From: Legionella sp.
Lineage (GTDB): Bacteria > Pseudomonadota > Gammaproteobacteria > Legionellales > Legionellaceae
Direction of reading: 5' to 3'
Assembly (NCBI GenBank): GCA_030158115.1
Contig: JAOATK010000017.1
Location: 1 to 61,916 of the forward strand
Length of the DNA: 61,916 nucleotides
Positions 1 through 61,916 of the stretch are shown here, in pieces. The position numbers and the translations under genes are program-made. The notes below the pieces were generated by a model. That model saw only the letters and a program-made list of their open reading frames with translations. It did no database searches and was not told the DNA's origin. How positions within the stretch are numbered: position 1 is the first letter of the stretch; each line of letters starts with the position of its first letter.

Positions 1-45
1 GTAAAGTTCCTTACCATTGTTTTTTAGCGAAGCGGATTAATTAAG

Positions 46-77
46 CTGTACATGATAAAAAAATCTGTCATGTACAG
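46..77. other. Intergenic hairpin
   Basis: Perfect 10-bp inverted repeat (CTGTACATGA and its complement) around a 12-base A/T-rich loop, just downstream of the minus-strand gene that ends at 108. It could end that transcript, but the T-run lies in the loop and not after the stem, so a terminator role is uncertain. Confidence 0.4.
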
Positions 78-107
78 AGAATAATACCACTGCCTTGAAT
101 AAATTTC

Positions 108-947
108 TTACATCGCAAATGAAACAGTTGAAACCTTTTGCACCTCATCATCAGCGGCAACCGTATTTTCCTTAGGGGAATTCAGCTCCTGCTGAACACT
201 TTCTACTTCTGTGCGTGCTTTGGTCTCTACACGAGTATGCACTAATGAAATCCCTGGCATCCCACGACCAAAAAATTGCATTAAAAATTGTATAGGGACC
301 ATTAACATCTCTTTGAAAGTCATTGTGGCTGCTTCAATACCCTTTGTAGTCACATTATCCATATCGTCAATATGACGAATAAATACCTTTTCTAATATCG
401 CGGAATGTTGTTTGTATACTTCATCCACGTTCACATTGCGACTACGTTCTACTTCCAAAAGATGCTTTTCAAAATCCAAATTTGCGTCCCAAAGCTTGCC
501 TCTTCTTTCTTGAAATTGAACTAATTCCGTATCGTAAAATTTCATTTTTGCATCCATTTCTGCACGCAACTTATCTAATATCTCTTTGCGCTCAACTAAA
601 ATTTGACTGCTGCTAATAATCTCTGTTGACTCTTTTAAAATGAATTTGGAATACTGGTCCACTAATTCCATTTTTTTAGAAAGAATGCTATCTATTTCCT
701 TATCAATAAATAAAATAGCATCTTTATTGGCGCCCAAAACCATGTAATGAGCTTCAAAACGTTTACCGCTTTGCATTTGCGTTCTTAATTCTTGCAATTT
801 ATTTGCTTCTTGTGATAACGCTCTATTTTGAGCCTGATCATTTAATTTCTTATCACGACTAATCAATAACTGCCGGATAAACGCAATAATAACTACCACT
901 GTACCAAGGGAGGCGGCGCAAATAAGCGCTATACTTACTGGTTCCAT
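108..947 (-). CDS. Membrane-anchored coiled-coil protein, unknown function
   Basis: A 279-aa protein that I do not recognise. I start it at the ATG at 947 because TAAGGAG lies just upstream; a longer reading to 1022 adds 25 unconvincing residues. Residues about 4-27 form one hydrophobic segment, followed by about 150 charged, heptad-rich residues (likely coiled coil) and a second mildly hydrophobic stretch near 210-225. The acidic, serine-rich tail has no visible motif. The preceding gene (958-1614) ends 11 bases upstream and its stop codon lies inside this ribosome-binding site, so the two are probably co-translated. It is likely inner-membrane with a cytoplasmic coiled coil, but no enzyme signature is visible. 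Confidence 0.75.
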   Translation of the reverse strand: MEPVSIALICAASLGTVVVIIAFIRQLLISRDKKLNDQAQNRALSQEANKLQELRTQMQSGKRFEAHYMVLGANKDAILFIDKEIDSILSKKMELVDQYSKFILKESTEIISSSQILVERKEILDKLRAEMDAKMKFYDTELVQFQERRGKLWDANLDFEKHLLEVERSRNVNVDEVYKQHSAILEKVFIRHIDDMDNVTTKGIEAATMTFKEMLMVPIQFLMQFFGRGMPGISLVHTRVETKARTEVESVQQELNSPKENTVAADDEVQKVSTVSFAM

Positions 948-957
948 AATCAACTCC

Positions 958-1614
958 TTAATGAGACAAAAGCACCAATTGGGTATGTATTTCAAGGGCA
1001 AAATAGTGACTAAAGGATTCAAACGAATTAACTTTTGGCCATTGTCTGGATTGAGATGTCATCCGACTCATAGCCGTTGAAAAAATAGAGGGATAGTAAT
1101 TTTTTACAAAGGGTTTAATGCTCATTAAATTCGGAAAATTCTTGATCATTACAGTGGCATTTTCTTCTAAATGAGATAAATTCACCTGTTCTACTACATC
1201 CACCAAATCTTCTTGCTCATCCACTAAAGACTTCAGCCAATGGAGCAATGGCATCTTGGGTTTTAAAAGAATTAATTGATGTCCTTTCTCAATACTAGAT
1301 TCTTGTAAAATAATATGCTGGTGCATTTCAAGTTTAAAGCAACACAGAAAATCCAAAAAGCTAGACTCTATCTCATTGCGCGCCTCATCCCCTAACCAAC
1401 GACAAATTTCATGACGAAACATGGTCTTAAAATGCTTTTCAATTTCATCAAGTGTCTCTTCATCTGAATGATGTTTCTTTATTACATAAGCCGTATTATC
1501 AATTTTTAACAACCCAGGATTTGGCACTAAATACTCTGGTAATTGCGCTGCTAAAAATGCAAAAAAAACAGGGGTTGGTCTCAATATTATTATTTCATAT
1601 GATTTTTGCGGCAT
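958..1614 (-). CDS. Hypothetical protein, first gene of a two-gene operon
   Basis: A 218-aa protein without a recognisable family. It has no signal peptide and only a weakly hydrophobic N-terminus (IIILRPTPVFFAFLAAQLPE), which may be a buried strand. The rest is mixed alpha/beta in character with many charged residues. It starts with ATG preceded by a GGAGCGATC stretch. Its TAA stop overlaps the Shine-Dalgarno of the coiled-coil membrane protein that follows, so the pair likely works together. Possibly Legionella-specific; I assign no function. Confidence 0.7.
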   Translation of the reverse strand: MPQKSYEIIILRPTPVFFAFLAAQLPEYLVPNPGLLKIDNTAYVIKKHHSDEETLDEIEKHFKTMFRHEICRWLGDEARNEIESSFLDFLCCFKLEMHQHIILQESSIEKGHQLILLKPKMPLLHWLKSLVDEQEDLVDVVEQVNLSHLEENATVMIKNFPNLMSIKPFVKNYYPSIFSTAMSRMTSQSRQWPKVNSFESFSHYFALEIHTQLVLLSH

Positions 1615-1633
1615 GATCGCTCCTTGATCTCAC

Positions 1634-1677
1634 TATATTGTGCAGCCACAAAATTAACTTTGTGACTACACAATATA
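1634..1677. repeat. Imperfect palindrome, CACAAA/TTTGTG family
   Basis: A 44-bp imperfect inverted repeat with outer arms TATATTGTG and CACAATATA and inner arms CACAAA and TTTGTG around an ATTAAC centre. A similar palindrome lies at 43754-43794, so this is likely a dispersed intergenic repeat. It sits between the hypothetical operon and mutY, which are divergently transcribed. Confidence 0.5.
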
Positions 1678-1803
1678 TAAAACGATAGACCATCTAGTAA
1701 GACTTTGCGAATCATTTTAAATTTTTTTTCGCATCATGAGCAGGTATTAATCATATTAAATTTAAGGTACTATTTTATTGAGTTAATTATTAAGTTTTGA
1801 AAC

Positions 1804-2856
1804 GTGAATAACGAAAATTTATTAGAGCAATTTAGTGAGCCATTACTCCAATGGTTTGCATTAAATGGACGCAAGAATTTACCCTGGCAATTACCAAGAA
1901 CTGCATACAGAGTGTGGATTTCAGAAATCATGCTTCAACAAACCCAAGTACAGACTGTTATTCCCTACTTTGAACGCTTTATGGATAAGTTTCCCAGCAT
2001 TGATGAGTTAGCCAAAGCCGATGATGATGAGGTTCTTTCTTTATGGTCAGGACTTGGCTATTACAGTCGCGCTAGAAATCTCCATAGAACAGCAAAAATA
2101 ATCTTTAATGAGTATCAAGGCATTTTTCCCCAAGACCTTACCTTATTAAATGAATTACCAGGGATTGGCACATCAACCGCAGGGGCTATTTTGTCACAAG
2201 CATTTAATATGCCTACCGCTATTTTAGATGGCAACGTTAAGCGCGTATTAACACGTTTTTTTGCCATCAAAGGTTATCCCGAACAAGCACAAGTAAAAAA
2301 AACATTATGGAAATTAGCGAATTCCTGCATGCCGCAGGAACACTGCGCTGATTATACTCAAGCAATTATGGATTTGGGGGCTACCTGCTGCACGTCGAAA
2401 AAACCTAATTGCTTTAATTGCCCCTTGCAAGATAACTGCAAGGCGTTACAAGATAAAGAACAGCATTTATACCCTACAAGAAAAATTAAAAAACCAGTTC
2501 CAGTTCAACAACAACAATTTTTAGTTCTGTGTAATTCTCAAGGTAATATTTATTTGGAAAAAAGACCCCCAGTGGGATTATGGGGTGGACTCTGGTGTTT
2601 GCCGAGCTTAGACGAAGGAAAATGCCCTCTCGATTTTATTCAAAACGAATATAACTTAAAAGGTGAAGAACCTAAAACTCTTCTTTCTTTTAAACATTGC
2701 TTTAGTCATTTTCATTTAAAAATCAATGCATTAGCTATTAATACGCGGCCTTTTGGAAGACAGCTAAATGAACAAAAAGGACAATGGTTTTCAAAAGACC
2801 AGTTAATCTCACTAGGACTAGCCAAACCTACCAGTAAAATCTTAGCGACTATTTAA
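1804..2856 (+). CDS. mutY: A/G-specific adenine DNA glycosylase MutY
   Basis: Base-excision repair glycosylase that removes adenine mispaired with 8-oxoguanine. The 350-aa length is usual. The catalytic glutamate sits in ISEIMLQQTQ (E41), the helix-hairpin-helix is LPGIGTSTAG (about 118-127), and the conserved aspartate is D142 in LDGNVKRV. Four cysteines C196, C203, C206 and C212 have the C-x6-C-x2-C-x5-C spacing of the 4Fe-4S cluster. The last 120 residues form the NUDIX-like domain that recognises 8-oxoG. It starts with GTG. The end overlaps the convergent Sel1 lipoprotein gene by 8 bases. Confidence 0.96.
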   Translation: MNNENLLEQFSEPLLQWFALNGRKNLPWQLPRTAYRVWISEIMLQQTQVQTVIPYFERFMDKFPSIDELAKADDDEVLSLWSGLGYYSRARNLHRTAKIIFNEYQGIFPQDLTLLNELPGIGTSTAGAILSQAFNMPTAILDGNVKRVLTRFFAIKGYPEQAQVKKTLWKLANSCMPQEHCADYTQAIMDLGATCCTSKKPNCFNCPLQDNCKALQDKEQHLYPTRKIKKPVPVQQQQFLVLCNSQGNIYLEKRPPVGLWGGLWCLPSLDEGKCPLDFIQNEYNLKGEEPKTLLSFKHCFSHFHLKINALAINTRPFGRQLNEQKGQWFSKDQLISLGLAKPTSKILATI

Positions 2857-3166
2857 CATTTCCTTCCAAAATACAAATAGCTGCTTTAGCATCTGGCTGT
2901 CCCAAATTGGCTGCTGCTTTAATCCAAAACCAGGCTTTTTTACGATCCTCTATCACGCCTCTTCCGTAATAATACATATATCCCACTGCATATTGGGCAT
3001 CAGGATTTCCTCTTTCGGCCTCGGGCTTTAAACGTACAAAAGCTTTTCGGTATTCTTCCGCTCTAAAATTGATGATTCCTTCGCGTAAATTGATTGTGTG
3101 TGCAAAACATCCTGCCAAAATCGGGATAAAAAGAAGACTCAATAGTAATTTATATAGTTGTTTCAT
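2849..3166 (-). CDS. Sel1-repeat lipoprotein
   Basis: A 105-aa predicted lipoprotein: residues 1-19 form a signal peptide ending in the lipobox LAGC. The remainder carries one clear Sel1-like (SLR) unit (YAVGYMYYYGRGV then KKAWFWIKAAA) and part of another. Sel1 repeats mediate protein-protein contacts. The ATG follows the lspC stop codon directly, with GAGGA as ribosome-binding site, so it is co-transcribed with lspC. A link to type II secretion is suggested only by this adjacency. Confidence 0.85.
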   Translation of the reverse strand: MKQLYKLLLSLLFIPILAGCFAHTINLREGIINFRAEEYRKAFVRLKPEAERGNPDAQYAVGYMYYYGRGVIEDRKKAWFWIKAAANLGQPDAKAAICILEGNVK

Positions 3167-3670
3167 TTATTCCTCTTTCAAAGGTTGCGCCATGGGCTCA
3201 AAAATTAAATCATTTTTAGGTAAACTTAAACGCTCCAAGGTGCCTTGTCGCTCAACTAAAACACCCTTGGCCATGATACGTTTAATAACCGCATCCCCTG
3301 GTATTGTATCACCTAGTTTATAATTTTTTTCTTCACCGCCTGAGGCACGAATTATCACTTGTGAGTCACTTATATCATCAGCAAATAATATGCCGACTAA
3401 GGTAACATCCAACATGGATTTTCTAATACTATTTAAATCATCAGGAACATAAACACCAAATAAAGAAGCTTTTGATATGATTTTAAAAGAGTCTTCTTTA
3501 GGTATTACTAACCTAGTTTTCTCGACATTTGACACCGCGCGAACCGGCGCAGGAGAAAACTCTAATCTAGATAATTCAAGAAGTATCAAGATAGAAAATA
3601 AACAAATCAAAGCAACGCTAATCCATTGCGCATATTTTGCTGACAATAAATAATGAAGATCAAGTTTCAT
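3167..3670 (-). CDS. lspC: Type II secretion system protein GspC/LspC
   Basis: Inner-membrane component C of the type II (Lsp) secretion machine, which links the inner-membrane platform to the outer-membrane secretin. I read 167 aa from the internal ATG at 3670. One transmembrane segment lies at about 17-38, followed by a periplasmic homology region (KASLFGVYV, then SMLDVTLVGILFAD, then KLGDTIPGDAVIKRIMAKGV). There is little after it, so the PDZ or coiled-coil domain of longer GspC proteins is absent. A longer frame to 3712 would begin in a GTAGCCTGGATGCAGCG repeat fragment and is unlikely to be the native start. L. pneumophila also keeps lspC apart from the other lsp genes. Confidence 0.88.
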   Translation of the reverse strand: MKLDLHYLLSAKYAQWISVALICLFSILILLELSRLEFSPAPVRAVSNVEKTRLVIPKEDSFKIISKASLFGVYVPDDLNSIRKSMLDVTLVGILFADDISDSQVIIRASGGEEKNYKLGDTIPGDAVIKRIMAKGVLVERQGTLERLSLPKNDLIFEPMAQPLKEE

Positions 3671-3798
3671 GCTCAAAATACCTTTGCTTCGCTGCATCCA
3701 GGCTACTTTCATTAATTGATACCTTCTTATACTGAGTATAGAATAGCTTACATAGGACTCAACGACCAGACAAAAATTTAATATATAAGGATTATAGC

Positions 3799-4953
3799 GT
3801 GCTGAAAAAAAATCACTTCGATACTCGAGCCATTCATGCCGGTCAAGAGCCCTGCCCCAGTACGGGTGCCGTCATGACACCTATTTATGCTACGTCTACC
3901 TACCGACAAACTGCCCCAGGCGAACATTTAGGCTATGAATATTCACGCACTCACAATCCCACTCGAACAGCCTATGAGGCATGTATAGCGAGTTTAGAGT
4001 CAGGTCAACGAGGATTTGCCTTTGCCTCTGGAATGGCTGCTATCAACACTGTGATTGATTTATTAGACTCAGGCGATCATGTGATTGCAATGGATGATCT
4101 CTATGGTGGCACCTTTCGATTATTTGATAAAGTTAAAACACGTACCGCAAAACTGTCTTTTACTTTTTTAGACATGACTGACACGGCATCTATAGAAGCT
4201 GCTATTACTCCAAAAACTCGTTTAATTTGGGTGGAAACTCCGTCGAATCCGATGCTAAAATTGGTTAATTTACGAGAAATCGCCTCTATTGCCAAGCGAC
4301 ATAATCTCATTAGTGTGGTCGATAATACCTTTGCAACCCCTTGGATTCAAAGACCTCTTGAGCTAGGTTGCGACATTGTTTTACACTCAGCCACAAAATA
4401 TTTAAATGGTCATTCGGACGTCGTAAGTGGTGTTGTGGTCGTTGGTGATAATCCAACACTCTGTGATCAAATTGCTTTTTTACATAATTCTTGTGGCGGC
4501 GTTGCAGGCCCATTTGATAGCTTTTTAGTACTGAGAAGTTTAAAAACATTGTCTCTACGCATGGAAAGGCACTGTGACAATGCCCAATATTTAGCAAAAT
4601 GGTTGAGCAACCATCCTAAAGTTAAAAAAGTAATTTATCCCGGGCTTGAGAGCCATCCTCAGCATGAATTAGCTACAGAACAAATGCACCGCTTTGGTGG
4701 CATGATTTCCATAGTCATTGAGGGCGGCCTAGAAGAAGCCAAACGATTTTTAGCCCGATGCAAAATATTTACATTAGCAGAAAGTCTTGGCGGTGTAGAG
4801 AGTTTAATTGAGCACCCAGCTATTATGACTCATGCCTCCATCCCCCCAGAAACACGTAAAGCCTTAGGGATTGAAGATGGATTTATTCGCCTGTCCGTAG
4901 GAATAGAACATATCAATGATTTACAAGCTGATTTAGAACAAGCCTTAAATTAA
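3799..4953 (+). CDS. PLP-dependent cystathionine gamma-synthase/lyase family enzyme
   Basis: A 384-aa Cys/Met-metabolism PLP enzyme. The Schiff-base lysine is K200 in [12 protein letters not shown]. The phosphate-binding YSRTHNPT (48-55) and the FASGMAAI segment (75-82) are intact, and the C-terminus has the family pattern [13 protein letters not shown]. Members act on cystathionine, O-succinylhomoserine or homocysteine, and sequence by eye cannot separate synthase from lyase. GTG start with an upstream AAGG. dapD follows after 14 bases and dapE after that. The grouping fits shared succinyl-intermediate and aspartate-family amino-acid metabolism and gives mild support to an O-succinylhomoserine-using synthase (metB-like). 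Confidence 0.9.
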
Positions 4954-4967
4954 AACAAGGAAATCAC

Positions 4968-5789
4968 ATGCACACGTTACAAGCACTCATCGAACAAGCA
5001 TTTGAAGCGCGTCAAACACTATCACCACATACTGCTACGCCCGAATTAATCGCAGCAGTCAATGAAGTACTTTCTTGTCTAGATAGCGGTCAATATCGTG
5101 TTGCAGAAAAAATAGAGGGCCAATGGATTGTTCATCAATGGATTAAAAAAGCAGTTCTTTTGTCTTTTAAACTATTCTCAAATCAAGTAATAAATGCCGG
5201 ATTTTGTGAATTTTATGACAAAGTTCCTCTAAAATACCAAGGGTATACAGAAGAACAATTCCAGCAAACTGGCGTTAGAGTGGTTCCTCATGCCATGGTT
5301 CGTAAAGGGGCTTATATTGCCAAAAACTGCATTTTAATGCCTTCATACGTCAATATCGGTGCTTATATTGATGAAGGCGTTATGGTGGATACTTGGGCCA
5401 CAGTAGGTTCTTGTGCTCAGATAGGTAAAAATGTTCACCTGTCAGGTGGTGTTGGAATTGGTGGTGTGTTGGAACCATTGCAAGCCAACCCAACGATTAT
5501 TGAAGACAATTGCTTCATTGGCGCACGCTCTGAAGTAGTTGAGGGTGTCATTGTAGAGCGTAATTCTGTTATCTCAATGGGTGTTTATTTAGGACAAAGT
5601 ACAAAAATATACAATCGCCTGACTGGAGAAGTCACTTATGGTCGTATTCCTGAAGGTTCTGTAGTCGTTGCTGGAAATTTACCTAGCGAAGATAAAAGTC
5701 ATAGCCTTTACTGTGCTGTCATTGTGAAACAAGTAGATGAAAAAACCAGAGCGAAAGTAAGCATTAATGAACTATTAAGAGCAAATTAA
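4968..5789 (+). CDS. dapD: Tetrahydrodipicolinate N-succinyltransferase DapD
   Basis: Transfers succinyl from succinyl-CoA to tetrahydrodipicolinate in the diaminopimelate/lysine pathway, feeding peptidoglycan. The 273-aa length matches the family. After an alpha-helical N-domain come imperfect hexapeptide repeats (roughly 105-215) that form a left-handed beta helix, including [20 protein letters not shown] and [14 protein letters not shown]. The YDKVPLKY segment near 84 is also typical. It lies 14 bases after the PLP enzyme and 1 base before dapE, a tight operon. Confidence 0.97.
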
Positions 5790-5790
5790 C

Positions 5791-6927
5791 ATGTCAGAAC
5801 TAAAAGCATTGTTAGATAAGCTCATTGAGTTTCCTTCTATTACTCCAGAGGATGCGGGCTGCCAAGATTTTATCATTAGCCTTTTGCAAGAAGCAGGATT
5901 TAGTTGTGAACGCATGAATCAGGGACCTGTCTCTAATTTTTTTGCTACTTATGGAAATACAGGGCCTTTATTAGTATTTGCAGGACATACTGATGTAGTT
6001 CCTGTTGGAGATATAGCTTCGTGGATAACCGATCCTTTTGAATTAGAAGAAAAAGATGGGATGCTTTACGGTCGTGGAGTGGCCGATATGAAAGGAAGCC
6101 TTGCCTGCATGTTGGTGATGGCAAAACGCTTTGTTACGACTTATCCTGATTTTCCTGGAAGGTTAGGCTTTCTTATTACCAGCGGTGAAGAAGGTGATGA
6201 CTATGATCTCGGTACGCCTTATGTCATGCAACAGTTAAATGAACAAGGTATCCATATTGATTACTGCATCGTTGGCGAACCCTCTAGTACAAAGCACATT
6301 GGTGATGTAATAAAAATTGGGCGGCGTGGTTCTTTGAGTGCCAAAATCAAATTAAAAGGCAAACAAGGTCATGTGGCCTACCCTCACCTAGCAGAAAATC
6401 CGATTCATACAATGAGTCCTGCATTAGCTAAATTGACTTCAGTTGAGTGGGATAAAGGAAACGCTTATTTTCCACCAACCTCCATGCAAATTACTTGTAT
6501 TAAATCTGGAGGCGATGCCGCAAATATTATTCCTGGCGAATTGCACCTGCACTTAAATTTTAGATATTCCACTGAGCAAACCCAAAATTCACTAAAAGAA
6601 AAAGTATCTAACCTCTTTGCTGAGTTTAAGCTTAATCCTCAGATTGAATGGCGATTAAGTGGAGAACCTTTCCTAACAGCCAAGGGCAAATTACTTGAAA
6701 GCACTCAAAAAGCTATTTTGGAGCATACAGGTTGTGCAGCTGAGTTATCAACCAATGGCGGAACTTCAGATGGCCGATTTATAGCACCTTATCAAGTAGA
6801 AGTCATTGAGTTAGGCCCTGTCAACGCCACCATTCATCAAGTCAATGAATCCGTCTCTCTAGACAGTCTGCAGCAATTGGAGGCACTATATTTTTCAATT
6901 TGTAAAAAGTTATTACTTCAGACATAA
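5791..6927 (+). CDS. dapE: Succinyl-diaminopimelate desuccinylase DapE
   Basis: Zinc-dependent M20-family hydrolase that removes succinate from N-succinyl-L,L-diaminopimelate, the step after DapD and its aminotransferase. The 378-aa length is typical. Metal and catalytic residues are visible: H66 and D68 in FAGHTDVVP, D99 in GRGVADMKG, E133-E134 in TSGEEGDD, and a C-terminal histidine in ATIHQVNE. The NGGTSDGRF segment is characteristic of DapE. It begins 1 base after the dapD stop, so translation is probably coupled. Confidence 0.97.
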   Translation: MSELKALLDKLIEFPSITPEDAGCQDFIISLLQEAGFSCERMNQGPVSNFFATYGNTGPLLVFAGHTDVVPVGDIASWITDPFELEEKDGMLYGRGVADMKGSLACMLVMAKRFVTTYPDFPGRLGFLITSGEEGDDYDLGTPYVMQQLNEQGIHIDYCIVGEPSSTKHIGDVIKIGRRGSLSAKIKLKGKQGHVAYPHLAENPIHTMSPALAKLTSVEWDKGNAYFPPTSMQITCIKSGGDAANIIPGELHLHLNFRYSTEQTQNSLKEKVSNLFAEFKLNPQIEWRLSGEPFLTAKGKLLESTQKAILEHTGCAAELSTNGGTSDGRFIAPYQVEVIELGPVNATIHQVNESVSLDSLQQLEALYFSICKKLLLQT

Positions 6928-6972
6928 TAAACTTGCCTTTAAATATCAATTCAATAACTTTATAGGGAGATA

Positions 6973-7284
6973 ATGATTATGAATGGTTGCAAATTAAGTC
7001 CTGTAGCTTTCGGTATGGCATTTGGTGTTCTTTGGGGAATCAGCATCCTACTAATGGGATTAGCTGCTACCTATTACACATACGGACAAAACTTTGTAGT
7101 GTCTTTAGGTACATTATATCCTGGATATACACCTTCTGTTAAAGGAAGCGTGTTAGGTGCTATTATAGGATTTATTGATGCATTTTTGATGGGCTTTATC
7201 ATTGCCTGGCTATACAACAAATTCAGTCGCTGTGCCTGTGCATGCTGTGATGGCCAGAAAAAATCAAAAGCGAAAAAAGCGTAA
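6973..7284 (+). CDS. Small two-helix membrane protein (holin-like annotation in relatives)
   Basis: A 103-aa protein with two hydrophobic segments (about 9-34 and 58-84) separated by a short loop containing YTYGQNFV and a LYPGYTP turn. A cysteine-rich motif (CACACC) and a lysine-rich tail follow. From memory, similar Legionella proteins are annotated as bacteriophage holin; nothing here shows lytic function and no phage genes are nearby. AGGGAG precedes two possible starts (6973 and 6979). A long palindromic repeat follows 16 bases downstream and may end the dap operon transcript. Confidence 0.75.
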   Translation: MIMNGCKLSPVAFGMAFGVLWGISILLMGLAATYYTYGQNFVVSLGTLYPGYTPSVKGSVLGAIIGFIDAFLMGFIIAWLYNKFSRCACACCDGQKKSKAKKA

Positions 7285-7299
7285 GTTTGAAAAAGACAA

Positions 7300-7380
7300 C
7301 GTAGTCTGGATGCAGCAAAGCGTAATCCGGGATCAGTAGCACCGAATTCCCGGATTACGCTTTGCTGCATCCAGACTACG
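7300..7380. repeat. Long perfect palindromic repeat (GTAG family, copy 1)
   Basis: Perfect 33-bp inverted repeat (arms 7300-7332 and 7348-7380) around a 15-base loop. The outer end reads GTAGTCTGGATGCAGC and the inner end GCGTAATCCGGGA. It is nearly the same element, including loop length and loop sequence pattern (TC-GT-GCACC-AAT), as 53651-53727. It lies between convergent genes and may also serve as a bidirectional terminator or RNA stabiliser. Confidence 0.85.
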
Positions 7381-7389
7381 TCATTAAAT

Positions 7390-7839
7390 TTAATTAACCA
7401 CGTGCCATGAACCATCTGGCTGACGACAGGCGCTGCCACGAATGGTTTGTGTTTGTCCATCAATTACAGCTCGTGTTGTATACTCACGGCAAGGCAAACT
7501 TTCATGGTAATAAGTTCTTATCGGTTGAACCGTATAACGATTTCCAGTATCTGGATTGGACCAGCCTACTGATCGACCTGTAGGTGCAGTTTCTAAAGCA
7601 CGCTGCATTTCCATTTGATCTTGTCTATCCATACTTTTACCAATTTTGCCACCTAGAAAGGCACCAATAAGAGCACCGCCAGCTGCTGCCATTACTTTAC
7701 CAGAGCCACCACCAAACTGACTCCCCAGCAATCCACCAATAACACCACCTGATAGGGTACCCACACCCTCATTATTTATTGGCGCACAACCCACCAAGAA
7801 TAAAGACATAGATAATGATGCAACAGTTAACTTTTTCAT
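7390..7839 (-). CDS. Glycine-zipper surface lipoprotein (RT0821/Lpp0805 type)
   Basis: A 149-aa lipoprotein. The signal peptide ends at the lipobox LVGC (C18). Residues about 27-68 form a glycine-zipper two-helix region (GGVIGGLLGSQFGGG, then GGALIGAFLGGKIG). The C-terminal domain has paired cysteines (LPCREYTT and GSACRQPDGSW), typical of the 17-kDa surface-antigen-like family named for RT0821 and Lpp0805. It is probably an outer-membrane-associated structural protein of unknown activity, transcribed on its own. Confidence 0.88.
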   Translation of the reverse strand: MKKLTVASLSMSLFLVGCAPINNEGVGTLSGGVIGGLLGSQFGGGSGKVMAAAGGALIGAFLGGKIGKSMDRQDQMEMQRALETAPTGRSVGWSNPDTGNRYTVQPIRTYYHESLPCREYTTRAVIDGQTQTIRGSACRQPDGSWHVVN

Positions 7840-7945
7840 GAGATATCACCAATATGAGGTTTAAAATCGAGGTTATTCTAGCACCCCGTATAATTATTCT
7901 CCATACCTAATTGACCCTGATAGTTACTATGCGCTCGCGACGTAC

Positions 7946-9019
7946 CTAATAATGACGAACACGCTCTGTAATTTGACAAAGAAGTTCATACCCGGAAGTG
8001 CCTGCAGCCTGCGCAATACGTTCAACTAAAATATGAGTTCCCCATAGCTCAACGGGCGTCTCTAATTGAATATCAGGATGGTCGGTTAGATTGATTGCCA
8101 TCATGTCCATGGAGACCCGCCCTATGATAAAGACTTCTCTTCCTTGCACCCAAACCGGTGTGTTTTCTGCAATGTGACGTGGGTAACCATCACCATAACC
8201 TGCAGCAACAATACCAATTCGCGACGGTTTGTCGCTCTTCCAAGTACCGCTGTACCCTATTGGAATTAAAGGGGGATTCTCGTGAATGGCACTAATTGCT
8301 GAAACAAACCGCATGACCGGCAATAGTCCTAAATCAATAGCTGTTTTATTTGCCAATGGAGATACACCATACAGCATGATTCCAGGCCTGACTGCATCTG
8401 CATGTGTTTTTGGAAATGAAATAATCGCAGCAGAATTAGCCATACTGCGTTGGCTAAATCCAGCCACAGAGATACTTTCAAACAGCTCGATTTGCTGGGT
8501 ATTTTCTATGCGAAAAGGCTCATCAGCACAAGCCATATGAGTCATTAAACCAATGTCTTTATCAACCCAAGCACAATGTTGCAAGGCATCCATCACGTCT
8601 TGTAATTCATCAGGCTCAAAACCTAATCGACGCATACCTGTATTTATTTTGATCCAGATTTTAATAGGAGTAGATAATGGTGTATTTAATAACCATTGAA
8701 GCTGGTGAGGTTGATGTAATACACAGCCGAAATCATATTGGGCTATTGTTTTAAATTCATCAGGACTAAATACCCCATGAAAAAGAATACAAGGTGTTCT
8801 ACTTCCAAGCTTGCGAATCGCTAAGGCTTCTTCAACGCAAGCCACACCAAACGCATCAACCTGCCCATCTAATACAGGAATGACTATGGGTAAACCACAA
8901 CCATAGGCATTGGCTTTCACCATGGCAATGATTTTCTTACCTGGAGCAAAATGCTTTATTCGCTCCAAATTATACAGTAAAGCGCCCGGATTAATGATTA
9001 CTCGGGTAGGCCTTGACAC
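7946..9019 (-). CDS. alr: Alanine racemase
   Basis: PLP enzyme that interconverts L- and D-alanine for peptidoglycan. The 357-aa length is usual. The PLP lysine is K35 in [11 protein letters not shown], and the second catalytic base is the tyrosine in IGYSGTW (near 255). [12 protein letters not shown] and VGRVSMDM-type segments (here [14 protein letters not shown]) are present. The start is GTG at 9019, one base after the dnaB stop at 9021, so alr is likely translationally coupled to dnaB. The same dnaB-alr order occurs in other gammaproteobacteria. Confidence 0.96.
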
Positions 9020-9020
9020 G

Positions 9021-10403
9021 TTAATCTACCCCTTGATAACCATTAAAGGCTAAATCTTCAAAACGAGTGTATTTACCAATGAAGGCAACACGCACCTTGC
9101 CTATAGGGCCATTTCGTTGCTTGGCGATAATAATCTCTGCCGTGCCCTTATCTGGACTGTCTTCGTTATAAACCTCATCTCGATAAATAAAACAAATTAA
9201 ATCCGCATCTTGCTCAATGGCTCCTGACTCTCTTAAGTCAGACATCACGGGTCGTTTATCCGCACGTTGCTCCAAACTACGATTTAGCTGAGATAAGGCA
9301 ACCACGGGAACTTGTAATTCTTTAGCCAAAGACTTAAGGCCTCGTGAAATTTCTGAAATCTCAGCCGTTCTGTTTTCAGCATGAAAACCTGGGACTTTCA
9401 TGAGCTGCAGATAATCCACAACAATTAGGCCCACAGACCCATGTTCTTTTGCCAAGCGGCGTGCACGAGCTCGCATTTCTGAAGGACTTAACGATGGGGT
9501 ATCATCAATATATAAAGAAGCTTCCGATAACATATGCACCGCAGAAGTCACACGTGGCCAATCATCATCATCTAATTTACCTGTTCTTATTTTATGCTGA
9601 TCAATACGACCTAAAGAAGACATCATTCTCATGGCCAGAGAATCTGAGGGCATTTCCATAGAAAAAACCAGCACTGGTTTTCCGGATTTAATTGCCGCAT
9701 GCTCTGCCATATTCATTACTAAGGTTGTTTTACCCATTGATGGACGGCCAGCGACGATCACCAAATCAGAAGGTTGTAAGCCGGAGGTCATTTCGTCTAA
9801 ATCAGATAAACCAGTCGCTAAACCCGTGATCGCATCACCATTATGGTAAAGCGCATCGATTTTTTCTACAGCACGAACTAAAATAGATTTAATATTTTCA
9901 GGCCCGCCATCACCTGCGGTTTGCTCACCAATAGCAAACACTTTAGTTTCTGCCATATCAAGTAATTCAGGGACTTCTCTGCCGCTGGGGTTATAGGCTG
10001 AATCAGCAATCTCTGTTGCAACTGCAATAAGTTGTCTTTGAACTGATTTTTCTCTGACAATATCGGCGTAAGCCGCAACGTTTGCTACGCTGGGCGTATT
10101 ATTCGCCAGCTCAAACAAGTAAGACTCGCCACCCGCATCATCTAATTCATTATGAGACTTTAAAGCATCAAGCAAGGTCACCACATCAAAGGGTTGATCT
10201 TTCTTAGCGAGGGCAACAATCATTCTGAATAAAATACGATGTTCCGTACGATAAAAATCTGCCTCACATAATTTCGTGCTTATTTTATCCCATGCCTGAT
10301 TATCCAGCATCAGTCCACCAATAATAGACTGCTCTGCCTCTGCTGAATGCGGTGGTCTTTTTAAAGGATCAACGGCTTTTTTAGGAATTTGAAGATCAAG
10401 CAT
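9021..10403 (-). CDS. dnaB: Replicative DNA helicase DnaB
   Basis: Hexameric helicase that unwinds DNA at the replication fork. The 460 aa comprise the N-terminal collar domain (about 15-125, beginning [19 protein letters not shown]) and the RecA-like motor. Walker A is [10 protein letters not shown] (near 217-226). The Walker B region IVVDYLQLM and the DnaB signature [14 protein letters not shown] are intact. No intein or insertion is seen. The gene is followed at once by alr. Confidence 0.97.
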
Positions 10404-10489
10404 ATTTTAGTCACAAAATCACTATAAGAAACGAGAACTATTGTAAAGCTCTTTTCAAGGGTTGTCACCTAGCCTTAACTCCATTGAAA

Positions 10490-10513
10490 CGATCAAAACT
10501 ACCGTTTTGATCG
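10490..10513 (-). terminator. Hairpin after the DUF2147 gene
   Basis: Perfect 10-bp stem (CGATCAAAAC and its complement) with a 4-base loop, 17 bases past the stop of the minus-strand DUF2147 gene. Only a short TTT follows on that strand, so termination strength is uncertain. A partial GTAGCCTGGATGCC repeat end lies between the stem and the stop codon. Confidence 0.45.
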
Positions 10514-10530
10514 CATTCGAGGCATCCAGG

Positions 10531-10968
10531 CTACTTTTTTGCGTTTTCTTGCGCGCGCACCCAAATTTGCGTTCGGCCTATGAAAGACAGGCCAATATAT
10601 CCTCTTACATGAAGTTTATTACCTTCAAGCTTTGCTTTTAAACGATATATTTTACCTGATTTAGGATCAAGAATTGAACCACCAGCCCACTCATCTTGTC
10701 CTTCTTTTTTCAAATCCCACAAAATACGCAAGCCTTCAATTTTTTTGTTTTTAAAGGCACCAGGACAAACAGAACAAATTCCCGTTTCACCCGGTTCTGG
10801 ATAGATAGTAGTAAGAACACCACTTAATACATCATCCGCGGCGCTAATAGAAATAATCGCTCGTTTCACTCCCGTCTTTTCATCAATTGAAATCCAGTTG
10901 CCAACAGGCGATCCTGCAAAAACTACAGATGTAAAAAACAAGCCACAAAAAATCTTCCCTAATTTCAT
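10531..10968 (-). CDS. DUF2147-family secreted protein
   Basis: A 145-aa protein with a signal peptide (residues 1-18, cleaved after VFA). It has the DUF2147 layout: GNWISIDEKTGVKRAIISI near the start, then an insert with two cysteines (GICSVCPG) and the W-x-GG-x-I-DP-x-SGK-x-Y core (WAGGSILDPKSGKIY), and the ending VRGYIGLSFIGRTQIWVR. These are periplasmic lipocalin-like beta proteins of unknown role. It is a single gene flanked by a hairpin downstream. Confidence 0.88.
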   Translation of the reverse strand: MKLGKIFCGLFFTSVVFAGSPVGNWISIDEKTGVKRAIISISAADDVLSGVLTTIYPEPGETGICSVCPGAFKNKKIEGLRILWDLKKEGQDEWAGGSILDPKSGKIYRLKAKLEGNKLHVRGYIGLSFIGRTQIWVRAQENAKK

Positions 10969-11035
10969 AGTTGCTTTCCTTAATTGCCATGAATTAACAG
11001 CTTAAACTATGATTGTGAATTATGTAAAGGCACCC

Positions 11036-14000
11036 CTAACTCAAGGGCATAAAAAATTGTTGAATATCCTCTTCACTCAAACTTATCGCCCGAGCAGGAT
11101 CAGCGGATAAAATGCCATCTACTAACTGACGCTTACGTTCTTGCATACCTAAAATGGCTTCTTCTACAGTGCCTGAGGTAATTAATTTATAAACAAAAAC
11201 CGGGTTTTCCTGGCCAATTCTATGAGCTCTATCTGTTGCCTGATCTTCCACTGCAGGGTTCCACCAAGGATCATAATGAATCACAGTATCCGCACGAGTT
11301 AAATTGAGTCCTGTACCGCCTGCCTTCAAGCTAATCAAAAATATTGGCGTATTCCCCTCTTGAAACTTTTCAACCATTGCTTGCCGATTTTGAGTTTGTC
11401 CTGTTAATTTTAAATAGTCATAATTTCTAAGGGTTAACTCATCTTCAATCAATTTCAACATGGATGTAAACTGAGAAAAGACTAATACTTTTCGACCCTC
11501 TTCCACCAGGTTATCCAATAGCTCCATAAGCGTCTCAAGCTTGGCGGAGCTATTATGTGCTATTGCTGCCTCAGGCAAAGATAGCAAACGGGGATCACAA
11601 CAAATCTGACGTAATTTTAGTAAGGCATCGAGAATAATAATATGGCTTTTACCTAAGCCTTGCTTCACAATTGCATCGCGTACTTTTTTCTCCATGCTCA
11701 TACGAATAGCTTCATATAAATCACGTTGAGGGCCAACAATTTCTATTGTACGCATCATCTCTGTTTTTGGTGGCAACTCACTAGCCACCTGATTTTTTGT
11801 TCTTCTAAGAATGAACGGGTTCACACGTTTTGTGAGCACTTCTCGTCGATCTAAATCTGCGTATTTTTCTATAGGAGTTCTAAACCAAAGCCTAAATTGC
11901 TTTGCATCTCCTAATAACCCTGGCATTAAAAAATGAAATAATGACCACAATTCACCTAAATGATTTTCTAGAGGGGTTCCCGTTAAACACAAGCGGTGAG
12001 TGGCATTCAACTGTTGAATAATTTGTGTTGTTTTAGTGCGAGCATTTTTAATAAATTGAGCCTCATCCAAAATAAGATAATAAAATGCATAACTGATAAA
12101 TTTTTCTTTGTCTCGATGAATTAAACCATAGGTAGAAACGACAACATCATAATCATCAAAATTATCCTGATGACGCTCACTGCCATGATAAACTAACACA
12201 TTAAGGTTTGGCGTAAAGTGCTTGGCTTCTGCAGACCAATTTCCTACAAGGCTTGTGGGAGCTACAATTAAAGTAGCACTCTTTAAACGACCTTGTTCTT
12301 TTTCATATTGTAAATGAGCCAAGGTCTGAACGGTTTTACCTAGGCCCATATCATCGGCTAAAATGCCACTAAAACGACTGGTTCGTAAAAATTGCAACCA
12401 ATTCAATCCCTGACGTTGATAATCTCTTAAGGTCGCGTTTAATCCAGTAGGAATAGGTATTTCAGGAATATCAGTCAGCTTAATTAATCGACGCAATTCG
12501 TCTCTTAAGGTTTCTGCTCCTTGCCAACGTGATTTGGTGGCTGCGATTGCAAGCTCTGCTTCTTGCATCAGGATAAGCTGATATTTATTGACTTCTAATT
12601 GTTCATTTTCATCAATATGGCGTATACCAAATTGCAGTAACAGGCGCACCAAAGGCTTAATTCGCCCCATTTCCAGCTGCAAGAAACGTCCATCGTGCAA
12701 AGGTAGCTTTACTAATTGCGCATCAGGAAGGCCATCTAATTCATCGCTATTGTACCGCTGAATTAAATCCGCCACTAAGGGCACAATACTAACCGGTTTT
12801 CCTTCAACCAAAATACCTAATTGATAAGAAAAGAAATCTGTGGAATTTTCTTGGAGGTCAGAATACCATTCAACTTCATCTGCACTTATTATTTCCTGGT
12901 ATAAAGTGCTTTGTATCTTGACCTGCCAGCCTTGATTTTTTAGTTGAGGAATTGCCTGTTTGTATAAAAAATCCAAGTCAGCTGGATGATTTACATTATC
13001 TAATACCCAATCGGCCTGCTCAATCTGTTGCCATTGGAATTTTTCCCAACTTTTTATCGCCCTAAGTTTTAAAAACTGATGCACCTCCTCCAATTTGAGG
13101 GCCTCAAATGATTTATCACGCTGATATTGAACTAAAATATCTTCTTGCTGAGAAACTACCATTTCACATGTGTCATTACTCGAAATCAGTAAATCTGCAT
13201 AATCAAACATAATACGCACTGAAAATAAAACCTTAGAAGTTTCTTCATCATCATAACCACTCACCGCATCGAAAATTAACACCGGTACAGGAGTTACCTC
13301 GCGTGTCTCTGATTGCTCAAAAAATTGTGGGACAGGAAACTCAGGACAAGTCTGGATCATTTTTTTTGCCAAAAGCTTTGCCTGTTCAATAGGAATAGGA
13401 GGCGCATCTAATAGATGGCCTAGCTGTTTTATAGGATAAGGCGTTTTTAAATAGCCCATGCGCGTTTCGGCATAATCAAAATACCAGCTGTCATCTAATA
13501 GTAATGGTTTGATGACCTCATTTTCATGCATTAATAATAAATGTTGATTTCCATTATGAGAGAGCACCCACTGACAAGTACCTGATTGAGGCTCTCCCAT
13601 CTGAATCGCAATATCTTGATCATCAATAAAAAAAGCTCTTTTTGTAGCAATAATTTTAGTCAATAATTCACTATTACGAATGCTTAAAGAATCAAACCAG
13701 CTGGAAACCCCACACTTAAACAATAATTGAGCTACTAGCTCATTATCGTCTTCAATAAAATGTTGTTTTTTAGAGTCAGATAAGGTGTTAAAAGGGATCA
13801 TTTTTCCATAACCACCCCGTTTTAATAATTTAGCCAAAGCTAATTTTATTATTACTTTATGCTCATAACCATTTAGTCTTAGCTCAATAAGATAAACTAA
13901 ATGGTGTGTTACTTCTTGACTTGTAGGAACGGAAAACTCTTGGGCTCGTAAATTTTTTAGCCAACTGTCTAATCTTCTATCTAAGTTAGCAGGCTCAGTC

Positions 14001-14284
14001 AAAGAATTTGCTTTTTCTCGATCCCGCAGAGCAAATAAACAAGCAGCTGCATGTTTGCAATTAGACTGGTAAGGACAAGTACACTGAGCCTTTTTTCCAG
14101 GCCAACTTTTTAAATCCATGTACACATCATAAATCTGACTAGAGCTGCCTTTAATGCGCCCTTTCAATAACCCATCACTAAAACGGATATTAAGTACATT
14201 CCCATTTTCAAAATATTCTTGTCCACGTAATAATACTTTTGCCTCAAAGGCTTCTGGCATTTTTGAAAGAGCTTCTTTTAACAT
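11036..14284 (-). CDS. SWIM zinc-finger SNF2-family ATPase/helicase
   Basis: A 1082-aa SWI2/SNF2-type DNA translocase. The N-terminus carries a SWIM zinc finger with C68, C70, C76 and H78. A long beta-rich middle region (about 100-600) fits the bacterial SNF2-associated domain. The motor has Walker A DDMGLGKT (near 644-651), the DEAQ box (near 740), LTGTPLENH, the second lobe VFSQFTSML and the motif VI RAHRIGQ (near 1020). Such proteins remodel protein-DNA complexes, but the bacterial targets are poorly defined. It is distinct from RapA, which lacks the SWIM finger. It stands alone, divergent from nadE. Confidence 0.92.
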   Translation of the reverse strand: MLKEALSKMPEAFEAKVLLRGQEYFENGNVLNIRFSDGLLKGRIKGSSSQIYDVYMDLKSWPGKKAQCTCPYQSNCKHAAACLFALRDREKANSLTEPANLDRRLDSWLKNLRAQEFSVPTSQEVTHHLVYLIELRLNGYEHKVIIKLALAKLLKRGGYGKMIPFNTLSDSKKQHFIEDDNELVAQLLFKCGVSSWFDSLSIRNSELLTKIIATKRAFFIDDQDIAIQMGEPQSGTCQWVLSHNGNQHLLLMHENEVIKPLLLDDSWYFDYAETRMGYLKTPYPIKQLGHLLDAPPIPIEQAKLLAKKMIQTCPEFPVPQFFEQSETREVTPVPVLIFDAVSGYDDEETSKVLFSVRIMFDYADLLISSNDTCEMVVSQQEDILVQYQRDKSFEALKLEEVHQFLKLRAIKSWEKFQWQQIEQADWVLDNVNHPADLDFLYKQAIPQLKNQGWQVKIQSTLYQEIISADEVEWYSDLQENSTDFFSYQLGILVEGKPVSIVPLVADLIQRYNSDELDGLPDAQLVKLPLHDGRFLQLEMGRIKPLVRLLLQFGIRHIDENEQLEVNKYQLILMQEAELAIAATKSRWQGAETLRDELRRLIKLTDIPEIPIPTGLNATLRDYQRQGLNWLQFLRTSRFSGILADDMGLGKTVQTLAHLQYEKEQGRLKSATLIVAPTSLVGNWSAEAKHFTPNLNVLVYHGSERHQDNFDDYDVVVSTYGLIHRDKEKFISYAFYYLILDEAQFIKNARTKTTQIIQQLNATHRLCLTGTPLENHLGELWSLFHFLMPGLLGDAKQFRLWFRTPIEKYADLDRREVLTKRVNPFILRRTKNQVASELPPKTEMMRTIEIVGPQRDLYEAIRMSMEKKVRDAIVKQGLGKSHIIILDALLKLRQICCDPRLLSLPEAAIAHNSSAKLETLMELLDNLVEEGRKVLVFSQFTSMLKLIEDELTLRNYDYLKLTGQTQNRQAMVEKFQEGNTPIFLISLKAGGTGLNLTRADTVIHYDPWWNPAVEDQATDRAHRIGQENPVFVYKLITSGTVEEAILGMQERKRQLVDGILSADPARAISLSEEDIQQFFMPLS

Positions 14285-14409
14285 AAGTTCGTTTTACCTG
14301 GACAAAGGGATCCATTTTATGCAAATTTCACCCTAATTAACAATTGTATCTTTCAATTAATGCCACTTTGTATTAATTTATTACGTTTAGCCAGGGGAAT
14401 TCATACATC

Positions 14410-16011
14410 ATGCAAAAGAAACTTACAGTTCTTATGGCACAAATCAACCCCACGGTTGGGGCAGTTATCTCGAATCGAGATAAGATCATTGAAATTATCC
14501 AAAAACAACAAGCCACCCATGATCTTATTATTTTTCCTGAATTAGCTCTCACAGGTTACCCTCCAGAAGATTTACTTTTTCGTAACGAATTTCACCAAAC
14601 AGTGATTGATAGTTTAATGCAAATTCAAATTGCAACCAAAGACTGCTATGTGTTGCTTGGTCATCCGAGTCTTGAAAAAGAAAACTGTTACAATGCAGTC
14701 AGTATTTTTCATCAAGGTCAAAAAATTAGTGAATACCACAAACAAAAATTACCTAATTATGAGGTCTTTGATGAAGCACGTTACTTTGTGAGTGGCAAAA
14801 AAAATCCTTGTATCTTAGAAATAAATAACTACAAACTTGGTATTTGCATCTGCGAAGATATCTGGCAACCAGGGCCTGTTGCCGATCTAGTAGAGCAAGG
14901 CATTTCTGTATTGCTCGTTTTAAACGCATCCCCTTTTGATATAACCAAATACTCCAGACGCGAAACCCTATTAAAATCCTATGCAAAACAAGGCATCAGC
15001 ATCATTTACGTCAATCAGGTAGGTGGGCAAGATGAACTACTCTTTGATGGACAGTCTTTAGCAATGGACAAAGAAGGCCTTGTTTGTGCTCGCTCTCCTG
15101 CATTTCAAGACGATTTATGTACCGTTATCTTAGACCATAAAAAAATAACTGGGGCTATTGCGCCGCTGCTAAGTACTGATGCCTTACTCTATGACGCTTT
15201 AGTCTGTGGCACACGAGACTATGTGAATAAAAATAATTTCCCCGGTGTCTTGCTTGGGTTATCTGGTGGCATTGATTCCGCTTTAACTTTAGCCATAGCG
15301 GCTGATGCTTTAGGAGCAGAACGAGTCCATGCCGTTCTCATGCCCTCTCGTTATACCGCTGAAATCAGCTATGAAGACGCCTTAAAGCAACTCAAACAAA
15401 TGGGGGTATCTCATTCATTATTATCTATTGAGCCAGGATTTAATGCCTTATTAGAGACTCTAGAGCCTGAATTTCAAGGATTAGCTGCTGATACTACCGA
15501 AGAAAATATTCAAGCGAGAATTCGCGGGGTTCTATTAATGGCCTTGTCAAATAAAACAGGGAAAATGGTTCTGACAACCTCCAATAAAAGTGAGTCTGCA
15601 GTAGGTTATGCCACATTATATGGCGACATGGCTGGCGGTTTTGCCGTATTAAAAGACGTACTTAAAACCCAAGTTTATGCCCTAGCGCGTTATCGTAATA
15701 CCATGACAAAAATTATTCCTGAACGCGTAATTACCCGAGCCCCTTCTGCGGAATTAAGAGCAAACCAAACTGACCAAGACAACCTGCCAGACTATGACAT
15801 TTTAGATGCCATCATTATCGCTTATGTAGAAAATAATTTAAGCCGCACACAAATAATTCAACAAGGTTTTAAACCAGATGATGTCAACAAAGTAGTATCA
15901 TTAATCAAACGCAATGAATACAAACGTCGTCAATCCGCCCCAGGAAGTAAAGTCAGCCCCACGGCTTTTGGTAAAGACTGGCGTTATCCAATAACAAATG
16001 GGTTTAAATAA
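14410..16011 (+). CDS. nadE: Glutamine-dependent NAD+ synthetase
   Basis: Amidates nicotinic acid adenine dinucleotide to NAD+ with glutamine nitrogen. The 533 aa contain two modules. The N-terminal nitrilase-type glutaminase has the E-K-C triad E44 (FPELALTGYPP), K113 (YHKQKLPNYE) and C148 (GICICEDIW). The C-terminal ATP pyrophosphatase has the P-loop SGGIDS (285-290). The end has the usual KRRQSAPGSKVS segment with DWRYPI. It is divergent from the SNF2 gene. Confidence 0.97.
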   Translation: MQKKLTVLMAQINPTVGAVISNRDKIIEIIQKQQATHDLIIFPELALTGYPPEDLLFRNEFHQTVIDSLMQIQIATKDCYVLLGHPSLEKENCYNAVSIFHQGQKISEYHKQKLPNYEVFDEARYFVSGKKNPCILEINNYKLGICICEDIWQPGPVADLVEQGISVLLVLNASPFDITKYSRRETLLKSYAKQGISIIYVNQVGGQDELLFDGQSLAMDKEGLVCARSPAFQDDLCTVILDHKKITGAIAPLLSTDALLYDALVCGTRDYVNKNNFPGVLLGLSGGIDSALTLAIAADALGAERVHAVLMPSRYTAEISYEDALKQLKQMGVSHSLLSIEPGFNALLETLEPEFQGLAADTTEENIQARIRGVLLMALSNKTGKMVLTTSNKSESAVGYATLYGDMAGGFAVLKDVLKTQVYALARYRNTMTKIIPERVITRAPSAELRANQTDQDNLPDYDILDAIIIAYVENNLSRTQIIQQGFKPDDVNKVVSLIKRNEYKRRQSAPGSKVSPTAFGKDWRYPITNGFK

Positions 16012-16049
16012 GAATGTGACTAATGTCTGGAGGGCGATTACCAATAGAT

Positions 16050-16352
16050 TTAAACATTAGCTTTTGCATTCCAAAACATAATATGCTCAGGTTTTATTGT
16101 TTCACTTAAGTGCTTTAGAGCCGGTTCAACCTTATCTTTCGTATCAAAAAACTCAATTGTCAACGGCAAATCAAGAGATAAATCGATAAAGGAGGAACTA
16201 TGATCACCTGTTTCTCCAAAACCACTAATGGCACGAAAAACGCTGACTCCACGAATCATTGCCTCGTTTTTTAAATAACTAATAATCGATTTGAGTAAGT
16301 GTGAAGATTCCGTGATATAAACTCTTACAACGATTACATCCATCGCTTTCAT
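16050..16352 (-). CDS. DUF190-family protein linked to CrcB
   Basis: A 100-aa protein of the DUF190 family, PII-like in fold: MDVIVVRVYITE at the N-terminus, a central AMIRGVSVFRAISGFG segment and LPLTIEFFDTKDKVEPAL near the end. DUF190 genes commonly sit next to crcB. I start it at the ATG at 16352, preceded by GGGGGAAGG. The start overlaps the crcB stop as ATGA, so translation is coupled. A regulatory or accessory role in fluoride export is inferred from this linkage. A longer reading to 16397 lies inside crcB and is rejected. Confidence 0.85.
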   Translation of the reverse strand: MKAMDVIVVRVYITESSHLLKSIISYLKNEAMIRGVSVFRAISGFGETGDHSSSFIDLSLDLPLTIEFFDTKDKVEPALKHLSETIKPEHIMFWNAKANV

Positions 16353-16726
16353 AATTGCCTTCCCCCAAGCATCCCCAGCCAAGTCAGTACAAGGCATAGG
16401 GTAACAGTGATCAAAACATTTAAAGTCGCACTAACCCATGCGCCGCTTTCAAGCAAATTAACCGTTTCTATTGAAAAGGAAGAAAAGGTGGTATATCCCC
16501 CTAAAAGTCCAATTAATAGCAACGAGCGTAATTGAGGTCCAATGCCATTAAATCTTTCTATAAGAAGAACAACGAATAGCCCCATAAAAAAAGAACCGGT
16601 TGCATTAACAACCAAAGTTCCATAAGGAAATTGCCGTCCTAATACCCCATAAACTCCAGTGGATATCCAATAACGAAATACCCCACCAATACCTGCGCCA
16701 AAAAAGATAAGTAATGTATTAATCAA
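16349..16726 (-). CDS. crcB: Fluoride channel CrcB (Fluc)
   Basis: Small four-helix membrane protein that exports fluoride as a dual-topology dimer. I read 125 aa from the TTG at 16726 (MINTLLIFFGAGIGGVFRYW) because AGGA lies upstream and the length fits the family. The GAGIGGVFRYW start, GTLVVNATGSFFMG (the essential Asn region) and GLLGGYTTFSSFS motifs are all intact. The same frame is open back to a TTG at 16780. It sits between a 61-aa gene and the coupled DUF190 gene. I see no fluoride riboswitch upstream. Confidence 0.92.
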   Translation of the reverse strand: MINTLLIFFGAGIGGVFRYWISTGVYGVLGRQFPYGTLVVNATGSFFMGLFVVLLIERFNGIGPQLRSLLLIGLLGGYTTFSSFSIETVNLLESGAWVSATLNVLITVTLCLVLTWLGMLGGRQL

Positions 16727-16751
16727 GTCAGTTCCTGAGTTGTTTTTTAGT

Positions 16752-16937
16752 TCAATAACAAGGCTGCATAGCCTCTGCAATTTCTACTCTTATTCTTTCT
16801 TTCTCTGCTGCAAGTGCTTCAACTTGATGTTTTTGGAAAAAATCGGGTAACTTAGAAAGCGCTAGATATGCACTTGCTTCTAGTGGCTTTGGTATGGAAG
16901 TATTTTCAGTTCCCTGATGAGTAGTTTTGTCAAACAT
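16752..16937 (-). CDS. Small hypothetical protein upstream of crcB
   Basis: A 61-aa soluble protein with ATG and a fair ribosome-binding site (GGAG, about 7 bases upstream). It is helical and charged, with LALSKLPDFFQKHQ and EKERIRVEIAEAMQ segments. It belongs to no family I know. It is followed after 25 bases by crcB and then DUF190, so it is probably the first gene of that operon. The short length leaves some doubt that it is translated. Confidence 0.55.
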   Translation of the reverse strand: MFDKTTHQGTENTSIPKPLEASAYLALSKLPDFFQKHQVEALAAEKERIRVEIAEAMQPCY

Positions 16938-17102
16938 CTAAAAACTCCATTTTATAGATATGATTTATCATTACATTAATACTCATTTCAAACAACTAAA
17001 TCTCAGAATTTGCTCAACTATGGCTTTCAAGCAGCAAAGACTTGCAAATTTAAGGCAACGCGATAACATAGATTGTCAAAAAATAATAACAAAAGGGATG
17101 TC

Positions 17103-17741
17103 ATGAGAGTTGCATTATTTTCTACCGCTTTATTAGCGACTGGTATTGCCTCTGCAGCGGTACCTATTAATGGATGGTATAGCAGCCTATTCGGTGGTTA
17201 TAGCGATTTATCCTCCAATATACATACCACACGATTAGGTCAATTACGCTCTAACCCATCATATAATGATACGTATAACGCAGGCGCGCGCGTTGGATTT
17301 CAAAGTAATCCCATACGCTACGAGCTTGAATACACTTATTTAAATGGAAACGTCACGCGATTTAATGTCAATAATATAAGACAAACTGGGGTTAGTGGTC
17401 ATTTAAGTGGAAACCTAATTATGGCAAATCTTTACTATGATTTTCCAGAACTAATGGACACCATTTCTCCTTTTCTAGGTGTTGGTATAGGTTATGCATT
17501 CTTGCAAGCCAGTTTAAATAGCACCGGACCTTTAGCCGCGACCTTTTTTAAAGAAAGTGGCAATTCATTTGCCTATCAAGGCACAGCTGGTTTAACGTTT
17601 AACTTCTCTGAAAATTATGCCATTAATGCGTCTTATCGTTACGCAGCAACAAGCAGTAGTGATCGGTTTGGAAAATCATTTCAGGCACAAATGGGCGATG
17701 TTGGGGTGATTTACCGCTTTGATTGCGCGAATTATAAATAG
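17103..17741 (+). CDS. Outer-membrane beta-barrel protein (OmpA/opacity-like)
   Basis: A 212-aa secreted protein. The start at 17103 (AAGGG upstream) gives a clean signal peptide ending ASA before AVPINGWY. The body alternates short amphipathic strands (GWYSSLFGGYSDL, YELEYTYLNGN, YDFPELMDTISPFLGVGIGY) and ends in AQMGDVGVIYRFDC, typical of 8-stranded porin-like barrels with a near-terminal aromatic. This is the common Legionella small-barrel surface-protein type. Its exact role is unknown. Confidence 0.82.
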   Translation: MRVALFSTALLATGIASAAVPINGWYSSLFGGYSDLSSNIHTTRLGQLRSNPSYNDTYNAGARVGFQSNPIRYELEYTYLNGNVTRFNVNNIRQTGVSGHLSGNLIMANLYYDFPELMDTISPFLGVGIGYAFLQASLNSTGPLAATFFKESGNSFAYQGTAGLTFNFSENYAINASYRYAATSSSDRFGKSFQAQMGDVGVIYRFDCANYK

Positions 17742-17757
17742 TCCCGAAAAGCTTATG

Positions 17758-17788
17758 GCCTTGATTACGCGCATGGAATCAAGGCTAC
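17758..17788. repeat. Short GTAG-family palindrome
   Basis: Arms GCCTTGATT and AATCAAGGC around a 10-base centre, with GTAG on the minus strand at the outer end (17785-17788). It lies between the convergent barrel gene and the perM-like gene and could terminate either transcript. Confidence 0.5.
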
Positions 17789-17795
17789 TATAGCC

Positions 17796-18851
17796 TCACA
17801 TGTTTTTCACATACGGCGCGGCCTGAGGCTCTTGCCATAAGGTCATGAAAAGAACCATTACTACAGGACCTAAAAATAGTCCTAATAATCCTAACGTTTC
17901 TACACCACCTAAAATACCAAATAATACAGCGAGAAAAGGCAGCTCGATTGCGCCCCCAATCAGCACGGGTTTAACAAAATGATCAGCAACAAACATCACC
18001 AATGTTCCCCATACTAAAACAATAATTGCCCCTACCACACTACCCACAGAAAGTAAAATTAAAGACACAATAATAAAAACCACAGGGACAACAAAAGGAA
18101 TCATTGCCGCCAAAGCCGTGATAAAACCAGTTAATGCCGGGGCGGGAAAACCGACTAAAGCATAACAAGTTCCCATTAGTATACCAACACCAAGGCCTAC
18201 GACTATTGTGCCATTCACTGTGGCACGCAAGGCCTTAGGTAGGCGATCAGCGTAACGAAACCAGCGCTGACCTAAACAATACTCACCCACCTCATAGACT
18301 TCAGTAAATAATTTATCCCCATCGCGATAAAAAAAGAACAAGCTTAATAAGGTAAATCCTACCTGCACGCCGCGATGAGCTAAATTAGAACCTATTTGTT
18401 TGACATAGTAACTGGTTGGCGTTAATGATAAATGAATATTAGAGAGAAAATCTTTAATTTTACCAGGTTTGCCAATATTATCATTCCAATAGGTCACTAA
18501 ATCGTTTCCAAAAAAAGGAAAGCTCTTAAAAAGTTCAGGGGCCACGCCACCCTGCTGATTAACCCGATGTAAAAAATTAATAAATAACTGTAGCTCTTGA
18601 ATAAGGATTCTAAGCAGCCAACTTAAAGGCAGTAAAAACAACAAACCAATTAAAATAGTGAATAGTAAGGCCGATAAATTATCGCGATTGCCAAAAAAAT
18701 GACGCCATTTTTTGTATAAAGGATAAGTAGAAATAACAATAATGGCAGCCCAAACCATAGATGGAATGAAGTGCTGAATAATAAACAGTGCGAGAAAAAT
18801 AATGGATATCGTCAAACCGATACTAATAAATTCTTTATGGTTCTCATTCAT
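17796..18851 (-). CDS. AI-2E/PerM-family membrane transporter
   Basis: A 351-aa integral membrane protein of the AI-2E family: about eight hydrophobic segments, a periplasmic or cytosolic middle region (about 100-185) and the characteristic ending in which LPFLAVLFGILGGVETLGLLGLFLGPVVM is followed by a short tail. Members export diverse small molecules, and the substrate here cannot be told. I start it at the ATG at 18851, whose A overlaps the pgpA stop (TAATG), with GGAG upstream; the longer reading to 18890 lies within pgpA. It is co-translated with pgpA. Confidence 0.88.
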   Translation of the reverse strand: MNENHKEFISIGLTISIIFLALFIIQHFIPSMVWAAIIVISTYPLYKKWRHFFGNRDNLSALLFTILIGLLFLLPLSWLLRILIQELQLFINFLHRVNQQGGVAPELFKSFPFFGNDLVTYWNDNIGKPGKIKDFLSNIHLSLTPTSYYVKQIGSNLAHRGVQVGFTLLSLFFFYRDGDKLFTEVYEVGEYCLGQRWFRYADRLPKALRATVNGTIVVGLGVGILMGTCYALVGFPAPALTGFITALAAMIPFVVPVVFIIVSLILLSVGSVVGAIIVLVWGTLVMFVADHFVKPVLIGGAIELPFLAVLFGILGGVETLGLLGLFLGPVVMVLFMTLWQEPQAAPYVKNM

Positions 18852-19333
18852 TAAAAAAAGCTCCAAGCGATTAATTGCATTATGAACCAAGCCGGAATAG
18901 CTGCTAGAACATCATCCAGCATTATCCCCAATCCCCCATGTACTTTTCTATCCACATAGCCTATAGGTTGTGGTTTCCAAATATCAAAAAGCCGAAATAA
19001 AAGAAAACCAAAAACCATCCAGAAAAAGCCTTGAGGCGCCATAAACATGGTTAGTAAATAACCAACAATCTCATCCCAAACTATCCCTTTGTAATCATGA
19101 ACACCCATTTCCTGGCTGACTTTATCACAAACCCATACGCCTAAAATAAAGGCTGCAAAGGTTACTAGAAGGTAGATTGGCCAAGAAACCTTTACCAATA
19201 GTAAGTACAAAGGCAAAGCTGCCAACGTGCCCCAGGTTCCTGGTGCGGGTTTCATTAATCCGCTGCCAAATCCAAAGGCAATAAAATAAAGTGGGTCTTG
19301 CCATACTTTATTTGCTAAATTTATTTGTTTCAT
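18851..19333 (-). CDS. pgpA: Phosphatidylglycerophosphatase A
   Basis: Dephosphorylates phosphatidylglycerophosphate to phosphatidylglycerol in the inner membrane. Landmarks are FGSGLMKPAPGTWGTL near the N-terminus, then DKVSQEMGVHDYKGIVWDEIVGYL with acidic catalytic residues, FRLFDIWKPQPI and GGLGIMLDDVLA. I prefer the ATG at 19333 (GAGAG upstream; 160 aa), but ATGs at 19342 and 19375 remain possible. A terminator-like palindrome separates it from thiL, so pgpA-perM is probably its own unit. Confidence 0.9.
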   Translation of the reverse strand: MKQINLANKVWQDPLYFIAFGFGSGLMKPAPGTWGTLAALPLYLLLVKVSWPIYLLVTFAAFILGVWVCDKVSQEMGVHDYKGIVWDEIVGYLLTMFMAPQGFFWMVFGFLLFRLFDIWKPQPIGYVDRKVHGGLGIMLDDVLAAIPAWFIMQLIAWSFF

Positions 19334-19401
19334 GGATGCTCTCATCAACGTAGATAATTGTAGTCTCACGGCCATTAAATTAAGAAAATACTGCTTAAAA
19401 A

Positions 19402-19427
19402 GTAAGTTGGGTTGTGACCCAACTTAC
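19402..19427 (-). terminator. Palindromic terminator after thiL
   Basis: Perfect 11-bp stem (GTAAGTTGGGT and its complement) with a TGTG loop, followed on the minus strand by TTTTT, about 70 bases past the thiL stop. An A-run on the other flank makes it potentially bidirectional. Its sequence matches the GTAGGTTGGGT palindrome at 20952-21023, so the terminator appears to derive from that repeat. Confidence 0.7.
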
Positions 19428-19494
19428 AAAAAATCCTTAACTTGATGACAGTGAACCGTAGCCTGGTTGCTTACAACCGGGTTGCTCGATGTAT

Positions 19495-20451
19495 TTAAAA
19501 ATGTGAATAGCCTTTGGGTGTTAATTCGATAAATTCTTCACCCACTTTAATTCTTAAACCAGGCTTTTCCTCAATTATTCCTATCGGGTAACAATATAAT
19601 CCTGCTTGTTCTAACGCATTTGTTAGTAGCTGTATTTTCTCTGGTGCTACTGTAAAGCATAACTCATAATCATCACCGCCAAAAAGGGCTAAGTCAACTG
19701 CTTTATCAGGCGCATATTGTTGAACTAAAGGATGAATAGGAATTGCTGATTGATTAAGACAAGCCCCAACATGGCTGGCGGTACAAATATGGTTAAGATC
19801 TGCACTTAGGCCATCCGATATGTCTAAAGCTGCTGTGGCATAAAGACGTAAAAATGAAAGTAAATCAATTCGTGGTTTTGGATGCATCAATTGATTCATT
19901 AGTGGGGCTTGGTCTTTTTCTAGATTGTATTTTTTATCTAGCAAGTTAACAGCTAAGGCTGCGGCACCCAACTCTCCGGAGACAAGAATTATATCACCAG
20001 GTTTAGCTCCACTGCGGCGTATTTCCTGTCCTGCAGGTGCATAACCAAAAACAGTCAGCGTAATTGATAAAGGACCTTTAGTCGTATCGCCACCAATTAG
20101 ACTCATATTAAATGATTGCAATGAATCCGTTAATCCGCGACTAAATCCTTTAAGCCAGTCCGCATTCATTTCAGGCAAAGTTAAAGCAAGCGTCGCCCAG
20201 CATGGTTGTGCAGCCATTGCAGCTAAATCACTCACATTGACCATGACTGCTCGACAAGCGATATCATAAGCATCCCATTCCGGAAGAAAGTGAACTCCCG
20301 AAACCAATGTATCAGTACTTAATAAAAGATTCATCCCTGGTGGAACGCGCACACAAGCCGCATCATCACCAATACCCAATAAGACATCATCCCTTGATGT
20401 ACTTAAAGGTTTAAAAAATTGTTCAATGAGAGAAAACTCATTTATTCGCAA
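19495..20451 (-). CDS. thiL: Thiamine-monophosphate kinase
   Basis: Phosphorylates thiamine phosphate to thiamine diphosphate. 318 aa. The N-terminus EFSLIEQFF and the metal/ATP segments LGIGDDAACV, STDTLVSGVHF and VNVSDLAAMAAQP are intact, as are SLIGGDTTKGPLSITLT, ALDISDGLSADL and LFGGDDYELCF. Its first 14 bases overlap the end of nusB, indicating coupled translation. A nusB-thiL-pgpA order is common in gammaproteobacteria. Confidence 0.96.
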   Translation of the reverse strand: MRINEFSLIEQFFKPLSTSRDDVLLGIGDDAACVRVPPGMNLLLSTDTLVSGVHFLPEWDAYDIACRAVMVNVSDLAAMAAQPCWATLALTLPEMNADWLKGFSRGLTDSLQSFNMSLIGGDTTKGPLSITLTVFGYAPAGQEIRRSGAKPGDIILVSGELGAAALAVNLLDKKYNLEKDQAPLMNQLMHPKPRIDLLSFLRLYATAALDISDGLSADLNHICTASHVGACLNQSAIPIHPLVQQYAPDKAVDLALFGGDDYELCFTVAPEKIQLLTNALEQAGLYCYPIGIIEEKPGLRIKVGEEFIELTPKGYSHF

Positions 20452-20881
20452 GATTAATTTCCACTACACGAACCTGTTGTGCCAGGTTATTTAGGACACC
20501 ATTAACATAACGAAAACCATCTTGAGAACCAAATTCTTTAGTTAACGAGATGGATTCATCAAGAACTACTTTATAAGGAACTTCTGGACAGTGTAATAAT
20601 TCAAAGGAACCAATGCGTAACACGGTTAATTCAATAGGATTCAATCCATTGATTTCTCTATCCAAGAATGGGGTAAAGCTAGATTCCAATTGACTGATAT
20701 GATTTGGAATGCCATACAAAAGACGACAAAAATAATCGCAATCGACCTTTGCCATATTATGGGCTACTCTAAACTGGGCCTCTATCTCAGACAAATCACT
20801 CTCAGACATTAACCATTGATAGAGCGCTTGCAAAGCAAGTTTACGCGCTTTTCTTTTACCACTAATTGACTGCTTTTCCAC
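20438..20881 (-). CDS. nusB: Transcription antitermination factor NusB
   Basis: Binds boxA RNA with NusE (S10) to support antitermination of rRNA operons. 147 aa, all-helical. The RNA-binding N-terminus is KRKARKLALQALYQW, and the C-terminal half has LTVLRIGSFELL, VPYKVVLDESISLTKEFG and the family ending FRYVNGVLNNLAQQVR. It overlaps thiL by 14 bases. The usual upstream ribE/ribH genes are absent here; nrdR lies upstream on the same strand, separated by repeats. Confidence 0.95.
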   Translation of the reverse strand: MEKQSISGKRKARKLALQALYQWLMSESDLSEIEAQFRVAHNMAKVDCDYFCRLLYGIPNHISQLESSFTPFLDREINGLNPIELTVLRIGSFELLHCPEVPYKVVLDESISLTKEFGSQDGFRYVNGVLNNLAQQVRVVEINLANK

Positions 20882-20951
20882 TGTAACCTCATGAATTTTT
20901 ATAACTACTAACAGCGTTGTAGCCTCACTGCTATTAAGTTAGGAAGTTGTT

Positions 20952-21023
20952 GTAGGTTGGGTCGTGACCCAACAATGCTCCTGAGTTAAGCCTAGCTCAG
21001 TGTTGGGTCGCCACCCAACCTAC
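20952..21023. repeat. Double palindrome (BIME-like), GTAGGTTGGGT type
   Basis: Two short hairpins in head-to-head orientation: GTAGGTTGGGT-CGTG-ACCCAAC at the left and GTTGGGT-CGCC-ACCCAACCTAC at the right, 27 bases apart. The whole 72-bp unit has GTAG at one end and CTAC at the other, like a bacterial interspersed mosaic element. TTTTT follows on the plus strand. A fragment of the other family (GCTGCATCCAAGCTAC) follows at about 21055-21070. Confidence 0.75.
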
Positions 21024-21071
21024 TTTTTAAGCTGTATTTCCTTAATGGCGGTGCGCTGCATCCAAGCTACT

Positions 21072-21524
21072 TTACTTTTTTTTCATCTGATCAATTGTTT
21101 GTCTAAAATCACTCACATCCTTAAAACGCTTATACACTGATGCAAAGCGCACATAAGCAACATGATCTAAGCTATATAAAGCCTGCATTACTAACTCACC
21201 AATAAGCTGTGAGTCAATTTCCCGCTCGCCTCGACGACGAAGCTCTTGAGTAATTGCAATCAGTGCTTCTTCCAAAGCATCCACGCTCACAGGTCTTTTT
21301 TCCAACGCTCTTAACATGCCAGAACGTAAATTATCAATACTAAATGGCTCTCTTCGGCCATCACGTTTGATAATTAAGGGCATAATTAATTCGGCGGTTT
21401 CAAAGGTAGTAAAACGCTCGTGGCAATCAAGGCACTCTCGTCTTCTGCGCACCTGGGCACCATCGGCGACCAAACGCGAATCAACTACTTTCGTTTCTTC
21501 TGCATGACAAAAAGGACAATACAT
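21072..21524 (-). CDS. nrdR: Transcriptional repressor NrdR
   Basis: Zinc-ribbon/ATP-cone repressor of ribonucleotide reductase genes. 150 aa. The zinc ribbon has cysteine pairs CPFC (C3, C6) and CLDC (C31, C34); RRRREC and FTTFE are conserved. The ATP-cone follows (about 46-136) with [11 protein letters not shown]-like residues and the segment [15 protein letters not shown]. It begins 2 bases after the glyA stop, so glyA-nrdR form one operon, as in many proteobacteria. Confidence 0.96.
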
Positions 21525-21526
21525 GA

Positions 21527-22780
21527 TTACCTATATACTGGAAATTCACGACACAACTGCAATACATCTTCTTTAACTCTTGCTATGGTCGCTTCATTAT
21601 TAATATCATCAAGGACATCAGCTACCCAATTTGATAACAGAGTAATTTCCTTTTCCTTAAACCCTCGTGTAGTGACCGCGGGTGTTCCTAAGCGTAAACC
21701 ACTGGTTACAAAAGGTGAACGAGGATCGTTAGGTACAGAGTTTTTATTTACTGTAATATTGGCCTTACTTAAAGCAGCATCAGCCTCCTTGCCTGTTATG
21801 TCTTTATCAATTAGGTCAACTAACAATAAATGATTATCAGTACCACCTGATACAATCTTATAACCTCGTTTCATTAATACCATGCACATGGTTTTCGCAT
21901 TCGCTAAAACTTGTTGTTGATAACTTTTAAATTCGGGTAAAAGTGCTTCAGCAAATGCCACTGCTTTCGCAGCGATAACATGCATTAAAGGCCCACCTTG
22001 CATACCAGGAAATACTGCGGAATTTAATTTTTTTTCTATTTCTTCATTGGCGCGGCATAGAATCAACCCACCTCGTGGACCTCTTAATGTTTTATGCGTA
22101 GTAGATGTGACTACATCAGCATAAGGTACAGGTGAGGGATAAAGTCCTACTGCAATTAATCCTGCAACATGCGCTACGTCAGCCATTAAATAAGCACCAA
22201 CGCTATCAGCAATTGCTCGAAAACGAGGCCAATCGAGCACACGTGAATAGGCTGAAAAGCCTGCGATAATAAGCTTAGGTTTATGTTCCATTGCTAAACG
22301 CTCTAAGGCATCGTAATCAATTAAACCTGTTTGCTCATCGATTCCATATGCAACTGCTTCATAAAGTTTTCCAGAAAAATTTACTTTTGAGCCATGTGTT
22401 AAATGTCCGCCATGGGGTAGCGCCATTCCTAAAATCACATCCCCAGGTGATAGCAAAGCCATCATGACTGACGCATTAGCTTGTGAACCTGAGTGAGGTT
22501 GAACATTGGCATAGTCTGCTGAAAAAAGCTTTTTTGCACGAGCAATAGCTAATTCTTCGGCGACATCCACATACTCACAACCACCGTAATAGCGCTTCGC
22601 TGGATATCCTTCTGCGTACTTATTCGTAAGCACAGAGCCTTGGGCTTCTAAAACACGAGGGCTAACATAGTTTTCAGAGGCAATAAGCTCAATATGATCT
22701 TCTTGACGACGCTTCTCATGAGCAATCGCTTCAAATAGCTCATTATCAAAATTTTTTATCGTATAGCTTCCATCAAACAT
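21527..22780 (-). CDS. glyA: Serine hydroxymethyltransferase
   Basis: PLP enzyme that converts serine and tetrahydrofolate to glycine and methylene-THF. 417 aa, standard length. The PLP lysine is in [15 protein letters not shown] (near K229). [19 protein letters not shown], the [15 protein letters not shown] loop and [11 protein letters not shown] are all intact. It is the first gene of glyA-nrdR. With kbl-tdh at 41-43 kb, it supplies glycine and one-carbon units. No glycine riboswitch is seen upstream. Confidence 0.97.
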
Positions 22781-22798
22781 AATAATCCTTATTAACTA

Positions 22799-23110
22799 TC
22801 AAGGGGTTACAACAATGTCATTAATCACACTACGAACACCCTCTACATCAGAAGCAATAGCGCCTGCTCGCTGTTTTAAATGCTCGGTAGGAACAAAGCC
22901 ACTCAACTGCACGCGATCTTTAAAGGTTTTAACTTGTACTGCAAATCCATTAGAACCTAATTCATTGACTAGTGATGCTTTTACTTTAGTTGTCGTAGTT
23001 GAACTATCAAAAAATTCGCCAGCACTTTCAGAGCCTGGTGCCGCAGTACAAGCTAGCAAAATCAAAGATAAAAATCCCACCAACACCATTTTAATTGAGT
23101 CATGCATCAT
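22799..23110 (-). CDS. BON-domain lipoprotein
   Basis: A 103-aa lipoprotein. The signal peptide ends at the lipobox LLAC (C21). A single BON domain covers about 38-103: TTKVKASLVNELG, VQVKTFKDRVQLSGFV, then GVRSVINDIVV. BON domains are thought to bind membranes or support envelope integrity, as in OsmY and DolP. It is 18 bases upstream of glyA on the same strand, so some co-transcription is possible. Confidence 0.85.
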   Translation of the reverse strand: MMHDSIKMVLVGFLSLILLACTAAPGSESAGEFFDSSTTTTKVKASLVNELGSNGFAVQVKTFKDRVQLSGFVPTEHLKQRAGAIASDVEGVRSVINDIVVTP

Positions 23111-23182
23111 TGGAATTCCTTATATAAAAACGCCAACAGATTATCACAAAATTTATCTGGATACGAACCTGGCAGAGAAATC

Positions 23183-23209
23183 GGGGAAGTGATCAATACG
23201 CACTTCCCC
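23183..23209 (-). terminator. Hairpin downstream of the secreted-protein gene
   Basis: Perfect 9-bp stem (GGGGAAGTG and its complement) with a 9-base loop, 24 bases past the minus-strand stop at 23233. The following minus-strand sequence is only moderately T-rich (GATTTCTC), so it is a possible terminator and not a certain one. Confidence 0.45.
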
Positions 23210-23232
23210 ATTGACGATAAGTAATTATTTTC

Positions 23233-23637
23233 TTATCTAGAAGATACTTCTGCTTTAGCGCCCTTCAGATAAGGAACAATTTGTATTGTGCTATCCACGC
23301 TAGTCCAACTAGAATATACCACGCCGTAGGGGGATTGGATGGTCAAGTACATACCACTATGGCAATAAAAATAATAGAATAAGCTAATGTAATGAGGTGC
23401 TTCGTAACGATAAATACCAAAATCTACCGTGCTACCATCATCGAAAGTACCGTAGACATAAACATCAGTGAAGCTGTTATTAATAATTTCTATTTGGCAA
23501 TAACCTGGGTACATCATTTCTTTTGCAACTGATTTTTTATCAGCCGCATCTGCTTTTGGGTTTAAATGCACATTTGCTGCAAAAACATTCCCCAATAAGC
23601 TTAAACAGATGACAAATACCAAAGATTTCAACTTCAT
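23233..23637 (-). CDS. Small secreted protein, unknown family
   Basis: A 134-aa protein started at the ATG at 23637 because GGGGAGG lies six bases upstream; the frame is open to 23736 but lacks a better start. The signal peptide runs to about residue 20 (cleavage after VFA). The mature part has two cysteines (PGYCQIEI and YFYCHSG) and many aromatic residues in short strands (FTDVYVYGTFDDGSTVDFGIY), suggesting a small disulfide-stabilised beta sandwich in the periplasm or outside the cell. I recognise no family. Confidence 0.75.
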   Translation of the reverse strand: MKLKSLVFVICLSLLGNVFAANVHLNPKADAADKKSVAKEMMYPGYCQIEIINNSFTDVYVYGTFDDGSTVDFGIYRYEAPHYISLFYYFYCHSGMYLTIQSPYGVVYSSWTSVDSTIQIVPYLKGAKAEVSSR

Positions 23638-23845
23638 GATTGACCTCCCCTTTGCGTGATGGAAATGGCATAGTAACAAAGTATTGTATTTAGTCAATAG
23701 GGTATTTTTATAACCATGGATAAATCTAAATAGCAATAGTCAAAAACCTTGCCTATTATGTTATATTTTAGATTTATCTTTCGTGTTATATTGGCCACTG
23801 TCTAATAACAGATAGTAGGTACTGTTATTCAAGGGATGACTCTTA

Positions 23846-25108
23846 ATGAAAAAACGTTTAAAAATCATGATTATCGCTTTATTGGTTATCTTTGGCGGCC
23901 TCATTGCTTTCAATCTCATTAAGACACTCATGATGAAATACTTCTTTGCTCATTATCACCCACCTGCTGTTTCAGTCGCATCGGCCGTAGCTCAAGAAGT
24001 CAATTGGCGTCCGACCATAAATGCGGTAGGCAATTTTGTAGCGATTAATGGGGTGGATTTAGGATCTCAAGCGTCTGGAAATGTGGTTCAAATTGATTTT
24101 GAATCCGGCCAATTTGTAGATAAAGATGCCCTCTTGATTACTATCGATGACCGCATTGACCAAGCTATCTTAAAATCCAATCAATCTGATTTAGCCCTTA
24201 AAGCGTTAAGCTATAAACGACAAACCGATTTATTTAAACGAGGAGCAACACCAAGCTCCAGTGTGGACGAAGCAAAAGCTACACTAGATCAAGCACAAGC
24301 TAAAGTAGAGCAAACCCAAGCACAAATTGATCAAAAACATATTAAAGCACCCTTTGCAGGCCGACTAGGTATACGTCAAATTAACCTAGGACAATTTATC
24401 AGTCCTGGTCAAACCAATATTGTATCACTGCAATCGCTTGATCCCTTATATTTAGAATTTTACCTTCCAGAACAACTTTACAAACAAATACACCCTGATC
24501 AAACGATTACTTTTTCATTGGATGAGTATCCTAATATTCTTTTTGAAGCAAAAGTATCCGCGTTGAACTCTAAAGTAGATCTTAATACCCATAACGTCTT
24601 AGTACAGGGTATCTTAGCAAACTGCCCTGCTGATTCGCTAAATACTCCTGAAAAATCTTCTCTCATCAAGACAAAGCATAAAGCCGATACCAGTGCATTA
24701 AGTGTTTCATGTAATAGCGATTTAAATACTATCAATAAAATTCGTAAATTTGCTTTTGTACCAGGAATGTTTGCTTCTATCGAGATAGAACAACCTGAAA
24801 AGCCCCATACAATTATTGTTCCCTCTACCGCAATCTCTTACAGTTTATATGGAAATGCCGTTTACCTTATTGAAAAAAATAAAGACGCTGAAAAAAACAA
24901 AGACGGCTCAGACCTTTTAACTGTCAAGCGTGTCTTTGTTACCACAGGAGATCAACGTGGTAATTACACCGTCATAAAAAAAGGCGTAAAGGCAGGTCAA
25001 TTAGTGGTTAGCGCAGGGGAAATTAAATTACAAAATGGGACTCCTGTTATCATTAACAATGACGTTAAACTCAATGAAACCAGTAATCCGGATTTATTAA
25101 GGCAATAG
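23846..25108 (+). CDS. RND efflux membrane-fusion protein
   Basis: Periplasmic adaptor that connects an RND pump to a TolC-type channel. 420 aa with an N-terminal membrane anchor (about 7-28). The lipoyl half-motifs are GVDLGSQASGNVVQIDFESGQ and KAPFAGRLGIRQINLGQ, split by a short coiled-coil hairpin (about 110-160). The barrel and membrane-proximal domains follow. An unusual loop of about 45 residues (SLNTPEKSSLIKTKHKADTS and its surroundings) is inserted near 265-300. The pump gene follows after 94 bases. Confidence 0.93.
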   Translation: MKKRLKIMIIALLVIFGGLIAFNLIKTLMMKYFFAHYHPPAVSVASAVAQEVNWRPTINAVGNFVAINGVDLGSQASGNVVQIDFESGQFVDKDALLITIDDRIDQAILKSNQSDLALKALSYKRQTDLFKRGATPSSSVDEAKATLDQAQAKVEQTQAQIDQKHIKAPFAGRLGIRQINLGQFISPGQTNIVSLQSLDPLYLEFYLPEQLYKQIHPDQTITFSLDEYPNILFEAKVSALNSKVDLNTHNVLVQGILANCPADSLNTPEKSSLIKTKHKADTSALSVSCNSDLNTINKIRKFAFVPGMFASIEIEQPEKPHTIIVPSTAISYSLYGNAVYLIEKNKDAEKNKDGSDLLTVKRVFVTTGDQRGNYTVIKKGVKAGQLVVSAGEIKLQNGTPVIINNDVKLNETSNPDLLRQ

Positions 25109-25202
25109 GGAGTAAGTGCGCTTCACGGAGCTTTCCTGATAGCGCATCACTTTATCCAAGCCACTTTTAATAAAAAAATAAAAAAAATTACCAGGAATAC
25201 AT

Positions 25203-28200
25203 ATGAAATTTACTGATCTATTTATCAAGCGGCCTGTTCTTGCGATGGTAATTAGTTTACTCATTCTTCTTTTTGGTATTAATTCAATTTACAACATGCC
25301 AATCCGCCAATTTCCACGGATGAATAATACGGTAATCACCGTAATGACGGGTTACCCTGGTGCGGATGCTGACTTAATTGCCGGATTTATCACATCACCC
25401 TTAGAAAATTCCCTAGCAAGTGCTGAGGGTATTGACTATATGACCTCCGCCAGCACACAAGGCATAAGTACAATCACCTTAAACATTAAACTGAATTTTG
25501 ATCCCCAAATCGCATTCACTGACGTCATGAGTAAAGTCCAACAAACCCTTAATCAATTACCTAAAGAAGCACAACAACCTGTTATTCTGAAAACTTCAGA
25601 TGCCTCTACTGCCCTAATGTACATCAGTTTAGACAGCACAGAAATGACACCACAGCAAATTACTGATTATGCAATACGCGTGGTACAGCCACAATTGCAA
25701 ACAGTTGATGGTGTAGCCAAAGCTGAGATCTTAGGCGGCTCGACTTATTCGATGCGTGTATTTCTTAATCCAATCAAAATGGCAGCATTAAATGTTACTC
25801 CCGAAGACGTATCTGTAGTTCTTGCTAAAAACAATTTTTTAACCGCAGCAGGAAATACGAAAGGAGAATACGTCGCAATTAACATCACTGCAAAAACAGA
25901 TCTAAATGACGCTCAACAATTTAAAAATCTTATCGTAAGAAGCCATAAAGGTTCTATAGTTCGTTTGCAAGACATTGCTAAAATCGAACTGGGATCACAA
26001 GATTATGACACCTCAGTGACCTTTAATGGCAAAAAAGCAGTTTTCATCTCAATTACACCAACTCCCACGGCCAATCCCTTAACTGTCATTAGCGATACAA
26101 GAAAAATACTGCCCTCCATTACCAAAGAATTTCCTCCATCATTAACAGGCACCATAGTTTATGATGCAACCGCCTTTATTCGAGCCTCCCTAGATGAAGT
26201 AACGCATACTATTATTGAAGCAGCGCTTATCGTTATTGTGGTTATCTTTTTATTTTTAGGGTCTTTTCGATCTGTTTTAATCCCTGTGGTAACTATTCCG
26301 CTTTCGTTAGTGGGTGTATGTACTTTCATGTTGATGCTCGGATACAGTATCAATTTACTTACCTTGCTTGCTTTTGTTTTAGCGATTGGTTTAGTTGTGG
26401 ATGATGCTATTGTTGTTGTGGAAAATGTACACCGACATATAGAAGAAGGGGAAACGCCATTTAATGCGGCGTTACATGGCGCACATGAAATTGCAACACC
26501 AGTTATTGCGATGACAATTACACTCGCTGCCGTTTATGCACCCATAGGCTTTATGGGCGGATTAACTGGTGCTTTATTTAAAGAATTTGCCTTTACTTTA
26601 GCCAGTGCCGTTATCATCTCTGGCGTTATTGCCCTAACCTTATCGCCAATGATGTGCTCTAAAGTTTTATCCAAAGAAATGAACAGTAACAAATTCGTCA
26701 ATTTTTTAGACCATTTTTTTAATAACCTGAAAAATAGATACCAAAAAGCATTGCATAGTTTATTAGACACACGGGCAATTATGTTGTTGTTCGCCGCTGT
26801 AGTCATGCTCATGCTCCCCTATCTATATAGCCATACAGCCTCAGAAACTGCACCGGATGAAGATCAAGGATTTTTCTTTGTAATGGCCACAACGCCAGAA
26901 TTTGCTACGCTCAATTACACACAGGCATTCACCAAACCATTAGATACCATTTATAAAAGTTTTCCTGAAACCGAAAATTATTTTACAATCAATGCACGCC
27001 AGCCTAAATCAGGCATGGTGCTTAAACCATGGAGCCAACGAAGCAAAAATCAATTCGCATTAAAAAAACCTCTTCAAGAAAAATTATCACAAATTGCAGG
27101 TTTGAAAGCCTTTGCTATCGTCCCACCCCCACTTCCTGGCACCGGTGGTGGAACTCCAGTTCAATTTGTCATTAAAACAACTAACGACTTTCAAAGTCTC
27201 TTTGATGTCTCTAACAATCTTAGTGATAAAGCAAAAAATAGTGGTCTATTTATCTATGTCGATAACACGCTTAAATTTAATCAACCACGAATTGAGTTAA
27301 GAATTAATCGCTCTAAAGCGGCTGAAATGGGATTAGACATGCAGGCAATTGGTAGTAGTTTAACCAGTGCTCTTTCGGGTAATTACGTGAATTATTTTAA
27401 TCTACAAGGCCGCAGTTATCAGGTCATACCACAATTAAGCCGTATCTTCCGTTTATCGCCAGAACAGTTAGGACGCATCTATGTAAAAAGTAGTGGTGGC
27501 ACCATGGTCCCACTTTCTACAGTGGTTACAGCTATAGAAAAAACAGCCCCCAATTCAGCAACACATTTTCAACAACTTAATTCAGCAACCATTCAAGCAA
27601 TTATGTTGCCTGGAAAAACCTTAGGTGAAGGTCTTCAGTTCCTTCAAGAAGCTGCTAAAGAGACGCTTCCTAAAGGCTTCACTTACGACTTTAGCGGTGC
27701 CTCACGACAATTTATGCAAGAAGGAAGCGCTCTAATTTTTGCCTTTCTCTTTGCCATTATTATTATCTTTTTAGTTTTATCTGCTCAGTATGAAAGCTTT
27801 CGTGATCCATTAATCGTCTTAATTAGTGTACCCATGTCCATCTGCGGTGCCTTGATTCCATTAAATTTAGGTCTTGCAAGCATTAATATCTACACCCAAG
27901 TGGGCTTAATTACTTTAATTGGTCTTATTTCCAAACATGGCATTCTTATCGTAGATTTTGCAAATCACTTACAACGCGAAAAAAATCTTGATCGCAGGGC
28001 TGCAGTAGAGGAGGCAGCGGGTATTAGATTAAGACCTATTCTCATGACAACAGCTGCTATGGTTTTTGGTGTTTTTCCTTTATTAATTGCTAGTGGTGCC
28101 GGCGCTGTAAGCCGTTTTGATATAGGCTTAGTCATTGCAACAGGCTTGTTAATTGGCACCTGCTTTACTTTATTTGTGGTCCCAACAATGTACACCTACA

Positions 28201-28235
28201 TCGCAGAAGATCATCGGACTAAAAACAAAACCTAG
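25203..28235 (+). CDS. RND-family multidrug efflux pump
   Basis: Proton-driven inner-membrane transporter of the AcrB/MexF (HAE-1) type, 1010 aa. The N-terminus FIKRPVLAMVISLLI and the porter-domain motif YPGADADLI are typical. The TM4 proton-relay aspartates are in GLVVDDAIVVVENVHRH (near 399-400), and the repeat-half equivalents GLISKHGILIVDFAN and RLRPILMTTAAMVFG are intact. It works with the preceding adaptor; the outer channel is not in this operon, but the TolC at 44632 is a candidate. Substrates are unknown. Confidence 0.95.
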   Translation: MKFTDLFIKRPVLAMVISLLILLFGINSIYNMPIRQFPRMNNTVITVMTGYPGADADLIAGFITSPLENSLASAEGIDYMTSASTQGISTITLNIKLNFDPQIAFTDVMSKVQQTLNQLPKEAQQPVILKTSDASTALMYISLDSTEMTPQQITDYAIRVVQPQLQTVDGVAKAEILGGSTYSMRVFLNPIKMAALNVTPEDVSVVLAKNNFLTAAGNTKGEYVAINITAKTDLNDAQQFKNLIVRSHKGSIVRLQDIAKIELGSQDYDTSVTFNGKKAVFISITPTPTANPLTVISDTRKILPSITKEFPPSLTGTIVYDATAFIRASLDEVTHTIIEAALIVIVVIFLFLGSFRSVLIPVVTIPLSLVGVCTFMLMLGYSINLLTLLAFVLAIGLVVDDAIVVVENVHRHIEEGETPFNAALHGAHEIATPVIAMTITLAAVYAPIGFMGGLTGALFKEFAFTLASAVIISGVIALTLSPMMCSKVLSKEMNSNKFVNFLDHFFNNLKNRYQKALHSLLDTRAIMLLFAAVVMLMLPYLYSHTASETAPDEDQGFFFVMATTPEFATLNYTQAFTKPLDTIYKSFPETENYFTINARQPKSGMVLKPWSQRSKNQFALKKPLQEKLSQIAGLKAFAIVPPPLPGTGGGTPVQFVIKTTNDFQSLFDVSNNLSDKAKNSGLFIYVDNTLKFNQPRIELRINRSKAAEMGLDMQAIGSSLTSALSGNYVNYFNLQGRSYQVIPQLSRIFRLSPEQLGRIYVKSSGGTMVPLSTVVTAIEKTAPNSATHFQQLNSATIQAIMLPGKTLGEGLQFLQEAAKETLPKGFTYDFSGASRQFMQEGSALIFAFLFAIIIIFLVLSAQYESFRDPLIVLISVPMSICGALIPLNLGLASINIYTQVGLITLIGLISKHGILIVDFANHLQREKNLDRRAAVEEAAGIRLRPILMTTAAMVFGVFPLLIASGAGAVSRFDIGLVIATGLLIGTCFTLFVVPTMYTYIAEDHRTKNKT

Positions 28236-28333
28236 CCTAATTGCTTGCAACTGGGTTTTCTGCAACCATCAATCTAACAGCGATCCCGGCTGTAAGCAGG
28301 CCAGGCTACTTTGCAGACTGCCATCGGACTAAA
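28212..28333. repeat. GTAG-family repeat unit bracketed by 12-bp direct repeats
   Basis: CATCGGACTAAA occurs at 28212-28223, inside the last codons of the RND gene, and again at 28322-28333. Between them is a 78-bp unit (about 28232-28309) with ends CTAGCCTAATTGCTTGCAAC and a GTAGCCTGGCC complement, related to the GTAGCCTGGTTGCTTACAAC copy at about 19456. The direct copies suggest that the unit was inserted with local duplication. Confidence 0.6.
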
Positions 28334-28408
28334 CAAATAATACGAGTACGCCTCTACTAGAAATTGTGATACCATTCGCACATTTCTTTTTATCAGTACA
28401 GGTCAATT

Positions 28409-31174
28409 ATGGATAAAATATATTCCCCAGAAGCGATTGAAAGCGAATGTTATAAGACATGGGAAAGTCATCATTATTTCCAACCTCAAGGTGATGCAAA
28501 AAAATTCTGTATTATGCTTCCCCCTCCCAACGTGACAGGTAGCCTACATATGGGGCATGGTTTTCAACATACTATTATGGACGCGCTAACGCGCTATCAT
28601 CGTATGATAGGTGATAAAACCTTATGGCAACCTGGTACTGATCACGCGGGAATTTCTACACAATTAGTGGTTGAGCGTCAATTAGAAGCCGCTGGCATTT
28701 CTAAAAAAGACCTGACCCGCGAACAATTTTTAGAGTACGTCTGGAAATGGAAAAATGAATCTGGAAATACTATCACTCAACAAATGCGTCGTTTAGGTAC
28801 CTCTGTAGACTGGACCCGTGAACGTTTTACTATGGATGAAGGCTTATCAGCGGCAGTCCAAAAAGTATTTGTTCAGCTTCATGATGAAGGGCTTATTTAT
28901 CGCGGAACGCGTTTAGTGAATTGGGATCCCAAATTAGGAACAGCCGTATCGGATCTTGAAGTGCTTTCGGAAGAAGAAGAAGGCTTTCTCTGGCATATTC
29001 GCTACCCTGTTGTGAATTCAAAAGAAGTCATTATTGTGGCAACCACTCGACCAGAAACCTTGCTCGGAGATGCTGCTGTAGCCGTTAATCCAGAAGATGA
29101 GCGTTTCAAACACCTTATAGGTCAGCATGTACACTTACCACTTTGTGACCGAACTATTCCTATTATTGCCGACGACTACGTTGATAAAGAATTTGCTACA
29201 GGTTGTGTAAAAATCACCCCAGCCCATGATTTTAATGATCATGAGGTAGGTAAACGCCATGAATTACCCATCGTCAGCATTTTAACTAAAAAAGCAGCTA
29301 TCAACAAAAATGCACCTTTAAAATACCAAGGTATGGACAGATTTGTTGCCAGAGAACAAATTATAAAAGATCTCATAGCTGAAGATTTACTTGTAAAAAC
29401 GGAAGCACACAAGCTAAAAGTACCACGTGGAGAAAAATCGAATGTAGTGATCGAACCACTTTTAACGGATCAATGGTATGTAAAAATTCAACCACTTGCT
29501 GAACCGGCTATTGAAGCGGTGAAAAACGGAGAGATCCGCTTTATCCCTGAAAATTGGAGTAAAACTTATTTTCAATGGATGGAAAATATTGAAGACTGGT
29601 GCATTAGTCGTCAATTATGGTGGGGACATCGTATTCCAGCCTGGTATGACAGTAATGGCAATGTGTATGTGGGTTACAGTGAAAATGATGTTCGTTTCAA
29701 ATACAACATTAAAGAAAGCACCGCCCTAAAACAAGATGAAGATGTTTTAGATACCTGGTTCTCTTCTGCTTTGTGGCCTTTTTCAACGCTAGGTTGGCCT
29801 GAGCGCACTGCAGATCTAGAGCAGTTTTATCCTACCGCAGTCCTAGTCACAGGTTTTGATATTATATTTTTCTGGGTTGCCCGAATGATCATGATGGGCT
29901 TAAAATTTACTGGAAAAGTTCCTTTTAAAGATGTCTTTATTACTGGCTTAATCAGGGACAGTGAAGGGCATAAAATGTCTAAGTCTAAAGGCAATGTGCT
30001 TGATCCTTTGGATATTATTGATGGTATTGACATTGAATCTCTAGTTACCAAAAGAACATCTAATCTGATGCTACAATCAGTCAAAGATAAAATTGTTAAA
30101 GCCACCCGCAAAGAATTTCCTGAGGGAATTAATGCCTACGGAACAGATGCGTTACGTTTCACTTATTGCTCCCTAGCTTCTAATGGTCGCAATATTCGTT
30201 TTGATTTAGGTCGAGTTGAAGGTTACCGTAATTTTTGTAACAAATTATGGAATGCCGCGCGCTACGTCATGATGAACACAGACGAAGAACAAATCGATTT
30301 TGGTGATGGAGCATTCCAATACAGCCCCGCTGATCAATGGATTCTATCGCGCCTACAAAGAACAATTAGTAAAGTACATCATTATTTTGAAACATACCGC
30401 TTTGATTTACTATCGAGCACGCTTTATGAATTTGTTTGGCATGAATATTGTGATTGGTACCTTGAATTATCTAAACCAGTATTGCAAGATGAGCATGCTC
30501 TTAGCGCTTTAAAAAGAGGCACGCGCAAAACTCTAATCCACGTTTTAGATCAAATTCTTAAATTACTACATCCTTTAATGCCATTTATTACTGAAGAAAT
30601 ATGGCAACGTACGACCAAATTCACTAGTGAAAATGGTGGAACGATTATGTTAAGCCCCTATCCTCAAGTCGATGCCTCGTTTATTAATGATACCATCGAA
30701 GAAGAATTAGATTGGCTAAAAGCTGCCATACAAGCTATCCGCACTATTCGTAGTGAAATGTCGATTTCACCTGCGAAGCTTATTCCTCTTTATGTTCGCA
30801 ACATCACGCCCATGCTTAAAAGCCGTATGGAAAAATACCAAGATACATTAAAAGCACTCAGTAAAATAAAACAAATCAATTTCTTAGATGACAACACCCC
30901 AGTACCTGTCTCAGCTACTGCTGTCTTAGGTGAGATTGAATTGCTTATTCCCATGGCTGATTTAATTGATAAAGAAGCGGAGTTAGCTCGATTAGCGAAA
31001 GAATTAGCAAAACTGGATAAAGATATTAATCTGGCTGAAGGTAAATTAAATAATCCTAAATTTACCGATAAGGCACCGGCTGACATCATTGCGAAGGAGC
31101 AAGAAAAATTAGCTCAAGCACAGCAGGCTAAAGAAAAATTATTACAACATAAAGTGAGAATTGAATCGTTGTAA
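28409..31174 (+). CDS. valS: Valyl-tRNA synthetase
   Basis: Class I synthetase that charges tRNA-Val. 921 aa, usual for gammaproteobacteria. The HIGH-type motif is PPPNVTGSLHMGHGF (near 38-52) and the KMSKS loop is GHKMSKSKGN (near 518-527). The editing (CP1) domain has TTRPETLLGDAAVAVNP, and the C-terminal coiled coil (about 855-921) is present. It ends at a repeat-derived terminator at 31198-31242. It is a single-gene unit. Confidence 0.97.
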   Translation: MDKIYSPEAIESECYKTWESHHYFQPQGDAKKFCIMLPPPNVTGSLHMGHGFQHTIMDALTRYHRMIGDKTLWQPGTDHAGISTQLVVERQLEAAGISKKDLTREQFLEYVWKWKNESGNTITQQMRRLGTSVDWTRERFTMDEGLSAAVQKVFVQLHDEGLIYRGTRLVNWDPKLGTAVSDLEVLSEEEEGFLWHIRYPVVNSKEVIIVATTRPETLLGDAAVAVNPEDERFKHLIGQHVHLPLCDRTIPIIADDYVDKEFATGCVKITPAHDFNDHEVGKRHELPIVSILTKKAAINKNAPLKYQGMDRFVAREQIIKDLIAEDLLVKTEAHKLKVPRGEKSNVVIEPLLTDQWYVKIQPLAEPAIEAVKNGEIRFIPENWSKTYFQWMENIEDWCISRQLWWGHRIPAWYDSNGNVYVGYSENDVRFKYNIKESTALKQDEDVLDTWFSSALWPFSTLGWPERTADLEQFYPTAVLVTGFDIIFFWVARMIMMGLKFTGKVPFKDVFITGLIRDSEGHKMSKSKGNVLDPLDIIDGIDIESLVTKRTSNLMLQSVKDKIVKATRKEFPEGINAYGTDALRFTYCSLASNGRNIRFDLGRVEGYRNFCNKLWNAARYVMMNTDEEQIDFGDGAFQYSPADQWILSRLQRTISKVHHYFETYRFDLLSSTLYEFVWHEYCDWYLELSKPVLQDEHALSALKRGTRKTLIHVLDQILKLLHPLMPFITEEIWQRTTKFTSENGGTIMLSPYPQVDASFINDTIEEELDWLKAAIQAIRTIRSEMSISPAKLIPLYVRNITPMLKSRMEKYQDTLKALSKIKQINFLDDNTPVPVSATAVLGEIELLIPMADLIDKEAELARLAKELAKLDKDINLAEGKLNNPKFTDKAPADIIAKEQEKLAQAQQAKEKLLQHKVRIESL

Positions 31175-31197
31175 AATATGGAATAAAACTAAACTGA

Positions 31198-31242
31198 AGG
31201 TTGGGTCAAAATCCTGAGGGATCGAAACCCAACCTATTTTTT
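31198..31242 (+). terminator. Terminator after valS, derived from a GTTGGGT palindrome
   Basis: Stem AGGTTGGGT/ACCCAACCT with a 20-base loop, followed by ATTTTTT on the plus strand and 24 bases past the valS stop. The stem matches the GTAGGTTGGGT repeat family, so it looks like a repeat recruited as a terminator. Its T-run touches the stop codon of the convergent OPT gene. Confidence 0.65.
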
Positions 31243-33248
31243 CATGCTTCTAATTTACCTTTACACACTCGATGGCTTATCCACCCAGCAAGAAGCAGTG
31301 AAGACAAAACTCCCAAATAATTGCCTATATTCTTCCACTCTGGTCCTACTAATTGCAAAGCATCGGGGCTTTGTATAATAGAAAAAGGAATAGCCAGTAA
31401 TACATCCATAATAGCTGAGCCTGCAACTAATCCACACGCAATCAATGTTCCCTTTTGATTTCTAATGATTTGTTCTTCATCTGATTTTTTCATATGTTTT
31501 AAGCGTTTTTCAACGAATAAAGCAATCATTCCACCCAAAAACAAAGGGAAAGAAGAAGACAACGGCAAATACATACCAATCGCCACACCTAAAATAGATA
31601 AATTTAAAAAACGCCCTAATTTTAAAATCTTATTTAGAAAGATAAGGAATAAAATAATACCAGAGCCAATCAACATCATGACCCAAGGCAAAGAATTGCT
31701 AAAAACGGCTTCTGTAATAGCCCCCATTAAAGCCGCTGTAGGTGCAGGGAGAGATTGGGTTATATCCATTCCTGCATGAGGCATTACTCCCGCAATACCA
31801 TATACACTAAACAATAACTGCATCACTGGAGGAATCACTAAAGAAGAGACTAGAACACCCAATATCAACATCAGTTGCTGCTTCCATGGTGTAGCACCCA
31901 CCAACTGCCCTACTTTTAAATCCTGTGTATTATCATTGGCAATAGCCGCAATACCAGTCACTACCGAGCCAATCACAATTGTCATGGCTTCTGCTGCTTG
32001 TATTTGTGAAGGGCTCAGAGGCAAAGGTAATAAGTGATCAATAGCTACCAATAACAGCCAAGCGGCGAAAAGCATTCCTGAAATCACCACCGAACTACCA
32101 GGGCTTGCAGTAACTCCCACCATTCCTGAAAAATACGCAGTAATGACAGAAAAAATAAACCCAATAAATAAAACATAGAGCACCCCAAAAAAAACAATAG
32201 TGGGTGCATAATCATTATCTAAGCCTATTTGATCCAAAGGTAATATAAACTGAAAAAATAAAAATAAGATCGCAGCTATTGCGCCAATACCCATCAAGAG
32301 ATAAGGCAGGGGAATATCTTTATCTGTTCGAGGTAAGGCCATATTTTCTCTGCCCTTAGACATAAATGCTCGAAAGGAGGTTTGCATACTCCGAGCTAAG
32401 GGTTTAATTAATTGTAAAAAAGTCCAAAGACCAGCAAACAACATAGCGCCTATCCCTAAATAGCGCATCTCGCTATTCCATAAAAATGAAGCCGCTTGTT
32501 CTGCTGGATAATGAGCAACAAACTCAGGATAAAATTGACTAACAATAGGCAAAGCTACCAACCAAGAAATCACTGCCCCTAAAAAAATACTAATCGCCAT
32601 ATCATGACCGACAAGATAACCAGCACCAATCATGGTTGCAGAAAATCCTGCCCCTAAACCAAATAAAGAACGTTTAACTACAAACCAATAACCCCAGCTA
32701 CTCGCTACTACTTTAAATCCCATTTGCAATAATTCAATAAAACCACCAATTACTCCGCCGAGCAAAATATCTTTAAATCCCGCTTTTTCTGCAGAAGACT
32801 TTAAGACCTCTGCAATGGCACGCCCTTCAGGAAACTTTAAATTGCGGTCGTTGACTAAAATACGACGCAGGGGAATTGAAAATAAAACGCCTAAAATCCC
32901 GCCACAGACAGCGATAAAAAAATTAGTGAGGTAGTCAAAATGGTTCCAATAACCAATAATAATCAATGCTGGAATAGTATAAGCAATCCCACCGGCAACC
33001 GCCTCACCGGCAGATGCTGCTGTTTGTACGGCATTATTTTCAAGAACGGTAGCATTTTTAAAAAACCGAAGAATCCCCATTGAAATAATTGCAGCCGGAA
33101 TTGATGCTGAAGTTAAAATACCTAACTTCAACGCCAGATAAGTATTGGAAACAGCCAACAAAACAGTCAAGATGATTGCAAGAAGAACAACGCGAACAGT
33201 TAATTCAGCTACGTTTTTATCAGCCGCTATAAAAGGAGTATTAGTCAT
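31242..33248 (-). CDS. OPT-family oligopeptide transporter
   Basis: A 668-aa polytopic membrane protein of the oligopeptide transporter (OPT) superfamily, of the bacterial type. It has about 14-16 hydrophobic segments. Recognisable stretches are LTVLLAVSNTYLALKLGIL, then NNAVQTAASAGEAVAGGIAY, KFPEGRAIAEVLK, and IANDNTQDLKVGQLVGATPW. The start at 33248 (GGA upstream, ATG) is preferred to an in-frame TTG at 33260. Substrates of bacterial OPTs are peptides or metal chelates; for an amino-acid-dependent organism, peptide uptake would fit but is inferred. Confidence 0.9.
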   Translation of the reverse strand: MTNTPFIAADKNVAELTVRVVLLAIILTVLLAVSNTYLALKLGILTSASIPAAIISMGILRFFKNATVLENNAVQTAASAGEAVAGGIAYTIPALIIIGYWNHFDYLTNFFIAVCGGILGVLFSIPLRRILVNDRNLKFPEGRAIAEVLKSSAEKAGFKDILLGGVIGGFIELLQMGFKVVASSWGYWFVVKRSLFGLGAGFSATMIGAGYLVGHDMAISIFLGAVISWLVALPIVSQFYPEFVAHYPAEQAASFLWNSEMRYLGIGAMLFAGLWTFLQLIKPLARSMQTSFRAFMSKGRENMALPRTDKDIPLPYLLMGIGAIAAILFLFFQFILPLDQIGLDNDYAPTIVFFGVLYVLFIGFIFSVITAYFSGMVGVTASPGSSVVISGMLFAAWLLLVAIDHLLPLPLSPSQIQAAEAMTIVIGSVVTGIAAIANDNTQDLKVGQLVGATPWKQQLMLILGVLVSSLVIPPVMQLLFSVYGIAGVMPHAGMDITQSLPAPTAALMGAITEAVFSNSLPWVMMLIGSGIILFLIFLNKILKLGRFLNLSILGVAIGMYLPLSSSFPLFLGGMIALFVEKRLKHMKKSDEEQIIRNQKGTLIACGLVAGSAIMDVLLAIPFSIIQSPDALQLVGPEWKNIGNYLGVLSSLLLAGWISHRVCKGKLEA

Positions 33249-33296
33249 TAATTTTTCCAAACAATTTGCAATATTTCATATCTAAAGTAGGCTGGA

Positions 33297-33402
33297 TGGA
33301 GCGCAAAGCGGGAACTCCCTCGAAGCAGGTTCAACCTAGCTATGATATGGTGCCATGCTGTGCATGGGCTTCCCGGATTACGCTACGCTTCATCCAGGCT
33401 AC
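33297..33402. repeat. GTAG-family repeat, extended copy
   Basis: A 106-bp unit starting GTAGGCTGGATGGAGCGC and ending in GCTTCATCCAGGCTAC, with TTCCCGGATTACGC internally. Outer arms match the 7300 and 53651 copies, but the centre (CGAAGCAGGTTC and beyond) is longer and different. It fills the gap between the OPT gene and hutI, both on the minus strand, and may insulate them. Confidence 0.65.
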
Positions 33403-33416
33403 TTTTGATTTTTTTC

Positions 33417-34637
33417 TTAGCCTGAATGGCTATTAACCCATTCCCCAGCAATCATCATTCGATGCGAGATGGGATAAGCAAAATAATAACATAGAGCTGC
33501 ACTGTCATTGATAGACCATAATAGCAGATCTGCTGCCATACCAGGAGCAATTTTTCCAATTTCCTGTTCTAAACCTAATGCTTTTGCGGCCGTACTTGTC
33601 ACTGCTGATAAAACCTCTGGTACAGACAAAGAAAAAAACTGACATCCCATGCTCATCATAAGGCGCAAGGATGCTGTAGGTGAGGAACCTGGATTACAAT
33701 CTGTAGCAATCGCCATCCCCACTCCCGCCAGACGTAATAAGTCTACCGGCGGCTTGTGTTTTTCACGTAGAAAATAATAAGCCCCGGGAAGTAAAACCCC
33801 TACTGTATTGGCTTTTGCTAAAGCAAAAGCTCCTTTTTCATCAAGAAACTCTAAATGATCACAAGATAAAGCACCAAACTCTGCAGCAAGCTCACTTGCC
33901 CCAAGATTCGACAACTGTTCTGCATGACACTTAATTGGTAAGTTTAATGAGCGCGCCGTCTGAAAAATTTGTTTTGTCTGCCCCAGTGAAAAACCAATGG
34001 ACTCACAAAAAACATCAACAGCATCAACTAAATTTTCCTCTTTTAATGCAGGTAACATCTCCTGGCATACTACATTCACATAAGCCTGGCTATTCCCTTT
34101 AAATTCGGGAGGAACGGCATGAGCACCCAAGAATGTCTTTTTGACTCTTAAACCAGTTAGGTCACCTAATTGCTTTGCCACATGCAACATTTTTAATTCG
34201 TTAGCTAGATCTAGACCATAACCTGATTTAATTTCAACAGTGGTCACTCCTTCATTTTTTAAAGCAAGGATACGAGGCAACGATTGGTGCAGTAATTCTT
34301 CCTCAGATGCATTTCGTGTTTGCTGTACTGTAGAAATGATTCCACCACCGGCTTTGGCAATTTCTGCGTAACTGACTCCTTGCAATTTCAATTGGAATTC
34401 AGCAGCGCGGTTACCTGCATAAACTAAGTGTGTATGGCAATCAATAAGGCCTGGAGTAATCAATTTTCCCTGGCAATTCTCTTGATAAGGCGCCTTAAGA
34501 AATTGAGAGGGCAGTTCTGCTTGAGCACCACACCAAAGTATAAGCCCATTTTTAATAGCAATGGCCTGCTCATACAGCTGATTACCTTGCTCATCAATCA
34601 CTGTGGCATTTAGTAATAATTTATCACAAGTAAACAT
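33417..34637 (-). CDS. hutI: Imidazolonepropionase HutI
   Basis: Third step of histidine degradation, hydrolysing imidazolonepropionate to N-formimidoylglutamate. 406 aa from the ATG at 34637. Metal ligands of the amidohydrolase fold are seen in [33 protein letters not shown] and [23 protein letters not shown] is also conserved. The ATG overlaps the stop of the upstream SDR gene (TAATG), with GGGA as ribosome-binding site, so the two are co-translated. hutG lies 2.7 kb away on the other strand; hutU and hutH are not in the window. Confidence 0.96.
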
Positions 34638-35398
34638 TAAAATTCCCAATGAAGCACTTGATGAGGGGGCTTAAGCCAAAGGGCATGATGGCTGGTCTCA
34701 TAGATATCCCACTCCTTCGAAGCATATGTGTTTTTATCCGTATCCAACAACAACCAAGCTAAAAAAGAAGCCACGGTCTCAGGCGAGACTAAACGACCAT
34801 GATCTTTTAAGCGTTGGTAAAAGTCTATTCGTGAATGATCAGGATTAGAATGGCTTCGAGCGATAGCTTGCATCTGGGTATCAATAATTCCTGGCATGAC
34901 GCTAGCAAAAGAGATGGTGCTAGATTCTAATTGCCAACATTGGGTCAACATAGATAAAGCAGCTTTAGAAACACAATAAGCCCCCCACCCTTTAATCGCA
35001 AAATAAGCTGCGCCGGAGCTTATATTCAAAACTCGACCGCCTGCTAATTGAGCATATAATTTCTGAGGTAAGTAAAGTGCTGCATTGAGGTTAGTATCCA
35101 GAGCATTTTGCCATTCTTTAGGTTTAGCCTCTTTCAATAACCCTAAGGGCTCTAACGTGCCTGCATTATTAACCAACGCTGTAATTTTAGGTACAGAACT
35201 TAAATAATTTTGAATCGTGTCTATACCATCTAGTGTGGATATATCGGCACAAAGATAGTGGATATTCGCATCATTGCCTGCGGTTTCTTTTAATAAGGAT
35301 TTACGTCGTCCAACAACCAACACTTCTTTGTGCTGCTTCGCCAAAGATAAAGCTAGAGCCCGACCAATACCATTTCCACCACCCGTAATAACAAACAA
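34637..35398 (-). CDS. Short-chain dehydrogenase/reductase
   Basis: A 253-aa classical SDR. The cofactor loop is [11 protein letters not shown] near the N-terminus, with NNAG ([12 protein letters not shown]) and the catalytic Ser/Tyr/Lys in NISSGAAYF and YCVSK. VVGRRKS after the second strand suggests NADP preference. It starts with TTG after AGAGG. The substrate is unknown. Overlap with hutI shows co-expression with histidine degradation, but SDRs are not a standard part of that pathway. Confidence 0.88.
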
Positions 35399-35479
35399 TC
35401 CAGCCTCTGTATTCCTGTATCAAAGTACAGTAATAATATCAGACATTAGAGCCTTGATGAAGCGCAAGCTTAATGAAGG

Positions 35480-37111
35480 TTACTGCAATACAAGGGATGG
35501 TTTTGGCTGATCATCACTGGAGACAGAAGGGGTAGCCTCTTCCCTTAGAGCTCTTTGTGCCGATTTAAATTGTTTAAACTTCTCTATATCTTGCTTCACT
35601 GATTCAGTTTTAAGGAAAGTTTCTTTGATGTAATCAGTAAATTTAGACAGCATGATACCTATAGTTAACAAGATACCTACAGAGCGGTGTTCTTTTTTAT
35701 CCATGATGCCCTTAGCTATTTCAGAAAAAACAAAGCCTTTCTCTTGTAACTGTTTTAAAATTGAAAGATCCGCTTTTCTAACCGCTGAGGCGCTCATTTT
35801 CATTGTGGCAAGCTGTTCTTTAGGAAGTTCCTCTATAAAAAGAGATACAATTCGAGGCTGATTTTTTTGAATGCCTTTTATAAAATAACTAAATCGTGCT
35901 TCTTCAGTGAGCGCTTGCTTGCCTTGTGCTATTATTTTCATTAATAGATTCACGCAATCGATGGAACCAGATTCAATTGCAGAATCGATAATCTTGCTCT
36001 TAGAATTTACAATCAATTGAGCTAGATCAGCCGCAATCTTGTTATCTTCTGTATTGGGATAATAGACTTTGATAATCTGCTCTAATAGTTCGGGGTTCCC
36101 CCCTTTAGAAGCATGGCCAATCATTTTATCTGCGTGAATAGGTTTAGTGATGATTAGATCAAAAACTTTACGACATGTAGGATTTTCTAATAAAACATCA
36201 AAGACTTCTTTACGACCATATTTCGCAGCCACTATAAAAAATGTAGGGATATCAGAAAGAGTTTCTTGTGAAATCTCTTGTAACAAAACGTTTAAAGCAT
36301 CACAACTGTTGTTTTGCACCGCTTTTATAACTATTGAAAGGAGATCTTTATCTTTAGCTTCTAAATTAATGAGTTGCCTAACTGCTCCAGCATCATTAAG
36401 GTGTACTGCTTGTGTTAAAGTATCTATACTCTTTTTCCCTTCTATGGCAACATCATTCACTGTTTCTTTTGTCAGATATGCGCTGTAAATGTCTTCTACC
36501 TTTGGAAAAGATCTAGTATCAGGAGTAGTTATTTGAATACTTATTCCTAATAAACCTTTATCATAATAAAAAACATTTTCATGTAATTCTTGGATGAGCT
36601 CATCTTCATTTGAAAACTCTTTAAATCCCGAAGAGTAATTAGGGTCATAAATTTGATAAATACCATTTTTTTTACTCAGAGCAACAGTATGATTTATACT
36701 CTGAACTAACATCACCTCTCCATCCCTTAGTTTAAGTGAATGAAATATTTTAGACCAATTTTGATCGCTAGTGGTCAGTCCTAAACAAAAAGCGGGCTTT
36801 AAACTCTGTAAAGCTTGGGTTGAGCTTGTTTGGCTTAATTTTTGATTGAATAATTCTGGATTTTGGCTCAGCAGAATTTCAACAACCAACTGATCTACTC
36901 TGTGGTCAATCTCAGAATATGCCTTTTTCCTGACAATGCCATCGAGTATCTCAAAAAATTCGTCCTGCCTACCCTCTAAGGTATATTTGATATAGACAGA
37001 CGACAAGCCATTACAAACACCCTTAGTACCTAGTTGAAATGGTAAATTATTCCATTCTAGATACTGGTTTATTTGATTAATTACTTCGCTTTGCGATCTA
37101 CTCTTGGCCAT
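35480..37111 (-). CDS. Ankyrin-repeat protein with YopT-like cysteine-protease domain; putative Dot/Icm effector
   Basis: A 543-aa soluble protein. Residues about 20-210 resemble a papain-like fold of the YopT/AvrPphB (C58) type: a cysteine in GVCNGLSSVY (C33), a histidine in NHTVAL (H141) and an aspartate in IYDPNYSSG (D156), with His-Asp spacing close to that in YopT. Residues about 225-470 hold degenerate ankyrin-type helix pairs (DAGAVRQLINLEAKDKDL, then SCDALNVLLQE, then KYGRKEVFDVLLENP and GGNPELLEQIIK). A short hydrophobic stretch (VGILLTIGIML) precedes a polar tail with EEATPSVSSDD, compatible with a Dot/Icm signal. The gene interrupts the hut region. Protease activity is inferred. 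Confidence 0.8.
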   Translation of the reverse strand: MAKSRSQSEVINQINQYLEWNNLPFQLGTKGVCNGLSSVYIKYTLEGRQDEFFEILDGIVRKKAYSEIDHRVDQLVVEILLSQNPELFNQKLSQTSSTQALQSLKPAFCLGLTTSDQNWSKIFHSLKLRDGEVMLVQSINHTVALSKKNGIYQIYDPNYSSGFKEFSNEDELIQELHENVFYYDKGLLGISIQITTPDTRSFPKVEDIYSAYLTKETVNDVAIEGKKSIDTLTQAVHLNDAGAVRQLINLEAKDKDLLSIVIKAVQNNSCDALNVLLQEISQETLSDIPTFFIVAAKYGRKEVFDVLLENPTCRKVFDLIITKPIHADKMIGHASKGGNPELLEQIIKVYYPNTEDNKIAADLAQLIVNSKSKIIDSAIESGSIDCVNLLMKIIAQGKQALTEEARFSYFIKGIQKNQPRIVSLFIEELPKEQLATMKMSASAVRKADLSILKQLQEKGFVFSEIAKGIMDKKEHRSVGILLTIGIMLSKFTDYIKETFLKTESVKQDIEKFKQFKSAQRALREEATPSVSSDDQPKPSLVLQ

Positions 37112-37303
37112 GAAAATCTCACTAATGTATCTATAACTTAGTCCCCCCTTACAATTTTATTATAATACAGTTTGATTAAATAATATTGTTTTTGAAACTA
37201 AACCATTCAAAACATTTTTTCAAATAAATAGGATTAACTCAATTAACTCAGCTAAACTAAAAGGAATTATTTTCTAACTCAATGTCACATGAGGAAATTT
37301 TTG

Positions 37304-38263
37304 ATGTTTGAACATCTTTCCAATTATCAGCGCTCTAATCCATTGCTGTGGCAAGGAAGAAGCGATACGCCTAATTCAGAGCGTTTTTTTCAAAAAATTT
37401 CATTCCCCACACAACAACTTGATTTAATAACCAAAGAAAAGAAAACCATTTTTTTAGGCTTTAACAGCGATGCTGGAGTAGTACGAAACCAAGGCAGACC
37501 CGGTGCAAAACTAGGCCCTGACCAGATTAAAACCCATTTAGCAAAACTACCTTGCTCTACTGACACAGCATATGTTGATTTAGGTTCTATTATTTGTCAG
37601 GGAGACGAACTGGAGTTAGCACAAAGTCAATTTGCCGAAGTCATTAGTTTTTGCCACCAACAAGGTCATCAAACTATTGCTTTAGGTGGTGGGCATGAAA
37701 TAGCTTGGGCTCATTATCAAGGTTTAACACCTCATTATAAGAAATTAGGCATTATCAATTTTGATGCTCATTTTGATTTACGCCCTTACAAAAAGAATGA
37801 GCTAGGAACCTCTGGCACGCCTTTTTCACAAATTGCCAATTGGTGTGAAGATAACCAACGACAATTTAATTATTGTTGTGTGGGTATCCAAAAAATGGGA
37901 AATACGGCCAATTTATTTGAACGTGCTGCTGAACTAAATGCCAGCTTTATCACTGCTGAAGATTTTTATAAAAAAAATCTGGCTTCGCAGCTAGCTTTTC
38001 TAGATAATTTTTTACTCAATCAAGATCATATTTATTTAACAATTTGTTTGGATGTTTTAGCCGAATGTTTTGCACCTGGTGTCAGCGCCCCTCAACCTTT
38101 GGGCTTGACTCCCTGGCAAATAATCCCGCTATTGAAATACATCATGCAAAGTGGCAAAGTAGTTAGTTTAGATGTTGCTGAGCTGTCACCACCGCTGGAT
38201 CACGAGCAAAGAACCGCCCGACTTGCGGCCCTAATTATCGCAGAATTACTGCATATCGTTTAA
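37304..38263 (+). CDS. hutG: Formimidoylglutamase HutG (arginase family)
   Basis: Last step of the four-step histidine pathway, releasing formamide and glutamate. 319 aa from the ATG at 37304 (GAGGAA upstream; a start at 37289 is also open). Manganese ligands appear in GGGHEIAW (H131) and NFDAHFDLR (D154, H156, D158). The third signature reads TICLDVLAECFAPGVSAP, so the first aspartate of the usual D-x-D pair is C248, while D250 is kept. It is divergent from the effector-like gene and 18 bases upstream of the IcmL-like gene. Confidence 0.92.
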   Translation: MFEHLSNYQRSNPLLWQGRSDTPNSERFFQKISFPTQQLDLITKEKKTIFLGFNSDAGVVRNQGRPGAKLGPDQIKTHLAKLPCSTDTAYVDLGSIICQGDELELAQSQFAEVISFCHQQGHQTIALGGGHEIAWAHYQGLTPHYKKLGIINFDAHFDLRPYKKNELGTSGTPFSQIANWCEDNQRQFNYCCVGIQKMGNTANLFERAAELNASFITAEDFYKKNLASQLAFLDNFLLNQDHIYLTICLDVLAECFAPGVSAPQPLGLTPWQIIPLLKYIMQSGKVVSLDVAELSPPLDHEQRTARLAALIIAELLHIV

Positions 38264-38280
38264 CTTAAGGAGTCTATTTC

Positions 38281-38952
38281 ATGAAGAAGACCATACTTTG
38301 GGGTGCGCTGTTGACGTTGATGAGCACACCTGTGCTTGCTGACGTGACACAACCGGTAGCTCCAGGAACTACTCCTGGTGCGATGGTACCTTCGATGAGT
38401 CCACCACCAACACAAGCCTTACCTAGCGTACAACCAGCTCAACCGGCTGCAAACGTAGTCATTAATTGTGATTATAAAATTCCTTCTCAAACCAAGGTCA
38501 TTGATCAATCAGTGATATTATCCTGGTCACAACAAGCGGTTATACAAGCCTTTACTTTTAATCCAGATACCCTAGATGCGCAAATGCAACAACTACAGGC
38601 TTGTTTTACAGAACAAGGCTGGTCTGGATTTAATAATGCCCTTCAAAAATCAGGTAACCTTGATGCGATTAAATCCCAAAAGCTCAATGTTAGCAGCCAA
38701 ATGGAAGGATCAGCATTTGTTACTGAGGCGAAAGACTCACAATGGAAAGTAACCTTACCCTTAACAGTGATTTATCAGAATGATAAAGAGAAGGTTAATC
38801 AGTTATTAAGTGTGAATTTAGTTGTCACTCGTAAACCAACTGGGGATTTAGGTATTACTCAGATGATTGCAACACCTCGTGGCTCAGTGACCACGCAAAG
38901 TCCAGCCCAACCTGCAGCGACTGCTCCTGCGGTTGTTGAGAAACCACAGTAG
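38281..38952 (+). CDS. Secreted IcmL/DotI-like protein
   Basis: A 223-aa protein with a cleavable signal peptide (1-20, ending VLA), a Pro/Thr/Gln-rich linker (about 22-60) and a C-terminal domain that follows the DotI/IcmL/TraM periplasmic pattern: SWSQQAVIQAFTFNP, CFTEQGWSGFNNALQKSGNL, WKVTLPLTVIYQN and LGITQMIATPR. Unlike IcmL itself it lacks a membrane anchor. Such stand-alone IcmL-like genes are common in Legionella and are not proven parts of the type IV machine. It begins 18 bases after hutG, probably co-transcribed. Confidence 0.82.
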   Translation: MKKTILWGALLTLMSTPVLADVTQPVAPGTTPGAMVPSMSPPPTQALPSVQPAQPAANVVINCDYKIPSQTKVIDQSVILSWSQQAVIQAFTFNPDTLDAQMQQLQACFTEQGWSGFNNALQKSGNLDAIKSQKLNVSSQMEGSAFVTEAKDSQWKVTLPLTVIYQNDKEKVNQLLSVNLVVTRKPTGDLGITQMIATPRGSVTTQSPAQPAATAPAVVEKPQ

Positions 38953-38961
38953 TTTTTATAC

Positions 38962-38988
38962 ACCCTCTCCCGTCAACGGGGAGAGGGT
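38962..38988. terminator. Hairpin between convergent genes
   Basis: Strong 11-bp G/C-rich stem (ACCCTCTCCCG and CGGGGAGAGGGT, one extra G) with a TCAA loop, placed between the IcmL-like gene and the convergent L,D-transpeptidase gene. Only weak U-runs flank it. CCCTCTCCC palindromes are common intergenic repeats in proteobacteria, so it may be a repeat serving as a bidirectional terminator. Confidence 0.55.
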
Positions 38989-39014
38989 ATCAAAATACCT
39001 TACTTCCTTTTCCT

Positions 39015-39605
39015 TTAAGCATGACCAACGCCATTTTGATCAGGATAAGCCAAAATAATAACCTTAGTACCAAGAGTCATAAAGTTTTCATTTAACCACT
39101 TAGCAGCGCTTGGGAACACCCGAACACAACCATGGCTTGATGCTCGCTCAGGTACTTCATACGCTGCATGAATAGTAAATCCTTGATAGAAATACATACA
39201 ATAAGGCATTTTTGCTCCGCCATTTGTGTCTACAGGATATTCTCCAGAACGGCAACTAAGCCCTCTCTTGTTATATACTTTAAATGTACCGGTAACCGTT
39301 CGACATGATCTGGCTGAATTCTCTTCACAAACATCAACCCCAGCCGAGCCACCACCCGTCATCAAGCGATTACCTTCCTCATCATAAGCTGCCCAAGCAG
39401 AAACCTTGGGATCAAAGACAAATCGTTTTTCACCTGTTGCCTGAATTTTCATAGGGAAATAATTACGGCCCCGTTTATCTTTAGTGTAATGAATCGTGCG
39501 ATGCACATAACCGGCATCATCAGTAATTAAAGTAGACTCATCGTACTCAACACATGAAGTCAAACCAAGGCATAATAACAAACCTGCCCAAAACAACTTA
39601 TTCAT
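39015..39605 (-). CDS. L,D-transpeptidase (YkuD) lipoprotein, EnhA-like
   Basis: A 196-aa lipoprotein: signal peptide with lipobox LTSC (C18). The YkuD catalytic motif is ASSHGCVRVF (Cys near 160), with the upstream histidine in FTIHAAYE. The domain begins at about 60 (RFVFDPKVSAWAAYDEEG). It probably forms 3-3 cross-links or attaches proteins to peptidoglycan in the periplasm. It resembles the enhanced-entry EnhA proteins of L. pneumophila, which carry the same domain. Extra cysteine pairs (DVCEENSARSC and GLSCRSG) suggest disulfides. Confidence 0.88.
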   Translation of the reverse strand: MNKLFWAGLLLCLGLTSCVEYDESTLITDDAGYVHRTIHYTKDKRGRNYFPMKIQATGEKRFVFDPKVSAWAAYDEEGNRLMTGGGSAGVDVCEENSARSCRTVTGTFKVYNKRGLSCRSGEYPVDTNGGAKMPYCMYFYQGFTIHAAYEVPERASSHGCVRVFPSAAKWLNENFMTLGTKVIILAYPDQNGVGHA

Positions 39606-39701
39606 TTAAATTTCATCTCCTAAATTAAAAAATTAAGGTAACTACTCACCCCTACACGTCATCCATAGCGTAGCGAAAGATAAGGTGTGAGCAGTTACAA
39701 A

Positions 39702-41375
39702 TTAAGATCCTATTTTTCTATATTTAATGCGTGAAGGTCTATCTGCAGCATCACCCAAACGACGTTTTCTATCGGCTTCATAATCACTGTAATTTCCCTC
39801 AATAAAGGTAATTTGTGACTCGCCTTCAAACGCCATCAAATGAGTACAAATTCTATCTAAGAACCATCTATCATGCGAAATCACTACCGCACAACCAGGG
39901 AAATTCAAAATGGCATCTTCCAATGCACGCAGGGTCTCAACATCCAAATCATTACTAGGTTCGTCAAGTAATAAAACATTCGCACCACTTTTTAGCAGTT
40001 TTGCCAAATGCACACGATTACGCTCACCCCCTGACAATTGCGACATTTTCTTTTGCTGATCGGTGCCTTTAAAATTAAATCGCCCCACATACGCACGAGA
40101 AGGCATTTGATAATTACCTACTTGCATAATGTCATGGCCATCAGAAATTTCTTGCCATACTGATTTATTACCATCTAACTCATCGCGCATTTGATCCACA
40201 TAAGCCAATTTCACGGTATCACCAATACGAATGGAACCACTATCTGGTTCTTCCTGGCCTGTCACCATTTTCAAGAACGTGGACTTACCCGCACCATTAG
40301 GGCCAATAATTCCCAGCACCCCACCTTTAGGCAATTTAAAATCTAATTTATCAATTAAAATTCGATCACCAAATGATTTGCTGATTTGCTCACCCTCAAG
40401 CACTAAATCACCCAAACGCTCACCTGGTGGAATATATATCTCATTGGTTTCATTACGTTTTTGAAATTCTTTGGAATTCATTTCCTCAAACCGTGCTAAA
40501 CGCGCTTTGTTTTTTGCATGACGCCCTTTCGGTGAAGTACGTACCCACTCCAACTCAGCCTTAATAGACCGTTGATGTGAATCTTCTTGTTTCTTCTCCA
40601 TGTTTAAACGTTCTTCTTTTTGCTCAAGCCAAGAAGTATAATTACCTTTGTAAGGAATTCCTTCTCCACGATCTAATTCTAAAATCCACTCAGCTGCATT
40701 ATCCAAGAAATATCTATCATGGGTAATGGCAACTACTGTTCCTGGGAAACTCTCAAGATAGTGCTCAAGCCAGGCAACAGATTCTGCATCTAAATGGTTG
40801 GTTGGTTCATCAAGCAATAACATGTCTGGGTTAGAAAGTAACAAACGGCATAGCGCAACACGACGACGCTCCCCTCCTGATAATTTACCAATCAAAGCAT
40901 CCCATTCAGGCAATCTTAAGGCATCGGCTGCAACGTCTAATTTCCTATCTAAATCCCAGCCACCACCAGCTTCAATCTCATGTTGCAACTCACCCTGCTC
41001 TGCAAGCAAGGTATTCATTTCATCATCGCTCATAGGCTCTGCAAAACGCATGCTGATTTCATCAAAACGTTTCAACTTATCTTTCATTTCAACAACCGCT
41101 TCCTCAACCACTTCGCGAACGGTTTTTTCAAGATCAAGCTGAGGTTCTTGTTCCAAATAGCCAATTTTAATCCCAGGTTGAGGACGAGCTTCGCCTTCAT
41201 ACTGTTTATCAACACCCGCCATAATACGTAGCAAGGTGGATTTACCGGAACCATTTAAACCCAAGACCCCAATTTTTGCACCGGGATAAAAGCTTAATGA
41301 AATATTTTTTAGAATAAATCGTTGATTTTCAACAATTTTACTCACACGATTCATGGTAAAAATATACTGTGACAT
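39702..41375 (-). CDS. ettA: Energy-dependent translational throttle protein EttA (ABC-F)
   Basis: Ribosome-associated ABC-F ATPase that gates early elongation according to the ATP/ADP ratio. 557 aa, the family's length. Two nucleotide-binding domains: Walker A GLNGSGKSTLLR (near 40-51) and GPNGAGKSTFLK (near 360-371); signatures LSGGERRRVAL and LSGGERNRVHLAKLL; Walker B LLLDEPTNHLDAESVAWLE and LLLDEPSNDLDVETLRALE. The ASWLEQKEERL arm region between domains is present. The upstream kbl-tdh pair is on the same strand 29 bases away. Confidence 0.95.
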   Translation of the reverse strand: MSQYIFTMNRVSKIVENQRFILKNISLSFYPGAKIGVLGLNGSGKSTLLRIMAGVDKQYEGEARPQPGIKIGYLEQEPQLDLEKTVREVVEEAVVEMKDKLKRFDEISMRFAEPMSDDEMNTLLAEQGELQHEIEAGGGWDLDRKLDVAADALRLPEWDALIGKLSGGERRRVALCRLLLSNPDMLLLDEPTNHLDAESVAWLEHYLESFPGTVVAITHDRYFLDNAAEWILELDRGEGIPYKGNYTSWLEQKEERLNMEKKQEDSHQRSIKAELEWVRTSPKGRHAKNKARLARFEEMNSKEFQKRNETNEIYIPPGERLGDLVLEGEQISKSFGDRILIDKLDFKLPKGGVLGIIGPNGAGKSTFLKMVTGQEEPDSGSIRIGDTVKLAYVDQMRDELDGNKSVWQEISDGHDIMQVGNYQMPSRAYVGRFNFKGTDQQKKMSQLSGGERNRVHLAKLLKSGANVLLLDEPSNDLDVETLRALEDAILNFPGCAVVISHDRWFLDRICTHLMAFEGESQITFIEGNYSDYEADRKRRLGDAADRPSRIKYRKIGS

Positions 41376-41404
41376 ATCTACTCCATCTTTTTATATCTGT
41401 TGCA

Positions 41405-42430
41405 TTAAGACCAATCTAAGATCACTTTTCCAGATTGACCTGATGCCATAATTTCAAATGCTTCCTGATAGTCATCCACCCGAAAATGGTGTGTGGTGAC
41501 TGGCGAAAGATCTAAACCGCTTTGTAACATAGCAATCATTTTATACCAGGTCTCAAACATTTCTCGACCATAAACACCTTTAATGATTAAGCCTTTAAAA
41601 ATAACCTGATTCCAATCAATCGCTGTTTCTTTAGGCGGAATACCTAATATCGCCACATGCCCACCATGAGTCATCGCATTCATCATTGAATTTAAAGCCA
41701 TGGGATTACCGGACATTTCAAGACCCACGTCAAAGCCTTCTAGCATACCTAATTCAGAAATAACATCCGACAGTTGTTCATGTTTCACATTGACTGCGCG
41801 GGTAACACCCATTTTTCGTGCTAGTTCAAGACGGTACTCATTCACATCCGTGATAACCACATGACGCGCGCCAATATGACGTACTATCGCTGCTGCCATA
41901 ATGCCAATTGGGCCTGCACCAGTGATTAATACATCCTCACCCACCACATCAAAAGACAAGGCACAATGAGCCGCGTTCCCGTAGGGATCAAAAATAGCTG
42001 CTTGATCGTCCGTAATATTATCAGGAAGAAGAATAACATTCGAAGCTGGAATCGATAAATATTCAGCAAAGCAACCAGGGCGATTCACACCAACACCTAA
42101 GGTGTTACGACAAAGATGACGTTTTCCAGCACGACAATTTCGGCAATAACCACAGGTTAAATGACCCTCGCCTGAAACACGTTGCCCCACACTAAAACCC
42201 TGAACCTCTTGACCTACTGCAGCAATTTCCCCAACGAATTCATGCCCAACAGTCATAGGGACAGGAATCGTTGCTTGTGCCCAATCATCCCAAGAATAAA
42301 TGTGAATGTCCGTGCCACAAATCGCTGTTTTTTTAATTTTAATTAAGACATCATTGACCCCATATTCAGGAACAACAACATCTTCCATCCAAATACCAGG
42401 TTCTCTTTTTGCTTTAACTAACGATTTCAT
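41405..42430 (-). CDS. tdh: L-threonine 3-dehydrogenase
   Basis: Zinc- and NAD-dependent oxidation of threonine to 2-amino-3-ketobutyrate. 341 aa, exact family length. The catalytic zinc site is [14 protein letters not shown] and [12 protein letters not shown], and the structural zinc cysteines are [15 protein letters not shown]. The NAD loop is [13 protein letters not shown] and the ending is [16 protein letters not shown]. It lies 17 bases after kbl, forming the usual two-step threonine-to-glycine operon. Confidence 0.97.
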
Positions 42431-42447
42431 TAAGTTACCTCAAGTTT

Positions 42448-43632
42448 CTAAATAATAGAAAATTCTTTACCTACCATTTCAAATGCCGTAATTGCTTTAT
42501 CTAAATGATGTAATTCATGGGCTGCTGACATTTGCGTACGAATCCGCGCCAACCCTTTAGGTACAACAGGATAAGAAAATCCAACCACATAAATACCCAA
42601 TTCTAATAAACGACTCGCCATACGCCCGGCTAAGCTTGCATCGCCTAGCATCACTGGAATAATCGCATGCTCACCAGGAATTAATTTAAACCCAAGATCT
42701 GCCATCCCTTCACGGAAATAACGACTGTTATGCTTTAATTTCGTAGCCAAATGATTGCTTTTCATCAGGCCATCTAATACGAGACAGGAAGTATGCGCGA
42801 TGATAGGGGCTAATGTATTTGAAAATAAATAGGGCCTGGAACGTTGACGCAACCAATCAACAATGGCTGCATTGGCTGTAGTATAGCCACCAGATGCGCC
42901 TCCTAAAGCCTTACCTAACGTACCTGTAATAATATCAATGCGATCACTTACGCCAAAATGTTCAGGGGTTCCACGGCCTGTTTCCCCCATAAACCCTACT
43001 GCATGTGAATCATCTACCATAACCATTGCATCGTATTTATCAGCTAAGTCACAAATGGCTGGCAGATTAGCCAAGATCCCATCCATAGAAAAAACACCAT
43101 CCGTAGCAATCAACCGAAAGCGCGCGCCCTGCGCTGCTTTAAGTTGTTCTTCCAAGGCACTCATGTCGTTATTCGCATAACGATACCGCGCGGCTTTACA
43201 TAAACGTACACCATCAATAATACTGGCATGATTTAATACATCGCTAATAATGGCGTCTTCTTCACCTAATAAAGTTTCAAACAGTCCGGTGTTTGCATCA
43301 AAACAGGAAGAATATAATATAGTATCTTCTTTGCCTAAAAATTGACTAATTTTTTGTTCAAGGTGCTTATGGGGCGTTTGAGTTCCACAAATAAATCGAA
43401 CGGAAGCCATTCCATAACCATATTCCGCCAGTGCTTTTTGTCCTTCAGCAATTAATTGAGGGTCATTGGCTAAGCCTAGATAATTATTAGCGCACAAATT
43501 AATAACTTCTTTATGGTTAACTGTGATATCCGCTTGCTGTTGACTTTCAATCACGCGTTCCGATTTATATAGACCTTCGGTTTTGAGTGTTGCCAATTCC
43601 GTCTGTAAAAAATCAATAAACCGCTCAAACAC
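42448..43632 (-). CDS. kbl: 2-amino-3-ketobutyrate CoA ligase (glycine C-acetyltransferase)
   Basis: PLP alpha-oxoamine synthase that splits 2-amino-3-ketobutyrate with CoA into glycine and acetyl-CoA. 394 aa. The PLP lysine lies in [15 protein letters not shown] (near 243). [20 protein letters not shown] and [20 protein letters not shown] are all present. First gene of kbl-tdh; together they turn threonine into acetyl-CoA and glycine, fitting an organism that lives on amino acids. Confidence 0.97.
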
Positions 43633-43753
43633 AGCCCTCTCCTATAAATTAAATTGCAATAAAGTGGCGGATCATAACAAACTTTAAACACAGTCACCAT
43701 GAAATTAAGGTTTTGAACATTATTTCTTAGCGCATGAGTTGTTTTTTTGCTAA

Positions 43754-43794
43754 ACTGCGCGCGGCCAAAACTTTACTTTGTGGCCCCACGCAGT
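43754..43794. repeat. Palindrome, CACAAA/TTTGTG family, second copy
   Basis: Imperfect inverted repeat with outer arms ACTGCG and CGCAGT and inner arms GGCCAAAA and TTTGTGGCC around CTTTAC. It resembles the palindrome at 1634-1677 in organisation and in the TTTGTG half. It lies between divergent kbl and pcm, where it could overlap promoter regions. Confidence 0.5.
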
Positions 43795-43849
43795 ATAAGA
43801 TTGTCCCAAAGTTTTTATCCACCTAAAAATAATTAATACGGTAGAGCAC

Positions 43850-44503
43850 ATGAGTTATCAAAATGCACGCACGAACATGGTCAAGCAACAGTTAAGAACT
43901 GGTGATGTTTTAAATGAATCGATCCTAAGTTTGTATCATTTAATTCCAAGACATGAGTTTGTTCCTGAGAAATACATGGATTTTGCGTATTCAGACATGC
44001 AAATTCCACTCGGACATGATCAACGTATGCTAACTCCTTTGGAAGAAGGAAAAATTCTGCAAGCATTAAAGCTTACAGGCAATGAAACCGTTTTAGAGAT
44101 CGGTACTGGCAGTGGTTTTTTCACAGCTCTGTTAAGCAAGTTATGTAAAAAAGTAATTAGCGTTGATTATTATGCTGAATTTACCACTAATGCCGCGCGT
44201 AAATTACAAGCGCATGGATGCCATAATGTGGAATTAATTACCGGTGATGGCAGTCAAGGTTGGTTAGAACAAGCCCCTTACGATGTAGTTCTTTTTACAG
44301 GTGCTTTAACTGAACTAAATGAATCGCATTTTTTACAAATATTACCAGGTGGTAAATTATTTGTTATTGAAGGCAGGCCTCCTGTCATGCAAGCTCAACT
44401 GTATGAATTAGATCATAAAGACACATGGACCCAATCTCTAATTTTCGAAACCAATATTCCTTTACTTATCGATAAACTAAAACCTAAGGTATTTGTATTT
44501 TAG
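43850..44503 (+). CDS. Protein-L-isoaspartate O-methyltransferase family protein
   Basis: A 217-aa SAM-dependent methyltransferase of the Pcm family, which repairs isoaspartyl residues. It starts MSYQNARTNMVKQQLRTGDVLNESIL; the region IPRHEFVP, the SAM loop VLEIGTGSGFFTALLSKL (near 81-98) and ITGDGSQGWLEQAPYDVVLFTGAL are family-like. The canonical acceptor segment is weakly conserved, so it may be a Pcm-like paralog. In Legionella and relatives it precedes tolC; here a CGTCAT-type repeat separates the two. Confidence 0.88.
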   Translation: MSYQNARTNMVKQQLRTGDVLNESILSLYHLIPRHEFVPEKYMDFAYSDMQIPLGHDQRMLTPLEEGKILQALKLTGNETVLEIGTGSGFFTALLSKLCKKVISVDYYAEFTTNAARKLQAHGCHNVELITGDGSQGWLEQAPYDVVLFTGALTELNESHFLQILPGGKLFVIEGRPPVMQAQLYELDHKDTWTQSLIFETNIPLLIDKLKPKVFVF

Positions 44504-44537
44504 GATGATGCTTGTCCCAAATTTTAAAAAAGAATTC

Positions 44538-44605
44538 CGTCATCCCGAACGTTAGTGAAGGATCTCTCAAGTTTCAGGAGATGTCTTGCAAAGCTCGACA
44601 TGACG
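44538..44605. repeat. CGTCATCCCGAACG-type palindromic repeat
   Basis: A 68-bp element with ends CGTCAT and ATGACG, with GGATCTCTC and GGAGATGTC as inner arms. This GTCATCCCGAACG...GGATCT pattern is a widespread palindromic repeat in bacteria. It lies between pcm and tolC and supplies a spurious open frame that artificially lengthens TolC at its N-terminus. Confidence 0.65.
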
Positions 44606-44631
44606 TACTCCAGTACTGGGTGAATGTTATA

Positions 44632-46008
44632 ATGAAAAAATGGCTGATCTGTTCTCTCATAGCCTTAGGTCTATCTTCTTATTCCTATGCAACGGATCTC
44701 ATCGACATCTATGAACAAGCACTTGAAAATGACACCATTTTCAAAAATGCTTATGACACCTATATGGCAAACAAAGAGGCCGTTCCTCAGGCTCGAGCAG
44801 CTTTACTTCCTCAAGTTACTCTTGGAGGCCAAGCAGGTCGCAATCTTTTTCATTTACAAAGTCAGTCTATATTTGACATTCCAGATGCTCATTACTACTC
44901 TACAACCTGGCAAATTACCGCTTCCCAAGCCTTATTTAATTATGAATCATGGGCTAATGTTCAACAAGCAAAAGCATCGGTAAAAGCTGCGCAAGCCGTG
45001 TTTAATGATTCAGCACAAGATTTAATTCTCAGAACTGCTAAGGCTTATTTTAATGTACTGTACGCACAAGATACTTTAAATTTTGCAGAGGCGAAAAAAC
45101 GGGCTAACAAACGCCAGTATGATCAAGCAGAACAACGCTTTCAAGTAGGGTTAGATACAATGACCTCTGTTTACGAAGCAAAGGCTGCTTATGATCAATC
45201 CATAGCTACTGTCATTGCCTCACAAAACAATAAAACGAATCAGTATGAAAATCTGCGAAAATTAACTGATCATGTGTATGAGTCTCTAGCACCTCTACGA
45301 GATAATAAAATTCCCTTAGTAAAACCCGAACCCAATAATGCAGATAATTGGGTGGATACTGGTTTAAAACAAAATTACAAATTATTTGCTGCAAAATATA
45401 ATCTTGAGGCCGCACGTGACAACGTCAAGGCGCTTTCCGCGGGAAATTGGCCTATTTTGTCTTTGCAAGGCAATACAACCGATGTGACTAACTACTTACG
45501 TCAAGACAAAAATCCTCTACTTCCTGAAAATCAACGACAAGCAAACATTGCACTTGCCTTAAATTTTCCTGTTTTTCAAGGAGGCTTAGTTCGCTCCCAA
45601 ACACGACAGGCTAAATATAGCTTTCGAGCGAGCAGCGAAGAAATGGAGCGCATCTACCGCGATGTAGTAGTAAACAGTCGTATTGCTTTTAACACGATAA
45701 CTGATGGAATAAGTAAGGTAAAAGCCGACAGACAAACTATTATGTCTCAACAAAAATCCTTACAAAGTACTGAGGCCCAATTTGAAGTCGGTACCCGAAC
45801 GATGGTTGACGTGGTCAATGCACAGCAACGACTGTTTGAAGCACAAGAACAATTAGCGAATGATCAATACGGTTTAATCAATGCGGTTTTAACTTTAAAA
45901 TATCTCGCTGGTACATTAAATGTAAATGACCTGGAATTGGTCAATTCATGGCTAGCAACTACGCGCGTAAACGGATATCCTGCTGTTGCCAACACTGCTA
46001 CTAAATAA
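44632..46008 (+). CDS. tolC: TolC-family outer-membrane efflux channel
   Basis: Outer-membrane channel for type I secretion and tripartite pumps. 458 aa from the ATG at 44632, which starts a clear signal peptide (MKKWLICSLIALGLSSYSYA) preceded by GGGTGA; the open frame extends back to 44512 through a repeat. Two outer-membrane-factor repeats are visible: DLIDIYEQALENDTIFKNA and DLILRTAKAYFNVLYAQDTL, then the matching half with NIALALNFPVFQGG and FEVGTRTMVDVVNAQQRLFEAQEQL. The upstream pcm-like gene and downstream ttcA are on the same strand. It may partner the RND pump at 23.8-28.2 kb. Confidence 0.93.
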   Translation: MKKWLICSLIALGLSSYSYATDLIDIYEQALENDTIFKNAYDTYMANKEAVPQARAALLPQVTLGGQAGRNLFHLQSQSIFDIPDAHYYSTTWQITASQALFNYESWANVQQAKASVKAAQAVFNDSAQDLILRTAKAYFNVLYAQDTLNFAEAKKRANKRQYDQAEQRFQVGLDTMTSVYEAKAAYDQSIATVIASQNNKTNQYENLRKLTDHVYESLAPLRDNKIPLVKPEPNNADNWVDTGLKQNYKLFAAKYNLEAARDNVKALSAGNWPILSLQGNTTDVTNYLRQDKNPLLPENQRQANIALALNFPVFQGGLVRSQTRQAKYSFRASSEEMERIYRDVVVNSRIAFNTITDGISKVKADRQTIMSQQKSLQSTEAQFEVGTRTMVDVVNAQQRLFEAQEQLANDQYGLINAVLTLKYLAGTLNVNDLELVNSWLATTRVNGYPAVANTATK

Positions 46009-46021
46009 TTAAGGTTTTATC

Positions 46022-46861
46022 ATGCACAATCCAACTAAAGTCGAAAAAAAATTATTGCATTATACAGGCAAAGCAATTGCAGATTTTAATATGATTCAGC
46101 GCGGTGACCGCGTGATGGTCTGTTTATCGGGAGGCAAAGACTCCTTTACTTTGCTAACTATTTTGGATCAATTGCGCCGTCGCTCAGGCAATAAATTTGA
46201 AATTTTTTCCTTTACTCTCGATCAAGCACAGCCAGGCTGGGAGGATTCTGCTTTACGTCAATGGCTTGATGAGCGCTCCATTCAGCATGAAATCTTAACT
46301 CGAGATACTTACAGTATTGTTAAAGAGAAAATCCCCGAGGGTAAAACCTACTGCTCTTTATGCTCTCGCTTACGTCGTGGTATTATTTACCGTTATGCAG
46401 AAGAAAATGGCTATAATAAAATTGCCTTAGGTCATCATCGCGATGATTTGATTCGCACTCTAATGATGTCTATTTTATACAATGGTGATTTACGCTCTAT
46501 GCCACCTAAATTACTGAGCGATAATAAAAAACACATTGTAATACGCCCCTTAAGTTATGCTCAGGAAAAAGACATTATCACTTTTGCAAACGAGCAAGCA
46601 TTCCCTATTATTCCTTGCACACTGTGTGGCTCTCAAGAAAATTTAATGCGTAAAAAAATCACCCGCTTAATTGATCAGCTGGCGGAAGAAAATCCTAAAG
46701 TTCCGAGTAACATTCTCCACGCATTGCAAAGCATTAAACCAAGTCAATTAATGGATCAAAACATGTGGAACTTTAGAAATCTGGAGCAAGAGTTACTCAC
46801 CGAGCAACCATTATCAACAGATGAAGTCTTTACAACAGATGAATTTGAAATAACTGATTAA
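46022..46861 (+). CDS. ttcA: tRNA 2-thiocytidine synthetase TtcA
   Basis: Thiolates cytidine 32 of tRNA using an Fe-S cluster and ATP. 279 aa. The PP-loop is [12 protein letters not shown] (near 34-45). Two cysteine pairs that hold the cluster are CSLC (near 117-120) and CTLC (near 200-203). [21 protein letters not shown] and SMPPKL are typical. It begins 13 bases after tolC and ends before a hairpin, so it may share the tolC transcript. Confidence 0.95.
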
Positions 46862-46881
46862 CATAAAAGACTGTACGCCGC

Positions 46882-46910
46882 TTTACTGCCATTAAATTAA
46901 TGGCAGTAAA
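46882..46910 (+). terminator. Hairpin after ttcA
   Basis: Perfect 12-bp stem (TTTACTGCCATT and its complement) with an AAATT loop, 20 bases past the ttcA stop. No long U-run follows, so termination may be weak. It is positioned to separate ttcA from the SulP gene. Confidence 0.5.
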
Positions 46911-47086
46911 ACCTAGCTTTGATTCCACGCAATAAATTAACTTCCGCTAAGTTCTTAAAAATCTTAACAAAAAAGAAACATTTCTGTTACACTTCTGAAA
47001 CAAATTTGTTTTATTTCATGACACATTAGTCTAAAATAAAAGTAGTTTGTAAAAATACACACTAAGATTTAACTAGGAATTACACT

Positions 47087-49396
47087 ATGTCTACAGAAAA
47101 AACCTTAGAATTGCGTAAATTTAACATTTACAATAAACGCTATTTAAAATTTGATTTTGTTGCCGCCATAGTTGTCTTCCTTGTTGCTATTCCCTTGTGT
47201 TTAGGAATAGCCCTAGCCTCAGGTGCACCCTTATTTTCAGGTATTTTAAGTGGTGTAATTGGTGGTGTTGTCGTAGGCTGTCTTAGTGGTTCACAAGTTA
47301 GTGTCAGCGGACCTGCTGCTGGTATGGCGGCTGTAGTTGTCACTGCCATTACACAAATCGGTGATTTTAACTCTTTCTTACTCGCACTCGCCTTAGCAGG
47401 CATACTCCAGATTATTATTGGTATTCTTAAAGCAGGTTTTGTTGCCGACTATGTGCCATCCAATGTCGTCCAAGGGCTTCTATGCGCTATCGGAATTTTA
47501 TTAATAATCAAACAGCTACCTCTTGCATTCACTCTTTCTGCTGACTTTAATGAATTAAAAACCCACTTATTAGAAACCACTGAGCAAATTACTTTAAGCC
47601 CTATTCTAGCCTTATATCATCATATCAATACAGGCGCCTTAATCATCACTTCTATTTCTTTAACGATACTGATTTATTTTGATATAACAAAAAATAAAAT
47701 ACTAAAAGAAATACCCGCACCTATTATTGTTGTTATAACTGGAATACTCTTAAATGAACTGTTTATGTGGGCTGACTCTGGTCTAATCCAAGACTCACCA
47801 CAATTAGTGAATATTCCTACCACCAAGGGAATACAAGACTTTTTTGGTCAACTGCAATACCCTAATTGGGGCGCTTGGGCTAATCCGCAAGTCTATATTT
47901 ATGCATGTATTCTAGCTATTGTCGCCTCTTTAGAAACCTTGTTAAACTTTAAAGCAACTGAAAAATTAGACAAGAAAAAACGTCATGCATCCTCTAACCG
48001 TGAGTTGTTTGCTCAAGGAGTAGGAAACCTGACTGCTGGCATGATTGGTGGTATTCCTATCACCTCAGTGATTATTCGAACTTCCATTAATATACAAGCT
48101 GGTTCCAAAACCAAGGTCTCTATTATTTTACATGGATTTTTTATTTTATTTGCTGTAATGCTCATTCCTGGGGCCTTAAATAAAATACCTTTGTCTTCTT
48201 TAGCGGCTATTTTGATTTATACCGGTTATAAACTGAATAAACCTTCTATTTATCGATCTATCTATGCTCAGGGCAGTGATCGATTTATTCCTTTTATAGC
48301 CACAGTGATTAGCATTATTGCCTTTAACTTATTAACCGGTATTTTAATTGGTTTAGTAGTCAGCCTGTTTTATATTTTAAAATTAAACAGCCAAGCACGT
48401 ATCAATATACTGAAAGAAATAAACCCCAATGGCGTGACCAATCGTTTAATTCTCCCCCAGCAAGTTACCTTCCTAAATAAGGCGGCCTTAATTGCTGAAT
48501 TAGATTCTATTCCCAAAGAATCTCAATTGATTATTGATGCACGTTACACTCAATACATTGATAAAGAAATTCAAGAACTACTAAAAGAATTTAAGCATGA
48601 ACAAGCTCCTAATAAACAAATCGCCTTGAATTTAACTGGATTTAAAGAACATTACAAAATTAATAACACCATTGATTTTATTAATGTAACGACATATGAC
48701 GTACAAACAAATCTGCTTCCTGCAGAAATATTAAATATTCTTTACGAAGGAAATCAACGCTTCCTTAGTGACACACGGATTCATAGAATGAATCCGCTAG
48801 ATGTGAAACATACTGCAAAAGCACAGCATCCTATTGCTATTGTGCTAGGTTGTATCGACTCAAGAGTTCCTGTAGAAACTGTCTTCGACATGACTTTTGG
48901 CGATATTTTTTGTGTGCGTGTTGCAGGAAACGTAGTCAATAATGACATTTTAGCCAGTATCGAATACGCTTGTAATGTGGTTGGTGTGAAATTAATTGTT
49001 GTCTTAGGGCACACTCAATGCGGTGCGATTCAGTCCGCCTGTGATGGGATAGAGCAAGGACACATCACTCAACTATTAGAAAAAATAAAACCTGCTATCA
49101 ACGCTGAAAAAGAAACAAAAGACAATCGCACAAGCACGAATATTACGTTTGTGAATCATGTGACTGAACTCAACGTGGCAAGCACCATGCAAAACATTTA
49201 TAACCGTAGTTCTTGTCTGAAAAACAAGATAGAACAAGATGAATTGGCTTTAGTAGGTGCGGTTTATAATGTTCACAGTGGTTCTGTGCACTATAAGGAT
49301 TATGCGAAAGAACTTAAGCAGCTAGACGGTAAAGATAACCAACGCCTAGCCTCAAAAATAGCGAAAGTATTAAAAGACGCGCATATTAAAACTTAA
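47087..49396 (+). CDS. SulP transporter-STAS-carbonic anhydrase fusion
   Basis: A 769-aa three-part protein. Residues about 18-440 form a SulP (SLC26-type) anion transporter with 10-14 hydrophobic segments, including GSQVSVSGPAAGMAAVVVTA. Residues about 450-550 resemble a STAS domain. Residues about 565-760 form a beta-class carbonic anhydrase with zinc ligands in LGCIDSRVP (Cys and Asp, near 588-590) and GHTQCGAI (His and Cys, near 642-645). The layout suggests bicarbonate uptake coupled to CO2 hydration. Such fusions occur in several bacteria. It has its own A/T-rich upstream region and stands alone. Confidence 0.92.
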   Translation: MSTEKTLELRKFNIYNKRYLKFDFVAAIVVFLVAIPLCLGIALASGAPLFSGILSGVIGGVVVGCLSGSQVSVSGPAAGMAAVVVTAITQIGDFNSFLLALALAGILQIIIGILKAGFVADYVPSNVVQGLLCAIGILLIIKQLPLAFTLSADFNELKTHLLETTEQITLSPILALYHHINTGALIITSISLTILIYFDITKNKILKEIPAPIIVVITGILLNELFMWADSGLIQDSPQLVNIPTTKGIQDFFGQLQYPNWGAWANPQVYIYACILAIVASLETLLNFKATEKLDKKKRHASSNRELFAQGVGNLTAGMIGGIPITSVIIRTSINIQAGSKTKVSIILHGFFILFAVMLIPGALNKIPLSSLAAILIYTGYKLNKPSIYRSIYAQGSDRFIPFIATVISIIAFNLLTGILIGLVVSLFYILKLNSQARINILKEINPNGVTNRLILPQQVTFLNKAALIAELDSIPKESQLIIDARYTQYIDKEIQELLKEFKHEQAPNKQIALNLTGFKEHYKINNTIDFINVTTYDVQTNLLPAEILNILYEGNQRFLSDTRIHRMNPLDVKHTAKAQHPIAIVLGCIDSRVPVETVFDMTFGDIFCVRVAGNVVNNDILASIEYACNVVGVKLIVVLGHTQCGAIQSACDGIEQGHITQLLEKIKPAINAEKETKDNRTSTNITFVNHVTELNVASTMQNIYNRSSCLKNKIEQDELALVGAVYNVHSGSVHYKDYAKELKQLDGKDNQRLASKIAKVLKDAHIKT

Positions 49397-49495
49397 TGGC
49401 AATGAGACTAAAATCGTCATACGAAACTCTATATTGACTTCGTTTTTCGATATCCCTCATCATTTTTATGATTTTAAAGGCGGCAGTTGTCTATT

Positions 49496-49828
49496 TTATG
49501 GGAAGATAGGCCAATAAAATGCCGACCCAGGGGAGATTTCCTCTCCTGGTGAAAGGACATCTTCTTCATCTTTTTTTTCCACACTGGCTTTATGCAGGCA
49601 CGCCTGCGCTTCAAATTCTGCATATGTTTCTGGTACTCCAGGGAAATCAAAATCTGCAATTTTAAAATAATTATCTTGTGTCAAATCACAGAAAACCACC
49701 TCCCAAGCCCCCCCTGGAAGCTCGGTCATATGGGTTCCCATCAATCGAAATAAATCAACTTGTGCAGGGCTATCTGGAATGAGACTCATGTGTTTTTTGC
49801 CACCCGCTCTAAAACATTTTACTTTCAT
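49496..49828 (-). CDS. Hypothetical acidic protein
   Basis: A 110-aa protein preceded by GGAAGAAGAG. It begins with MKVKCFRAGGKKHMSLIPDSP; the middle has LPGGAWEVVFCDLTQDNYFKI and the tail is rich in Asp/Glu. No signal peptide or membrane segment. I recognise no family. It reads naturally (a basic start and regular hydrophobic spacing) but lies alone between the SulP fusion and proS, and its reality rests only on the ribosome-binding site and frame. Confidence 0.6.
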   Translation of the reverse strand: MKVKCFRAGGKKHMSLIPDSPAQVDLFRLMGTHMTELPGGAWEVVFCDLTQDNYFKIADFDFPGVPETYAEFEAQACLHKASVEKKDEEDVLSPGEEISPGSAFYWPIFP

Positions 49829-49982
49829 TTTTGCTCTTCTTCCATGTTAGGGATTAACAGTCTGTCATGAACATATTTTAAATGGAAGTCTTTGTTCAAC
49901 ATAGTGCTTATCTAAACATTTATAAGAAGATCAAGATGGCAGTGAGGACCGCATCATCCAGACTAAATGATTCTAAACTCAT

Positions 49983-50011
49983 CTGTTTTTGCACGTAAAC
50001 TATTGTATAAT
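49983..50011 (+). promoter_or_regulatory. Putative sigma-70 promoter of proS
   Basis: A perfect -10 hexamer TATAAT at 50006-50011 lies 36 bases before the proS ATG. A weak -35 (CTGTTT, 49983-49988) sits 17 bases upstream. CAGGAG at 50037-50042 is the ribosome-binding site. Confidence 0.5.
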
Positions 50012-50046
50012 GCACAGCACCGAAAAAATTAAACTCAGGAGCAGTC

Positions 50047-51753
50047 ATGCGCGCGTCCCAATGGTTTTTAGCCACCCTAAAAGAAACTCCTAATGATGCT
50101 GAAATTGCCTCACATCAATTAATGTTAAGAACAGGGATGATTCGTAAACTCGGCTCAGGTTTGTATACCTGGATGCCTCTTGGTCTTAAAGTACTTCGCA
50201 AGGTTGAACAAATTGTTCGCGAAGAAATGAATACTATTAATGCAATGGAGCTTCTCATGCCAGCAGTACAACCTGCTGAGCTTTGGCAAGAAACGGGGCG
50301 TTGGGAAACTTTTGGTGGTCAACTACTGACGATGAAAGACTCTAATAACCGCGAGTATTGCTACGGACCTACTCATGAAGAAGTCATCACCGACATCATG
50401 CGTAATGAGCTACAATCTTATAAACAATTACCTGCTAGTTTTTATCAAATTCAAACCAAATTCCGCGACGAAATCAGACCTCGTTTTGGCGTCATGCGTG
50501 CACGTGAATTTATTATGAAAGATGCCTATTCATTCCACTTGAATTTAGAAAGCTTACAAGCCACCTATAAAGACATGTACCAAGCTTACAGTCGAATTTT
50601 TGATCGCATGGGATTAAAATATCGTGCAGTAGAAGCAGATACAGGGGCCATTGGTGGTTCCGCCTCCCATGAATTCCAAGTACTTGCTGACTCAGGCGAA
50701 GACTTAATATTTTATAGTGATGCAAGCGAATATGCAGCAAACATTGAGCAAGCAATCAGTTTAAAACCTAAAAAATCGACTAGTCCAACTACTCAAAAAA
50801 TAACTCTGGTAGATACTCCAAACCAAAAAACCATTGCTGAAGTGGCTCAATTCATGAAAATTGAAACCAATGAAATGGTTAAAACACTCCTAGTAAAAGG
50901 CAAAGAACACCCAATCGTTGCTCTGGTTTTACGCGGTGATGATGAATTAAATGAAGTCAAAGCAATCAAACACCCCCTGGTTCATTCACCATTGCAATTT
51001 ATAGATGAAGAAACCATCTTAAAAACCATTAAGGCGCCTATTGGTTCTCTAGGACCAATCAACTTATCTATTCCTGTTATTGTAGATCACCATGCTCTAG
51101 CTATGGATTCTTTTATTTGCGGTGCCAATCAGGCCGACAAACATTACCAACACGGCGCTTGGGATAAAGACATCACCAACTACGAACCTTACGATTTACG
51201 CAATGTAAAAGAAGGTGACATAAGCCCTGATGGCAAAGGCACCTTGCACTCATGCCGCGGCATCGAAGTAGGTCATGTGTTTCAATTAGGTGATAAATAC
51301 GCTAAAGCCATGAATGCATCCGTGATTAATGAGCAAGGTCAACTAGAAACTCTGATGATGGGTTGCTATGGCCTGGGAATAACACGTGTAGTCGCTGCAG
51401 CGATTGAACAACATCATGATGAAAAAGGTATTATCTGGCCACAAAACATCGCTCCTTTCCAAGTGGTCATTATCCCGTTGAATGCTCATAAATCAGAAAC
51501 TGTGAAAAACGTAGCGAATACGCTCTACGAACAATTCCGCCAAGCTGGAATTGATGTATTAATTGACGACCGCAATGAGCGAGCAGGCGCCCTCTTTGCT
51601 GATCATGATTTAATCGGAATTCCACACCGCTTGGTAGTTAGTGACCGAAACATTGAGCAAAATTGTGTAGAATATAAATCTCGCCTAACAGGTGAAATAC
51701 AACAATTACCATTAGATAAAACAGTAGACAGTCTTGTAAAGCTAATGTCGTAA
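50047..51753 (+). CDS. proS: Prolyl-tRNA synthetase, bacterial type
   Basis: Class II synthetase that charges tRNA-Pro. 568 aa, the long bacterial form. Motif 1 region is [25 protein letters not shown]; motif 2 is [29 protein letters not shown]; motif 3 is [27 protein letters not shown]. The editing insertion (about 225-405) includes [25 protein letters not shown]. The C-terminal anticodon domain has [31 protein letters not shown] box lies upstream, and a repeat at 51764 follows. Confidence 0.97.
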
Positions 51754-51763
51754 ATGGACTCAG

Positions 51764-51798
51764 GTAGCCCGGATGCAGCTAAGCGTAATCCGGGCTAC
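51764..51798. repeat. Short GTAG-family palindrome, minimal copy
   Basis: GTAGCCCGGAT...ATCCGGGCTAC, an 11-bp perfect stem around 13 bases (GCAGCTAAGCGTA). It is the minimal form of the family seen at 7300 and 53651, starting 11 bases after the proS stop, and could terminate the proS transcript. Confidence 0.75.
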
Positions 51799-51847
51799 AA
51801 GCCATATTAGTTGCTTATAACTAATAGCCCCTACTTAATTAATCATC

Positions 51848-53353
51848 TCAGGTTATCTTAACCACTTGAAAGTAGAACTTTTGTTTAAGGGTGGGTGATG
51901 CCGTATTGTCTACTAATAGTTCCTGGATTTGAGTGACCGGTGTTGTCATTGTGGCAATGCTAGCATAAGAGAATAAATCCAACTCTTTTGCAATTAATAT
52001 AACCAACTGACCTGACATATCGAATTGATTGTCCCAATAGTTATACATCAAACTATCAATACCGAATACATGTCTACTCATCGCATGATAAGCTGTTTTT
52101 ATTTTTCCCTCATTTAAAAATTTTTGCTGATAAAATGTAAGCTCGCTTGCGATATGATAAGAATCTAATGACACTAAAATAGGGACCTGCTGAGTACTAT
52201 TTTCAAGATTGGCGGCAATGTTATTGATGCCTAAGGCTAGGTTATCCCAGTACATGATTTTACTAAACAGCTTTTGATTAATGTCTTTGGGCTGGCCTGT
52301 GACTAGGCATATTAAAAGCCCTGTATAACATGCTGTTAGGATGAATGCTGTTATCGCCCAATACTTACGACACTCCATGCCATATGCTTTGGTATTATCA
52401 AAAAGTAACAGGGATAACCAGGGAATTAACGCTAACAAACTAGGGCCAATCCAGTTTATTTTGATGCTATGAGACACAGAAAATACCGCAAAAAATCCAA
52501 GTGGTACTAGTGAAAAAATCATTAAAAAAAGGTGTGTTCTTTTAGGCAGTGTATGAAAACCAAGCTTTTCCATAAATAATTTAATTCCCCCCAAAACACC
52601 GATTGGAGTTAAAAAAACAAAGAGTAAGCCAAGAAATTCTGGCAATGAAAAAGAAAAAGAACCGTGAAATCTTCTGCTGCTTTGAAATAAAAAAGAAACC
52701 CAAGCATGAGTGTAATTCCAATAAATCACAGGAGAAAACAGTAAAAGTGCAATTAAGGCACACAAATAAGGTTCTTTCTTCCTAAACCAAGTTCGTGAGT
52801 TCTTATCTAAGATCATATAGACAATCGTCGCAGGTCCCAACAAAACAATGGTATATTTTGATAATAATCCAAGCCCTATAGCGATACCTGCGCTGTACCA
52901 GTTAAGATTTTTTCCTTCAACCAATGCTTTATAAAGATAATATAAACTTGCTGACCAACACGTGATTAAGGGAATATCTGGGGTGATGACTAAGGCATGA
53001 GTGAAGAAAAAAGGAAGTATCGATAATAGAAAAATGCTATATTTTCCTGCTCCATCTCGCAGTAAATTAGTGAGTTTATAGCTATAGAGTACTGTGATTA
53101 ACCAACACGGTAAAGTTGCAAAACGCACACCCCACTCTGTTGAGCCAAACAAATAAGTGCCGCTCTTTATCAACCAGGCAACCATTGGAGGATGATCTAA
53201 ATAGCCAAAATCTAAGTGCCGCGCATAATTCCAATAGTAAGCCTCTTCAACCAACAAATTGGCATCCATCATAAACACCATTTTTAAACCAATTAAAAAC
53301 AACACAATGAAATACATGATGGGCATTGTTAGGGTTTTAGCATTTTCTGTCAT
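51848..53353 (-). CDS. ArnT/PMT-like membrane glycosyltransferase (GT39/GT83)
   Basis: A 501-aa polytopic protein with about 11-13 transmembrane segments. The first periplasmic loop has the acidic, aromatic pattern LLVEEAYYWNYARHLDFGYLDHPPMVAWLI, typical of ArnT/PMT-like (GT-C) transferases that use polyprenyl-phosphate sugars. A soluble part follows near 380-501. Substrates may be lipid A, a surface polysaccharide or a protein; the sequence does not tell which. No polymyxin-resistance genes lie next to it. Confidence 0.85.
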   Translation of the reverse strand: MTENAKTLTMPIMYFIVLFLIGLKMVFMMDANLLVEEAYYWNYARHLDFGYLDHPPMVAWLIKSGTYLFGSTEWGVRFATLPCWLITVLYSYKLTNLLRDGAGKYSIFLLSILPFFFTHALVITPDIPLITCWSASLYYLYKALVEGKNLNWYSAGIAIGLGLLSKYTIVLLGPATIVYMILDKNSRTWFRKKEPYLCALIALLLFSPVIYWNYTHAWVSFLFQSSRRFHGSFSFSLPEFLGLLFVFLTPIGVLGGIKLFMEKLGFHTLPKRTHLFLMIFSLVPLGFFAVFSVSHSIKINWIGPSLLALIPWLSLLLFDNTKAYGMECRKYWAITAFILTACYTGLLICLVTGQPKDINQKLFSKIMYWDNLALGINNIAANLENSTQQVPILVSLDSYHIASELTFYQQKFLNEGKIKTAYHAMSRHVFGIDSLMYNYWDNQFDMSGQLVILIAKELDLFSYASIATMTTPVTQIQELLVDNTASPTLKQKFYFQVVKIT

Positions 53354-53553
53354 GATTGGTTAGCCTCATTTTAACTCCTACCACCTCAACATGAGTAGGA
53401 CAAGGCGCCAAGAATACTATTGGTTGCTAAGATCTGCAATTAAATCAAATCTAAATGTAATTTTAATACTAAATTAGCTTAAATAAGATCGAGTGCTTCA
53501 CGATACCCTGTAATTGTTTATTAGTCACGGGTACTTAAGAAGTTTACGCCCTT

Positions 53554-53627
53554 GTAGGCTGGGCTGTAAACCCCAGCAAATAATCTTCCAAATGCCATAC
53601 AATGCTGGGTTTTACAACCCAGCCTAC
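53554..53627. repeat. BIME-like double palindrome, GTAGGCTGGG type
   Basis: A 74-bp unit with GTAGGCTGGGCTGTAAACCC at the left and GGGTTTTACAACCCAGCCTAC at the right, each forming a small hairpin and complementary to each other over most of the arms. It is similar in size and layout to 20952-21023. It occupies part of the 442-bp gap between the ArnT-like and SidB-like genes (53354-53795), which otherwise contains no recognisable gene. Confidence 0.75.
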
Positions 53628-53650
53628 GATTAGCAGCAATTATAATAACA

Positions 53651-53727
53651 AGCCTGGATGCAGCGCAGCGTAATCCGGGATCGGTGGCACCAAATTCCCG
53701 GATTACGCTGCGCTGCATCCAGGCTAC
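53651..53727. repeat. Long perfect palindromic repeat (GTAG family, copy 2)
   Basis: Perfect 30-bp arms (53651-53680 and 53696-53725) around a 15-base loop, starting AGCCTGGATGCAGCGCAGCG and ending CTAC. It matches the copy at 7300-7380 except for scattered base changes that are compensated in the other arm. It lies 23 bases after the double palindrome, so two repeat families are stacked in this gap. Confidence 0.85.
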
Positions 53728-53795
53728 AAGAACGTTGACAATTACTAAAATTTCTTAGGAGGGATCGTCATTATCTGCAAGTAACTCAGCATGAG

Positions 53796-55025
53796 CTACT
53801 TTAATATAGGCCCGCTATTCACAGAAGCATCCACTTTTCTTTGAAAAAAATCGCTAAAAAAGGTAGCTGCATTCATACCTGAGCGATTACGCAAGTTAAT
53901 TAAATAAAGATTATGGCCCTCAAATTGATGGCCAGTCTCCATTTTCATGCTGCTTTTAATTTTTTCTCTATTGTTAACTAAGCTTTCTTTTTCCTCCGTC
54001 TCAGTCTCAGCCAGCTTTTTAAGTTGCGCATCTATTTTCGCCTTGTCAGCTCGTCGTTCTGAAGTCAGCTCTTTATGAATGGATGCGTAATGTGAAATTA
54101 CCCCATCATCGCAACGATCAACTCTTCTTTCTCGATTTGATCTGACAACTATATAGGCTCTATACTCTTTAGGAATACTTTTAAATGCACTGCCTGCATT
54201 AATTTCCCACTTAACTAAAGCAAGAGCTAATTTAATAAATGGTTTAGCTAACCAACCAAGTATTATCCCTTTCATACTGTCATTATGGCCTTTTAATACT
54301 TTACCTTTTTGATCACGTGCTAGGCGTATATAACCTACTAAAAAATTAGTAATCGAAGAAAAAGAGCGTCCATTAAATACCTTAATAGGTTGCCCTATTT
54401 GATGGAAATGTTGAGCGACTAAAGAGGCTATCCCCGCACCCAGAGAGTGGCCTTTCAGGGTAATATTTTTTGATGAAACACCTTTATCTAATAATCGTTG
54501 AACTTGGGCAATACCATCAGTCACTAAATCTTTTGCAGACTTAGGCTGGCCAGTGCTCTGCTTCACGTTGCGAAAATTAAAACCCACAACGTTAGCCTTC
54601 AATACGTTTGCGTCCTCAGACATCTCATCAATGATATCCTCATAACACATACCATTCCCAACCAAATTGATAATATACATTTGATCTTTAGTGGCGATTT
54701 CTTCGTTGTTTGGTACGTATTTTATTTCAAGCGTATCTAACTGAGCTTTATCATAAGTGATTACCTGATGTTTTTCATACTGTTGATTCATCTTTTTATT
54801 AAATGCATCTACGGCGGCTTCATCAATAGTTACTTCCCCCATAGAATGGTTGCGTTTTTGTGCTGATAGCACTAAATGACTAACCAACCCACCAAACAAT
54901 TTATTTGCGCCAAGTTTTAATAAATCCCACAGTAAAATAGGAGGAAAAATAATCCGAATTCCGATAAATTTAAACCAATGCCAGCGTGTGTATTGAGGTT
55001 TAGGAGCTTGATAAGTTTGAATCAT
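53796..55025 (-). CDS. SidB-like lipase/alpha-beta hydrolase; putative Dot/Icm effector
   Basis: A 409-aa protein with a lipase nucleophile elbow GHSLGAG (S194), preceded by MYIINLVGNGMCYED (the usual first strand and oxyanion region), and likely acid/His residues near 290-330. Two hydrophobic segments (about 24-36 and 43-54) may associate with membranes. The N-terminus YTRWHWFKFIGIR and overall plan resemble my memory of the SidB/Sdb effector family of Legionella, but this is unverified. The tail is charged. The gene lies alone between repeats and an MFS exporter, a typical accessory position. Confidence 0.7.
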   Translation of the reverse strand: MIQTYQAPKPQYTRWHWFKFIGIRIIFPPILLWDLLKLGANKLFGGLVSHLVLSAQKRNHSMGEVTIDEAAVDAFNKKMNQQYEKHQVITYDKAQLDTLEIKYVPNNEEIATKDQMYIINLVGNGMCYEDIIDEMSEDANVLKANVVGFNFRNVKQSTGQPKSAKDLVTDGIAQVQRLLDKGVSSKNITLKGHSLGAGIASLVAQHFHQIGQPIKVFNGRSFSSITNFLVGYIRLARDQKGKVLKGHNDSMKGIILGWLAKPFIKLALALVKWEINAGSAFKSIPKEYRAYIVVRSNRERRVDRCDDGVISHYASIHKELTSERRADKAKIDAQLKKLAETETEEKESLVNNREKIKSSMKMETGHQFEGHNLYLINLRNRSGMNAATFFSDFFQRKVDASVNSGPILK

Positions 55026-55297
55026 AAATCACCTGATGTTTATTTATTAATCGTCAACTATAACTTTAAAACATTAAGGAAGTATGAAGGAATACTAATT
55101 ATAATTGAGGCAAAGATCACTAATAAGAGAGCGTTAGGAAGTACGCTAGCAAATAAATTTACCAAGGATTGACTAACTCCTTAAAATTGCACGAAACTTG
55201 GCAACATTATTTTAGATATTTATGAAAAAGTAAGCATGTGAATCGCTAGTACAGCAATTAATTCACTTCAATGATCAATTGATATATGGAGTAAATT

Positions 55298-56491
55298 TTG
55301 AATAAACAATTATCTCTGTTTGTGATAATCGCCTCATCACTAATAACATTAATGACCAGTGATATTTTTTTACCTAGTATGCCACAGATTGCGGAATATT
55401 TTTTCGTAGATAATTCTAAAGCGCAGCTTTCAATCTCATTTTTTTTAGGTGGGCAAATACTTGCGACCCTTTTCTGGGGAGCTTTATCAGATAATATTGG
55501 TCGAAAAAAAGCATTCTCAATTGGAATGTATTTATTTTTCACAGGGACAATAGTTTGTATTTTATCAACTAGTATCTCTATTTTTTTACTAGGTAGGCTG
55601 ATACAAGGCATTGGAGGAATTGTCGCTCCTGTTGTGGGTTGGGCGCTCATACAAGACCTTTATCCCAAAGATAAAAGTGCCGCAATGATGTCCTGGATAG
55701 GAAGTATTATTGCCTTAGCACCAATGACTGCCCCCGCACTAAGTGGACAAATCACCAAATATTTTCACTGGAAAGGCGATTTTTATTTTATTGCGATCAT
55801 TACTGGAGTTATCTTATTTGGACTATCTGCACTACCAGAAAATCGTTTAAAGACACAAAAAAACAATTCAACAAGGCAAGCAATAAAACAATATACGAAC
55901 ATTCTAAAGAATAAATTATTTGTGAGTTATGTCTCTTTATTTGCTTTATTAGCATGTGGTCAATGGTGCTTTTTAACCATGATTCCATTTTTATATAAAA
56001 ATGTAATGCATTTATCTGCTGATAAAGTTGGGCTATTAATGGCATTAAGTGCCTCTTTTTTCATTTTGGGCGCAGCCCTCGCCTCTCGTCTGCTGCATCG
56101 ATTAGAAATTGATAAACTTCTTGGTATTAGTACCAAATTATCAACACTTAGTGGAGTCATATTATTAGGACTTCACTTATTTGGTATTTATAACCCCATC
56201 CTTATCTCTTTAACATTTGGATTTTATCTTTTTTGCGCTTCTTTATTATGGGGGGCAAGTTCATCAAGAGCATTACAATGCTACGAAGAGCAGCGAGGTG
56301 CAGCATCTTCAGTGCGAAGTTTGCTAATGATAGGTTTTTTTGCTGCAGGTAGTTATTTAGGCACTTTAATAAGGAATGATAGTCTTTTAGATGTATCTAT
56401 AGTGCTTATTATTTTATCTATTAGTTCGATTTCATTGCGTTTTTCGGTGGTGATGGAAAATCAAAAGGTAAATTTAGTCAATACTATCTAA
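55298..56491 (+). CDS. Bcr/CflA-type MFS drug-export transporter
   Basis: A 397-aa 12-helix transporter of the major facilitator superfamily. The Bcr/CflA pattern is visible: DIFLPSMPQIAEYF at helix 1, WGALSDNIGRKKAF as the MFS A motif, and LGRLIQGIGGIVAPVVGWALIQDL at helix 4. It starts with TTG after GGAG. Members export bicyclomycin, chloramphenicol, sulfonamides or cysteine metabolites; the substrate here is unknown. It lies immediately left of the tRNA-end scar, so it may belong to the core or to an island. Confidence 0.85.
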   Translation: MNKQLSLFVIIASSLITLMTSDIFLPSMPQIAEYFFVDNSKAQLSISFFLGGQILATLFWGALSDNIGRKKAFSIGMYLFFTGTIVCILSTSISIFLLGRLIQGIGGIVAPVVGWALIQDLYPKDKSAAMMSWIGSIIALAPMTAPALSGQITKYFHWKGDFYFIAIITGVILFGLSALPENRLKTQKNNSTRQAIKQYTNILKNKLFVSYVSLFALLACGQWCFLTMIPFLYKNVMHLSADKVGLLMALSASFFILGAALASRLLHRLEIDKLLGISTKLSTLSGVILLGLHLFGIYNPILISLTFGFYLFCASLLWGASSSRALQCYEEQRGAASSVRSLLMIGFFAAGSYLGTLIRNDSLLDVSIVLIILSISSISLRFSVVMENQKVNLVNTI

Positions 56492-56831
56492 GCTTATTGT
56501 TGTGGGTTCGCTGGAATTAACACTGACTTGTTGATCGTAATTGGTGCCTAGGGCCGGAATCGAACCTGGTTTTAACCTATTAATTTTAAATAATATTGAT
56601 AATAAGGACTCGAATCTTACCCAAGATCTTACCCAACTTCGAGTATGATAACTGATTTAAAGCATTACGAAAAGATGCGAAGATATAAGTTTATAATTTA
56701 CGAATTCTGATATTATTGATATAACCGTTCCTATGCTATATATTTTCACCCTTATTTGATGTTAACTAAATCTGTAACTATATTTATATTAGGGATTTGT
56801 TTATTTTTAGCTTTTTTAGTTGGAGTAAGTC
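56492..56831. other. Intergenic region with tRNA-end scar and short direct repeats
   Basis: 340 bases without a convincing gene. It contains the tRNA 3'-end copy (56542-56566) and a 10-bp direct repeat ATCTTACCCA (56614-56623 and 56626-56635). The remaining sequence is A/T-rich with no open frame that I trust. The combination is what remains when an integrative element has used a tRNA as target. Confidence 0.5.
56542..56566 (-). other. tRNA 3'-end copy, probable attachment-site scar
   Basis: On the minus strand this reads GGTTCGATTCCGGCCCTAGG followed by CACCA: a T-loop with TTCGATT, a T-stem half, a 7-base acceptor half and CCA. The next bases upstream do not pair, so no complete tRNA is present; the homology stops within the T-stem. 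Such a partial 3' end is characteristic of an attL/attR site left by a tRNA-targeting integrase. The parent tRNA is outside the window and not identified. Confidence 0.7.
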
Positions 56832-57011
56832 ATGAACGTTAAAGATAAAAAATCTAAAACACCATTTAAAACAGGCCAAAGTTTTCCCACAGCAAAGACT
56901 ATGAGAGTTATTGGCCGCGGTACACTAATGATTGACCCAAATGAAGTCTATGAAAGTGATAACTATAAAGAGTTATTACGTCATGCTAAGGATGTAATTA
57001 AAAGCAAATAA
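56832..57011 (+). CDS. Small hypothetical protein (59 aa)
   Basis: A 59-aa basic protein preceded by GGAG seven bases from its ATG. It begins MNVKDKKSKTPFKTGQSFPT and has TMRVIGRGTLMIDPNEVYES, then a helical end YKELLRHAKDVIKSK. There is no membrane segment. The next gene follows after 12 bases with its own AGGAAAGG, so they form a two-gene operon. I recognise no family. It lies to the right of the tRNA scar and is probably part of transferred DNA. Confidence 0.65.
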   Translation: MNVKDKKSKTPFKTGQSFPTAKTMRVIGRGTLMIDPNEVYESDNYKELLRHAKDVIKSK

Positions 57012-57023
57012 CTAGGAAAGGAT

Positions 57024-57725
57024 ATGCTTGCCATATTTATTTTTATGGTTCTCACTAATTCATATATTGTCCTACGCTTTTCTCCAACTCAATATTTGAA
57101 GCTTCATAGGTTTAGAGGCCAACTACTATACATTAAAGCAATTGCTATTGGTTCGTTTATTGTCTTTTTAGCCTATGCAATCGAAAGAGTTTTATTTGCA
57201 CCATCCATACCCAGCGGTATTGAAAATGAAAATACAATATTTAAGCTGTTTATTATTACTTTAATAATATCATTTGGCTACATATTACTGTGTCATCTAT
57301 CCTTAATTTATAAAGGGTTTAAATGTGAGTGCGGTCAAATTAAGGAACTACTGATTAAATGGCATCGTAATGGAAAAAACATGGTATTTAAGCAGTTATT
57401 ACAAGATAGCCCCATTGATGTGATTTTACTTTCTTCATTAGAGAAAGATAAATTCCTTTTAATTTCAATGTCCGATCGGAAAGCATACGTTGGCCGAGTC
57501 GTAAGTATGGGAGAGCCAAACGAACTGGATGGGCCAGATCAAGAAATAGCCATCGTACCAGTTATGAGCGGTTACAGAGATAAAGACACTATGCAACTAC
57601 AGTTAACTACCGTTTACGAAAAAGTGAATGACAAAGATCCCCTCATAGTTTTAAGACAAGAAAATATTGTTTCAGTTTGTGAATATATTGAGTCTTTATA
57701 CACTTCTTCCCAGAAAAGCAATTAA
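57024..57725 (+). CDS. Membrane protein with cytoplasmic beta-rich domain, unknown
   Basis: A 233-aa protein with three hydrophobic segments (about 2-18, 36-57 and 72-97), followed by a soluble domain (about 100-233). The region LLISMSDRKAYVGRVVSM and LQLTTVYEKV looks like a small SH3/LSm-like barrel similar in outline to DUF6338-type proteins, but I am not sure. It follows a 59-aa gene by 12 bases. It lies beside the att-like scar, so an element-borne role is possible; function unknown. Confidence 0.7.
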   Translation: MLAIFIFMVLTNSYIVLRFSPTQYLKLHRFRGQLLYIKAIAIGSFIVFLAYAIERVLFAPSIPSGIENENTIFKLFIITLIISFGYILLCHLSLIYKGFKCECGQIKELLIKWHRNGKNMVFKQLLQDSPIDVILLSSLEKDKFLLISMSDRKAYVGRVVSMGEPNELDGPDQEIAIVPVMSGYRDKDTMQLQLTTVYEKVNDKDPLIVLRQENIVSVCEYIESLYTSSQKSN

Positions 57726-57886
57726 AAATTACTCTAGTTGAGCACACGTAACTCATGTAAATATTATTACCCTTGTCCAAGAGCATAAAGAAATATTATT
57801 TTTTATATCTAATCTGGGTATACCTAAACTCATTTTTATGACAACATTCACCCTTTCCTAGTTTCTTAAATATTAAATGTTGCATT

Positions 57887-59269
57887 ATGGAATTAGCAGA
57901 TACCTCCCAATCAAGTTTTTCTCATCGCGCTGGAGGTATTAAAGAACTCTGCAATATCTCATTTCCAATGATGCTTATAGCACTTTCTGGCTGTTTAATG
58001 CTGTTTTTTGATCGGTTAGTCCTTGCGCACTATTCAATTACTGCAATGAATGCTGTAGCCATAGCAGGAGCTGCATGTGCTGTATTTCAATTTGGGGCTA
58101 CTGCAATCACATCTATCGCAGAAATTTTTGTAGGTCAATATAATGGCGCAGGAAAGAAAAAACTGTTAGGTGAACCAGTCTGGCAAATGCTTTGGTTCTC
58201 TTTGTTCTTGTTCGTTATTTTTATACCTCTGGCATTTTTAACAGGAAACATATTTCTTCCTATAAAATATCAAACCGATGGCTTACCCTATTTTCAATAC
58301 ATTATGATATTTAGCCCTATACTAGCTATGAATGCAGCAATTGCCTCCTTTTTTATCGGTCAAGGAAAAGTCAAATTAATTACCTTTGTAACTTTTTTCG
58401 GAAATATATTAAATTTAGCTTTGGGTATTGTATTAGTATTTGGTTACGCATCATTAAAAATTCCTTCCCTAGGCACTCTCGGTGCTGCTGTTTCAACTAT
58501 TAGCGCCCAATTGATACAACTATTAGTTTTATTTTCTGTTTTTATTAAACGGGATAACCGGATTCAATTTGGCACCTCTCACTATCAATTTAAGTTTAAG
58601 CGCTTTTGGAAAAGCATGAGTATAGCTTTACCAAATTCATTAGGACATATGATAGAAATTACTGCATGGACTTTTTTAATTTGTATGTTATCTCGTGTTA
58701 GTGAAGAACATGTCACCCTTTTATCAATTGGACAAAGCATCCTACTTCTTTTTGCATTTGCTTCAGAAGGACTACAAAAGGGTATTATTGCGCTTGCATC
58801 TAACTATATCGGGGCAAAGCAACCATGGATGATTAAAAGACTTTTACACTCATCTTTACTGATAGTTTTCTTTATCATTATGTTGCTAGCAATCCCTTTA
58901 TTACTCATACCAGACTTAGTAGTTAACTGTTTCGTTTCTCAAAACTTATCAGGTACAAAACTATTAGAGCTTCAATCACAAGCTGAAATCGTATTATTTT
59001 GGATATGGATTTATTTTATTTTCGATATTGTTGTTTGGGTTTTTGCAGCAATACTTACCGCAGCCGGCGATACAGCATTCATCATGGTAATGAATGCTGT
59101 TAACATTTGGCTATTTGCCATACTTCCCATCTACATATTTGTAGTAAAAATGCATGGCTCCCCGACTCTAAATTGGAAATTAGTTACAATATATCTTATT
59201 GCTAATATAGTGTGCTTTTATTGGCGCTACAGTAGCAATAAGTGGAGGCAGCTTTGTTTAATTACCTAA
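57887..59269 (+). CDS. MATE-family efflux transporter
   Basis: A 460-aa transporter of the MATE (DinF/NorM-like) superfamily with 12 hydrophobic segments in two halves. The first half begins KELCNISFPMMLIALSGCLMLFFDRLVLAHYS, and the second KSMSIALPNSLGHMIEITAWTFLICML. Members export cationic drugs or peptides by Na+ or H+ exchange. The ATG at 57887 has a poor ribosome-binding site. Its stop abuts that of the convergent serS-like gene (59269/59270). The neighbourhood suggests export of, or protection from, a compound connected with tRNA synthetases. Confidence 0.88.
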   Translation: MELADTSQSSFSHRAGGIKELCNISFPMMLIALSGCLMLFFDRLVLAHYSITAMNAVAIAGAACAVFQFGATAITSIAEIFVGQYNGAGKKKLLGEPVWQMLWFSLFLFVIFIPLAFLTGNIFLPIKYQTDGLPYFQYIMIFSPILAMNAAIASFFIGQGKVKLITFVTFFGNILNLALGIVLVFGYASLKIPSLGTLGAAVSTISAQLIQLLVLFSVFIKRDNRIQFGTSHYQFKFKRFWKSMSIALPNSLGHMIEITAWTFLICMLSRVSEEHVTLLSIGQSILLLFAFASEGLQKGIIALASNYIGAKQPWMIKRLLHSSLLIVFFIIMLLAIPLLLIPDLVVNCFVSQNLSGTKLLELQSQAEIVLFWIWIYFIFDIVVWVFAAILTAAGDTAFIMVMNAVNIWLFAILPIYIFVVKMHGSPTLNWKLVTIYLIANIVCFYWRYSSNKWRQLCLIT

Positions 59270-60541
59270 TCACCTTTTTATGATATCTTTGCCAATATAA
59301 GGGCGTAACACCTCGGGAATTATCACACTACCATCTTTTTGTTGGTAATTTTCAAGAATTGCCATTAATGTTCGACTTAAAGCAATAGCAGTGCCATTTA
59401 GGGTATAAGGATAGACTCTTTTACTCTCTTTATCTTTGTATCTGATATTTAATCGACGTGATTGAAAATCAGTGCAATTTGAGGCAGATGTTACTTCACC
59501 ATATTTTTCATCTGACTCCCTTCCTGGCATCCATACTTCAATATCATACTTCTTAAAAGCCGCCGCTCCTAAATCGCCAGCACATATACGAACAACTCGA
59601 TAAGGCAGCTGAAGTTTTTGGTAAATTGTTTCTTCTATCTTTAAAATCTCTTCTAAAGCAGCCTCGCTATCTTCTGGCTTCGTAATTTGGAACAATTCAA
59701 TCTTGGAAAATTGATGAACTCGATACAACCCCTTACTCTCCCTACCACCAGCCCCAGCCTCTCTACGAAAACAATGACTCTCAGCAACATATTTTAGTGG
59801 TAATTTATGTTCATCAACAATCTCATCTGCATGTATACCTCCAACAGTAATTTCTGCTGTTGCTATAAGACTCAGATCCAAATCCTCTAAATTATAAATA
59901 TTAGACTCATCGCCTCTAGGAGAAAATCCAGTTCCAACCATTATCGATTTTTTTGCTAAATCAGGAGTAATAAGAGTTGTGTATCCCAATTCTGCAGCAG
60001 TTTTCATTGCAAATAACTTTAATGCCAGCTCAAGAAGTACCGCTTCATTTTTTAAGAAATAAAATTTCGCACCAGTTACTTTTGTACCACTATCAAAATC
60101 GATTAAATCAAGCGTCTTACCTAACTCGACATGATCCTTAGGAACAAAATCAAATTCGCGAGGAACCAAATGAGTTCTCAAAACTACATTTTCAGCATCA
60201 CTTTCACCAAGAGGAGTATCTTCTGCTAACAAGTTAGGGATCGTAAGCATTAATTCATGATAAAGTTCGTCTATTTTTCGAAGCTCTTCTTCGAGTATTG
60301 AGATTTCATTATTTAGTGCCCTTCCTTTGGTGACCAAATCTTGTTTTTCTAGATCTTGTAGTTTAGGTATGGTTTTGGCTATCTGATTCGATTCAGCACG
60401 TAGATTCTCTAAGTTTGACATGTGTGCTTTACGTGTAGCGTAAGTTTCTAATAGATTATCTAGATCAGCATTAACGCCCCTTTTATGGATAATCTCTTTA
60501 ATCTTTTCTCTATTTTCAATAATTAATTTTATATCTAACAT
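59270..60541 (-). CDS. serS: Seryl-tRNA synthetase (probable additional copy)
   Basis: Class II synthetase that charges tRNA-Ser. 423 aa from the ATG at 60541 (AAGG upstream; an earlier TTG is less likely). The N-terminal antiparallel coiled coil (about 25-100) that grips the tRNA is present. Motif 2 reads HCFRREAGAGGRESKGLY then RVHQFSKIEL (about 258-285), and motif 3 reads NGTAIALSRTLMAILENYQQ, so the active site looks intact. GLYRVHQF and EVWMPGRESDEKYGEV look divergent from the form usual in gammaproteobacteria. It abuts the MATE gene and lies next to an AlaRS-like gene. That makes a second, specialised copy likely, not proven. Confidence 0.85.
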   Translation of the reverse strand: MLDIKLIIENREKIKEIIHKRGVNADLDNLLETYATRKAHMSNLENLRAESNQIAKTIPKLQDLEKQDLVTKGRALNNEISILEEELRKIDELYHELMLTIPNLLAEDTPLGESDAENVVLRTHLVPREFDFVPKDHVELGKTLDLIDFDSGTKVTGAKFYFLKNEAVLLELALKLFAMKTAAELGYTTLITPDLAKKSIMVGTGFSPRGDESNIYNLEDLDLSLIATAEITVGGIHADEIVDEHKLPLKYVAESHCFRREAGAGGRESKGLYRVHQFSKIELFQITKPEDSEAALEEILKIEETIYQKLQLPYRVVRICAGDLGAAAFKKYDIEVWMPGRESDEKYGEVTSASNCTDFQSRRLNIRYKDKESKRVYPYTLNGTAIALSRTLMAILENYQQKDGSVIIPEVLRPYIGKDIIKR

Positions 60542-60575
60542 GTTCAACCTTAAATTTAGGGTAATACTTAGGTGG

Positions 60576-61811
60576 CTAATTTACTATATCATGCTTTACC
60601 ATTCTATTGTTTTCAGAATACTTATCTAAAATAGTATGAAAATAAGCCATAGCAGATTTGATATTTAACGGAAATAAATTGTATTTTTTAAATGCCTTAT
60701 TTTTTAATTTATCATAAGCTTCGGCACATGATATTTTATTACTTAGAACATCATGAGCACATGTACGCGAATACTGCATTAATTTATGTTCTCTTTGTCT
60801 ATAGTCTGTAGTACTTGTTTCGATTGACGCCAATAATCTTGAAATACGTTCAGGCTTAAAATGTCGATAATGGGCATATTCCAAAATCACTGATCTTAAA
60901 TCAAAATTGGGTTTTATTAGTTCGTAAATTTCTGCAGCATTTTTAACAGCTTTCCGGACAGAGGATAATCTATTCTTACCTTTATTAGTTAATGCCCCAC
61001 TTATCCCGCTATGTAAGTCAACATTATTACCATAAAAAACTGTACTTAAAACAATAGAATCCATCAATTGCATATATAATGGCTCATAATGATACGGTAT
61101 GAAAGAAGCTATTTCAGAATGTGCAAAGGGGCTTAAAGCACTGGAACTGCGCCATAAAAAAGCCTCAACCCCCAAAGCTATTTCAAAACATATTGGAACT
61201 CCCTTTTCTTCTAGAATGATTATTTGTCCAATATCAATATCATCAACACAATGTATATCTTCCACACATTTACCTTCAGGAAGAATTCCAATATTAATCC
61301 CTCGACCAATGACATCCCGAAGCCCATAGACCCATTGATAATCATCAGGAGGTGTTTTATCTACTAAAATAATCACATCCTGCTCAATAAGTGGCTCCCA
61401 ATAAATTTTATCTTTTGATGCTACATGAAATACTAATTTATTTTGAGGCACTTTAAGCACCTCTAATAAAAGCTTTATCATATCTTGACAAGATTTTCTA
61501 AGCATACTCATCGGAGCAAATGCACCAAACATGCTAAAACAACTCATTCTTTGCAAGAAATAGTCTTCCTGAGGAGTATATTTAGTTTCGTGTAAACGAA
61601 TACACTCCTGCAATACAAACAAAGGATGTGCTGGAATATTATTAGAAAGAACCATCGGTTTAAAAGGTATGATGGCTGAATTCGTATAAAGAACACTTCG
61701 ATCAATTAAAGGAATAATAGGTTCCGCAGGAATGTGAAGATAACCATTATTCTCAAAAAAATTAAAGCAAATATTTTTAAGTTGTTTTATATTTTCAATT
61801 TGCTGCCACAT
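60576..61811 (-). CDS. Alanyl-tRNA-synthetase-like catalytic-core protein
   Basis: A 411-aa protein that follows the AlaRS aminoacylation domain: KNICFNFFENNGYLHIPAEP and LYTNSAIIPFKPMV match the AlaRS N-terminus, QECIR (R72) the motif 2 arginine, SCFSMFGAF the FFEMLGNF segment, and ALGVEAFLWR (212-221) the motif 3 region. Differences are large: the GGKHNDLENVG loop is replaced, and the motif 3 GLER is GVEA, losing the ATP-binding arginine at that position. The mid (tRNA-binding) region can be followed to about 300. There is no editing domain and no C-Ala. It lies 34 bases upstream of serS, so an operon is likely. Function: paralog with altered or lost activity. Confidence 0.7.
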   Translation of the reverse strand: MWQQIENIKQLKNICFNFFENNGYLHIPAEPIIPLIDRSVLYTNSAIIPFKPMVLSNNIPAHPLFVLQECIRLHETKYTPQEDYFLQRMSCFSMFGAFAPMSMLRKSCQDMIKLLLEVLKVPQNKLVFHVASKDKIYWEPLIEQDVIILVDKTPPDDYQWVYGLRDVIGRGINIGILPEGKCVEDIHCVDDIDIGQIIILEEKGVPICFEIALGVEAFLWRSSSALSPFAHSEIASFIPYHYEPLYMQLMDSIVLSTVFYGNNVDLHSGISGALTNKGKNRLSSVRKAVKNAAEIYELIKPNFDLRSVILEYAHYRHFKPERISRLLASIETSTTDYRQREHKLMQYSRTCAHDVLSNKISCAEAYDKLKNKAFKKYNLFPLNIKSAMAYFHTILDKYSENNRMVKHDIVN

Positions 61812-61916
61812 TTTAGCCGAGAGTGTTCATCTAACTGTGTCATCTCGTCAGTCATTTCAAACCTAAATTAAGCCGCCCGTCAAAATATATCTGGAGCTGC
61901 GAAATGATCAGTGCCC
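61812..61916. other. Right edge, possible end of an upstream gene
   Basis: On the minus strand an open frame (about 21 codons, ALIISQLQIYFDGRLNLGLK then TGA) enters from the window edge and ends at an ATGA overlap near 61853. It may be the C-terminus of the next gene, but with so little sequence I cannot tell. A short frame from that ATG ends after 22 codons inside the AlaRS-like gene. Confidence 0.3.

What the first reader, a model, noticed from the sequence alone, without database searches (positions are those of the whole stretch)
60576..61811. AlaRS catalytic-core paralog with a changed active site
The protein tracks the AlaRS aminoacylation domain and the start of its tRNA-binding region, but has neither editing nor C-Ala domain. 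The GGKHNDLENVG loop is replaced, and motif 3 reads GVEA where GLER is expected, so normal Ala-tRNA formation is doubtful. Truncated or altered synthetase paralogs are known to act in metabolite biosynthesis or regulation. Paired with a SerRS and an exporter, it may activate an amino acid for a small molecule or bind tRNA for another purpose.
Basis: partly seen in the sequence, partly recalled or inferred. Interest (0 to 1): 0.8.

Follow-up and report, generated by a model that had tools for sequence, protein, structure and literature searches.

The report
Orphan AlaRS-like protein, ATP site lost
A Legionella-type bacterium carries a cut-down copy of the enzyme that loads alanine onto tRNA; it seems to have lost the parts needed to use ATP and may instead hand an amino acid from a loaded tRNA to another molecule, but it is a lone gene whose front edge is cut by a mobile element.

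Summary
The observation largely holds. Window 60576-61811 (-) is an intact 411-codon ORF with a significant AlaRS aminoacylation domain (PF01411, 46.8 bits, residues 16-135) and no editing or C-Ala domain. Pairwise BLAST alignments run on through motif 3 and between them place Asn to Gln (Q196), Asp to Glu (E210) and motif-3 Arg to Ala (A217). The first two are the substitutions reported for AcmF of ascamycin biosynthesis, a truncated AlaRS-like enzyme that moves Ala from Ala-tRNA to a nucleoside sulfamate (PMC12945691); the spacing agrees. I favour an aminoacyl-tRNA-dependent transferase that no longer activates amino acids (0.4); no activity is shown. The 'pair' with SerRS and exporter is not a conserved unit: that SerRS is a second, ordinary-looking SerRS in 25 of 143 order genomes, while P0001 matches no other of those genomes at E<=1e-12; the MATE gene is convergent. 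The contig ends in an IS256-type element 7 bp before the ATG, so the gene has lost its leader and may be a relic (0.25).

The parts
60576..61811 (-). AlaRS-like protein P0001, 411 aa
   Evidence: GC 32.2%, lowest of the 33 window genes compared
61407..61766 (-). significant AlaRS aminoacylation-domain match (PF01411 profile 7-130)
   Evidence: 47.9 bits; 46.8 bits
61596..61598 (-). R72, motif-2 arginine retained
   Evidence: invariant column
61224..61226 (-). Q196 where AlaRS has Asn (AcmF: N219Q)
61182..61184 (-). E210 where AlaRS has Asp (AcmF: D232E)
61161..61163 (-). A217 where AlaRS motif 3 has Arg (GVEA for GLER)
59270..60541 (-). second SerRS, its ATG 34 bp after the AlaRS-like stop; intact motifs; probably ordinary
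61819..61916 (.). end of an IS256-type element and of the contig; starts 7 bp before the AlaRS-like ATG

Best explanation
P0001 is a horizontally acquired, stand-alone AlaRS core that has given up amino-acid activation and works as an aminoacyl-tRNA-dependent aminoacyl transferase, in the manner of AcmF. A full synthetase charges a tRNA; P0001 binds the charged 3' end in the old aminoacylation pocket. An acceptor sits where the adenylate used to be, and the aminoacyl group is transferred to it, with Glu210 in the place of AcmF Glu232. Shown: homology of the N-terminal core, truncation, and (by alignment) the three active-site changes. Inferred: acquisition from outside, binding of charged tRNA, the transfer itself, and the acceptor. 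The amino acid is not known; Ala (from the housekeeping AlaRS) or Ser are possible. The adjacent SerRS is a hint for Ser, but a weak one.
For: Core homology. N to Q and D to E, the pair of substitutions reported for AcmF, are placed by pairwise BLASTP to an AlaRS (6e-11) and to a Rhizobium stand-alone AlaRS-related protein (1e-5) and by MAFFT. In 46 AlaRS the Asn and the DTGMGLER motif (Asp and motif-3 Arg) are present in 46 of 46. Spacing R-Q 124 and Q-E 14 in P0001 against 126 and 13 in AcmF (residue numbers from PMC12945691); N-D is 23 in 46 of 46 AlaRS. The pattern [DE]xxQ...E within 5 residues of the AcmF spacing occurs in 0.96% of 20,000 shuffles; with a G-hydrophobic-E motif behind it, in 0.035% anywhere and in 0 of 20,000 in place (patterns chosen after seeing the sequence). 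The motif-2 Arg, which I take to match AcmF Arg93, is kept. Precedent: AcmF is AlaRS-like, truncated, 370 aa in JCM9888 and acts on Ala-tRNA.
Against: No biosynthetic partner genes are visible, and the contig ends. AcmF's own sequence was not held, so no direct comparison was made. Residues 136-411 alone match AlaRS no better than shuffles, and hhalign and two MAFFT runs aligned motif 3 differently, so the tRNA-recognition domain is not shown and the active-site reading rests on the other alignments. R-N spacing of 126 also occurs in 1 of 46 AlaRS. Synthetase adjacency is not conserved. The gene was found in one genome only, and its ribosome-binding site looks weak.
Confidence: 0.4

Rival explanations
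1. A recently captured gene on its way out: cut from its promoter, leader and partner genes by the IS256-type element, intact only because the event is young; no present function.
For: IS end 7 bp before the ATG; Shine-Dalgarno pairing -1.7 kcal/mol, 22nd of the 25 ATG-start genes compared; lowest GC of 33 window genes compared; no match at E<=1e-12 in the other 142 order genomes. The same kind of IS end also interrupts two other gene cassettes in this genome.
Against: The reading frame is intact over 411 codons. The IS may supply a promoter. The specific N-to-Q and D-to-E pair looks like selection before capture rather than decay.
Confidence: 0.25
2. A non-catalytic tRNA- or ligand-binding protein, as HisZ or SLIMP are for other synthetase families: the core is kept as a sensor or as a subunit.
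For: Changed ATP-site residues; paralogs of this kind are described in PMC9437257 (passages).
Against: The changes are not random losses but include the AcmF pair. The tRNA-recognition domain is not supported statistically. No regulated operon is visible.
Confidence: 0.17
3. An amino-acid-activating ligase of altered chemistry (carrier-protein or small-molecule ligase).
For: The motif-2 Arg and a Trp that I recall as part of the amino-acid pocket (W160) are kept. PMC9437257 (passages) lists amino acid:carrier-protein ligases as paralogs of AlaRS as well as of SerRS. The six Rhizobium and Streptomyces stand-alone AlaRS-related proteins read keep N, D and the motif-3 Arg and may activate amino acids.
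Against: By alignment P0001 has changed the Asn, the Asp, the motif-3 Arg and the KHND loop. No carrier protein was recognised next to it on the held side.
Confidence: 0.13
4. A protein delivered into host cells that binds host tRNA or charged tRNA.
For: Legionella-type genome; lone, AT-rich, apparently recently acquired gene.
Against: No secretion signal was tested. The bacterial AlaRS match (3.1e-9) is better than the eukaryotic one (3.3e-5). In the passages seen of PMC5570926 the only tRNA-related guess for a Legionella effector is a weak one (lpg2847, leucyl/phenylalanyl-tRNA protein, E 7.1).
Confidence: 0.03

Closest known systems
AcmF, alanyl-tRNA synthetase-like aminoacyl transferase of ascamycin biosynthesis (Streptomyces)
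   Same: Truncated AlaRS core; reported N219Q and D232E changes match Q196 and E210; motif-2 Arg kept; similar residue spacing
Stand-alone 'alanine--tRNA ligase-related' proteins of Rhizobium plasmids (three read: 245, 281 and 317 aa as annotated) and Streptomyces plasmids (one annotated, 394 aa; two unannotated frames of 386 and 437 codons)
   Same: AlaRS core without editing or C-Ala domain; shortened motif-2 loop; the Rhizobium ones also have a short hairpin and EIGN, near P0001 DIGQ
   Different: In the six read, N, D and the motif-3 Arg are kept; about 21-27% identity to P0001 over partial alignments
Housekeeping AlaRS of the same genome (C47, 868-codon frame)
   Same: Aminoacylation domain, 25% identity over residues 10-135
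   Different: P0001 lacks editing and C-Ala domains and, by alignment, the ATP-site residues
VlmA/VlmL pair of valanimycin (VlmL as a dedicated SerRS is recalled)
   Same: A dedicated SerRS beside a Ser-tRNA-dependent step
   Different: VlmA is a GNAT-fold (FemX-like) enzyme, not AlaRS-like (PMC12945691)

Membership tests
AcmF-type AlaRS-like aminoacyl transferase | AlaRS-homologous aminoacylation domain without editing and C-Ala domains | tested here: met
AcmF-type AlaRS-like aminoacyl transferase | Asn to Gln in the active site (AcmF N219Q) | tested here: met
   Q196 by alignment; other aligners differ; not confirmed by structure
AcmF-type AlaRS-like aminoacyl transferase | Asp to Glu, the essential AcmF Glu232 | tested here: met
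   E210 by alignment; other alignments differ; not confirmed by structure
AcmF-type AlaRS-like aminoacyl transferase | tRNA recognition domain present | tested here: inconclusive
   MAFFT aligns residues around 277-300 and 372-384 to it, but the blocks score at or near chance
AcmF-type AlaRS-like aminoacyl transferase | partner synthetase dedicated to it | tested here: inconclusive
   second SerRS 34 bp downstream, but the association is not conserved
AcmF-type AlaRS-like aminoacyl transferase | direct sequence relationship to AcmF | not tested
AcmF-type AlaRS-like aminoacyl transferase | aminoacyl transfer from charged tRNA to a small molecule | not testable with these tools
   needs biochemistry
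Alanine--tRNA ligase (TIGR00344 equivalog) | full-length score above the curated cut-off | tested here: not met
   43.0 against 457.05 bits
Alanine--tRNA ligase (TIGR00344 equivalog) | active-site Asn, Asp and motif-3 Arg | tested here: not met
   Q, E and A by alignment; EIWN-type motif and DTGMGLER in 46 of 46 AlaRS
Amino acid:carrier-protein ligase (aaRS-derived) | working ATP site and a neighbouring carrier protein | tested here: inconclusive
   ATP-site residues changed by alignment; none recognised among the ORFs of 80 aa or more on the held side; the other side lies beyond the contig end
SerRS plus AlaRS-like plus exporter operon | conserved gene association | tested here: not met

The most novel reading that the evidence does not exclude
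P0001 is an AlaRS-derived aminoacyl-tRNA-dependent transferase outside Streptomyces that has switched its donor from Ala-tRNA to Ser-tRNA supplied by the second SerRS encoded just behind it, modifying a Legionella small molecule whose other genes lay beyond the IS element.
Probability: 0.1. Interest if true: 0.75.

Novelty: new variant of a known kind. Interest (0 to 1): 0.48.

Why it matters
A second, very distant protein with the same two active-site substitutions and spacing would show that this repurposing of a synthetase core arose or spread beyond Streptomyces. It also gives a sequence signature (Asn to Gln, Asp to Glu, motif-3 Arg lost) for picking transferases out of the many 'alanine--tRNA ligase-related' proteins. 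The finding is weakened by being a single orphan gene with no visible pathway.

Tried and rejected
Rejected: (1) A conserved SerRS/AlaRS-like unit: SerRS2 stands without it in its relatives. (2) A link to the C15 cassette (flavin reductase, haem-oxygenase-like diiron enzyme, methyltransferase, ATP-grasp ligase), which runs into the same kind of IS end: in the two relatives whose genes I listed (L163, L165) no AlaRS-like gene follows (a hydrolase-like gene in one, and within two genes a probable membrane transporter in both, named by eye only); the five carrier genomes have no P0001 match at E<=1e-12; and by eye the IS target duplications of C15 and C16 do not match. (3) A link to the C43 ATP-grasp cassette: in the four relatives whose genes I listed (L188-L191) a large membrane protein follows, which I read as ABC-transporter-like without a family search. 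Over 13 loci the only P0001 hit is the full-length AlaRS frame of one genome, some 6 kb away. (4) A VlmA-like reading: VlmA has another fold. (5) Defence or phage families: no hit for P0001. (6) A tRNA gene in the window or an Rfam RNA in 52000-61916: none.

Led nowhere: direct homolog searches. Genome contigs and viral contigs pattern scans gave none. The genome search with P0001 over 143 order, 369 class, 398 phylum and 21 further genomes, which overlap, gave one match besides the window's own gene: residues 10-135 to an 857-codon frame, presumably AlaRS (G395, 5.4e-12). In 57 relatives at E<=1e-3 55 have a match, and every match other than P0001 itself lies within residues 6-136, mostly in frames of AlaRS length. 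Plasmids gave 9 partial matches, 4 of them annotated alaS and the rest without annotation under the match; phages gave 4 partial matches in unannotated records; the C-terminal part alone gave none in plasmids at E<=5. The tests went against the assignment and are reported as such. The GKHND count is circular, since rows were picked by that motif.

Full report
WHERE. The window is contig C16 (61,916 bases) of a 2.03-Mb, 50-contig genome. It is of Legionella type: its AlaRS domain is 77.8% identical to that of Legionella adelaidensis, and G113, listed as same genus, has a contig of the same length, with the SerRS match at the same place, as the named record 'Legionella sp. isolate MGR_bin153'. 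No species is claimed.

THE OBSERVATION. The ORF at 60576-61811 (-) is real and intact, 411 aa. Pfam gives one family, PF01411, 46.8 bits (cut-off 30.3), residues 16-135. NCBIfam TIGR00344 gives 43.0 bits against an equivalog cut-off of 457.05. The 15 PDB matches are all AlaRS, best 3.1e-9. The housekeeping AlaRS is intact on C47 (868-codon frame). In 143 order genomes, 140 have PF01411 matches. Among the rows listed, a further match at the catalytic end of the profile, beside a full-length AlaRS, occurs only in this genome; G159 and G161 show pieces of what look like broken-up AlaRS genes. The six other extra matches listed cover profile 472-552 in frames of 212-250 codons, presumably AlaX-like. 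Weaker rows were not listed, so weak cases cannot be excluded.

THE ACTIVE SITE. Sequence statistics secure only about residues 8-135. An HMM of 46 AlaRS scores the whole protein 42.2 bits but residues 136-411 -2.4 bits, while the best of 1,000 shuffles reach 5.4. HMMs that include the stand-alone relatives do no better than shuffles. An ungapped two-block test put motif 3 elsewhere, 562 of 3,000 shuffles doing as well. hhalign spans residues 5-405 (probability 95.6) but aligns motif 3 differently, as do two MAFFT runs, one of which agrees on Q196. Against this, pairwise BLASTP to an AlaRS (L169, 6e-11) and to a Rhizobium AlaRS-related protein (L209, 1e-5) both extend to motif 3. Both place DIGQ on EIWN/EIGN and FEIALGVE on the IDTGMGLE/IDVGFGLE segment; L169 also places GVEAF on GLERF. 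MAFFT agrees. So Asn becomes Gln (Q196), Asp becomes Glu (E210) and the motif-3 Arg becomes Ala (A217). The motif-2 Arg (R72) and a Trp (W160) are kept. E210 to A217 is 7 residues, as D to R is in 46 of 46 AlaRS.

THE PRECEDENT. I read the outline and abstract, section 5 and passages of PMC12945691 and passages of PMC4257720. AcmF is a truncated AlaRS-like protein. It lacks most ATP-site residues, carries N219Q and D232E, depends on Glu232, and moves Ala from Ala-tRNA to dealanylascamycin, the Ala-tRNA being made by the extra AlaRS AcmD; Gly and Ser mischarged on tRNA-Ala are also accepted. The underlying ACS Catal. 2024 paper was not seen. Residue numbers give AcmF R93-Q219 126 and Q219-E232 13; P0001 has R72-Q196 124 and Q196-E210 14; AlaRS have N-D 23 in 46 of 46, and R-N 134 in 36 of 46, with 126 in 1. 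In 20,000 shuffles of residues 136-411, [DE]xxQ...E within 5 residues of the AcmF spacing arises in 0.96%, and with G-hydrophobic-E behind it in 0.035% anywhere and in none in place. These patterns were chosen after seeing the sequence.

RELATIVES. No full-length relative was found (the genome sets overlap, and the pattern scans find close relatives only). An AlaRS-domain query of plasmids matched 155 records, 85 of them Rhizobium and 12 Streptomyces. In the spread listing of 60 the Rhizobium rows are low-identity matches, most annotated 'alanine--tRNA ligase-related'; the Streptomyces rows include ordinary AlaRS. The six stand-alone proteins I read (L209-L214) keep N, D and the motif-3 Arg. 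P0001 is therefore a further-changed member of a loose set of AlaRS cores.

THE NEIGHBOURS. The SerRS at 59270-60541 has its ATG 34 bp after the AlaRS-like stop. It is a second SerRS, the other being on C17, with intact motifs, and closest outside Legionellaceae to Alphaproteobacteria and then Planctomycetota MAGs. It occurs in 25 of 143 order genomes including this one, and none of the others has a P0001 match at E<=1e-12. None of 80 SerRS2 loci has a P0001 relative nearby: nothing at E<=0.01, best E 0.43; some of these loci are short. The MATE gene (57887-59269, +) is convergent and has no match in 6 of 6 SerRS2 loci. So the pair is probably accidental or recent.

THE LEFT-OVER EDGE. 61819-61916 is the end of an element of which 52-59 terminal bases also end seven other contigs. 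Over 84% of the query it is 71% identical to a place in a Legionella lytica plasmid annotated as IS256 family transposase and hypothetical protein. It begins 7 bp before the ATG. The upstream region pairs weakly with the anti-Shine-Dalgarno sequence (-1.7 kcal/mol, 22nd of 25 ATG-start genes compared). The gene has the lowest GC of the 33 window genes compared, 32.2% against a mean of 38.9% for the other 32. This speaks for a young arrival cut from its leader, and keeps the relic reading alive.

VERDICT. The best single account is an AcmF-like aminoacyl-tRNA-dependent transferase core (0.4): homology of the N-terminal core, truncation and, by alignment, the residue changes are shown; activity, donor and acceptor are inferred. 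Papers: searches listed no report of an AlaRS-like paralog in Legionella; the library holds open-licence papers only.

Noticed in passing
L048 (G000:C15) 8761-12419: Cassette of flavin reductase, haem-oxygenase-like diiron enzyme (weakly BesC-like), methyltransferase and ATP-grasp ligase; the diiron enzyme is 90-94% identical in five other genomes of the genus. In this genome the ATP-grasp gene runs into the IS256-type end.
   Followed up: partly
L049 / L200 (G000:C43) 53-3079: Cassette of two small conserved proteins, a partner protein and a RimK-like ATP-grasp; the ATP-grasp is found in 12 other Legionellaceae genomes and the cassette in the 12 stretches fetched. Looks like a peptide-modification cassette. 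Its ATP-grasp gene runs into the IS256-type end here.
   Followed up: partly
L209, L213, L214 (Rhizobium plasmids): Stand-alone AlaRS-core proteins (245-317 aa as annotated) with N, D and motif-3 Arg kept, apparently widespread on Rhizobium plasmids; no function was found in the papers searched.
   Followed up: partly
L210, L211, L212 (Streptomyces plasmids): Stand-alone AlaRS-core proteins (394 aa; unannotated frames of 386 and 437 codons) with EVWN and DTGLGLER kept; candidate comparators for AcmF.
   Followed up: no
window 59270-60541 and 25 of 143 order genomes: A second type of SerRS, only 39% identical to the other SerRS of this genome, scattered through Legionellaceae; reason unknown (inhibitor resistance is one possibility).
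   Followed up: partly
ends of G000 contigs C25 and C11: The only two of eight IS256-type ends whose flanks share a target duplication (CCAAGCCA and its complement, read by eye), suggesting they are neighbours in the genome.
   Followed up: no
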